From assembly GCA_009785215.1 (NCBI GenBank), contig WQWU01000027.1, positions 1 through 35,814 on the forward strand: DNA of 35,814 nt. The letters are read 5' to 3'. Position 1 is the stretch's first letter, and each line of letters starts with the position of its first letter. The notes under the pieces were generated by a model. That model was not told where the DNA came from, made no database searches, and worked only from the letters and a program-made list of their open reading frames with translations. Both the position numbers and the translations under genes were made by a program. Positions 1 through 35,814 of the stretch are shown here, one piece after another. This stretch comes from Treponema sp. (lineage in GTDB: Bacteria; Spirochaetota; Spirochaetia; Treponematales; Breznakiellaceae).

Positions 1-1071
1 TATTAAAAAATCTTCGCTTTTTTTGCGTGAATAGGCGCTTGCAATGATCGAACCTGCCATGGTGGCTAACTGGAATTCACCTTCCGCCCAGTTTGCTTCT
101 TCGAACATCGTAAAGAAAACAAGATATCCTGCTCTGCTGCCGCCGATGGTCAGCGGAATGTAACAAAAACTTTTTTCTCCTAGATCGGTTGTTGGGTATC
201 TTTGAAAATACCGGAAAGCCGCTTTTTCGTAGAAGCATCCTGTTCTGTCGGCTTTATCGAGTATCGGCTTCATCATTTTAAAAGAAAGAGATCGTTCAAT
301 TACTTTGGGTGTTTCTTCGGATATAACATCTTCATAAGTGCATAAAAGTGAGCCATCGCTCTGAAACTCTAAAATAATCGCTCTGTCTGTTTTGGTAAAA
401 TCACGCAGTTCGTAAAGCGCATTGCCTATCAATTCATCAAAATCGTATGGGCGGGTAAATGGAACAGAAAACTCTGACATGAACTCTTGTGTGCGCAATT
501 CGGCTTCATTTGCCGCAAGCAGGATTTCTTCGCTTTTTTTTCTGGAGTACGCCCCTGCGATGATCGAACCTGCCATTGTTGCAAGACGGAACTCTCCCTC
601 CGCCCAGTTTGCCTGCTTGAACATTGTAAAAAACACAAGGTATCCTGCTCTGTTGCCGCCGATTTTTAACGGTATGTAACAGAAACTTTTTTCGTTTAAA
701 TCTGTGGTTGGATACCTGTTAAAGTAACGAGACGCTTCCTTTTCGTAGAAACAGCCCGTATTATCCGCTTCGTCAAGAACTGGTTTCATCATTTCATAAG
801 TTAGCGAACGTTCCAGAACCTTTGGCGTATCTTTATTAATAACGCTCTCATAAGTGCAAAGAAGCGATCCATCAGGCTGGAATTCTAAAATGATGGCTCT
901 GTCGGTTTTTGTAAAAGCACGAAGCTCATATATGGCATTTTCGATTAATTCATCAAAATCATAGGGTTGAGTAAATGGTACAGAAAACTTTGAAATAAAC
1001 TCTTGTGTGCGTAATTCTGCCACAGTACCGTTGGTTGTGACCGCACCGGAAACAGCACTTTTTTCTTCCAT
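1..1071 (-). CDS. Tandem GAF-domain-like sensory protein, 3' end cut by window edge
   Basis: An open frame runs from ATG at 1071 to the window edge: 357 codons with no stop, so the C-terminus is missing. After a short leader of about 18 residues come two near-identical copies of a 172-residue unit (DNA offset 516 bp) beginning AELRTQEF. Each contains TDRAIILEF, then DGSLLCTYE, later KSFCYIPLKIGG or KSFCYIPLTIGG, and ends AGSIIAGAYSRKKSE. The composition and spacing fit small-molecule-binding GAF domains, which in treponemes often stand in tandem before a histidine kinase or cyclase module. That output domain is not visible here, so kinase is only a guess. No signal peptide or membrane segment is seen, so it is probably cytoplasmic. 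There is no Shine-Dalgarno sequence; a promoter ends 7 nt before the ATG. Confidence 0.75.
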   Translation of the reverse strand, partial: MEEKSAVSGAVTTNGTVAELRTQEFISKFSVPFTQPYDFDELIENAIYELRAFTKTDRAIILEFQPDGSLLCTYESVINKDTPKVLERSLTYEMMKPVLDEADNTGCFYEKEASRYFNRYPTTDLNEKSFCYIPLKIGGNRAGYLVFFTMFKQANWAEGEFRLATMAGSIIAGAYSRKKSEEILLAANEAELRTQEFMSEFSVPFTRPYDFDELIGNALYELRDFTKTDRAIILEFQSDGSLLCTYEDVISEETPKVIERSLSFKMMKPILDKADRTGCFYEKAAFRYFQRYPTTDLGEKSFCYIPLTIGGSRAGYLVFFTMFEEANWAEGEFQLATMAGSIIASAYSRKKSEDFLI

Positions 1072-1097
1072 AAGTAATATTATACAAAATATTACTT
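1072..1097. repeat. Perfect inverted repeat over the -10 of the GAF-repeat gene
   Basis: Arms AAGTAATATT (1072-1081) and AATATTACTT (1088-1097) are exact reverse complements around a 6-bp spacer. The repeat abuts the start codon and covers the -10, so it is a plausible operator or, if transcribed, a hairpin. Function is inferred only. Confidence 0.5.
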
Positions 1098-1108
1098 ATT
1101 TTGTCCAA
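1079..1108 (-). promoter_or_regulatory. Promoter of the GAF-repeat gene, leaderless configuration
   Basis: On the minus strand TTGGAC (1108-1103), an 18-bp spacer, and TATAAT (1084-1079). Only 7 nt separate the -10 from the ATG at 1071, so transcription should begin at or next to the start codon. Confidence 0.55.
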
Positions 1109-1151
1109 ATAAAACGCTGATTATTGATGGCAACTAATGTCTGTTTACGTC

Positions 1152-2801
1152 TTAATATCCGTCTGACATTGCACGGTTCTGATCACGCTGATACAATTCC
1201 TGATACACAAAGCTGCGATTTTTAAGTCTTTCTTTAACTTCCTGAGTAAACGGCATATGACGCCAGAAAGTGCCCCGGACATCTTTATCAAGTTTTTGTA
1301 TACCTTCCGCTTCTTTTGTCATCCATAAAATGTAATCACGGATAAAATATTCTTTAATATCGCCCTTTAATTTGTTTGCCTGATACCACTGGTAATAATG
1401 TCCGGTAAGCCCTTCTTCCATCCAGTAGAACGATGCTTTTTCTTTTGCAACCTGCCAGCGAAGATCTGCAACAGCGGTAAGAACTGCCAAATACAAGTTT
1501 CTTGGATACATCGGAACAATAATACGTCCTCGGCTTGTCGCACGATTAAATCGATCAAACGGTTCCCAGCAAAAGCCCATATCACCGTAAGTTGGAATTA
1601 ACAAAACAAACGGCGCAATGCGGTTCAATCTATTTTTATATATTCTGCAGAATGCTTCTTTATCGATACTTTCTATTCTGGCAAGCATGGCAATAATATT
1701 TTCCCGTAAACCTACTTCGTTTGGAACACTGTGATAATACTCAGCCAAAAGCAGAGGGAAGTGATTCCCCTGTCTGCCGACTGTCATTTTTGCCATTTGT
1801 CGAATAGTATCAAACTCGGTATCAATAGCGCCAATATCGACAGAAACAGCTCCGCCTTCGGATTCCAGTTTTTCTTGCAGATTCTGAACATCCGCTTCGG
1901 CGCTGGAAAAATCTCTTATGCTTAAACTAAGCTCATGATCATTTTTTACTAATTGTTTCAAAAGATTCTGGATTTCGTTTATCGCCATCTTCTGACCTTC
2001 GGTAAGGCAGTCGCTTATATCTGTAAATCCATGAAGCGGATGATGCTCAAAAATAGAGTTCATTCTATCCCGCAGGATCCTTTCTATCTCATGGCGTTCT
2101 CTGTCTTTCGCCTTTAATATCGATCTTGATCCGTCAAATTTTCCCTGCGCCTTTTCCAGTAATGCAGAAATTTTAGACTGAGCATTGCCCCGGACAACCC
2201 TGACTTCGTCTGTGCTGGACGGCCGCATTTTTCCGGTTCCAATTCCATTAAGCCATTCATCCATATAATAAACAGGCTGATCCAACTCGTTAGCATCCAC
2301 AACTTTACTGAAAAATTCCCTTGTTTCAGCATTAATAAAAGACGGGTGAATAAGACCAAAGCGAAGCAGATACTTCTTTGGCGGCGACAATTTACCTGAT
2401 GCTTTTCTGGCGACATTTAAAAGATATTCCCAAAAAGGAGACATGAACTGCTGGCGGAAAACGCTTCTATCTTTTGGATCTTTAGCGGTAAGAAATTTCT
2501 GCAGAATACCATGTACTCTTTGAGCAATATCACCTTCGTTGGAAAGAGCAGTTTTATAATAATTGGGATCATTAAAAAAATTGTGCCCTTTTTCTTCCAG
2601 ACGCTTGGTTACTTCAGGAAAGCCTGATGCACTAAGATCAACCTCTCCGCCTGAAGCGCTAGATATGTCTGCGAAATCATTTTTGTTTTTCTCGCCAAAA
2701 ATGTCGCCAAAATCAGGAAGCGGACCGTCACCGGAGCCTGCGGTTCCTAACAAAGCGGCAAGTTCAGGATCTATATCCCCTTGTTGTACCTTTCCAGCCA
2801 T
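1152..2801 (-). CDS. Conserved hypothetical protein of unknown function (549 aa)
   Basis: This is a long intact frame with spirochaete-like composition, and I do not recognise a named family. The N-terminal ~65 residues are acidic and Gly/Ser-rich (LPDFGDIFGEKNK), probably flexible. The centre (about 240-330) is strongly charged and helical, possibly coiled coil (AEADVQNLQEKLESEGG). The C-terminal third is rich in aromatics (FYWMEEGLTGHYY, YQWYQANK) and basic residues. There is no signal peptide or convincing membrane segment, so it is probably cytoplasmic. It is divergent from the lipoprotein gene at 2884. The ATG at 2801 lacks a Shine-Dalgarno sequence but sits 6 nt after a -10 element, which supports this start. 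Confidence 0.7.
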   Translation of the reverse strand: MAGKVQQGDIDPELAALLGTAGSGDGPLPDFGDIFGEKNKNDFADISSASGGEVDLSASGFPEVTKRLEEKGHNFFNDPNYYKTALSNEGDIAQRVHGILQKFLTAKDPKDRSVFRQQFMSPFWEYLLNVARKASGKLSPPKKYLLRFGLIHPSFINAETREFFSKVVDANELDQPVYYMDEWLNGIGTGKMRPSSTDEVRVVRGNAQSKISALLEKAQGKFDGSRSILKAKDRERHEIERILRDRMNSIFEHHPLHGFTDISDCLTEGQKMAINEIQNLLKQLVKNDHELSLSIRDFSSAEADVQNLQEKLESEGGAVSVDIGAIDTEFDTIRQMAKMTVGRQGNHFPLLLAEYYHSVPNEVGLRENIIAMLARIESIDKEAFCRIYKNRLNRIAPFVLLIPTYGDMGFCWEPFDRFNRATSRGRIIVPMYPRNLYLAVLTAVADLRWQVAKEKASFYWMEEGLTGHYYQWYQANKLKGDIKEYFIRDYILWMTKEAEGIQKLDKDVRGTFWRHMPFTQEVKERLKNRSFVYQELYQRDQNRAMSDGY

Positions 2802-2807
2802 AATTTC

Positions 2808-2836
2808 ATGTTAATTCTTTTCTGGCTGGTTGTCAA
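2808..2836 (-). promoter_or_regulatory. Promoter of the 549-aa gene, leaderless configuration
   Basis: Minus-strand TTGACA (2836-2831), a 17-bp spacer, and TAACAT (2813-2808), then 6 nt to ATG at 2801. Its -35 overlaps the -35 of the divergent promoter at 2830, so the two may compete. Confidence 0.55.
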
Positions 2837-2858
2837 TGTTATTAATCTATTGTATTTT
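2830..2858 (+). promoter_or_regulatory. Candidate promoter of the lipoprotein gene
   Basis: TTGTCA (2830-2835), a 17-bp spacer, and TATTTT (2853-2858), ending 25 bp before the ATG at 2884. The -35 overlaps that of the divergent 549-aa gene. Confidence 0.4.
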
Positions 2859-2883
2859 AATAATTAATATCAGGAGGATATCT

Positions 2884-3678
2884 ATGAAAAAGATTCTTTT
2901 ACCTTTTGTTTTAATAACCTGTACCTTGTTTTTCCTTTCTTGCCAGCGAAACGAAAGAATGCAGACTTTTAATCCGCAGGGCGGAAGCGGCTACACACAA
3001 AATGAAACGCTGATAAGATCATCAATATCAAAACCGGGTTTTGCAATGCCTGTATCCCCATGGTTTTACGTGATTGACGGAGCCGATGACGGAACCGAAG
3101 CTGTAAGAGTCCGGGGAAGCGCACAAATGGCTCTTGGCGAAAGTATAATGATCGGAGAACCAAGACGTCTAACCTGGGTAAACAGTAATAATGTTTCAAG
3201 TATTTTAAACTTTATAGAAGTCCACAGAGAAAACGGAACCGAAGGATTTGCGCTTGCCAATCAGGTCACAGAGGGCGGCAGACTCGCAGTAGTAATCGAT
3301 GACAGAGCTACCCTGTTCAGAACCCCCAGAACTGTCGATGTAACAAATACGATTCTTTCGCGTATGACAGTTGTTATTTGTTATCCGGAAACCGAAAGTA
3401 ATGGCTTTATAGAAGTAAGAGGCTGGGATCCTGTCCGTGAAAGATATATCGACCCTAGTGCAAGCTTTGTCCGTACTACCGCCATTTCAAGAAGGGATTC
3501 AGATATTCAGTCTTCCATACTTTTACAAACAGCTTTAATTCAGCCGGCAAATCAGCAGGTTCGCAGGAATGCTCTTCTTGAATCAGCTTTACTTGATTAC
3601 CCGGATTCAGTGTTTAACTCAGAAATATTTGATATAGCTAACCCTAACACTTCCGGAGTAATATTCGAAGAATATTAA
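2884..3678 (+). CDS. Lipoprotein, possible SH3-like repeats
   Basis: The start at 2884 is chosen over the in-frame ATG at 2830 because AGGAGG stands just upstream and because it gives a clean lipoprotein signal: MKK, a hydrophobic stretch, then FFLSC with Cys20 as lipidation site. The mature protein (about 245 residues) should be membrane-anchored in the periplasm or at the surface. Residues about 75-200 hold two beta-rich segments (MALGESIMIGEP; ATLFRTPRTVD to GFIEVRGW) that recall bacterial SH3-like domains of treponemal lipoproteins; this is a weak resemblance. The C-terminal part is helical. It is convergent with pheT, the two stop codons lying within one AT-rich palindrome. Role unknown. 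Confidence 0.75.
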   Translation: MKKILLPFVLITCTLFFLSCQRNERMQTFNPQGGSGYTQNETLIRSSISKPGFAMPVSPWFYVIDGADDGTEAVRVRGSAQMALGESIMIGEPRRLTWVNSNNVSSILNFIEVHRENGTEGFALANQVTEGGRLAVVIDDRATLFRTPRTVDVTNTILSRMTVVICYPETESNGFIEVRGWDPVRERYIDPSASFVRTTAISRRDSDIQSSILLQTALIQPANQQVRRNALLESALLDYPDSVFNSEIFDIANPNTSGVIFEEY

Positions 3679-3695
3679 TATTTTTCAAATATTAA
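3675..3695. terminator. Bidirectional AT-rich palindrome between convergent genes
   Basis: TTAATATTT (3675-3683), loop TTC, AAATATTAA (3687-3695): a perfect 9-bp stem containing the stop codons of both the lipoprotein gene (3676-3678) and pheT (3692-3694). T runs occur within the stem on either strand, so it may terminate in both directions, though all-AT stems are weak. Confidence 0.45.
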
Positions 3696-5509
3696 GCCAG
3701 CAGAATATCAAGGTCGATTTCACCGGCGGTGCAGGGAACGGTAATTCCCCAGTTTTCCAGCGCCTCCGGATGAATCTCTCCAAAAACGCCGGCTCTTTTC
3801 CCTTTGTAAATAACAGCCGCTGCCCGCCCGGGAATAAACCTTTCATCTGATGATTCTTCTACATCATATTCACGAGACAAGTAATAAAACAGCGCCTGAA
3901 GCTCTGCGGCGGCTGTGTTAAAGTTAGCATCCGAACCAACATGAAGAAATCCGGCAAACTGACGCGTCTTGCTGTTGCAATTTTCTGAGTCATCCTCAGA
4001 AGGGTTTACAAGCCAGGCAACTTTTCCCACCTCAAATATTTTATGCGGATAAACAGAACGCCCAGAAATTGATTCGCTTGCCATAAGCGAAGCTATAACA
4101 GAATCGCGTACAAACTCATAATTTTCTGTCATTGGGTTAAAGATACGTATAATTTTAGAACCGTCTCCGCGCATATTTTCTACAAGGCTTTTGCGGGAAC
4201 CCAAATAGTTAAAAATCATTTCCTGATACCCCATTCCAACAAGAAGCTCTTTAACCTGTCTGCTGAATAAAGTAATGGGTAAAAGCCGTCCAATTGTTGA
4301 ATCAGACGGACGCTGAGGTTTGAATGAATTTAAACCCCTTCCAATCATGACATCTTCTGTAACATCTGCGGCATGAAGAAAATCATTGCGGTATTCAGGC
4401 GGATAAATTCGTACACCTTCCATTTTGCTGTTTGGTTCGCCTGTTGCAGCGTTTAAACCTTTTTCGCAATCTGCAGCTTTTTCGGCTTTTACTCCCATGT
4501 GCAGAAGAGCCTTAATACACTCATCAACATCCAGTTTTTCGCCCAGAAATCTTTCGATTCTGGAAAGCGAACAAAAAACAGATTCCTGGAAATAAAAGGG
4601 TGTCACAATTTTTCTGCATATTTTACCATCAGAAGAAAGCCCAAAAGGAATATCAAAATCATACTCGAATTCAACAGGTTCTATGGTAAAACCGTTGTCC
4701 GAAAGATCGCACGCAACGATAGAAGCTGCCAAAGTGATAGACGGCAAATCCGTTCCCGTAAGCTCGACAAAAACTTCGCTGTCTCCAACCTTTACAGCGC
4801 CCAAATCGTTTGAGTTAATAATCGGCGGATAGGAAAGTATAGTTCCTTCAGAATCCGTTAAAAGCGGATGAACCGGCTCATGTTCCTGAATAAAAGCAAA
4901 CTCCCTGCCTTTGGGATGCTGTTTTAAAATCTCTCTTAAAGTGAGCGAACCTAAAGGCACACCCTGTTCTGCTGAAAGCGGAACAAACGAAACAGAATCG
5001 GGATCAACACCTTTGTAAATAATCGGCCACTTAATAAGCGCAGTCCGGTAAATACCCATAGACATGCTTCGTCTTTTCCGCCCGAAATTCCAGGCAAGTT
5101 TTTCCTGCGTCTGAATCATGTCACGAAGCATTGGGTCGGTAATTTCTTTGCCGCGGGCTATGAAACCTGTAATATAAGGGCGCACCTGCTTAACACTAAT
5201 TTCTGCTTTAACTTTATACGCTGTTTTTTTTACATCACCCTGCCGGGAAAAAAAATTATACTCGGGAATTTTACCATCTTTGTAAACTTTAAGCTGACGG
5301 GCAAGACCCGCGGTTCCCCAAAGGTCAGGACGGTTAGTATCGTTTAATTCGATCTTTAATGTTCTTTCTGCTTCCGGAAGGTTTTTATCACTATCTTCAT
5401 CCAACTCCGCTTTAGCGCAAGTCAGAGCTTCTTCAAATTCATCTCTGTTTTTCCACACAGAGCCAGTAAGACTGTAAAAAACCTGTTCGTTTACTTCTAT
5501 TTTCGGCAT
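3692..5509 (-). CDS. pheT: Phenylalanine--tRNA ligase beta subunit, archaeal type
   Basis: Large subunit of the (alpha-beta)2 enzyme that charges tRNA-Phe; it binds tRNA and carries the editing region. The start is placed at MPKIEVNEQ (605 aa); the frame stays open upstream to 5557 but that extension is unlike family N-termini. Residues about 80-130 (TDPMLRDMIQTQEKLAWNFG) and the segment LNDTNRPDLWGTAGLARQL match the short archaeal/spirochaetal beta subunit, which lacks the N-terminal tRNA-binding and C-terminal FDX-ACB domains of the usual ~800-aa bacterial PheT. Partner pheS lies 19 kb away at 24860, and separate location is usual in spirochaetes. No Shine-Dalgarno sequence is seen before 5509; a -10-like TAATAT (5520-5515) ends 5 nt upstream, so a leaderless mRNA is possible. 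Confidence 0.92.
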   Translation of the reverse strand: MPKIEVNEQVFYSLTGSVWKNRDEFEEALTCAKAELDEDSDKNLPEAERTLKIELNDTNRPDLWGTAGLARQLKVYKDGKIPEYNFFSRQGDVKKTAYKVKAEISVKQVRPYITGFIARGKEITDPMLRDMIQTQEKLAWNFGRKRRSMSMGIYRTALIKWPIIYKGVDPDSVSFVPLSAEQGVPLGSLTLREILKQHPKGREFAFIQEHEPVHPLLTDSEGTILSYPPIINSNDLGAVKVGDSEVFVELTGTDLPSITLAASIVACDLSDNGFTIEPVEFEYDFDIPFGLSSDGKICRKIVTPFYFQESVFCSLSRIERFLGEKLDVDECIKALLHMGVKAEKAADCEKGLNAATGEPNSKMEGVRIYPPEYRNDFLHAADVTEDVMIGRGLNSFKPQRPSDSTIGRLLPITLFSRQVKELLVGMGYQEMIFNYLGSRKSLVENMRGDGSKIIRIFNPMTENYEFVRDSVIASLMASESISGRSVYPHKIFEVGKVAWLVNPSEDDSENCNSKTRQFAGFLHVGSDANFNTAAAELQALFYYLSREYDVEESSDERFIPGRAAAVIYKGKRAGVFGEIHPEALENWGITVPCTAGEIDLDILLA

Positions 5510-5544
5510 ATGAGATATTAGCAAAACTACTAAAAAGAATAAAG

Positions 5545-5613
5545 AGGTGCTTGTCACCTACACCATGTATAGCGTATATCGATATATTATAACCCTATAG
5601 GTAGTATGGGTTA
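5545..5613. promoter_or_regulatory. Two inverted repeats in the pheT / sugar-operon intergenic region
   Basis: AGGTG-(5)-CACCT at 5545-5559 and TAACCC-(12)-GGGTTA at 5590-5613. They lie between divergent genes, the second 12 bp upstream of the -35 of the transporter operon, where repressors or activators of sugar operons commonly bind. No specific regulator site is recognised. Confidence 0.35.
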
Positions 5614-5625
5614 CTGTCACCTGCC

Positions 5626-5655
5626 TTGACAACAGCCGAGAATATCTGCCATAAT
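5626..5655 (+). promoter_or_regulatory. Sigma-70-type promoter of the sugar ABC operon
   Basis: TTGACA (5626-5631), an 18-bp spacer, and CATAAT (5650-5655), about 43 bp before the start codon of the substrate-binding protein gene, which has GGAGG at 5687-5691. Confidence 0.65.
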
Positions 5656-5698
5656 TACCAAGATAATAAAAATTTACTTTATTTATGGAGGAAAAAAA

Positions 5699-6814
5699 AT
5701 GAAGAAATTTTCAGCAGTTCTTTTGATCCTGGTATTGGCAGCAGCAATGACAGTAGTTAGTTGCGGTCAAAGAGCAGGTTCATTAATTGGTATCGCTATG
5801 CCAGAAACCCACGTAATGCGCTGGGTAAAAGACGGTAATTCTCTCGTTGAAGAAGCCAAAAAACTTGGTTATCGCGCAGAAGTACAGTACGGCGATGCAA
5901 ATCAGGGAACACAGAATCAGCAGATTCAGAGCTTCCTGACTCAGGGCGCAAAAGCATTGATCATTGGCTGTATCAATGACGGCGTAGCTCCTGTTATTAC
6001 AGAAGCAGCCCGCGAAGGTGTTGTAGTTATTGCTTACGACAGACTTATTCAGAACTCGGCAGATTATGATTTCTACATCACTTTTAACAACTTTAAAGTT
6101 GGTCAGCTTCAGGGACAAAGCATTGTAGACGGATTAAACCTTGACTCAGCTACATCAGCAGCTCCGAAGTTTATTACTCTGTTTGCAGGATCCCCAACAG
6201 ACGGCAATGCATTCTTCTTCTTTGATGGTGCAATGAGCATTCTTAACCCTTATATCGACAGCGGCGCTCTTAGAGTTGTCGGCCCTTATCCAAGAACATC
6301 AGACGACAGAGCAAATTTCCAGAGAATTGCCACAGAAAACTGGCAGGCTCCTATTGCTAAAACACGCATGGAAAATCTTTTAAGCAACGATGCCCGCGCA
6401 GTAACATTGGATGCAGTACTTGCTCCAAATGATACATTAGCTCGTGCAATTATCGAAGCTTTAAGAGCAGATGCAAAATACCGCGGCAACCTTCCTGTAG
6501 TAACAGGTCAGGATGCTGAATTTGCTTCAGCTATGTCGATTAGAAACGGCGAACAGTTCAGCACAGTATTTAAAGATACTGCAAAACTTGCAGAAGCAGC
6601 TATTCTTTTAGCTGATCAGGCTCTTAGGGGCGTACCTATAAATATCCCCGGCGCAGTTCTTGCAGCTGATATTGGTCTTGCAGAAATCGGCGACACCGGC
6701 AGAAAAGTTGTACATGCTTACCTTTTGGATCCTATTCTTGTAACAAGAGATAATCTTAATGTTATGATAGAAGCAGAATTCTACGAAAGACACGAAGCTG
6801 TTCAGCTTCAGTAG
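5699..6814 (+). CDS. Sugar ABC transporter substrate-binding lipoprotein, ChvE type
   Basis: Periplasmic-binding-protein family member that delivers a monosaccharide (xylose, glucose, galactose or related; specificity cannot be read from sequence) to the permease encoded downstream. The signal peptide is MKKF, a hydrophobic run, then VVSC with lipidated Cys22, so it is anchored in the inner membrane facing the periplasm. Typical type I fold motifs: IGIAMPETHVMRWVKDG, ALIIGCINDGVAPVI, VVVIAYDRLIQNS, ITFNNFKVGQLQG and VLAPNDTLARAIIEAL. At 371 aa the length fits the ChvE/multiple-monosaccharide group rather than RbsB (~300 aa). It is first gene of the operon with the ATPase and permease genes; the following hairpin probably raises its expression over theirs. 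Confidence 0.9.
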   Translation: MKKFSAVLLILVLAAAMTVVSCGQRAGSLIGIAMPETHVMRWVKDGNSLVEEAKKLGYRAEVQYGDANQGTQNQQIQSFLTQGAKALIIGCINDGVAPVITEAAREGVVVIAYDRLIQNSADYDFYITFNNFKVGQLQGQSIVDGLNLDSATSAAPKFITLFAGSPTDGNAFFFFDGAMSILNPYIDSGALRVVGPYPRTSDDRANFQRIATENWQAPIAKTRMENLLSNDARAVTLDAVLAPNDTLARAIIEALRADAKYRGNLPVVTGQDAEFASAMSIRNGEQFSTVFKDTAKLAEAAILLADQALRGVPINIPGAVLAADIGLAEIGDTGRKVVHAYLLDPILVTRDNLNVMIEAEFYERHEAVQLQ

Positions 6815-6835
6815 TTAGCTGGATTAACTAAAAAG

Positions 6836-6868
6836 AGTGGTTTGTCAGGAATCTGGCAAACCACTTTT
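6836..6868 (+). terminator. Intercistronic hairpin after the binding-protein gene (attenuator or stabiliser)
   Basis: A 13-bp stem pairs AGTGGTTTGTCAG (6836-6848) with CTGGCAAACCACT (6853-6865), one G-T wobble, loop GAAT, followed by TTTT. It lies 20 nt after the stop codon and 20 nt before the ATPase start, a usual place for partial termination or 3'-end protection that makes binding protein more abundant than transporter. Confidence 0.65.
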
Positions 6869-6887
6869 CGTATATAAGGGGGAAATC

Positions 6888-8411
6888 ATGAGCGAGTATA
6901 TACTTGAAATAGAAAATTTAACAAAAGAATTCCCCGGAGTAAAAGCTTTAGAAAATGTCAGTTTAAAAATTAAAAAAGGCGAAATTCATTCTCTCTGCGG
7001 AGAAAACGGCGCGGGAAAATCAACATTAATGAGTTGTATCTCCGGCGTATACCCCAGAAGCAGTTACGAAGGAAAAGTTTCTTTTAAAGGACACGAAACA
7101 AATTATAACAGCGTTAAAGACAGCGAAAACGAAGGGCTTGCCATTATTCATCAGGAATTGGCGCTTAGTCCTTATTTATCAATTTATGAAAATATCTTTC
7201 TTGGGCACATGGACACCCGGTTTGGATTTATTAACTGGGATAAATATATATTGGAATCAAAAAAGTATCTGGATATAGTAGGACTTAACGAACAACCGTC
7301 TACCATTGTCAGCAAACTCGGCGTAGGAAAACAACAGCTGGTAGAAATTGCCAGAGCTCTTTCCAAAAAAGCAGAATTATTAATTCTTGATGAGCCGACA
7401 TCTTCATTAAACGATGATGAAAGTGAAAAGCTCCTGGATTTAATTATTGAATTTAAAAATCAGGGAATTACCTCTGTAATTATTTCTCATAAGTTAAACG
7501 AAGTTTTAAAGGTTGCCGACACTGTTACCATTTTACGCGATGGCCAGTCCATTAGCACTTACGATGTAAAAAAAGACAACCTTACAGAAGAAATTATTAT
7601 TAAAGACATGGTCGGGCGCGATTTAACCCAGCGTTTCCCGGAAAGAAAATCTTCGCCCGGCGAAACTGTTCTGGAAGTAAAAAACTGGACTGTTTATCAC
7701 CCGGATTACCACGATATAAAAGTTGTAGATAATGTTTCGTTTTATCTGCGCAAAGGCGAAATCCTTGCTTTCTGCGGTCCTATGGGTGCCGGGCGCACAG
7801 AACTTATGATGAGCCTTTTCGGCAATTCTTACGGTTTTAGAAGCGAGGGTGAATTTTTTGTTAACGGAAAACCCTGCAAATACGCAAGTCCTCACGAAGC
7901 TATAAAATCGGGGCTTGGTTATGTTTCAGAAGACAGAAAAAGTCTTGGGCTTGTTTTAATTCAGGATATAAAAACCAATATTGCCCATTCCAGCCTTGAT
8001 AAAATATCAAAATTCGGCGTTGTAAATAGCCAGTTGGAAATCCTTGAAGCAGAACGATACCGCAAAGAACTTAATATAAGAACGCCGTCCATTAATCAGA
8101 TTGTACGTAATTTGTCCGGCGGAAATCAGCAGAAGGTTGTTTTAAGCAAAGCGCTGCTGGCAGATCCGGACATTTTAATAATTGACGAACCAACCCGCGG
8201 TATTGATATTGGCGCAAAAACAGAAATATACGGCATTTTAAACAATATTATTTCCGCCGGGAAGAGCGTTATTATGATCACCTCTGAACTGCCGGAAGCA
8301 CTTGGAATGGCAGACAGATTTTATGTTATGAACGAAGGAAGAATAAAAGGCGAGCTTGGTAAAAATGAAGCTACCCAGGAAAAAATAATGCATCTGGCCC
8401 TTGTGGGTTAA
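6888..8411 (+). CDS. gguA: Sugar ABC transporter ATP-binding protein, GguA/MmsA type
   Basis: Double-NBD ATPase that powers monosaccharide import. The start is MSEYILEIENL at 6888 with AAGGGGG just upstream; the frame stays open further 5' through the hairpin, which is unlikely to be coding. It has 507 aa, normal for GguA/MglA/XylG. NBD1: Walker A GENGAGKST (38-46), Walker B LLILDEPTSSL, and a degenerate signature LGVGKQQ. NBD2: P-loop-like GPMGAGRTEL, with Arg in place of Lys as is usual in this family, signature LSGGNQQKVVLSKAL, and Walker B ILIIDEPTRGIDIG. It works at the cytoplasmic face with the permease encoded 35 bp downstream. The symbol is given by family; the exact substrate is unknown. 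Confidence 0.9.
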   Translation: MSEYILEIENLTKEFPGVKALENVSLKIKKGEIHSLCGENGAGKSTLMSCISGVYPRSSYEGKVSFKGHETNYNSVKDSENEGLAIIHQELALSPYLSIYENIFLGHMDTRFGFINWDKYILESKKYLDIVGLNEQPSTIVSKLGVGKQQLVEIARALSKKAELLILDEPTSSLNDDESEKLLDLIIEFKNQGITSVIISHKLNEVLKVADTVTILRDGQSISTYDVKKDNLTEEIIIKDMVGRDLTQRFPERKSSPGETVLEVKNWTVYHPDYHDIKVVDNVSFYLRKGEILAFCGPMGAGRTELMMSLFGNSYGFRSEGEFFVNGKPCKYASPHEAIKSGLGYVSEDRKSLGLVLIQDIKTNIAHSSLDKISKFGVVNSQLEILEAERYRKELNIRTPSINQIVRNLSGGNQQKVVLSKALLADPDILIIDEPTRGIDIGAKTEIYGILNNIISAGKSVIMITSELPEALGMADRFYVMNEGRIKGELGKNEATQEKIMHLALVG

Positions 8412-8445
8412 TTGTTAATTGGTTAAACGTTAAAGGAGTAAAGAA

Positions 8446-9642
8446 ATGGGCGATAAAGTTATTAGAACTTCCGATATCAAGGCTTTGATAAAAAACAACA
8501 TCAGGAATTATTCCATGATTATCATGCTGTTGTTAATCATGATTATTTTTGCTCCATTAACGGACGGCAGAAACTGGAGCGAAAGAAATTTTACAAATAT
8601 ATTCTTCCAGTACAGTTATGTTTTAATTCTTGCAGTTGGCATGGTAATGGTCATTATCGTACAGGGTATTGATCTTTCAGTCGGCTCTGTTTGTGCGTTT
8701 GTTGGTGCATTAAGCATGTTTATTTACAACACCGGTATTGGAATGCCTGCCACATTAATTTTATCGCTTTTGATGGGTGTAGCTGTCGGGGCTTATCAGG
8801 GGTTGTGGGTCGCGTACGGAAAAATGCCTGCGTTTATTGTTACTCTATCCGGGATGCTGCTTTTCCGCGGTCTTACTTATATTGTTACAAACGTAAGTCC
8901 TGTCATCCCTATAGATAATAATTATTCGCTTCTCGCCACTGGCGTTCTTGACGAAGTTATGGGGCTGGAAAAAATTGGACCCTACTTTCCAATGTCGTTT
9001 GTTGTTGCAATAATGCTGCTTGGTGTTTTCTTTTTATCTGAGTTCTCTGCCCGCAGAAAAAAAATAAAAAATGATTTTGAAGTTTCTCCAAAAGTATTAT
9101 TTATTGTCAAATTAGTTTTAGTAAGTATCATAATGATTGGTCTTGCAGAACGTTTTGCGCGTTTCCGCGGTCTTCCAATTGTTGCGATTGTTCTTGGCGT
9201 TACAATTTTTATCTTTCACTTTATTCTGAACAACACTGTTCTTGGCCGTTACATATATGCTGTCGGCGGCAATCCCCGTTCGGCAAAACTTTCCGGTATT
9301 AATTCTGAATTGGTAACTTTTATTGTTTTCTGTTTCATGGGCGGAATAACAGGTCTTGCCGCAGTAATCAGCACAGGTTATATGAACAGCGCATTGCCGC
9401 AAGCAGGCAACCTTTTTGAATTAGATACAATTGCTGCTTGTTATATCGGCGGTGTTTCAGCAGGCGGCGGAATTGGCACTGTAATCGGCGTTATTGTCGG
9501 CGGTCTTGTAATGAGCTCCATTAACAACGGTATGGTTCTTATGAACCTGGGTACGCATTATCAATACGTTGTAAAAGCGACTATACTTCTGTTAGCGGTT
9601 TTCTATGATGTTTACACAAGACGTAAATCAGGTTTAGGTTGA
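8446..9642 (+). CDS. gguB: Sugar ABC transporter permease, GguB/MmsB type
   Basis: Inner-membrane permease of the ribose/xylose (BPD_transp_2) family. It has 398 aa with about ten hydrophobic segments. Family motifs: VIIVQGIDLSVGSVCAFVGA (about 70-90), YGKMPAFIVTLSGMLLFRGL, GRYIYAVGGNPRSAKLSGI (cytoplasmic EAA-like loop contacting the ATPase) and AACYIGGVSAGGGIGTVIG. The length and the internal basic stretch SARRKKIKNDFE match the long GguB/XylH subgroup rather than RbsC (~320 aa). AAAGGAGT precedes the ATG. It is third and last gene of the operon, followed directly by a strong terminator. Confidence 0.9.
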   Translation: MGDKVIRTSDIKALIKNNIRNYSMIIMLLLIMIIFAPLTDGRNWSERNFTNIFFQYSYVLILAVGMVMVIIVQGIDLSVGSVCAFVGALSMFIYNTGIGMPATLILSLLMGVAVGAYQGLWVAYGKMPAFIVTLSGMLLFRGLTYIVTNVSPVIPIDNNYSLLATGVLDEVMGLEKIGPYFPMSFVVAIMLLGVFFLSEFSARRKKIKNDFEVSPKVLFIVKLVLVSIIMIGLAERFARFRGLPIVAIVLGVTIFIFHFILNNTVLGRYIYAVGGNPRSAKLSGINSELVTFIVFCFMGGITGLAAVISTGYMNSALPQAGNLFELDTIAACYIGGVSAGGGIGTVIGVIVGGLVMSSINNGMVLMNLGTHYQYVVKATILLLAVFYDVYTRRKSGLG

Positions 9643-9652
9643 TTAGATTGAT

Positions 9653-9700
9653 AAGCTAGTGTCATTATTTATATACAGGACACTAGCTTTTTATTTATTT
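9653..9700 (+). terminator. Rho-independent terminator of the sugar operon
   Basis: AAGCTAGTGTC (9653-9663) pairs perfectly with GACACTAGCTT (9679-9689) around a 15-nt loop, followed by a T-rich tail. It also lies against the 3' end of the minus-strand gene at 9691 and may serve that side too. Confidence 0.85.
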
Positions 9701-10098
9701 TCCTTCCTGTTTTCGGCTTTTACGGCAAGGTAGATAATTGTTCCAAAAATTGCTGCAGCTGTAATAAGATCCAGTTTTAATCCAAAGTAATATTTACTTT
9801 GCCCGTTGACATTTCTATATCCGGTTTCCAGAGAAACAATGCTGTAATCAAAACTTTGAGTCCTTAAACGAATACCAGTTTGCAATCCTATAGTAAAAGT
9901 AAATCTATCCCAATAAAACCTGTCTTCCAGATATATATAATTAATCGTAGTAAAGGGGCCGATAAAAAAATTTATATCGTCGCTTGGAATAACCGGGTTA
10001 TAATATAAATGAAGATTAAAAAGACTTGCAGCTCCGTAATACTGTTCTGTATTTAAATGGCCATTATACCACGCCATCTGTATCGGAGAAAAACTCAT
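9691..10098 (-). pseudogene. C-terminal part of a frameshifted outer-membrane-type protein
   Basis: Its 135-residue frame from ATG at 10098 is probably not an independent gene. Upstream of this ATG the frame reads on through SLFNIGLENRNTGYG into MSFSPIQMAW without a stop, as far as a run of seven A (minus strand of 10162-10168). One extra A there would join it to the signal-peptide fragment at 10095-10292, giving one protein of about 200 aa. It is rich in aromatics with alternating beta-strand patterns (FFIGPFTTINYIYLEDRFYW, FTIGLQTGIRL), as in small spirochaetal beta-barrel or periplasmic proteins. It ends with a hydrophobic stretch and a basic tail (VKAENRKENK). The stops of the two fragments overlap by ATGA, which would also allow coupled re-initiation. 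Confidence 0.55.
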
Positions 10099-10292
10099 TC
10101 CGTAACCGGTATTTCTATTTTCCAGTCCAATGTTAAATAAAGAAATTGTCGCATTAGGTACTTTTTTTCCAGAATCGGGTAATTGCCTTCAAAACCGTAG
10201 TTTCCAACATTAAAAACAAGAATTGTATCAGAATCTGCAAAAACAGAGAAAGCCATAACAAAAAACAAAAGAGTAAAAAGAAAAAACCTCAT
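10095..10292 (-). pseudogene. N-terminal (signal peptide) part of the frameshifted outer-membrane-type protein
   Basis: 65 residues: a clear signal peptide MRFFLFTLLFFVMAFSVFAD, then about 28 residues in the right frame (to YPILEKK), then a run encoded out of frame before TGA at 10095. The break is at the A7 run 10162-10168. It could be a real null allele, a phase-variable tract, or a sequencing error. Promoter TCGACA-18-TATAAT lies within the end of the upstream DUF4954 gene, and the ATG follows the -10 by 6 nt without a Shine-Dalgarno sequence. Confidence 0.55.
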
Positions 10293-10298
10293 TTTATA

Positions 10299-10328
10299 AT
10301 TATAACAGACGTTTATTTACTCTGTCGA
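10299..10328 (-). promoter_or_regulatory. Promoter of the frameshifted gene, leaderless configuration
   Basis: Minus-strand TCGACA (10328-10323), an 18-bp spacer, and TATAAT (10304-10299), then 6 nt to ATG at 10292. It lies inside the last codons of the DUF4954 gene. Confidence 0.5.
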
Positions 10329-12483
10329 CCATTTCCTTAAAAACGGCGCTTTCCTTTTGAAAAAGCTTAAAAAACAAATTATCTTCTGGTTTTCCCAGCA
10401 CTTGTTCCATTTCTGTCCTGTTTCTAAAAGTAGCTTCCTTAAAAGGATTCTGGAAATCTTTAGCTCTGCTTTCATAAATTTGTTTTTCTATCCAGAACCG
10501 TGTTTCCAGAACAGTATCAAGGTCTTTTTTAAACATGGAAATGTCTGTTGTATTTGATTCATTTAAAAGCGCAAGTACTGCCCATGCATGGCGGCACTTA
10601 TCAAGTTCATATTCTTTATCCCAAAGATCATATACATTATGAATCTCATCCCAGCTTTTATATTTGCCCTCTCCAATTTCCTTGCGAAGTTTATCTACCC
10701 TGAATGCAGGCACAATCTGACCGCCTATGTTTACCCAGTCTTTAATTCTGCCTGTATCCAATGAATAAATATGCAGATTAAGCAGATCACTTAATCCGTT
10801 AAAATCAAGTTCCGGCTGTAAATCAAAAAAAGCAGCGATAGTTTTAACTGCATAGTAATGAAGCATTTGGCGGTAAGCTACAATGGCTTCCAGCGGCTTA
10901 ATTATCATTTGCCCTCTTTTATTGTTCTCGAAACTTTTGCAGGGAATTTGATGCACATAGTTTCCGTCTTCGCTTTCTACTCCAGGATGATTGGAATCCA
11001 CTTCGCTTAACCATGTTTTAAGTAAAGTTAAAGCAGTAATTATTTCTTCTGCCGTGTCAGGCGCAAGATAATCTGTTTCTATTCTTTGTATTTTGTACTT
11101 TCGTTTATCGCGGTTTTTGGTTTTCCAGGAATTACGTTCAAGGGCATATAAATTGTGCAGCCAAAAATATGCAGGCAGAACTTCCAGCCGGTTTTTATAC
11201 ACATTATTATTTATAAGGGAAAAAGGCAGCATTATATTTAATTCTGACGGATACTCGCCTTTTGCAATAATAACAAACGATGCAAAAATACTTGAATGTT
11301 TCAAGCTAACGGCTAACCCCGGCCAAAAACCGCGTTTGGCTCTTATCTCGCCGTCATTGGCACGGCTATTGTGATTACTGCCTATAGTAGCCGCCGCCGC
11401 CATGTTAGACATACCCTGAATAAGACTTGCAATTAAAAATGAATTGTTATGATGCTGTTCGTGCATCGGAAAAATTAAATTGTTAAGTATTTCACAGCAT
11501 GATACTGTCGAGTTGTCGCCCAATACTGAATGGATCAGCCTTGCCCCGTATTTTAAATTGCTGTTTCTTCCCATAACAAAACGCACAGCCTTGGAGCCGT
11601 AAAAAACATTGCAGGCATATCCTACAATGCCGTTTACCATTTCCACGCCTTCGCCTATCTGCGTAGGCTCCTCGGCAGAAGACTGAATCGTAACATTTTT
11701 TAATTTATTTGCACCCTTAATATAAGCACATTCTCCCACTGCCGTATCTTTAATAATTGCACAGCTTTTTATCACAGCTCCGTTTCCTATAACGCCGTAA
11801 CTGCCGCGTAAACCGCCGTATTGCTTTTGTGTAATCTCCGTTAATTTTTCAAGCAATGCAGTATCATCACGGTAAGCTGCCCAAAGATAAGCATCTGCCG
11901 CTATCATACCTTCGAACGGAAGAACAGATCTCCCGCCTGCTTCATTCATAATATCGATCCAGACCCGTACTTCTTCGTCTTCGCCGTCTTTTAATGAACC
12001 GTTGCCGAATTTAGAATGATTTGTCGTCTGCAATTCATCAATTTCCGAGAGAATACAATTGTTCCCGATAATATAATGAGAAATATAACCGCAGTTTTGA
12101 ATTGCAGCATCATCTCCAATATCGCAGGAAATAATCGTACTATTGCGTATCCCTGCAGGAACACAAAAGTCATGATGCCTTAAATAAACACTTTGCAGGG
12201 ATCCTAAACGAACAAGACCGTAAAAAGTGGAATCGCGTATCAATAAGGGTTCAAAGGGATCACAAACAAAAAAGTTATCCCAGTTCTGGCAATAATTTCT
12301 ATTATTTTTTAATATTGAGATTTCTTCAAAATTGAGTTTTCTCCAGTCTCCGGGTTTTCTATAAAACCTTTCTTCCTGCTGGGCGTTACGCAGCCAATAT
12401 TCATCAGCGCCGGAGGGCAGATACTCGGCTGGAATAAAATCATACCCAAGTCGTTCAAGCGGCAAGATGTTTTTAGCTTTCAT
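10300..12483 (-). CDS. DUF4954 family protein with left-handed beta-helix-like repeats
   Basis: A 727-aa cytoplasmic protein. The N-terminal stretch DWRKLNFEEISILKNNRN and FVCDPFEPLLIRDSTFYGLV fits DUF4954, a family known from Bacteroidetes and spirochaetes without assigned function. Residues about 90-360 show hexapeptide-like repeats (IRNSTIISCDIGDDAAIQNC, GNGAVIKSCAIIKDTAVGEC, GYACNVFYGSKAVRFVMGRN), the pattern of left-handed parallel beta-helices in sugar-nucleotide acyl- and nucleotidyltransferases. The C-terminal half is mostly helical. A catalytic activity cannot be named; a role in sugar or polysaccharide metabolism is an inference from the fold. A promoter with TATAAT 7 nt upstream supports the start at 12483. 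Confidence 0.8.
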   Translation of the reverse strand: MKAKNILPLERLGYDFIPAEYLPSGADEYWLRNAQQEERFYRKPGDWRKLNFEEISILKNNRNYCQNWDNFFVCDPFEPLLIRDSTFYGLVRLGSLQSVYLRHHDFCVPAGIRNSTIISCDIGDDAAIQNCGYISHYIIGNNCILSEIDELQTTNHSKFGNGSLKDGEDEEVRVWIDIMNEAGGRSVLPFEGMIAADAYLWAAYRDDTALLEKLTEITQKQYGGLRGSYGVIGNGAVIKSCAIIKDTAVGECAYIKGANKLKNVTIQSSAEEPTQIGEGVEMVNGIVGYACNVFYGSKAVRFVMGRNSNLKYGARLIHSVLGDNSTVSCCEILNNLIFPMHEQHHNNSFLIASLIQGMSNMAAAATIGSNHNSRANDGEIRAKRGFWPGLAVSLKHSSIFASFVIIAKGEYPSELNIMLPFSLINNNVYKNRLEVLPAYFWLHNLYALERNSWKTKNRDKRKYKIQRIETDYLAPDTAEEIITALTLLKTWLSEVDSNHPGVESEDGNYVHQIPCKSFENNKRGQMIIKPLEAIVAYRQMLHYYAVKTIAAFFDLQPELDFNGLSDLLNLHIYSLDTGRIKDWVNIGGQIVPAFRVDKLRKEIGEGKYKSWDEIHNVYDLWDKEYELDKCRHAWAVLALLNESNTTDISMFKKDLDTVLETRFWIEKQIYESRAKDFQNPFKEATFRNRTEMEQVLGKPEDNLFFKLFQKESAVFKEMVDRVNKRLL

Positions 12484-12490
12484 ATTGATT

Positions 12491-12520
12491 ATTATACAAT
12501 AGAGAGCTTGATTTCTTCAA
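12491..12520 (-). promoter_or_regulatory. Promoter of the DUF4954 gene, leaderless configuration
   Basis: Minus-strand TTGAAG (12520-12515), an 18-bp spacer, and TATAAT (12496-12491), 7 nt before ATG at 12483. GCTTGA/TCAAGC arms (12506-12511, 12517-12522) overlap the -35 and the stop codon of the preceding gene. Confidence 0.5.
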
Positions 12521-12969
12521 GCCTGGACACAGATGTAATTACCCTCTTTATTAAAGTAATTTTGATAAATATTTTTTTTATTAGGAATATTATCTGGCGG
12601 GTCTTCACGGAATTTTAATATATTATCCTTTTTGCTAACAATCATTTCCCAGTTATTTATCACATTTGTTCCAAGTATAATATCATCTTCATGGCTGCCT
12701 TTATAATCACCCGCAAATGCAACTATTTTTTCAATAGAAAACGCCTCAGCTTCAATAAGGCTGCCGCCAAGGCTATAATTCATTTTAAATCCCAAAGAAT
12801 GCCCTGTTTCTTCAGCTAAAATTTTTGGTATCAATGTATTAAAACAACCGGTATCTAAAAATACAGTTGTAGTAATATATTTTTTGTCCGCAAGTCTATA
12901 AATACTTGCATCGAATTTATAACGATGCTCAAACTGCTTCGACAATGCCACTGTTGAGTACGTAGCCAT
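12517..12969 (-). CDS. Retropepsin-like aspartic protease
   Basis: A 150-residue single-domain protein with hallmarks of retroviral-type aspartyl proteases: VFLDTGCFNTLIP (Asp39-Thr40-Gly41 as catalytic triplet), a flap-like Gly-rich segment SLGGSLIEAEAF, and the second family motif IILGTNVINNWEM (97-109). Retropepsins act as homodimers, one Asp per subunit. No signal peptide is seen, so it is probably cytoplasmic. It overlaps the preceding small gene by 41 bp in another frame, indicating cotranscription and coupled translation. Similar small proteases stand beside short DUF5678-like proteins in other bacteria; target and role are unknown. Start 12969 has only a weak Shine-Dalgarno sequence. 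Confidence 0.7.
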   Translation of the reverse strand: MATYSTVALSKQFEHRYKFDASIYRLADKKYITTTVFLDTGCFNTLIPKILAEETGHSLGFKMNYSLGGSLIEAEAFSIEKIVAFAGDYKGSHEDDIILGTNVINNWEMIVSKKDNILKFREDPPDNIPNKKNIYQNYFNKEGNYICVQA

Positions 12970-13198
12970 CTTTTTGTGCCCATCCTTTCATTAAGAGTAT
13001 TTTTCCATCGTACTTATCTATACAAATTCTCATCAAAGCTTCTCTATCTTCGGCGGTTCCATCACCGTATGCAATTACATACCCCATATCATCCGCAGGA
13101 GGAAATTCTCTTTTATCAAATAAAAGCCAATGTCCGTCATATTTGGCTTTTGCTTCAGGGTAAGTGAAAACTCGTCTTTCCGTATTCATGGTTACCAT
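12929..13198 (-). CDS. Small protein, DUF5678-like, partner of the retropepsin
   Basis: 89 residues. The pattern KYDGHWLLFDKREF followed by GYVIAYGDGTAEDREALMRI and then ILLMKGW recalls DUF5678 (short proteins with a YxGxWV...VIAHG pattern), but the match is by eye. The ATG at 13198 has GAGG 5 nt upstream; an inner ATG at 13189 is the alternative. Upstream, the stop codon of a 33-aa membrane peptide lies 2 nt away; downstream it overlaps the protease gene by 41 bp. The arrangement suggests a three-gene unit; a toxin-antitoxin-like relation is speculative. Confidence 0.6.
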   Translation of the reverse strand: MVTMNTERRVFTYPEAKAKYDGHWLLFDKREFPPADDMGYVIAYGDGTAEDREALMRICIDKYDGKILLMKGWAQKDGYVLNSGIVEAV

Positions 13199-13200
13199 AT

Positions 13201-13302
13201 TTACCTCAACTTTAGCCGCTTAAACAGCGTCTTATATAATAAATATACAGCAAAACAGAGATAAATGAAATAAAAAAAACTATAAACATCAGAAAATCTC
13301 AT
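13201..13302 (-). CDS. Putative 33-aa single-span membrane peptide
   Basis: A short frame begins MRFSDVYSFFYFIYLCF, continues hydrophobic to about residue 23, then ends with a basic tail KTLFKRLKLR, giving one transmembrane helix with a positive C-terminus. Its last codons include the GAGG ribosome-binding site of the next gene and its TAA is 2 nt before that ATG, so coupling is likely. Its own Shine-Dalgarno sequence is weak (GGAAAA). Coding status is inferred from position and composition. Confidence 0.4.
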   Translation of the reverse strand: MRFSDVYSFFYFIYLCFAVYLLYKTLFKRLKLR

Positions 13303-13348
13303 TTTTTCCAATCTTCTCTTTGCTTATTATACTATATGTACTGCAATT

Positions 13349-15085
13349 TTATGAGAGTTCCATAACTTGTTCTTCCTCAATCATGTAATATTCATCAAAA
13401 TCAATATAAACACTGTCAATTGCTGAATAAATATTTCTTTCTGGCAGAACACCAATTTCTTTGCACCGCGACACAATAAAATCCCAAAGCGACTCATATT
13501 TTTTCATTATTTTCCTCCTTTTAAGAATACCTTTAATAATGTTGAACACATCATGTTCCAGCATATTACTCTGCGTTTTTAGCTGCTCTTCGATTAATTT
13601 CTCTAACACAGTATCAGTTTTTATATAATTGTCACGGATTTCCTCCCAATACTCATATTTTTCTTTTATTTCATCAGTTGTGCCTTTTTTCCTGAGTACC
13701 TCGATAACAACTTTTTCTACTTCCTCGAAAGTTTTAGTACCTCTTTCATAACTGGTATTGTAAAGAATTTCACGTACCTTATGGAGAATAGATTTTTGCC
13801 TAGTTACTAAAAATCCATAAATAGCAGGTTGTTCACTAATTATTGACTTGTAGTCAAAAGACATGTCGTCTTTTACGAAAGCTAGAGTAAAACCAACCAT
13901 GATGTGACTTCTTAAAACAAGAAATTCTTCATCAGGGAACCAGTTATCAGATGCATAAATATACAACAAGCGACTGCCTTTGATTGAATTGATTATTCCT
14001 AACTCCGCAAAACGCAGCATGGCTCCTTTCATTGTATTACTCTGAGGAGCCCAGTCAGCAAGAAGTTCTTCCAAAGCACAAAGAACATTGTCATCTTCAC
14101 GAAACGTGTTATAAATAGCTTTTTCTACTGGATTTCGATCGTATTTTGAATACAAGTAGTGTCCTAGCTCGTGGTATACCACCCCGTCTCTCATGCACAG
14201 TAAATCAAATAGTATGTCAGAATTAGTCATTGTGATATCTTTTCGAGAATTTATTCCACAGAAATTCAAAACCACTTTCTTGAAGCCTTCTCGTATTGCA
14301 CTGTTTGGATGTTCCATGGCCATCTTTAATTCATATATTGATTGATCAAAGAAACGCATCCACTTGTTATATAAAATACATTCAAGAGCCTCTTTTCTGA
14401 TCTGCATCATGGGATTATTAACGCCGGGAGCTCTGGCTACAATGCCCAGAATGTTAGATGGCGAACGCACCCATTCTCTTGTAAATGTGTAAATACATAT
14501 CTCTCCGAATGAATCATACTCAATCGGACCAAAGATAAATTCGCCGCAGAAAGGTCCGGATAATGAGTATAAATAATATTGAGCATCCAAGAGTTTGATA
14601 AAGCTTTGAAGTTTTGCAAAACTTGAATAAGGTTCCCCGAATAAAACGACTGGTCTTTTTATGCAATACTCTATAAGCTCTTCTCCAGATTTACATCCAA
14701 GTTTAATATCGAGAGCATCTATAATTTTGTCCATCTTTTTCATATCAAAATCTGAAACCTGTCTTTTTTCCGGTATTCGTAATATGTGCCGGCAATGTGA
14801 GATAGTTACCCTTTCTTCGCCCATGTATCCCCATTTCCCCGTTTTCTTCATTGCAAGATAGATTACATTGCTGTGTTGTTCCAGCTGCGGCAAGAGTTCG
14901 TTCTTGGCTTCTTTATGTAAAAATCTTATTACTTCTTCTTTTAACTCTATTTCATCATCCTTCATCAGAGTTTTTAAAGAAACGGAAGTTTCTCGCAAAC
15001 GCTCTGCATATTTGTATGCAATTTCTTTTATTCCAAGTAATTTTTTACAGTCAGAGAAGTTCTTATTCATTGTACTTACGCTCAT
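13349..15085 (-). CDS. HExxH-motif protein A (putative zinc metalloprotein, peptide modification or processing)
   Basis: 578 aa. The start at 15085 is chosen because GGAGG precedes it at 7 nt; the frame is open further upstream. Zincin-like motif HELGH at 305-309, followed by EELLADWAP (Glu340, Asp344), a spacing typical of gluzincins, where a downstream Glu is third metal ligand. It is paralogous to the protein encoded just upstream: shared motifs include ILGIV, HPNSAIREG, the HExxH block and SDNWF. No signal peptide, so it is cytoplasmic. It overlaps the upstream paralogue by 23 bp. HExxH proteins occur in RiPP clusters (annotated as putative peptide-modification proteins) and as peptidases; which applies is unknown. 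The C-terminal 100 residues are charged and helical. Confidence 0.7.
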   Translation of the reverse strand: MSVSTMNKNFSDCKKLLGIKEIAYKYAERLRETSVSLKTLMKDDEIELKEEVIRFLHKEAKNELLPQLEQHSNVIYLAMKKTGKWGYMGEERVTISHCRHILRIPEKRQVSDFDMKKMDKIIDALDIKLGCKSGEELIEYCIKRPVVLFGEPYSSFAKLQSFIKLLDAQYYLYSLSGPFCGEFIFGPIEYDSFGEICIYTFTREWVRSPSNILGIVARAPGVNNPMMQIRKEALECILYNKWMRFFDQSIYELKMAMEHPNSAIREGFKKVVLNFCGINSRKDITMTNSDILFDLLCMRDGVVYHELGHYLYSKYDRNPVEKAIYNTFREDDNVLCALEELLADWAPQSNTMKGAMLRFAELGIINSIKGSRLLYIYASDNWFPDEEFLVLRSHIMVGFTLAFVKDDMSFDYKSIISEQPAIYGFLVTRQKSILHKVREILYNTSYERGTKTFEEVEKVVIEVLRKKGTTDEIKEKYEYWEEIRDNYIKTDTVLEKLIEEQLKTQSNMLEHDVFNIIKGILKRRKIMKKYESLWDFIVSRCKEIGVLPERNIYSAIDSVYIDFDEYYMIEEEQVMELS

Positions 15086-16661
15086 TCTTATCCTCCTTCG
15101 TAATTTCAGAATTAATAAGATCAAGTATAATTTTTTCGACTGACGTTTCTGCTTTTTTTAAAGCCGCTTCATATAACATCCATCCTTCAACTGACCATTG
15201 ACGCAGGTAACCCTGCATATTAATCCAGAATGGAGAAAACTCTAGTAAATTCTGATTAGAACACTCATTGTAAAGCCAAAAAGCTGCTTCTTGACTCAAT
15301 TCTTCAAACCCCGATTCTACGATACCGTCCGCACATCTGATTGAAAAACGCGCCTGCATAAAAATATCTATAAGATTTTGAACAAGGCTTTCATATTCTA
15401 AAAGAAGTTTCCGATATATTTTTTCCCGTTCCTTTTGCATCCGAATAATATTAAAACGAAATTCATTATTGGAACTTAAAAAAAATAGAGCAAGTGAACT
15501 CTGGACAAAACTCAATAATCTTTTACAGTTTACATTCTCTGGAGATACAAACCAATTATCACTTACGAAGCCGTAAACAAGGGCTAAAGCAAGGTTTTTA
15601 TTATTCACAGCGGTTTCAAAAACATATGAAAAGAAACCATTAGGTGCAAAGTCAGCCAATGCCTCAAGCAATACGCCGCCAGCCCCTTCTCCTTCGGCAA
15701 AAATTGCTCGAAATGCCCTATGTATCGGATTCATATCAGAAAAAGATTTAATATGCCCTCTTTCGTGGCACAGGATTGGCTCCTGCATCATCAGCTTTAT
15801 AAAAGCTTGTGAAGAGGTGCGTTTATGATCTGAATATTTCGAATAAAAACAGGATAATGCTTTTTCTATTAAACCTTCGCAGATCGCAGAATAAGGATGG
15901 CGGAGTGCTTGTCTCTTTTCTGCTTTTGTCGAGCGGTTTTTCCATTTATTCATGTATATAACTTCGCAAGCTTCATCCCTAAGAATTGAGCCATTACCGC
16001 CATGTACCTCGGATATTATTCCTAAAATCCACTGTGGTGTTCGTACATATTCCTTTCCTATCCAGTATTCATAAAAATCATTCATTAACTTTATTTCTGC
16101 CGAACAAAAAATGAAACGAACAAAACACTGGTCATCATGAGTAGCGAATAAAAACAAATCTGATTCCAAAAATGAAAAAAATTCGTTTATATCTGAAAGG
16201 TTTTGAACAGAGAATTCTCTGCCAGCAAGTTCAAAAGAATAATCTTTTAAAAGAAACAAATAATCTTCGCCTGATTTATTATCATTATTCCTGTCCAACT
16301 CTTTCATGTAATGATTCATTCTGTGTATATCAAAATCTGTAAGCTGCTGAGTAGCGGGAATATCTAATAGATTTCTGCAGTATGATGCCATCATCGGTAA
16401 ACCATCGATAATTAAGGCATTCAATTTCTTCAACGCAAGAAATTGGCAATCCGCCCATACACGTGTATGAAAAATAACTATTTTTTTAAAATAACTTTGA
16501 ACAGCAAGTAATTCTTTTTCTCTATCTTCCTTGTAAATCTGCGGATTTTGTTCAATCAAATACGATAATCTGCGTTCATTGTCAGGTATGGTTGTATCCA
16601 TCATAATACGTCCGTATTTTTCATAGGACTCTGTAATTTTTTCTTGTGCAACTGTAATCAT
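15063..16661 (-). CDS. HExxH-motif protein B (paralogue of A)
   Basis: 532 aa, start at 16661 supported by AAGGGGGAA just upstream. HERGH at 299-303 and LEALADFAP (Glu333, Asp337) align with HELGH and EELLADWAP of protein A; SDNWF and HPYSAICEG are also shared. Overall identity looks low, so the duplication is old and the two probably have different jobs, for instance as a heterodimer or as two steps on one substrate. No membrane segment or signal peptide. It is second gene of the operon, after the 54-aa peptide gene and a hairpin. Candidate roles are peptide modification or proteolytic maturation of that peptide; this is inference from gene order. Confidence 0.7.
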   Translation of the reverse strand: MITVAQEKITESYEKYGRIMMDTTIPDNERRLSYLIEQNPQIYKEDREKELLAVQSYFKKIVIFHTRVWADCQFLALKKLNALIIDGLPMMASYCRNLLDIPATQQLTDFDIHRMNHYMKELDRNNDNKSGEDYLFLLKDYSFELAGREFSVQNLSDINEFFSFLESDLFLFATHDDQCFVRFIFCSAEIKLMNDFYEYWIGKEYVRTPQWILGIISEVHGGNGSILRDEACEVIYMNKWKNRSTKAEKRQALRHPYSAICEGLIEKALSCFYSKYSDHKRTSSQAFIKLMMQEPILCHERGHIKSFSDMNPIHRAFRAIFAEGEGAGGVLLEALADFAPNGFFSYVFETAVNNKNLALALVYGFVSDNWFVSPENVNCKRLLSFVQSSLALFFLSSNNEFRFNIIRMQKEREKIYRKLLLEYESLVQNLIDIFMQARFSIRCADGIVESGFEELSQEAAFWLYNECSNQNLLEFSPFWINMQGYLRQWSVEGWMLYEAALKKAETSVEKIILDLINSEITKEDKNERKYNE

Positions 16662-16693
16662 AAAGATTCCCCCTTATAAAAAAGGTATAATGC

Positions 16694-16721
16694 ACAGGGA
16701 GATGCCGCAGCACCTCCCTGT
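16694..16721 (-). terminator. Hairpin between the 54-aa peptide gene and the HExxH genes
   Basis: On the minus strand ACAGGGAGGTGC pairs with GCATCTCCCTGT (12 bp with one G-T wobble), loop TGCG. A run of six T follows about 10 nt later. The position, 6 nt after the peptide stop codon and about 33 nt before the next start, suggests partial termination or RNA stabilisation that makes peptide mRNA exceed enzyme mRNA. Confidence 0.6.
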
Positions 16722-16726
16722 CATAC

Positions 16727-16891
16727 TTACTTTACATCTGGAGGAAGCAGATTGCCGGGGCGCATAACTGCACCTTCAACAATTGCAGCTCCTACGGCTT
16801 TTCTCCTATTCAGTATCTTTGCCTGATATTCGGCTAGTACTGTGAGGACTTTCACGACTGCGATCTGCGATAGACCTTTTTTCTTTTCCAT
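16727..16891 (-). CDS. 54-aa peptide, candidate precursor for the HExxH proteins
   Basis: The start at 16891 (MEKKKGLSQIAVVKVL) has AAGGAG 7 nt upstream; an in-frame ATG at 16942 has no ribosome-binding site. The first ~34 residues are basic and amphipathic-helical (to LNRRKAVG), like leader peptides. The last ~12 residues (MRPGNLLPPDVK) are Pro-rich and of different character, like a core. There is no Cys and no recognised precursor family. Downstream come a strong hairpin and two HExxH paralogues. Being a RiPP precursor is a hypothesis; a small regulatory or structural peptide is the alternative. Confidence 0.55.
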   Translation of the reverse strand: MEKKKGLSQIAVVKVLTVLAEYQAKILNRRKAVGAAIVEGAVMRPGNLLPPDVK

Positions 16892-16978
16892 ACAAAACTC
16901 CTTCTTGTTAAAATAATAATTCCAAACCTTTAACAAAGACATGATTTTATAAACACGTCAAACTGAGATATCAATGAC

Positions 16979-17020
16979 ATCTGTCTATAAGACCGTATAG
17001 ATGGAGAAAATTCCACCTTT
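16979..17020. repeat. 42-bp dispersed repeat, copy 1
   Basis: Matches copy 2 (19060-19101) at 34 of 42 positions in the same orientation; the block AGAAAATTCCACCTTT is identical. It lies about 90 bp upstream of the 54-aa peptide gene and downstream of the lipoprotein gene, so it may be a shared regulatory element or a recombination scar. Confidence 0.6.
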
Positions 17021-17061
17021 TTTTTATATTTATGACTTGTCTCATTCGTTTATGATGAAAG

Positions 17062-17092
17062 TAACCCTCTTGGTTGTTAGCCGTGAGGGTTA
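17062..17092. terminator. Hairpin after the Gly-rich lipoprotein gene
   Basis: TAACCCTC (17062-17069) and GAGGGTTA (17085-17092) form an 8-bp stem with a 15-nt loop, 13 bp past the stop codon of the minus-strand lipoprotein gene. The T tail is poor on the minus strand, so termination efficiency is uncertain. Confidence 0.45.
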
Positions 17093-17104
17093 TTTTGTTC
17101 GATG

Positions 17105-18796
17105 TTAATCAAAAGAAAAATATTTAATCACTACTAACCCATTGCTACCTGCAGAACCAGCACTTTGATTTCCACCACGAGCTCCGCTTCCGCCGCTATA
17201 TCCATCAAAAGAAACAGCAATACCACCATTACCAGGAGTTGAGCCTCCGTTTCCACCACGGTTACCATCATATCTTTGATAATGATTGTATTGAGGCCCT
17301 GGATTACTAGATGCCGAACCAGGTGAACCCCCATTTCTAGATCCAGGCTCTCCACCACCTTGACCACCGAACGCATACATAGTAGTTCCGTTATAGGAAA
17401 TCCAGCTGTTACCGCCTGTGTCACCAGTGTGACCCGATGTGCTACTGGAGGACGTATCTTTTTTACCTCCAGCATTTCCTCCCATAGCAACAAATAGATC
17501 GATTACTATATCACTTGTAGTCAAGAAGCCAAAACGAACTGCTCCGCCGCTGCCACCGCCTGCTCCTGGATACCAATTTCTTATCAATGATCCACTTATG
17601 CAGGCTCCTTGTCCGCCACCACCTGCTCCCCAAGCGTACATAATTACTTGTCGTGGTGTTCCATCTACAGCAGCAGGGAGAATGAATTTATCATTGCCAA
17701 CGGCACTAAAGATTCTAGTATGAACTGTGGTCCAATTAAAACTAGACGCGCGGGCAAAGCTTCTTTCATAAAACTCCATGCGTATGGCCTCTGCACGTTG
17801 GCGAATTTCTATCGCTCTATTTGGATTTAATTCAGCTAGTGCCATAAATACTTGCCATACAGCCATATAACCGCTCATTGGGGAGCCAACATAACCAGGT
17901 GATTGTGTGGCTCTAGAGAACCACTCTTTGTAACCTGCGTAGAATTCTTGACTGCTCTGAAAATCCGCAATTCCTCCAAAAATAAAGTAATTAAAGAAAC
18001 TATTATTTATGAATTCAATTGCTTGTGAAGAGTTAGAGGAATCACAACCAAGCGCAAAGCCATTGTAAGCTGCTTTAAAACCTGTAGAAACTTGATTCAG
18101 ATCGTTAAAAGTGGTACCTCGATAGATATAATTCATACGTGCATAGATACCATGATTTGCATCAGTAATAAAAAATGGGTCATATTTATCTAAGAATAAA
18201 CTTGCACTAAGCCTGAAAAAGTCATCAATACCACTTTGGGTAAGCCGTTGAGCCCAAAAATATGGGGAGTTGCCTCCGATAACATATTCTCTTGCAACAA
18301 CAGTTGTAGTAACTACTTGAATTAATAGTCCTTCTTGACTTAATGAAGAGCTGCCTCCCCAACGTGCACCAATATTTCCGCCAAACGGTAAACCTTCTCC
18401 AATTCCGAAGCTTGCACCTTTATTACTAGATTTTTGAATTTGAAAAACAGATGTTTCAGTTACTTCTTCATAATTAGTATATGGAGAAAATCCTGTCGAT
18501 GCGTTTTCTATCCTAATATCACCAGACATCAAGTAAAAAAGATTAACGGATTTGTTTACATCTGCTCCTGTTCCGCTTTCTGCTTCTAAAACATTGATAC
18601 CTTTTCCAAGGACAGAAGAAATCGCTGAAGAAGAATCATTTACAGGTGGTTTTAGTTCATCATTTATCTTTCTATCATCACTTATTGAAGTTTCAGTTTG
18701 AAAAAGGGGATCTAATTGGCATCCTGTATTAAAGACGATGATTGCCAATACCGTAATTGTGCAGGCTAAAAGCCATGCCAATTTTCTTGCTTTCAT
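17105..18796 (-). CDS. Large lipoprotein with MACPF-like region and Gly-rich C-terminal domain
   Basis: 563 aa. The signal peptide ends FNTGC (Cys26), a spirochaetal lipobox, so it is probably exported and lipid-anchored. Residues about 80-350 resemble membrane-attack-complex/perforin domains: a Ser/Gly-rich beta region (SSNKGASFGIGEGLPFGG), then LTQSGIDDFFRLSASLFLDK and YDPFFITDANHG, where the classical signature would be YGTHY...GG. The signature is degenerate, so this is tentative. Residues about 380-563 form a Gly-rich domain (AWGAGGGGQG, PGAGGGSGGAVRFG, ending SNGLVVIKYF), a module known from phage and surface proteins. AAGGAGG precedes the ATG. The ATG overlaps the stop codon of a 34-aa ORF. 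Pore formation or surface interaction is inferred. Confidence 0.6.
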   Translation of the reverse strand: MKARKLAWLLACTITVLAIIVFNTGCQLDPLFQTETSISDDRKINDELKPPVNDSSSAISSVLGKGINVLEAESGTGADVNKSVNLFYLMSGDIRIENASTGFSPYTNYEEVTETSVFQIQKSSNKGASFGIGEGLPFGGNIGARWGGSSSLSQEGLLIQVVTTTVVAREYVIGGNSPYFWAQRLTQSGIDDFFRLSASLFLDKYDPFFITDANHGIYARMNYIYRGTTFNDLNQVSTGFKAAYNGFALGCDSSNSSQAIEFINNSFFNYFIFGGIADFQSSQEFYAGYKEWFSRATQSPGYVGSPMSGYMAVWQVFMALAELNPNRAIEIRQRAEAIRMEFYERSFARASSFNWTTVHTRIFSAVGNDKFILPAAVDGTPRQVIMYAWGAGGGGQGACISGSLIRNWYPGAGGGSGGAVRFGFLTTSDIVIDLFVAMGGNAGGKKDTSSSSTSGHTGDTGGNSWISYNGTTMYAFGGQGGGEPGSRNGGSPGSASSNPGPQYNHYQRYDGNRGGNGGSTPGNGGIAVSFDGYSGGSGARGGNQSAGSAGSNGLVVIKYFSFD

Positions 18797-18897
18797 ATTT
18801 TCCTCCTTAATTTGAAAACAGAGATCTTTAAAACAGTATTAACTGCTTTAACCTTAGCTATACCAATAAAGTAAAGCCATAATTTTGAAAGTCGCAT
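18793..18897 (-). CDS. 34-aa ORF translationally coupled to the lipoprotein gene
   Basis: Begins MRLSKLWLYFIGIAKVKAV and ends KISVFKLRRKI; hydrophobic with a basic C-terminus. A strong AAGGAGG lies 9 nt before the ATG at 18897, and its TGA overlaps the lipoprotein start as ATGA, as in translationally coupled pairs. An in-frame ATG at 18936 would add 13 residues but has no ribosome-binding site. It may be a leader peptide controlling lipoprotein translation or a membrane-active peptide. Confidence 0.45.
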   Translation of the reverse strand: MRLSKLWLYFIGIAKVKAVNTVLKISVFKLRRKI

Positions 18898-18944
18898 TTC
18901 GTAAACCCTCCTTACCGGGTTGACCAGCACCTTCATGATAATCT

Positions 18945-18963
18945 TCTTGTTATTTAAACAAGA
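18945..18963. repeat. Short hairpin in the leader of the 34-aa ORF
   Basis: TCTTGTT (18945-18951) and AACAAGA (18957-18963) form a 7-bp stem with a 5-nt loop, about 48 bp upstream of the ORF start. Significance unknown. Confidence 0.3.
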
Positions 18964-19059
18964 GTATCCACAAAGAAAAATACAATTTTTAAATCCATAG
19001 TGATTTCATTCTCATCCGTACATAACAACCTGATTGCAGTCAGTTTTTCATTGTAATGT

Positions 19060-19101
19060 ATCTACCTAGAAGACCGCGCAGAAGAAGAAAATTCCACCTT
19101 T
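19060..19101. repeat. 42-bp dispersed repeat, copy 2
   Basis: 34 of 42 positions match copy 1 at 16979-17020. It stands upstream of the 34-aa ORF/lipoprotein unit and touches the last codon of the 74-aa gene. The two copies therefore bracket the lipoprotein unit as direct repeats. Confidence 0.6.
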
Positions 19102-19324
19102 ATTTATTTTTTTTAGCGATTTTCAGCATTCGTTTTTGATCCTCATTTATGAGGTCATTAACAATTTGTTTTCTTTTAGTGTCTGTTATTGAATTTAAAT
19201 CGAAATTTTTATTAAGGAATTCTGGATGTTGTTCAAGAATTAATTTTCTTATTTTTAGATATTCCATAGAATTAAGATGCCAAAATATTGTTATACCTTT
19301 TTGATCAATGTTTTTATCATCCAT
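19100..19324 (-). CDS. Small hypothetical protein (74 aa)
   Basis: Charged, probably helical and cytoplasmic: EYLKIRKLILEQHPEFLN in the middle and a lysine-rich end (KIAKKNK). No family recognised. AAGGAG lies 10 nt before the ATG at 19324, supporting translation. It is divergent from the sigma-like gene at 19530 and shares its AT-rich composition, so it may belong to the same acquired block. Confidence 0.5.
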   Translation of the reverse strand: MDDKNIDQKGITIFWHLNSMEYLKIRKLILEQHPEFLNKNFDLNSITDTKRKQIVNDLINEDQKRMLKIAKKNK

Positions 19325-19437
19325 AAATAAAATCTCCTTAAAATATCTGGCTATGCCAGAGAATTCTGCTCGTCGCTATTGGTTTTTACCTTTTGTCTCT
19401 TACCTAATAAAACCTAGTAAATTACTCAAATTCCATC

Positions 19438-19455
19438 TTATTTTTCGAAAAATAA
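19438..19455. promoter_or_regulatory. 18-bp perfect palindrome upstream of the sigma-like operon
   Basis: TTATTTTTC (19438-19446) followed at once by GAAAAATAA (19447-19455). It has no loop, so it looks more like a dimeric protein-binding site than an RNA hairpin. It lies between the divergent 74-aa gene and the sigma-like gene, 75 bp before the latter's start. No regulator can be named. Confidence 0.4.
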
Positions 19456-19529
19456 CATAATTTATATAATTAAAAAAATGTGGAAATTTCTTTGTTTATG
19501 AGGTCTATATTTTATAACTGGAGGTAAAT

Positions 19530-20711
19530 ATGTCCTATACTTTAGCAATTTGTTCTAAAAAACATCCTCAAATAGGCTTAAAAATTTTTGAATTAAAGAA
19601 AAATAATTTGCTATTAACTAGAATTTCCCATAAAAACCGAAAAATAGTAGTAGATATAATTGAAAATTTATATGTTTTATGTAAAAATATACATATGGCA
19701 ATTAGTAAAGAATATTTGGAAAAATATTGGGCTATTCTTTCTCGGTATTGTGTAAATAGACTTATAGACAAATCTTATGGTATAGATGCAGTAAGTGAAT
19801 CTTTTCGTAAATTTTATAGTAAAAATAGAAATATTGAGAAAGAAGCAATTTTTTCTTATCTAAAAAGAATCGCCAAAAATGTTTGTATTAATATGAATAA
19901 TAAATATATTGAAGAGCAAAATAGTAATAATCCATATAGAGAAAAAAAAGGCATAATTCATAATGATGATGTTGAAAATGTAGAGCCTCGGGATCAAGAA
20001 AAATCATTATTTGTGCCAGGAAAAGAAGTTACTATCGAAGGTTGTTTAGGTATCTCTATTCCTTCAGAAATATTTAATCTTGAAGATGAAGTTAAAAGAA
20101 ATATGAGTAAGGCTAAATATATCATAAATAATGTTATAAAAAATGGAATCAATGTAGACAGAGATCGCAAAATTAATTTCCTCTACTTTGTTCATGACAA
20201 TACTTTAGAAGAAATCGTAAATATCATAAAAAAAGATGATAAAATCGATTTAACAGACACAAGAGTGTCTATAATAATAAAAGATTTTGAAATAAAATTA
20301 AAACTTCATTATATTATAAATAATGATTTTAATGGTGCAAAAAATACTGATAACATAAATAATGCCATCTTTTATCTGCATTTTTTACATAGATTAACTC
20401 TGCCAAAGATAGGTAACTTTCTTGGATTAGATGGAGCAGTAGTAAAAAACATAGTAAATCATCTTAAGCCAAAATTCGATAAATTCATTCAAGATTGTGA
20501 AATGCAAAATCTGTATGTAATTGTTATTGCTGATTCAAAAAATAACAATAAAAACAAACAAGAGATTTACAAATGCTATTTTGAAAAAAGAAATACGACA
20601 GAAGAAATTCAAAATATTTACAAAATAACTAAGGTAAAATTAACAATCATTTTAAATGAGTTCAAATTTAATAAAAAGGTTATAAAGAAATTTATTGAGG
20701 TAAAATTATGA
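19530..20711 (+). CDS. Sigma-70-like regulator with several region-4-type helix-turn-helices
   Basis: 393 aa; start 19530 supported by GGAGG. Residues 60-125 resemble sigma region 2 (AILSRYCVNRLID, then FSYLKRIAKNVCINMNNK, the core-binding pattern fLkrIArN). Three later segments look like region-4 helix-turn-helices: about 212-260 (DNTLEEIVNIIKK), 277-325 (AIFYLHFLHRLTLPKIGNFL, the clearest) and 343-385 (NTTEEIQNIYKITKVK). Ordinary ECF factors have one such region and about 200 aa, so this is an enlarged divergent member. It is AT-rich and lysine-rich. Its stop overlaps the start of the next gene by ATGA, and that product has an anti-sigma-like N-terminus. A role in directing transcription of its own operon is inferred. 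Confidence 0.6.
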   Translation: MSYTLAICSKKHPQIGLKIFELKKNNLLLTRISHKNRKIVVDIIENLYVLCKNIHMAISKEYLEKYWAILSRYCVNRLIDKSYGIDAVSESFRKFYSKNRNIEKEAIFSYLKRIAKNVCINMNNKYIEEQNSNNPYREKKGIIHNDDVENVEPRDQEKSLFVPGKEVTIEGCLGISIPSEIFNLEDEVKRNMSKAKYIINNVIKNGINVDRDRKINFLYFVHDNTLEEIVNIIKKDDKIDLTDTRVSIIIKDFEIKLKLHYIINNDFNGAKNTDNINNAIFYLHFLHRLTLPKIGNFLGLDGAVVKNIVNHLKPKFDKFIQDCEMQNLYVIVIADSKNNNKNKQEIYKCYFEKRNTTEEIQNIYKITKVKLTIILNEFKFNKKVIKKFIEVKL

Positions 20712-21436
20712 ATGAAAATAAAGAAAATATTTCAGACTTAATTCTTGAACTTTACACTCTGGGTGATCTTTCGTCCGAAGAAATGGCTATAATGGATAGA
20801 GCTATTGAAAAAGATGAAATTCTTCGTAAACGATATGAAGAACTCAAAACGTCAATCGATGAAGTTAGTAAACTTTTTAAACTGGAAGATATACCTTTTT
20901 TTTCCAAGCTTGATGATGATATAGACGAGGGCTCGCTTGAAGACAACTTATCTTTAGAGGTAGAGTCTCAAAGTTCCCAAGTGTCTGATAAATTAAAAAG
21001 AAAATTTCCAGTAAAAAAACCTACAAAAATTAATTCACCTTTTACTTTTAGAATTACTAAAGAAAGAAGACAAAGTGTAAATATGACAACAATAGATAAT
21101 AATGACAAATATTTTACAATCATAGAGGATTTTATAGAAGAAGAGGATTTCTGCGGTATTTTCGAGCTTTTGGGAATCACCAATACAAATAGTATTGAAG
21201 CCAGATTTCAGTTTTTTAAGGATAAAAATAAAAAAGAACCGTTAAAATCATCAGATATTACATTTGATATAGATATAGAATATGAAAATAACAATATTTT
21301 AAAAGGCATCAGATTGGAACATAAAATGGAGTCAATAGACGGAGTAATTCGCTCTTCTCCTATTCCTTTTGCATGGTCAAAAAGCTTTGGAGAATTTAAG
21401 ATTACCGGAAGGAAACATATAAAACCCAATGAGTGA
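20708..21436 (+). CDS. Anti-sigma-like protein, cytoplasmic
   Basis: 242 aa. Residues 8-55 (LILELYTLGDLSSEEMAIMD, then RYEELKTSIDEVSKLF) match the helical N-terminus of anti-sigma factors found next to sigma genes in spirochaetes, without the zinc-binding His-Cys-Cys set. There is no transmembrane segment, unlike most anti-sigmas. The C-terminal part (about 105-242) is beta-rich and unrecognised. TTGAGG lies upstream of the ATG. It overlaps the sigma-like gene by 4 bp and the following large gene by 8 bp, so the three are cotranslated. The C-terminal domain may bind a signal or the large partner; this is inference. Confidence 0.55.
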   Translation: MNENKENISDLILELYTLGDLSSEEMAIMDRAIEKDEILRKRYEELKTSIDEVSKLFKLEDIPFFSKLDDDIDEGSLEDNLSLEVESQSSQVSDKLKRKFPVKKPTKINSPFTFRITKERRQSVNMTTIDNNDKYFTIIEDFIEEEDFCGIFELLGITNTNSIEARFQFFKDKNKKEPLKSSDITFDIDIEYENNNILKGIRLEHKMESIDGVIRSSPIPFAWSKSFGEFKITGRKHIKPNE

Positions 21437-24400
21437 TTTTCTAGTTCCTTGTATCATTAAAGGCATAACTAATGGACTTCTTAAGGTAATCTTTATTTTA
21501 GATAAGCCGAAGGATGATCGTGAATATGTATGGGAAAAAATAGAATCGCTTCCTGGAATAAATGATAAAGGAGATTTTATTTGCCCTGAAAAATTACTTA
21601 GAGATGATTTTGATGATATATATAACAATATAAAAAAATATTTTATATATACATTTTTAAATTCCGGTCATGCAAATCCTAGTTTTGAAAGAATATCGTG
21701 CATTCCAATAGAACAACCAATAGAAATTAGCAATTATACTAAATCTGCACTGCTTGGCGTATATTTAGCAGCAGTAAAAAATATATGCGATTTACCGATA
21801 AAAGAAAAATGGAAGACAATAACGGTAACTGGTACTTTTAAAAAATCATCAAAAAACGAACCTGATGGGATCTTAGAATTAGAAGAAATTACTGAAATCC
21901 CGAAAAAAATAGATGCTTTTAAGGAATACGTTAAGGATATTCCTTGTGAAACTAATAATGAAAAACACCTTTTTATTTATATTAGCAATAATAAAACGCC
22001 TGAAGAGGAAAATAGCACTGATAATATTTCTGTTAAGAGATTTTCTCCAGAAACTGATACTATATTTGATATTTTGGATTTTGTTTTTGACTTAAACAAT
22101 AAGTTATTACCAAGCGGGTTTAGTGCAAAAGAACGTATTAAAGATGAAAGGTATTATCATAAATTCGAAGAAGAAATCAATGATATTAAACTCAATTATA
22201 ATAACGAGTTACCTTCTTATGAAAATATTAAACTTTCAAATTTCTTAAATATGAAAAAGGACATACCTTTAAATAAACCTCTTTATATTAATGAAGGCAA
22301 TGATGGTGAAAGAATCGCTATTGCTATAAAATTCGTTCAATATATGATTTGGAATAGAAAATATTTTACTCCTATTTGGATTAATATCAAAAATAAAAGT
22401 GACGATGGTAGAGACGATGGCATAAGTCCACCTATTGAATTTAGAGAGGAATTGAGTAAGATTCTTTACAAGAATCCAAAACCGGCAAAAAGTCTTAGTA
22501 TTTTAGCTGGTTCATCGCATTTAATAATATTAAATATAATACCAGACGGCGAACTTTCTTCTGGTTTTTTCAAAAGAATAGAAGCATTCTATAATTTTAT
22601 CAAAGATAAAAGCCGGATTATTATTATTGGAGAGGCTCCTTATAATAAAAACTTGAATTGGCTTACTAATTTTGATATTAGCAAATTTATTAAATCTGAA
22701 GTACCCAATGGTTTAATGTTTGAAATTATAGAAGAAAAATATATTAAAATAACTAGATATATAGGCGAAGAAGAAAACTTAAATATTCCTGATGCAATTC
22801 TTGGATTACCAGTTACCAGTATTGGAAAAGAAGCGTTTAAGGATAAAAAGACTTTGGAAAATGTTATTATTCCTCTAGCTGTAGTAATAATTGAGGATTT
22901 TGCATTTATGTATTGTGAAAATCTTAAATATATAAATTTCCCGCAAAATATAATTACTATTGGTGCTTACGCATTTTATGGTTGTGAAAACCTTAAAAGT
23001 ATTATGCTGCCACCAAAATTAACAGTTATTAGTAATTCAATGTTTAATTCTTGTCGTTTACTAGAATATATTAATATTCCAGATTCAATAACCATTATTG
23101 AAAAAAATGCATTTCGTTGTTGTTCTGTATTAAAGTATATTAATATACCTAATAATGTAAATACGATTGGAGAAGGTGCTTTTGCTTTTTGTGATTTTGA
23201 AAAAATACTTATTCCGCCAAATGTAACGTCCATAGGAAAAAATGCATTCTATAATTGCTCTTCTCTTAGTATTATAATTCTTTCGCCAAGTATAACTAGT
23301 ATTGAAGATTATACATTTTCCAATTGTTATAACCTTAATTATGCTATTATTTTATCAGAAATAACTAAAATTGGATATGAAGCATTTTTTGGATGTAAAA
23401 AATTAAAAACTATAAATGTACCATCATCAGTGATAGTTATTAAACCTAATGCATTTTTAGGTTGCAATGCTTTAAAATATATAAATTTTCCGCTAATAAC
23501 AGAAATTATATCAATATATAATCGTGATTATATATATAAAAATGAATTTATATATGAACATATAATTGATTATATTGAAAATGCTCTCGATATTCAATAT
23601 CAAGATAATGCTCACTGTAATAACCAACAACAATTTATTACATTTCATTCATCATTAATTACTATTGGAAAAGATGCATTTAAATATTGTAATAAAATTT
23701 TGAATGTTTATATTTATAAACAAACAATAGCAAAAAATGCTTTTGATGAAGGAGTACGAATAAACTACTATGATGATGAATTGCTACAGATAGAAAATAA
23801 CATATATTTAAATGATTCTAATAATACGTCAATTCTTTCTCCAACCGATAAAATAAAACAGCTAATAGAACCAGATATTATAAAAATTAGTGTGATTGGT
23901 GTTGGCGGAGCAGGATGCAATTTTCTTCATCGTATAGATAAAAACACTCCTTATATAAACACAATAGCAATAGATACAGATAGCCATACATTACAGGATT
24001 CTAAAGCGAAAAATATTATTTTAATCGGTAAAAACTTTGCAAATGGTCGTGGATCTGGTGGAAAGCCAGAAAATGGGGAAAAAGCCGCAAAAGAAAATGA
24101 AGGAGAAATAAAATATTCTATTAAAGAATCAAATATCATTTTTATTACAGCAGGATTTGGTGGTGGAACAGGGAGCGGTGCGTGTAGCGTTGTAGCTCAA
24201 ATTGCAAAGGAACTACGTATATTAACAATTGTTATTTATATAATGCCTTTTTATTGGGAAGGAGAATACAAGAATAGAATCGCTAAACAAGCAATTGATA
24301 AAATAAATACAATTGCAGATGTTTGTTTACCTATAGAGAATGAAATACTTATGTCAAGATCTTTAAAAAATAAACCTTTATCAGATGTAAATGGTCATAT

Positions 24401-24797
24401 AGATGAAATATGCGAAAGATTTATTAATTGCTTTTATGAAGTAACAAGTATGGATGTGATATTTCCTGTAAAACTTATGGATTTATTTAATATTTTTAAA
24501 AAGACCAATAAAATATACTTTGGTACTGGAAAAAGCTCTGATAACGAAGGAGTAATATCTGCCATAATAAGGGCAATGGATGATCCATTTATAAAAGATT
24601 CAATTGATTTTCCTATTAATAAAACATCAAATATAATTATTTTTATTAGAGGTTGGTTAAAAATGACAAAATCTAATAATTTAATAATCCATAAAAAAAT
24701 TAAAGAATTAACAAATAAAAATGTAAAAATAACATTATGTTATACAACTGATGATAGTGATGGTTTCCATGTCTCAATAATAATACTTAAAGCTTAA
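21429..24797 (+). CDS. Lon-like / degenerate NTPase / BspA-type LRR / FtsZ-like GTPase fusion protein
   Basis: 1122 aa, cytoplasmic. Residues about 90-185 resemble the Lon S16 fold (KSALLGVYLAAV, ITVTGTF, EIPKKIDAF), with Ser106 and Lys159/160 near the positions of the Ser-Lys dyad. About 280-430 looks like an NTPase core without a proper P-loop (INEGNDGERIAIA; SHLIILNIIPD; SRIIIIGEAP). About 445-775 holds eleven BspA-type repeats of ~23 residues (AYAFYGCENLKSIMLP). About 815-1122 is a full FtsZ-like domain: GVGGAGCN (824-831), AIDTDSHTL, tubulin signature GFGGGTGSG (909-917), DVCLPIENEIL, IYFGTGKSSDNEG and a C-terminal beta domain ending at the stop. The T7-loop region reads PVKLMD, keeping one Asp. 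AT-rich. It overlaps the anti-sigma-like gene by 8 bp. The function is unknown; a regulated polymerising sensor is my inference. Confidence 0.75.
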   Translation: MSDFLVPCIIKGITNGLLKVIFILDKPKDDREYVWEKIESLPGINDKGDFICPEKLLRDDFDDIYNNIKKYFIYTFLNSGHANPSFERISCIPIEQPIEISNYTKSALLGVYLAAVKNICDLPIKEKWKTITVTGTFKKSSKNEPDGILELEEITEIPKKIDAFKEYVKDIPCETNNEKHLFIYISNNKTPEEENSTDNISVKRFSPETDTIFDILDFVFDLNNKLLPSGFSAKERIKDERYYHKFEEEINDIKLNYNNELPSYENIKLSNFLNMKKDIPLNKPLYINEGNDGERIAIAIKFVQYMIWNRKYFTPIWINIKNKSDDGRDDGISPPIEFREELSKILYKNPKPAKSLSILAGSSHLIILNIIPDGELSSGFFKRIEAFYNFIKDKSRIIIIGEAPYNKNLNWLTNFDISKFIKSEVPNGLMFEIIEEKYIKITRYIGEEENLNIPDAILGLPVTSIGKEAFKDKKTLENVIIPLAVVIIEDFAFMYCENLKYINFPQNIITIGAYAFYGCENLKSIMLPPKLTVISNSMFNSCRLLEYINIPDSITIIEKNAFRCCSVLKYINIPNNVNTIGEGAFAFCDFEKILIPPNVTSIGKNAFYNCSSLSIIILSPSITSIEDYTFSNCYNLNYAIILSEITKIGYEAFFGCKKLKTINVPSSVIVIKPNAFLGCNALKYINFPLITEIISIYNRDYIYKNEFIYEHIIDYIENALDIQYQDNAHCNNQQQFITFHSSLITIGKDAFKYCNKILNVYIYKQTIAKNAFDEGVRINYYDDELLQIENNIYLNDSNNTSILSPTDKIKQLIEPDIIKISVIGVGGAGCNFLHRIDKNTPYINTIAIDTDSHTLQDSKAKNIILIGKNFANGRGSGGKPENGEKAAKENEGEIKYSIKESNIIFITAGFGGGTGSGACSVVAQIAKELRILTIVIYIMPFYWEGEYKNRIAKQAIDKINTIADVCLPIENEILMSRSLKNKPLSDVNGHIDEICERFINCFYEVTSMDVIFPVKLMDLFNIFKKTNKIYFGTGKSSDNEGVISAIIRAMDDPFIKDSIDFPINKTSNIIIFIRGWLKMTKSNNLIIHKKIKELTNKNVKITLCYTTDDSDGFHVSIIILKA

Positions 24798-24859
24798 TAA
24801 TAAAAAAGACTGCCAGAGCAGATTGAGCCGGAATATTAAGTGAATTCTTCAAGTTTAAC

Positions 24860-26488
24860 TTAAACCTTTGCCCGTCTTAATCTTACGCTTTCAATGTCAT
24901 GGCTGAAAAGTTCACGTAAATCGTTCAATCCCAGCGCCATTAATGCCATGCGATCAATTCCAATACCCCAGGCTGCTACAGGTACATTTATACCAAGGCT
25001 TGCAGTTACTTCCGGCCGGAAAATACCGGAACCGCCAAGTTCAAACCAGCCAAGAACAGGATGTTTAATATGCACTTCTACAGACGGCTCTGTAAAGGGA
25101 AAGTAACCGGGAACATATTTAACCTCTTTAGCTCCGGCAACCTCGCAGGCGAACATTTCCAGCATTCCCAAAAGCGTGCGAAGGTTGACATTTTCGCCTA
25201 ACACAATTCCCTCTGTCTGATAAAAATCCGGCAGATGAGTAGCATCTACGCGATCGTATCTGAAACAGCGGGCAATACCAAAGTACTTGCCGGGAATTTT
25301 TGCAGTGGGCAGGGCTTTTGCCGACAGCGCCGTTCCCTGTGAACGCAGAATAAGACGTTTTGTAAAATCACGATCAAAGCTGTAATTCCAGCCGCGGCTG
25401 CCTGTTGTTCCGCCGTTTTCGTGAGCGGATGCGACATTGGAAAGCCAGGGTTCTTCTATCGATTTTGCCCGCGCAACTCCGTCTTTTGCTTCGCCTTTTG
25501 GATCTGCAATACTATAAGCATCGTGTATATCGCGGGCAGAATGGAACTGCGGCATAAAAAGCGCATCCGAATTCCAGAACTCAGTTTCAACTAACGGGCC
25601 GTCAAATTCTTCAAAACCAAGAGAAGCCAGTTTATCTTTTACATTTTCAAGAAACTTTGCATAAGGATTACTGCGCCCCGGCGTTAAACGAACAGGCGGA
25701 GTTTTAACATTATATGAACGGAATGTCTTGCCTTTCCAGCTGCCGCTTTCCAGCATTGATTGTGTAAGAGCGCCGGTTTCATCACCTGTTATCCCCGCTG
25801 TTTTAAGAGCGTTTGCAGTTTCAACAGCAGCGTCAGTAAAACCATATACAACAGTTTCGCGGTCTATCTGACGAAATGCAGCATCTGCGGCACCGCGTTT
25901 TTTTGCGATAGTGCGGATAAATTGTTTTTCTGCTTCATCCAAAGACGCTTCTGCAAGTAACCCGTTATTTGTAACAACTTTAATCAGTAAACCTTTGATA
26001 ATTTGAAAGTGCGCTAACACAGGATTTTTTGCCGGATCATCAAGGTGTTCAAGCGGCAGCGTTATAGTAACTTTTTTATCGCCGTCCATTGCAAGCACAC
26101 CAAGCTTGGAAAGGCTTCCAAACGCGCTGCCAATGTCTTTATTTTCCATTTTTAGGGCTTCTGCAATATCTGGCAGGCGAGGTTTGTCTTCGGCTTGTTT
26201 TATTCTTTGCCGGATTAATTCCAGTATTCGTTCTTCCGGACTGCCTTTTTCTTTCCAGTCCTGCCCAAGTGCGGTCAATTCGTAATAAACTGCAATTTCT
26301 CGCCGTATTTCACTAATAAGCTCTTTTCCAAAAAGCCAGGAAAGCGCCTGATTTCCGTTTCCCGGTTTAAATCCCAGATCTTTTTCAGCTTTTTCGATAG
26401 TCAGCTCATCACCCTTTTTATAAGAGAGAAGAATTCTTACTTCCAGCGGGTGCAGATTTTTTACAACATTTTTTATATCAACCGGCAT
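24860..26488 (-). CDS. pheS: Phenylalanine--tRNA ligase alpha subunit, archaeal type
   Basis: Catalytic subunit that activates Phe and charges tRNA-Phe with PheT (encoded at 3692). 542 aa from MPVDIKNVVKNLHPLE, preceded by GGAG; an upstream in-frame ATG at 26533 gives an extension without ribosome-binding site. The N-terminal ~200 residues form winged-helix-type tRNA-binding domains as in archaeal/eukaryal PheRS. Class II core: FEEFDGPLVETEFWNSDALF (motif 1 region), FRYDRVDATHLPDFYQTEG (motif 2), GSGIFRPEVTASLGI and GIGIDRMALMALG (motif 3). The length is well above the ~340 aa of usual bacterial PheS, consistent with the archaeal-type enzyme of spirochaetes. Confidence 0.95.
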   Translation of the reverse strand: MPVDIKNVVKNLHPLEVRILLSYKKGDELTIEKAEKDLGFKPGNGNQALSWLFGKELISEIRREIAVYYELTALGQDWKEKGSPEERILELIRQRIKQAEDKPRLPDIAEALKMENKDIGSAFGSLSKLGVLAMDGDKKVTITLPLEHLDDPAKNPVLAHFQIIKGLLIKVVTNNGLLAEASLDEAEKQFIRTIAKKRGAADAAFRQIDRETVVYGFTDAAVETANALKTAGITGDETGALTQSMLESGSWKGKTFRSYNVKTPPVRLTPGRSNPYAKFLENVKDKLASLGFEEFDGPLVETEFWNSDALFMPQFHSARDIHDAYSIADPKGEAKDGVARAKSIEEPWLSNVASAHENGGTTGSRGWNYSFDRDFTKRLILRSQGTALSAKALPTAKIPGKYFGIARCFRYDRVDATHLPDFYQTEGIVLGENVNLRTLLGMLEMFACEVAGAKEVKYVPGYFPFTEPSVEVHIKHPVLGWFELGGSGIFRPEVTASLGINVPVAAWGIGIDRMALMALGLNDLRELFSHDIESVRLRRAKV

Positions 26489-26543
26489 TTTGTCTCCATT
26501 GTTATAATAATCAAAAATTAACATTACGGTCAATATATAAACA

Positions 26544-26571
26544 TTGATTTTTGCCTTTTATGGATTATAAT
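26544..26571 (+). promoter_or_regulatory. Promoter of the hybrid-kinase operon, very short leader
   Basis: TTGATT (26544-26549), a 16-bp spacer, and TATAAT (26566-26571). The ATG at 26586 follows by 14 nt and has no Shine-Dalgarno sequence, so the leader would be about 8 nt. Confidence 0.5.
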
Positions 26572-26585
26572 GTTACATTAGTATT

Positions 26586-29500
26586 ATGATAAAATTTACG
26601 AGTATAAAAACAAGAACTACTCTTTATACATTAATTCCGGTAGTAATCGGTTTTATGATTATCTGTACAGTTATGTTTGTATCATTATTTAATTCGCAAA
26701 GAAATACTGTTAGAGCAGAATTTCATAATATAGTAAAAAAACATACAGGAAACTTCGAAAAAAAAATAAATAATACAATTGATTATCTAGCATTTGTTTC
26801 AAATATCCTGGAATTTCAAATAAAGGAAGATTCAGTAGACAGAGAATTAATGCAAAGGATGATGCTTGAAATTTTTGAAAGATTCCCGAATGTTAGCAGT
26901 TCCAGTCTTTATTTTGAACCCAATATGTATGACGGAAAAGACGCTCTATACAGAAACACAGAATACGGTTCTTCCCTTTCCGGAAGAATAAGTTACTATT
27001 ATAAACGGGAAAACAACAGAACTATCTATTTACCTTCATCTATGGAAAATGAAATAGAATTTCTTCTTCCCTATTATACCATTACCAAAGAAACCGGCCG
27101 CCCGTATTACACAGATCCAGTAATGTACAACATAGACGGAACAGAAGTTTTAATGTGTGTGATTGTTTTTCCGATATACGGCAAAAATAATGAATTTATA
27201 GGCGCTGTAACCGCCGACATTTTCCTTGGCGATATTTATGAATTATTACAGGCAGAAAAAATTTACGAAACCGGATACATGATAATAATTACCGGAAAAA
27301 ACCAGATACTTTACAGCCCCAGATTCGAAGATATCGGAAAAACAAGCGATGAAACATATCTAACATTTTCTTTTCCGGAAAATACAGAAAAAACAATTAT
27401 TTTTCATACAAGGTCTATTATAAATAATAAAAGAGCTTTAACTGCTGTTAATACTTTTTTTATACCGGAAATAGACAGTCATTTTTTCATTTCTATAACT
27501 GCTCCTGTCAGCGAAGTGAATGCATTTGAATCCAGGCTGGTTATTATAATTCTTTTTCTCAGCCTTGCCATAATCGTTCTTACTGCCGTTTTTGTTTTTT
27601 ACTTAATCAATAAACTTACAAAACCATTACAGGAATTTACATCCAGCGCAGATAAACTGGGAAACGGCGATTTCAGCGCAAGAATAACAGGTTATTACGA
27701 TGATGAATTCAGCATTTTAAAAGACACTATCAATTTGATGGCTGAACGCATAGAAGAAAATATAGAAGAATCCAAAATCACACTCCGCGTACTGCAGACA
27801 GTATTAAACGGTATTGATGCATTTATCTACGTAACCATTCCTGCAACAGGCGAGATTCTTTTTATAAACGAACGCATGAAAGTTATGTTCGGGCTTAAAG
27901 ATGATGAAGGAGTAGGGCAGTACTGCTATAAACTTTTCAGAAAAGACCTTGATGAACGATGCTCCTTTTGTCCGATTTTCCAGCTGGAAAAAGAGCCGGA
28001 TAAAGTAGTTGTATGGGAAGAAAAAGTTCCAGAAATAAACCGCGATATCCGCCATACAGACTGTTTTATCGATTGGCCCGGCGGTTTTAAAGTACATATG
28101 CAGCAAGCTATCGATATTACAGATATAAAAACAATAACAGCAGAAAAAATAAAAGCAGAAAACGAAGCACATGATCTGGCGCAGAAAAAAGCACAAGCAG
28201 AAGAAACATCGCGCATGAAATCCGTTTTCCTTGCAAGCATGAGTCATGAAATAAGAACGCCTATGCACGGAATTATAGGATTTTCCGAACTTGCCCTTGA
28301 TGATGATCTGCCTCAGGAATCAAAAAATTATATTTCAAAAATAAAAACAAGCGCAGAAAGTTTATTGTTAATTATTAATGATATTTTGGATGTTTCAAAA
28401 ATTGAGGCTGGAAAAATTGAACTGGAAAAAATACCTTTTGATGTCGGCGATGTTTTTAAACTTTGCCGCTTAATTGCATCTCCAAATGCAGAAGAAAAAG
28501 GCCTTACGCTTTTCTGTTATGCAGAACCTTCTGTCGGCAAACTGCTTCTTGGAGACCCAACGCGGCTTCGCCAGATACTTTTAAATCTTCTTTCCAATGC
28601 CATAAAATTTACAAATAACGGCATGGTAAAACTTTTAGCTGCTGTTAAGGAAAATACACAAAACGGCGTAACAATGCATTTTGAAATAAAAGACAGCGGC
28701 ATTGGCATGACAGATGAACAAATAACCAGGGTATTCCAGCCTTTTATGCAGGCAGATGACAGCACAACAAGAAAATACGGCGGAACAGGACTTGGTCTTA
28801 CAATTACAAAAAGTTTTATAGAACTTATGGGCGGAAAATTGCAGGTAGAAAGCAGTTTTGGCGTAGGAAGTAAATTCTGCTTCGATTTAACATTCGAAAC
28901 AATAGACGTTACTGCAGCTCATTCAGATTTAAATATATCCATTAACCGCAGCGAAAAACCGGTATTCGACGGAGAAATCCTGGTTTGCGAAGACAATGAA
29001 CTTAATAAAATTGTTATCTGCGACCACCTTGCAAAAGTAGGAATAAAAACTGTTGTAGCAGATAACGGAAAAATAGGCGTAGATATTGTCAAAAAATACA
29101 TAGAAAGCGGACATAAACCATTTAATTTAATTTTTATGGATATTCATATGCCGGAAATGGACGGCCTTGAAGCATCCAAAAAAATTATAGAATTGGGATG
29201 CAGAGTGCCGATTATTGCATTAACTGCAAATGTTATGCAAAATGATAAAGAATTGTATTTTAAATCGGGAATTGTTGATTGTCTTCCTAAACCTTTTGTA
29301 ACAAATGATTTGTGGACATGCCTGTTAAAATATATTACGCCTGTCAGTATGATAAACTTAAATAAAGATTCCGATTTCTCAGAAGAAGAAAATCAACGAA
29401 TGGAAATAATTAAAACATTTGTTAAAAATAATCAAACGGCTTTTATCAAAATAAGCGAAGCTTTGGAAGCGGGAGATATTAAACTTGCACACAGGCTGGC

Positions 29501-29915
29501 ACACTCATTAAAAGGCGTTGCAGGACTTGTCGGCAAATATAATTTATCAAAAGCCGCAAGCGCAGTTGAACAATCCCTTGCTCTGGGCAAAGCAGATCAA
29601 TTAAACGATCAAATGATTATACTGGAAAACGAATTAAATTCCGCACTAACTGAACTATCAGATATTGCAGAAAAATTTTTCGGCAAGAATAAAAAAACAA
29701 TAGATGAAAATCTAAGTAAAGAAGCTGCCTTAAACCTTTTAAAAGAACTTGATTTTTTATTGGAATCCGACAGTTATGACAGTTTAGAAATGGTAAAAAA
29801 AATAAGTTCCATTCCCGGCACAGATTTGCTTGCAGAACAGGTAGAAAACATGAAATTTAAACAGGCGCGTGAAACTATAACTAAAATAATAAAACAAATG
29901 GATACCCAAAAATGA
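26586..29915 (+). CDS. Membrane-bound hybrid sensor histidine kinase
   Basis: 1109 aa. Transmembrane helices at about 15-35 and 315-340 enclose a periplasmic dCache-like sensor (SSSLYFEPNMYDGKD, GRPYYTDPVM, VFPIYGKNNEFIGAVTADI). A HAMP linker follows (LTKPLQEFTSSADKLGNGDF), then a PAS-like segment with clustered Cys (CYKLFRKDLDERCSFCPIF). HisKA: SHEIRTPMHG with His554. HATPase: NLLSNAIKFT, DSGIGM, GGTGLGLTI. Receiver: MDIHMPEMDG with Asp852. Hpt: LAHSLKG with His973. This gives a complete internal phosphorelay. It overlaps the following response-regulator gene by 4 bp, the likely output partner. The ligand is unknown. Confidence 0.92.
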   Translation: MIKFTSIKTRTTLYTLIPVVIGFMIICTVMFVSLFNSQRNTVRAEFHNIVKKHTGNFEKKINNTIDYLAFVSNILEFQIKEDSVDRELMQRMMLEIFERFPNVSSSSLYFEPNMYDGKDALYRNTEYGSSLSGRISYYYKRENNRTIYLPSSMENEIEFLLPYYTITKETGRPYYTDPVMYNIDGTEVLMCVIVFPIYGKNNEFIGAVTADIFLGDIYELLQAEKIYETGYMIIITGKNQILYSPRFEDIGKTSDETYLTFSFPENTEKTIIFHTRSIINNKRALTAVNTFFIPEIDSHFFISITAPVSEVNAFESRLVIIILFLSLAIIVLTAVFVFYLINKLTKPLQEFTSSADKLGNGDFSARITGYYDDEFSILKDTINLMAERIEENIEESKITLRVLQTVLNGIDAFIYVTIPATGEILFINERMKVMFGLKDDEGVGQYCYKLFRKDLDERCSFCPIFQLEKEPDKVVVWEEKVPEINRDIRHTDCFIDWPGGFKVHMQQAIDITDIKTITAEKIKAENEAHDLAQKKAQAEETSRMKSVFLASMSHEIRTPMHGIIGFSELALDDDLPQESKNYISKIKTSAESLLLIINDILDVSKIEAGKIELEKIPFDVGDVFKLCRLIASPNAEEKGLTLFCYAEPSVGKLLLGDPTRLRQILLNLLSNAIKFTNNGMVKLLAAVKENTQNGVTMHFEIKDSGIGMTDEQITRVFQPFMQADDSTTRKYGGTGLGLTITKSFIELMGGKLQVESSFGVGSKFCFDLTFETIDVTAAHSDLNISINRSEKPVFDGEILVCEDNELNKIVICDHLAKVGIKTVVADNGKIGVDIVKKYIESGHKPFNLIFMDIHMPEMDGLEASKKIIELGCRVPIIALTANVMQNDKELYFKSGIVDCLPKPFVTNDLWTCLLKYITPVSMINLNKDSDFSEEENQRMEIIKTFVKNNQTAFIKISEALEAGDIKLAHRLAHSLKGVAGLVGKYNLSKAASAVEQSLALGKADQLNDQMIILENELNSALTELSDIAEKFFGKNKKTIDENLSKEAALNLLKELDFLLESDSYDSLEMVKKISSIPGTDLLAEQVENMKFKQARETITKIIKQMDTQK

Positions 29916-30808
29916 CTTCCGAAAAAAAAATCCTCGTTGTAGATGATGAAAAAATAAATATTATGGCTTTGGCGCAATTTTTAAAACCAAGGTACGATAT
30001 AATTGTAGCAACAGACGGCGCTGCCGCTCTGGAAACGGCAGAAAAACATATCCCAGATTTAATTTTGTTGGATATAATCATGCCGGACATGAGCGGGTTC
30101 GATGTTCTTTTAAAATTAAAAGATACTGCAGCAACCATGAATATTCCGGTAATTTTTATAACCGGGTTAAGCGATGCAGAAGACGAAGAAAAAGGTTTGT
30201 CTCTTGGTGCTGTAGATTATATAAAAAAACCTTTTAATCAGACAATTGTAAAAGCAAGAATTCAAACTCATTTAAAAATGGCGGATTATGTAAAAACAAT
30301 AGAAAAACTTTGTATGCTGGATGCGCTCACAGGACTGCCAAACAGACGCGGGTTCGACTCGCGTATAGAAGCCGAGTGGGGGCGCTCTCACAGGGAAAAA
30401 AAGAAGCTCGGTTTAATTATGCTGGATATCGATAATTTTAAAATATATAACGATACATACGGACATCCTCAGGGCGATATTTTGCTGCAGACAATCGCAG
30501 AAATACTGAACAAAACGCTTCATAGAGCTTCTGATATTGCAGTAAGATGGGGCGGAGAAGAATTCTGTGTCTTGCTTCCTGATACAGATATAGAAGGCAC
30601 ATACAAAATAGCAGAACAAATACGAAAAAATATTATGGATACTCCCATAACTTGTTTATCCAATAAAGAAATTTCTGTAACAGTCAGCCTTGGCGCCTGT
30701 TCAATAATTCCGGGCGATAACGATAAAATTGCCGATTACATCTCGGAAGTTGATAAATTGCTCTATATTGCAAAGAAAAACGGCAAAAATCAGACTTGTA
30801 TACCATAA
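29912..30808 (+). CDS. Response regulator with GGDEF domain (diguanylate cyclase)
   Basis: 298 aa. Receiver domain 1-120 with LLDIIMPDMSG (phospho-acceptor Asp54) and the conserved Lys in YIKKPF. GGDEF domain about 130-298: DALTGLPNRRGFDSRI at the start and active-site GGEEF at 214-218, so cyclic-di-GMP synthesis is expected. An RxxD inhibitory-site motif (RASD, 205-208) lies five residues before GGEEF, indicating product feedback. It overlaps the hybrid kinase gene by ATGA, so phosphotransfer from the kinase Hpt domain to Asp54 probably controls cyclase activity and thereby motility or surface behaviour. Confidence 0.93.
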   Translation: MTSEKKILVVDDEKINIMALAQFLKPRYDIIVATDGAAALETAEKHIPDLILLDIIMPDMSGFDVLLKLKDTAATMNIPVIFITGLSDAEDEEKGLSLGAVDYIKKPFNQTIVKARIQTHLKMADYVKTIEKLCMLDALTGLPNRRGFDSRIEAEWGRSHREKKKLGLIMLDIDNFKIYNDTYGHPQGDILLQTIAEILNKTLHRASDIAVRWGGEEFCVLLPDTDIEGTYKIAEQIRKNIMDTPITCLSNKEISVTVSLGACSIIPGDNDKIADYISEVDKLLYIAKKNGKNQTCIP

Positions 30809-30824
30809 AATGCACCGAAATTCC

Positions 30825-30853
30825 TTGACCCAAACGCGTTTTTTTTGTATTTT
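30825..30853 (+). promoter_or_regulatory. Candidate promoter of the grpE-dnaK-dnaJ block
   Basis: TTGACC (30825-30830), a 17-bp spacer with a T tract, and TATTTT (30848-30853), 32 bp before grpE. No CIRCE-type inverted repeat (HrcA operator) is visible here. Confidence 0.45.
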
Positions 30854-30885
30854 TTATATAAGAAAATAATAATTAGGTACCGGAA

Positions 30886-31521
30886 ATGATAGAACAAGAG
30901 ACTCAGACAGGTCAACCTGACCAAGAACAGGCTCAGGTTGAGGGAAATGAAAAAGAAGAAGTTGCTGCACAAGGTGCTACACAAAGTGCGGCAGAAGGAG
31001 CCGATTCAGCTTCTGAAACTTCACCCTCCCCTGTAACCCCGGAAGAAAAGATAGCTGATCTGGAAGAAAAACTGGCAGAATCTCACAACCAATTTCTGCG
31101 AAAAGCAGCTGAATTTGAAAATTTCCGCAAGCGGATGAATCAGGAAAAAACAAGCGCAATTGAATACGCAAACCAAAGCCTTTTACTGGACATTATCCCG
31201 ATAATCGATGATTTTGAACGCGCAATTCAGGCTGGGGAAGCAGGCTTGCAAGCCGGCTCTGCAGACTACAATGGCTTTTTAGAAGGCATCAAGATGATCG
31301 AAAAACGATTCATAAATCAGCTGGAAGTTAAGTGGGGTTTAAAACGCTTTAATTCTGCAGGAGAACTTTTTGATCCTAACCTTCACGAAGCGCTCTTTAT
31401 GGAAAAATCATCCGATGTAACCGAGGCAACTGTACAGGAAGATTTGGTAAAAGGGTATTATTTAAAAGAAAGAGTTATAAGAGCGGCAAAAGTAAAAGTA
31501 CTAATGCCGGAAACTAATTAA
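30886..31521 (+). CDS. grpE: Nucleotide exchange factor GrpE
   Basis: 211 aa co-chaperone that releases ADP from DnaK. The N-terminal ~50 residues are acidic and Gln/Glu/Ala-rich and probably disordered. A long coiled-coil helix follows (KIADLEEKLAESHNQFLRKA, AEFENFRKRM), then the beta-domain that contacts DnaK (FDPNLHEALFMEKSSDVTE, VQEDLVKGYYLKERVIRAAK). Length and motifs are normal for the family. It is first gene of the chaperone block, 149 bp before dnaK, with a structured repeat leader between them. The ribosome-binding site is weak. Confidence 0.95.
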   Translation: MIEQETQTGQPDQEQAQVEGNEKEEVAAQGATQSAAEGADSASETSPSPVTPEEKIADLEEKLAESHNQFLRKAAEFENFRKRMNQEKTSAIEYANQSLLLDIIPIIDDFERAIQAGEAGLQAGSADYNGFLEGIKMIEKRFINQLEVKWGLKRFNSAGELFDPNLHEALFMEKSSDVTEATVQEDLVKGYYLKERVIRAAKVKVLMPETN

Positions 31522-31533
31522 CAAATATTTATT

Positions 31534-31670
31534 AGGAGTTATAATCAACACTTCGTGTTGATTTTCGATTAAAATCAGCGGCAAAGCCGCTTAAATAGGA
31601 GTTTTCATTAACACTTCGTGTTAATGTTCGATTAAAATCAGCGGCAAAGCCGCTTAAATAGGAGTTATAA
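31534..31670 (+). repeat. Two and a fraction tandem copies of a 63-bp hairpin repeat in the dnaK leader
   Basis: Unit 1 (31534-31596) and unit 2 (31597-31659) are followed by an 11-bp third start (31660-31670) that supplies dnaK's ribosome-binding site; every unit starts with AGGAGTT. Each full unit holds two hairpins: AATCAACAC-TTC-GTGTTGATT in unit 1, CATTAACAC-TTC-GTGTTAATG in unit 2, and AGCGGC-AAA-GCCGCT in both. The differences between units are compensatory, so pairing is kept. Possible roles are a post-transcriptional control element (an RNA thermometer would be attractive before dnaK) or a dispersed palindromic repeat that has duplicated. Confidence 0.8.
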
Positions 31671-33617
31671 ATGGGAAAAATTATTGGTATCGACTTAGGA
31701 ACAACAAACTCATGCGTATCCGTTCTTGAAGGCGGAGAACCTATAGTCATTCAAAGTTCCGAGGGCGGACGAACAACGCCCTCCATTGTTGGTTTTACAA
31801 GTAAAGGCGAACGAATTGTCGGCGCACCGGCAAAAAATCAAATGATCACAAATCCCGAAAACACCGTTTACTCCATTAAACGTTTCATGGGGCGCCGTTT
31901 TTCAGAAGTATCCAACGAGATGAAACTGGTTCCTTACCACATATCGGAACAGGGCGATGATGTCCGTATAGACATAGACGGAAAAAAATATTCGCCTCAG
32001 GAAATTTCCGCCTTTGTTCTGCAAAAAATGAAAAAAACTGCAGAGGACTATCTTGGCGAAACAGTAACAGAAGCTGTTATTACAGTTCCCGCATACTTTA
32101 ACGATGCACAGCGTCAGGCAACCAAAGATGCAGGAAAAATCGCAGGTCTCGATGTAAAACGCATAATTAACGAACCTACTGCCGCTTCTCTTGCTTTTGG
32201 CTTTAATAAAGACTCAAAAAAAGACAAGTTAATCGCCGTTTACGATCTTGGCGGCGGCACTTTCGACGTTTCCATTCTGGAACTTGGCGAAGGTGTTTTT
32301 GAAGTTAAAGCAACAAACGGCGATACACACCTTGGCGGCGATGATTTCGATCGCCGTATTATGGAATGGCTCATTGCAGAATTCAAAAAAGATACAGGCA
32401 TCGATCTTGGGCAGGATCGCATGGCTCTTCAGCGCCTGCGTGAATCTGCAGAAAAAGCAAAAATAGAGCTGTCCTCCATGCAAACTTGCGAAATTAATCT
32501 GCCGTTTATCACCGCCGACCAAAGCGGACCCAAACATCTGCAGAAATCGCTTACACGCGCAAAGTTTGAACAGATGGTAGAAGACCTGCTTGAACGTTCC
32601 AAAGAACCCTGTAAAAAGGCGCTTGCGGATGCAGGACTTAGTGCAGACCAAATTGATGAAGTTATAATTGTCGGCGGTTCAACAAGAATCCCTGCTGTTC
32701 AGCAGATTGTTAAAGATCTCTTTAAAAAAGAACCTAACAAAGGCGTCAACCCCGATGAAGCTGTTGCAGTAGGCGCGGCAATCCAGGGCGGAATCCTTGG
32801 CGGTGATGTAAAAGACGTGCTTCTTCTCGATGTCACTCCTCTCTCGCTTGGTATCGAAACATTGGGCGGTGTTATGACAAAACTTATCACCCGCAATACA
32901 ACCATACCTACACGTAAAAGCCAAATCTTTTCTACAGCGGCAGACAGCCAGACAGCTGTCTCTATTCATGTACTTCAGGGCGAACGGGAAATGGCAACTC
33001 AGAACCGTCCTCTTGGACGTTTCGATCTTGTCGGCATTCCTCCGGCTCCGCGCGGCGTTCCTCAAATCGAAGTTACATTCGATATTGATGCTAACGGCAT
33101 TGTTCACGTAAGCGCAAAAGATCTTGGTTCCGGCAAAGAGCAGAAAATACGTATCGAAAGTTCAAGCGGCTTAAGCGACACCGATATTGATCGCATGGTA
33201 AAAGAAGCCGAGCTTCATGCCGAAGAAGATAAAAAAGAACGCGAAAAAGCCGAAGTTCGCAATGAAGCAGACTCAATGATTTACAGTACAGAAAAAAATA
33301 TTAATGACCTTGGCGACAAGGTAAATGCAGAAGATAAATCAAAATCTGAAGAAGCAATTGCAGATCTTCGCAGAGCTTTGGAAAGCGGCGACATTCAATC
33401 TATCAAAGACAAAACAGAAGCCCTTAAACAGGTTTCCTATAAAATCGCCGAAGAACTTTACAAACAGCAGGGAGCAGCAGGCGGCGGCGCAGAAGGTCAG
33501 CCTGGTCCTGACATGGGCGGTTTTGATCAAGGTTTTAACCAGAACATGGGAGCAGGCGGCAATAATACAAAAAGCGCAGAAGACGCAGATTACGAAGTTG
33601 TAGACGACGACAAGTAA
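31671..33617 (+). CDS. dnaK: Chaperone DnaK (Hsp70)
   Basis: 648 aa ATP-dependent chaperone. ATPase domain: [17 protein letters not shown] at the N-terminus, [36 protein letters not shown], and [11 protein letters not shown]. Substrate-binding domain: [20 protein letters not shown] and [15 protein letters not shown]. Helical lid, Gly/Ala-rich linker, and C-terminus DYEVVDDDK, close to the EEVD-like end that binds co-chaperones. Full normal length. AGGAG at 31660-31664 comes from the repeat array in front. It lies between grpE and dnaJ, its functional partners, with a hairpin terminator after it. Confidence 0.98.
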
Positions 33618-33656
33618 GATAAATTCAAAACTTGGTTAGTTTTGTATTTATCTTCA

Positions 33657-33696
33657 GAAGAAGCAAGCTAAAGCCTGCTTCTTCATTTTTTATTTT
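33657..33696 (+). terminator. Intrinsic terminator/attenuator between dnaK and dnaJ
   Basis: GAAGAAGCA (33657-33665) pairs with TGCTTCTTC (33676-33684), followed by a T-rich tail to 33696. Read-through would give dnaJ at a lower level than dnaK. Confidence 0.8.
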
Positions 33697-33711
33697 TTAA
33701 AAGGTGAGTGA

Positions 33712-34824
33712 ATGGCGGCAAAGAGAGATTACTACGAAGTTCTAGGTATAGAAAAAAGCGCTTCTAAAGATGATATAAAGAAGGCTTACAGAAAGCTTGC
33801 CATTCAATATCACCCGGATAAAAATCCCGGCGACAAACAAGCAGAAGAAAAATTCAAGGAAGCAACAGAAGCTTACGAAATACTTGCAGATGACCAAAAA
33901 AAATCCGCTTATGATCAATTTGGTTTTGCAGGCGTAGAGGGAATGAGCGGAAACCATGACTGGAGTAATTTCAGGGGTTTCGAAGACATTTTCGGCGAAG
34001 GCGGATTTGGAAGTATTTTCGAAAACTTTTTTGGCGGGGGATTCCGCAGAAGCGGCGGTGTCCGGGGAGGAGCCAATCTTCGCTACGATATAGAAATCCC
34101 GTTTAAAGACGCCATCTTCGGCACAAAGGTAGAAATTCAATATTCCCATAATGAATCCTGCAAAACCTGCAAGGGCGCAGGAACAGCGGACGGCTCAGGT
34201 AAAAAAACCTGCCCTATTTGCCGCGGCTCAGGACAAGTAAGACACAGCCAGGGATTTTTCTCTGTTGCCACAACCTGTCATAACTGCCATGGCGAAGGCT
34301 CCATAATAGAAAAACCCTGCAGTGACTGCGGCGGCTCAGGAACAAAAAAAGCCCGCCAAAAAATTATGGTTACTATTCCTGCAGGTGTAGAAAACGGAAA
34401 ACGCGTAGTAATTCCCAAACAGGGCGATGCGGGGCCAAACGGCGGGCCTGCAGGCGATTTATATGTTTTTATCAGAGTTAAACCGCATGAATATTTTGAA
34501 CGTCAGGCATACGATCTTTACTGCGCTGTTCCAATTTCGGTAAGTCAGGCAGCGCTTGGCGCAGACATTCATGTATCAACTTTGGATAACAAAACAATTA
34601 AGGTAAAAATTCCAGCCGGCGTACAAAATGGAAAAATGCTCCGCATCCGCGATGAAGGTGTTCCATGGGGAAACCAGCGCGGTAATCTTTATATAAAACT
34701 TATGGTACAAATACCAGAAAAACTTTCCAGGCGCGGAAAAGAGCTTCTGGAAGAACTTGCAAAAATAGAAGGTCAAAATGACAGTCCAAAACCCATTCCG
34801 CTCTCTCAGCTTGGCGATGTGTAG
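33712..34824 (+). CDS. dnaJ: Chaperone DnaJ (Hsp40)
   Basis: 370 aa class A J-protein that stimulates DnaK ATPase and delivers substrates. J domain 1-70 with HPD at 34-36. Gly/Phe-rich linker about 75-125 (FGEGGFGSIFENFFGGGF). Zinc-binding domain with four repeats: CKTCKGAG, CPICRGSG, CHNCHGEG, CSDCGGSG. C-terminal substrate-binding beta domains (IPAGVENGKRVVIPKQGDAG; KIPAGVQNGKMLRIRDEGVP). All key residues are present. It follows dnaK by 94 bp with a terminator hairpin between. Confidence 0.98.
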   Translation: MAAKRDYYEVLGIEKSASKDDIKKAYRKLAIQYHPDKNPGDKQAEEKFKEATEAYEILADDQKKSAYDQFGFAGVEGMSGNHDWSNFRGFEDIFGEGGFGSIFENFFGGGFRRSGGVRGGANLRYDIEIPFKDAIFGTKVEIQYSHNESCKTCKGAGTADGSGKKTCPICRGSGQVRHSQGFFSVATTCHNCHGEGSIIEKPCSDCGGSGTKKARQKIMVTIPAGVENGKRVVIPKQGDAGPNGGPAGDLYVFIRVKPHEYFERQAYDLYCAVPISVSQAALGADIHVSTLDNKTIKVKIPAGVQNGKMLRIRDEGVPWGNQRGNLYIKLMVQIPEKLSRRGKELLEELAKIEGQNDSPKPIPLSQLGDV

Positions 34825-34826
34825 AC

Positions 34827-34851
34827 TTGACATAACTATACTCTAATAGTT
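34827..34851 (+). promoter_or_regulatory. Possible promoter and inverted repeat before the outer-membrane-type gene
   Basis: TTGACA (34827-34832) lies just after dnaJ. A -10 is unclear (TTAAAA at 17 bp, ATATAAT too far). AACTAT (34834-34839) and ATAGTT (34846-34851) form an inverted repeat in the spacer, a possible operator. Confidence 0.35.
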
Positions 34852-34914
34852 AAAATATAATTATGATGAATATAATGTTCATTTAACCATGTGTATTAAA
34901 TTAAGGAGAAAATG

Positions 34915-35676
34915 ATGAAAAAATTGTTAATTTTACTGGTTGTGTTAAGCCTTATGGGAGGCTTTGCATTTGCTCAAGAAGAAAATGGCGAGCCTGAAAA
35001 ACGTGAACGTAAAATTGAATTATTCAATTTTGAAATTGGCGTTGGTTTCCCTATCCATTGGACAAATGGCCTTCATAATGATCGTTTCTATACGTTTAAC
35101 CCCCAAGAAAGCAGAATGGAAGATAAAACCGTTACATCAAATACATCTGTTGGTATAGGGCTAGTTTTTAACTTTACAAGAACTCTTGGTCTTGCTTTAG
35201 ACGCAGATATGTTTTACGGAGCCAAACTTGCAGGTTTTTCTGCACCAACATCCGATTATAATTCGCTCTTTGGAGCTAACGTAATTATGGGACCTGTATT
35301 CTATCTTTTTAACAACAACATGTTCAGAATTCCATTAACAATCGGCGGACATATGTACTACTTCAGCGAAGACCTTTGGGTTACCGATCTTCAGTCAGGT
35401 ACATGGATTAAACGTACAGATTTACAGGTTGGCGCGGCTTTAGGCCTTGGTGTTCAGTTCCACTTTGACAAAAGTATTTATATGTTCACCCGCACAAATG
35501 TAATGATCAATTTCTTCCGTGTTCACACAATGGACTGGTATAATCCTGGTATTCCAGACGGATCTGGCGGATACCTGCCAGGAGAAGAACCGCGTTATGA
35601 ATCAAAAACTTGCAGAGACATAATGGACATCAGCTGGGGCGTAAGACCTGTTTTTGGAATCGGTATTAAGTATTAA
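34915..35676 (+). CDS. Outer-membrane beta-barrel-type protein, unknown function
   Basis: 253 aa from the ATG at 34915, which is 6 nt after AAGGAG; the ATG at 34912 is only 3 nt away and less likely. A signal peptide (MKKLLILLVVLSLMGGFAFA) is followed by a charged linker (EENGEPEKRERK). Then come alternating hydrophobic/polar strands rich in Gly and aromatics (IELFNFEIGVGFPIHW, TSVGIGLVFNFTRTLGLALD, LQVGAALGLGVQFHFD) and a C-terminal strand with final aromatic (RPVFGIGIKY). These are hallmarks of small outer-membrane barrels that use a terminal aromatic for BAM recognition. Not assigned to a named family. It is a single-gene unit between dnaJ and a strong terminator. Confidence 0.75.
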   Translation: MKKLLILLVVLSLMGGFAFAQEENGEPEKRERKIELFNFEIGVGFPIHWTNGLHNDRFYTFNPQESRMEDKTVTSNTSVGIGLVFNFTRTLGLALDADMFYGAKLAGFSAPTSDYNSLFGANVIMGPVFYLFNNNMFRIPLTIGGHMYYFSEDLWVTDLQSGTWIKRTDLQVGAALGLGVQFHFDKSIYMFTRTNVMINFFRVHTMDWYNPGIPDGSGGYLPGEEPRYESKTCRDIMDISWGVRPVFGIGIKY

Positions 35677-35700
35677 TTAGAATAACTTAACAAAAAAAGG

Positions 35701-35736
35701 GGCTGTCCGAGAAGTAATTCTTGGGCAGCCTTTTTT
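35701..35736 (+). terminator. Rho-independent terminator
   Basis: GGCTGTCCGAGAA (35701-35713) pairs with TTCTTGGGCAGCC (35718-35730), 13 bp with two G-T wobbles and loop GTAA, followed by six T. Confidence 0.9.
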
Positions 35737-35814
35737 ATGATCAAAATAACCTTAAATTCCACACGTGCGGAATTTTGAGGAATACAAAGATTTGGACGTC
35801 CTAATATTTGTTAA
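35737..35814. other. Window end: no gene visible, one inverted repeat
   Basis: AAATTCC (35754-35760) and GGAATTT (35769-35775) flank a CACGTG core. No coding frame or RNA gene can be supported in these 78 bases; the repeat could be an operator or terminator of a gene beyond the edge. Confidence 0.3.

Follow-up and report, generated by a model that had tools for sequence, protein, structure and literature searches.

The three genes between positions 19530 and 24797 of the window (the whole stretch of 35,814 nucleotides that was analysed, from a contig of Treponema sp.) can be read, with a probability that we put at roughly one in three (0.35), as a gene-expression switch gated by a protease, belonging to biological conflict and probably anti-phage, in which gene C would encode an NLR-like receptor carrying an FtsZ-like domain most likely as a bait. 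According to this proposal, the C-terminal part of the gene C product, made of leucine-rich repeats and the FtsZ-like domain, would be the sensor, its middle a STAND-type switch having lost the usual Walker A, and its N-terminal Lon-like domain the output. On activation, the putatively catalytic Lon-like domain would cleave its presumed substrate, the anti-sigma-like protein B, and the cleavage would free the sigma-like protein A, presumably bound by B, leading to a transcriptional response. The receptor would be tripped by a phage factor attacking FtsZ or by a change of the FtsZ polymer.

Table 1. Positions in the window of the three genes and of the parts of the gene C product.
Feature	Positions	Strand	Evidence
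Gene A, 393 aa, ECF-sigma-like	19530..20711	+	NCBIfam TIGR02937 sigma70-ECF, E 1.1e-7
Gene B, 242 aa, N-terminus anti-sigma-like	20708..21436	+	NCBIfam NF010501, E 0.016, residues 12-63
Gene C, receptor-like fusion protein, 1122 aa	21429..24797	+	single open frame
Lon-like (S16) protease fold, gene C residues 3-222, conserved S106 and K160	21435..22094	+	fold similarity
Putative degenerate STAND/NB-ARC-type NTPase, gene C residues 264-406	22218..22646	+	fold similarity
Eleven BspA-type leucine-rich repeats, gene C residues about 455-790	22791..23798	+	Pfam LRR_5, E 9.9e-63; pattern count
FtsZ/tubulin-like domain, gene C residues 813-1122	23865..24794	+	PF00091; TIGR00065; alignment; tree

Gene C is the third gene of the trio, after A and B, gene B sharing 4 bases with A and 8 with C. 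The trio is AT-rich, with a G+C content of 24.6-28.0% across all parts of gene C. An earlier note on this DNA had described gene C as one uninterrupted frame of 1122 residues with eleven BspA-type repeats, and both observations are confirmed: the frame is open over its entire length (Table 1) and the pattern count places the repeats at residues 465, 488, 511, 534, 557, 580, 602, 625, 648, 671 and 746, together with the LRR_5 match. The domain search suggested at that time matched gene C both to LRR_5 and to Tubulin/FtsZ PF00091 (residues 819-975, E 7.4e-34), and residues 797-1067 matched solved FtsZ chains with a best E of 4.8e-40; the LRR_5 and FtsZ matches are far above chance level. The FtsZ domain had also been called complete, with all its main landmarks. 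In the alignment its nucleotide-binding motifs are indeed intact, whereas the T7 synergy loop is altered, with P, K and D at the three positions where the canonical consensus has N, D and D (I, D and D in a stand-alone relative from genome G148). The frame stops at the end of the FtsZ core, without a C-terminal tail. Gene C is not the cell-division FtsZ of this genome, the canonical copy being located on another contig (C18) and the score of gene C against the NCBIfam ftsZ equivalog TIGR00065 being 184.7 bits, below the cut-off of 295.2. Membership of FtsZl1 was also ruled out, by a match to Tubulin_2 PF13809, which we take to be the FtsZl1 model, of E 0.012 and 15.3 bits against a cut-off of 27.

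Residues 1-440 of gene C look like a Lon-type protease domain and a degenerate STAND/NB-ARC-type NTPase, as judged from a structure model that is poor overall (mean pLDDT 50). In the structure comparison, the N-terminus of the model showed the Lon proteolytic fold, and its centre gave fold matches to STAND/NB-ARC/NLR structures, both in this comparison and by Foldseek. Lon was not among the best 50 Foldseek rows in either of two listings, and the match to it appeared only in the VIA second look. Pfam scans of gene C and its relatives gave no match to Lon_C at E 0.1, the profile-profile comparison of the Lon-like domain with 10 of 18 Lon domains reached a probability of 4%, and among PDB sequences the N-terminal profile matched only a plant MLA13 chain (E 1.2). 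S106 and K160 are conserved together in 11 of the 12 family members, one (L071) being without both; the conserved lysine presumably lies about two residues past the catalytic lysine of Lon, as placed by eye. The Walker A of gene C reads NEGNDGERI, in place of the GEGESGKS of relatives (e.g., L025), and departs from the GxxxxGKS/T of a working motif. The protein of another relative, L081, has its Walker A intact. The NLR-like layout put forward in the earlier note is thereby supported, the NTPase-like region before the repeats looking like a degenerate STAND/NB-ARC-type fold. The Lon-like fold ahead of the NTPase region is an extra part, which had not been named.

A Lon-STAND protein preceded by two genes was found in 11 other spirochaete loci, and in all 12 loci the two genes ahead of C have the same orientation as each other and as C. 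The Lon-like domain is N-terminal in 12/12 loci and the C-terminal part is variable (ankyrin, LRR, DUF4116 or LRR with FtsZ), the tails of the 11 others being mostly ankyrin, LRR or DUF4116. In four of the 12 C proteins a contig end removes the tail, so the FtsZ part is counted on the 8 complete proteins, being present in one and absent from seven. As to whether the architecture recurs, the gene trio does, whereas the FtsZ part is confined to that single complete protein. The distribution is patchy (7 of 195 family genomes), and the trio is absent from 6 pheS neighbourhoods in congeners. One relative (L070) is the only one with vWA-like neighbours, as seen by eye. The B-family module is also located before TPR-CHAT proteins in 3 of 15 places and before WD40 proteins in another 3, with a caspase-like gene near by in two of these and a trypsin-like gene in one; with such genes beside it, proteases recur around this module. 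In the open-licence PubMed Central literature there seems to be no description of the family of Lon-STAND-repeat proteins found here in spirochaetes, nor of its two-gene module, the protease partners of which are interchangeable.

The sigma/anti-sigma-like pair claimed earlier for genes A and B stands well on the sigma side, with a score of 31.6 bits against TIGR02937, under the curated cut-off of 42.9, and weakly on the anti-sigma side, where the match of gene B is to a putative anti-sigmaE model, also below the curated cut-off. Gene A has a region-2-like part at about residues 60-125 and a weak region-4-like HTH at 279-301, with an E of only 0.065 against Pfam Sigma70_r4. Seven more genomes of the family have weak matches to it, with E between 0.002 and 0.009, mostly in frames of 169-206 aa. 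Domain scans recognised no sigma or anti-sigma domain in the first and second genes of the relatives. Gene A is outside the A family of the relatives, no link being found by blastp or profile comparison, and it is not among the best 60 matches (E to about 5) of the profile made from their first genes. The C-terminal domain of gene B is weakly like the relatives' second gene, the full-length B profile giving E 0.0011 among 1734 ORFs and three narrower B profiles E 0.34-0.86, and gene B is missing from the matches of the whole-genome B search. Its sole Pfam match is PUB2_N (E 0.0022), below the cut-off of that model. The promoter scan remained at the chance level, with 40 found for 41.5 expected. 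PADLOC recognises none of the three genes as a known defence family.

Since the Lon-like N-terminus is constant and the C-terminal part variable, the FtsZ-like domain can be placed on the sensor side, where a bait or an assembly module is likelier than an effector. Against the bait, the synergy-loop surface, bound by Gp0.4 in E. coli FtsZ, is exactly the part altered in gene C. In the same receptor, the domain could also act as an assembly motor, its GTP-driven polymerisation replacing the STAND Walker A and clustering the Lon-like domains. This possibility, which we consider rather unlikely, is consistent with the degenerate Walker A of gene C next to intact FtsZ nucleotide-binding motifs, with the activation of CalpL by oligomerisation (PMC11417357, excerpt) and with the suggestion of Kaur et al. 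that some conflict systems use assemblies of tubulin-type proteins instead of STAND NTPases (PMC7159879, excerpt). However, the Walker A is degenerate in the relative L019 too, which has no FtsZ and which shows, near residue 438, a hydrophobic segment that may span the membrane. The changes at two of the three T7-loop residues of gene C could also be detrimental to the turnover of its polymers.

The earlier note had taken the FtsZ-like domain for an effector. As such it would, once activated, use its intact nucleotide face and its altered catalytic loop to cap or poison the filaments of the host FtsZ, halting division. The effector role is not supported as stated, the domain sitting at the variable, sensor-side position; a Lon-like N-terminus kept in 12/12 loci and a missing FtsZ in 7 of the 8 complete proteins make it an unlikely reading, even though the state of the two surfaces in gene C agrees with it and no receptor is needed for the domain to act, as seen from the stand-alone G148 relative. 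Cell-division domains also represent about 7.5% of the effector domains of MoxR-vWA systems, FtsZ/tubulin being rare among them (PMC7159879, excerpt).

Among the matches listed, the closest relative of the FtsZ part of gene C is this stand-alone FtsZ-like gene of genome G148, with 42% identity. It lies 2 bases from a TPR-CHAT gene of a related cassette and is preceded, in the same orientation, by a gene ending in BspA-type repeats. In the tree the two sequences pair with a support of 100/99, which may be inflated by their very long branches. Homologues with the two halves always as separate genes had been named as the result that would speak for a chance fusion; the nearest relative is indeed separate, but it adjoins a related cassette. 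An accidental or decaying fusion, in which an LRR-STAND protein happened to become linked to the FtsZ-like gene beside it and the product serves no dedicated purpose, would explain the single fused copy among the genomes searched and the degraded Walker A and T7 loop, and the neighbouring genes in G148 are of the kind that could have fused. It seems quite improbable to us in view of 1122 codons without a stop, of intact motifs in the FtsZ part, of a G+C content equal to that of the rest of the trio and of a second genome where the domain is linked to a related cassette. Phage and plasmid origins of the fusion were also considered and rejected: FtsZ was matched in 18 phage records, none of which reaches 60% identity (24-34% for those listed), and 137 plasmid records match parts of the protein, none of them more than 80% of it. 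The Lon-STAND part of one relative (L081) had no match in plasmids, and no relative turned up when viral contigs were scanned twice.

The least credible reading is that of a signalling or surface-stress switch unrelated to immunity, with a sigma/anti-sigma pair and a regulatory protease, that monitors the division state, for although such pairs are common outside immunity and genes A, B and C match no known defence family in PADLOC, the patchy distribution (7/195), the absence at the 6 pheS neighbourhoods, the low G+C and the NLR-like architecture better fit accessory conflict genes.

The protease-gated switch that we prefer can be compared with several known systems. In Craspase, TPR-CHAT with Csx30 and RpoE provides protease-gated release of a sigma factor; a related cassette (L061) carries TPR-CHAT proteins, a link by analogy, and the stretches read showed no CRISPR effector. 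NLRs and bacterial STAND receptors (Avs4, EfAvs5, ZAR1, Apaf-1) have an N-terminal output, a central STAND/NB-ARC-type domain and C-terminal repeats; gene C has such repeats, with a putative output domain and a putative STAND-type centre before them, but differs by its Lon-like N-terminus, its degenerate Walker A and the FtsZ-like domain after the repeats. In CRISPR Calp, CalpL cuts CalpT and releases CalpS; there three genes bring together, as those of the trio may do, an N-terminal Lon-type domain with a C-terminal sensor, an anti-sigma and an ECF sigma (PMC11417357, excerpt). The sensor of Calp is a cA4-binding SAVED domain (same excerpt), in contrast to the STAND, LRR and FtsZ parts of the trio, and the Pfam scan of the window genes gave no match to SAVED. 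The Lon likeness of the trio is by fold only, and its sigma and anti-sigma matches are under the curated cut-offs. In the conflict loci of the MoxR-vWA ternary and GTPase-tubulin systems, as in the trio, domains of the FtsZ/tubulin superfamily occur, but rarely (PMC7159879, excerpt). The trio differs in having no adjoining MoxR or GTPase core (neither MoxR nor vWA was found in the Pfam scan of 9 window genes, 17105 to 33617) and in having FtsZ fused to Lon-STAND-LRR. FtsZl1 and FtsZl2 are also FtsZ-like proteins outside cell division (Makarova and Koonin 2010; PMC2875224, excerpt), but the domain of gene C matches PF00091 (7e-34) and Tubulin_2 PF13809 only at 0.012. No fusion of LRR or NLR with FtsZ was found in the open-licence PubMed Central literature, in agreement with the earlier note, which knew of no described LRR-FtsZ fusion.

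The proposed bait has its nearest likeness in CapRel-Ebc, triggered only by the complex of phage Gp0.4 with FtsZ, a trigger that thus includes FtsZ itself (PMC13423816, excerpt). There, a toxin-antitoxin fusion receptor responds to free cellular FtsZ (same excerpt), whereas here the FtsZ-like domain is inside the candidate receptor. It is conceivable, as a tentative extension, that gene C is a bacterial counterpart of a plant NLR with an 'integrated decoy', the captured phage target FtsZ being the bait and the sigma factor being freed through the built-in Lon-like protease. If this were true, the system would allow the integrated-decoy idea of plant immunity to be tested in bacteria by short experiments, and it would unite the protease-gated sigma release of Calp, an NLR-like architecture and the FtsZ of an immune trigger as in CapRel-Ebc, which have so far been apart.

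In gene C, one frame of 1122 codons without a stop carries eleven BspA-type repeats (Pfam LRR_5, E 9.9e-63) and, downstream of them, an FtsZ/tubulin domain (PF00091, E 7.4e-34, residues 819-975), which matches solved FtsZ chains down to E 4.8e-40; the frame and the domain announced in the earlier note are real. The genome of the window (assembly of 1.9 Mb, 74.7% complete) also encodes a canonical FtsZ, located on contig C18, which makes the fused domain an additional FtsZ-like one. An alignment of the FtsZ part with 41 canonical FtsZ proteins and a stand-alone relative from the genome G148 shows that its nucleotide-binding motifs are intact, GVGGAGCN starting at residue 824 and GGGTGSG at 911. 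The T7-loop N, D and D positions are P, K and D in gene C and I, D and D in the G148 relative, and both miss the ftsZ equivalog cut-off of 295.2 bits (184.7 and 211.3, respectively).

FtsZ was matched in 179 of the 195 family genomes and, among the matches listed, only the window's genome and G148 hold a second match at E 1e-4. The G148 copy is the nearest relative among the matches listed (42% over query residues 2-306, against 27-36% for canonical copies), and the tree groups it with the gene C part apart from the 41 canonical rows (support 100/99), both branches being very long and flagged by the tree program. The phylum sample gave a match in 376 of 392 genomes, and apart from gene C no listed match sits in a frame of more than 539 aa, so that the fusion has been observed once. 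Three genomes of this sample (G408, G513, G470) show two or three FtsZ matches each at E 1e-20, among the matches listed. The end of the G148 gene lies 2 bases from a convergent TPR-CHAT gene, itself part of an A-B-CHAT cassette. This rare type of FtsZ-like sequence is thus fused to one cassette and abuts another, which argues against chance on the strength of just two cases.

Gene C is preceded by two genes of the same orientation in 12/12 loci. Its tail varies among the eight complete C proteins, the four others (L022, L023, L024, L085) ending at contig edges. Of the recurrent four-part architecture considered earlier, the gene order stands, and among the complete proteins the FtsZ tail occurs in the window protein alone. 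Five cassettes have a small conserved gene (about 104-134 aa) upstream of gene A, in four of them on the opposite strand; at L176 a similar stretch is joined to the N-terminal end of protein A.

Features around the cassettes (L-numbers, stretches of relatives' genomes)
Feature	Location	Strand	Remark
Gene C	window 21429-24797	+	LRR+FtsZ tail
C protein, ankyrin tail	L020, L025, L069, L070		L069 by eye
C protein, LRR tail	L019		
C protein, DUF4116 tail	L021		
C protein, tail without Pfam match	L071		
Small gene upstream of A	L025:5877-6197	-	
Small gene upstream of A	L024:5142-5546	-	
Small gene upstream of A	L069:10644-10958	-	
Small gene upstream of A	L085:5032-5391	-	
Small gene upstream of A	L020:4960-5349	+	
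Stand-alone FtsZ-like gene	L061:3141-4064		G148
Gene upstream of it	L061:796-2706	+	LysM-like and peptidase-like parts (by eye), C-terminal BspA-type repeats
Two genes vWA-like (TerY type) in appearance	L070:1-608 and 703-1425		near G553 cassette; a setting familiar from MoxR-vWA conflict systems
pheS	window 24860-26533		near cassette
pheS	L021:17009-18757		near cassette of G004, another genus
Lipoprotein-like gene, 563 aa	window 17105-18796	-	upstream of and divergent from trio; C-terminal half glycine-rich; no match in Pfam scan
WD40 cassette	L173 (G000:C47:1-10152)		window's own genome, second B-family cassette there

The G+C content of the trio (23.9-30.0%, against 34.6-45.2% in 16 other measured window genes) fits an accessory character. 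The trio is absent from the six congener pheS neighbourhoods that were read, out of 35 genomes in which pheS was matched. In G158, whose PheS is 90% identical, two other window genes are in place, and pheS is preceded by three different genes; G152 carries a Lon-STAND cassette of its own at another site. The pheS region is possibly an insertion hot spot.

Window A is sigma-ECF-like (E 1.1e-7) and the N-terminus of window B anti-sigma-like (E 0.016), with overlaps of 4 and 8 bases within the trio. Both differ from the relatives' A/B family: profile comparison gave no match between window A and the A family, and the C-terminal part of window B resembles the B family weakly (E 0.0011, full profile, 1734 ORFs; E 0.34-0.86 with three narrower profiles). 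Among the relatives' second genes several pairs match, and their profile found 15 places in 12 of the 195 family genomes. Seven are Lon-STAND cassettes, three adjoin TPR-CHAT proteins (L061, L175, L176), three adjoin WD40 proteins (L173 by Pfam, L170 and L172 by eye) and two are without clear partner (L171, L174). A caspase-like gene is close to the cassettes L172 and L173; the latter consists of A, a B that carries TPRs and a hydrophobic stretch, and the WD40 protein, flanked by trypsin-like and caspase-like genes.

The NLR-like reading of gene C is now stronger than at first. The Lon-like head stays the same from locus to locus and the C-terminal part changes, which would place the FtsZ-like domain on the sensor side. 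CapRel-Ebc senses T7 Gp0.4 only in its FtsZ-bound state (PMC13423816), so that an immune trigger can include FtsZ. An FtsZ copy within a receptor would be an integrated decoy, the leading though still uncertain reading of this domain; against it, the synergy loop, which Gp0.4 contacts (PMC13423816), is what differs in gene C. Within the same receptor frame, FtsZ might instead be a GTP-driven assembly module substituting for the degenerate STAND switch, which we consider improbable. The effector role first proposed, taken here as a poisoning of division, appears equally doubtful and is now weaker than at first: conflict effectors do include cell-division domains, rarely FtsZ and some predicted inactive (PMC7159879, section 17), whereas here it is the head that is constant and the FtsZ-bearing part that varies. 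The main weakness is twofold: the fusion is known from one genome, and every step of the proposed mechanism is predicted.

The class itself, a STAND receptor, protease and sigma pair, is already known; what is new relative to the open-licence PubMed Central literature searched is its pairing with FtsZ, as well as the Lon-STAND-repeat family. In Calp, a Lon-type protease, an anti-sigma and an ECF sigma factor act together: CalpL, made oligomeric by cA4 binding, cuts CalpT and thereby frees CalpS (PMC11417357). By weak to moderate evidence the window trio has these three parts in common with Calp, whereas the SAVED sensor of Calp is replaced by STAND-LRR-FtsZ.
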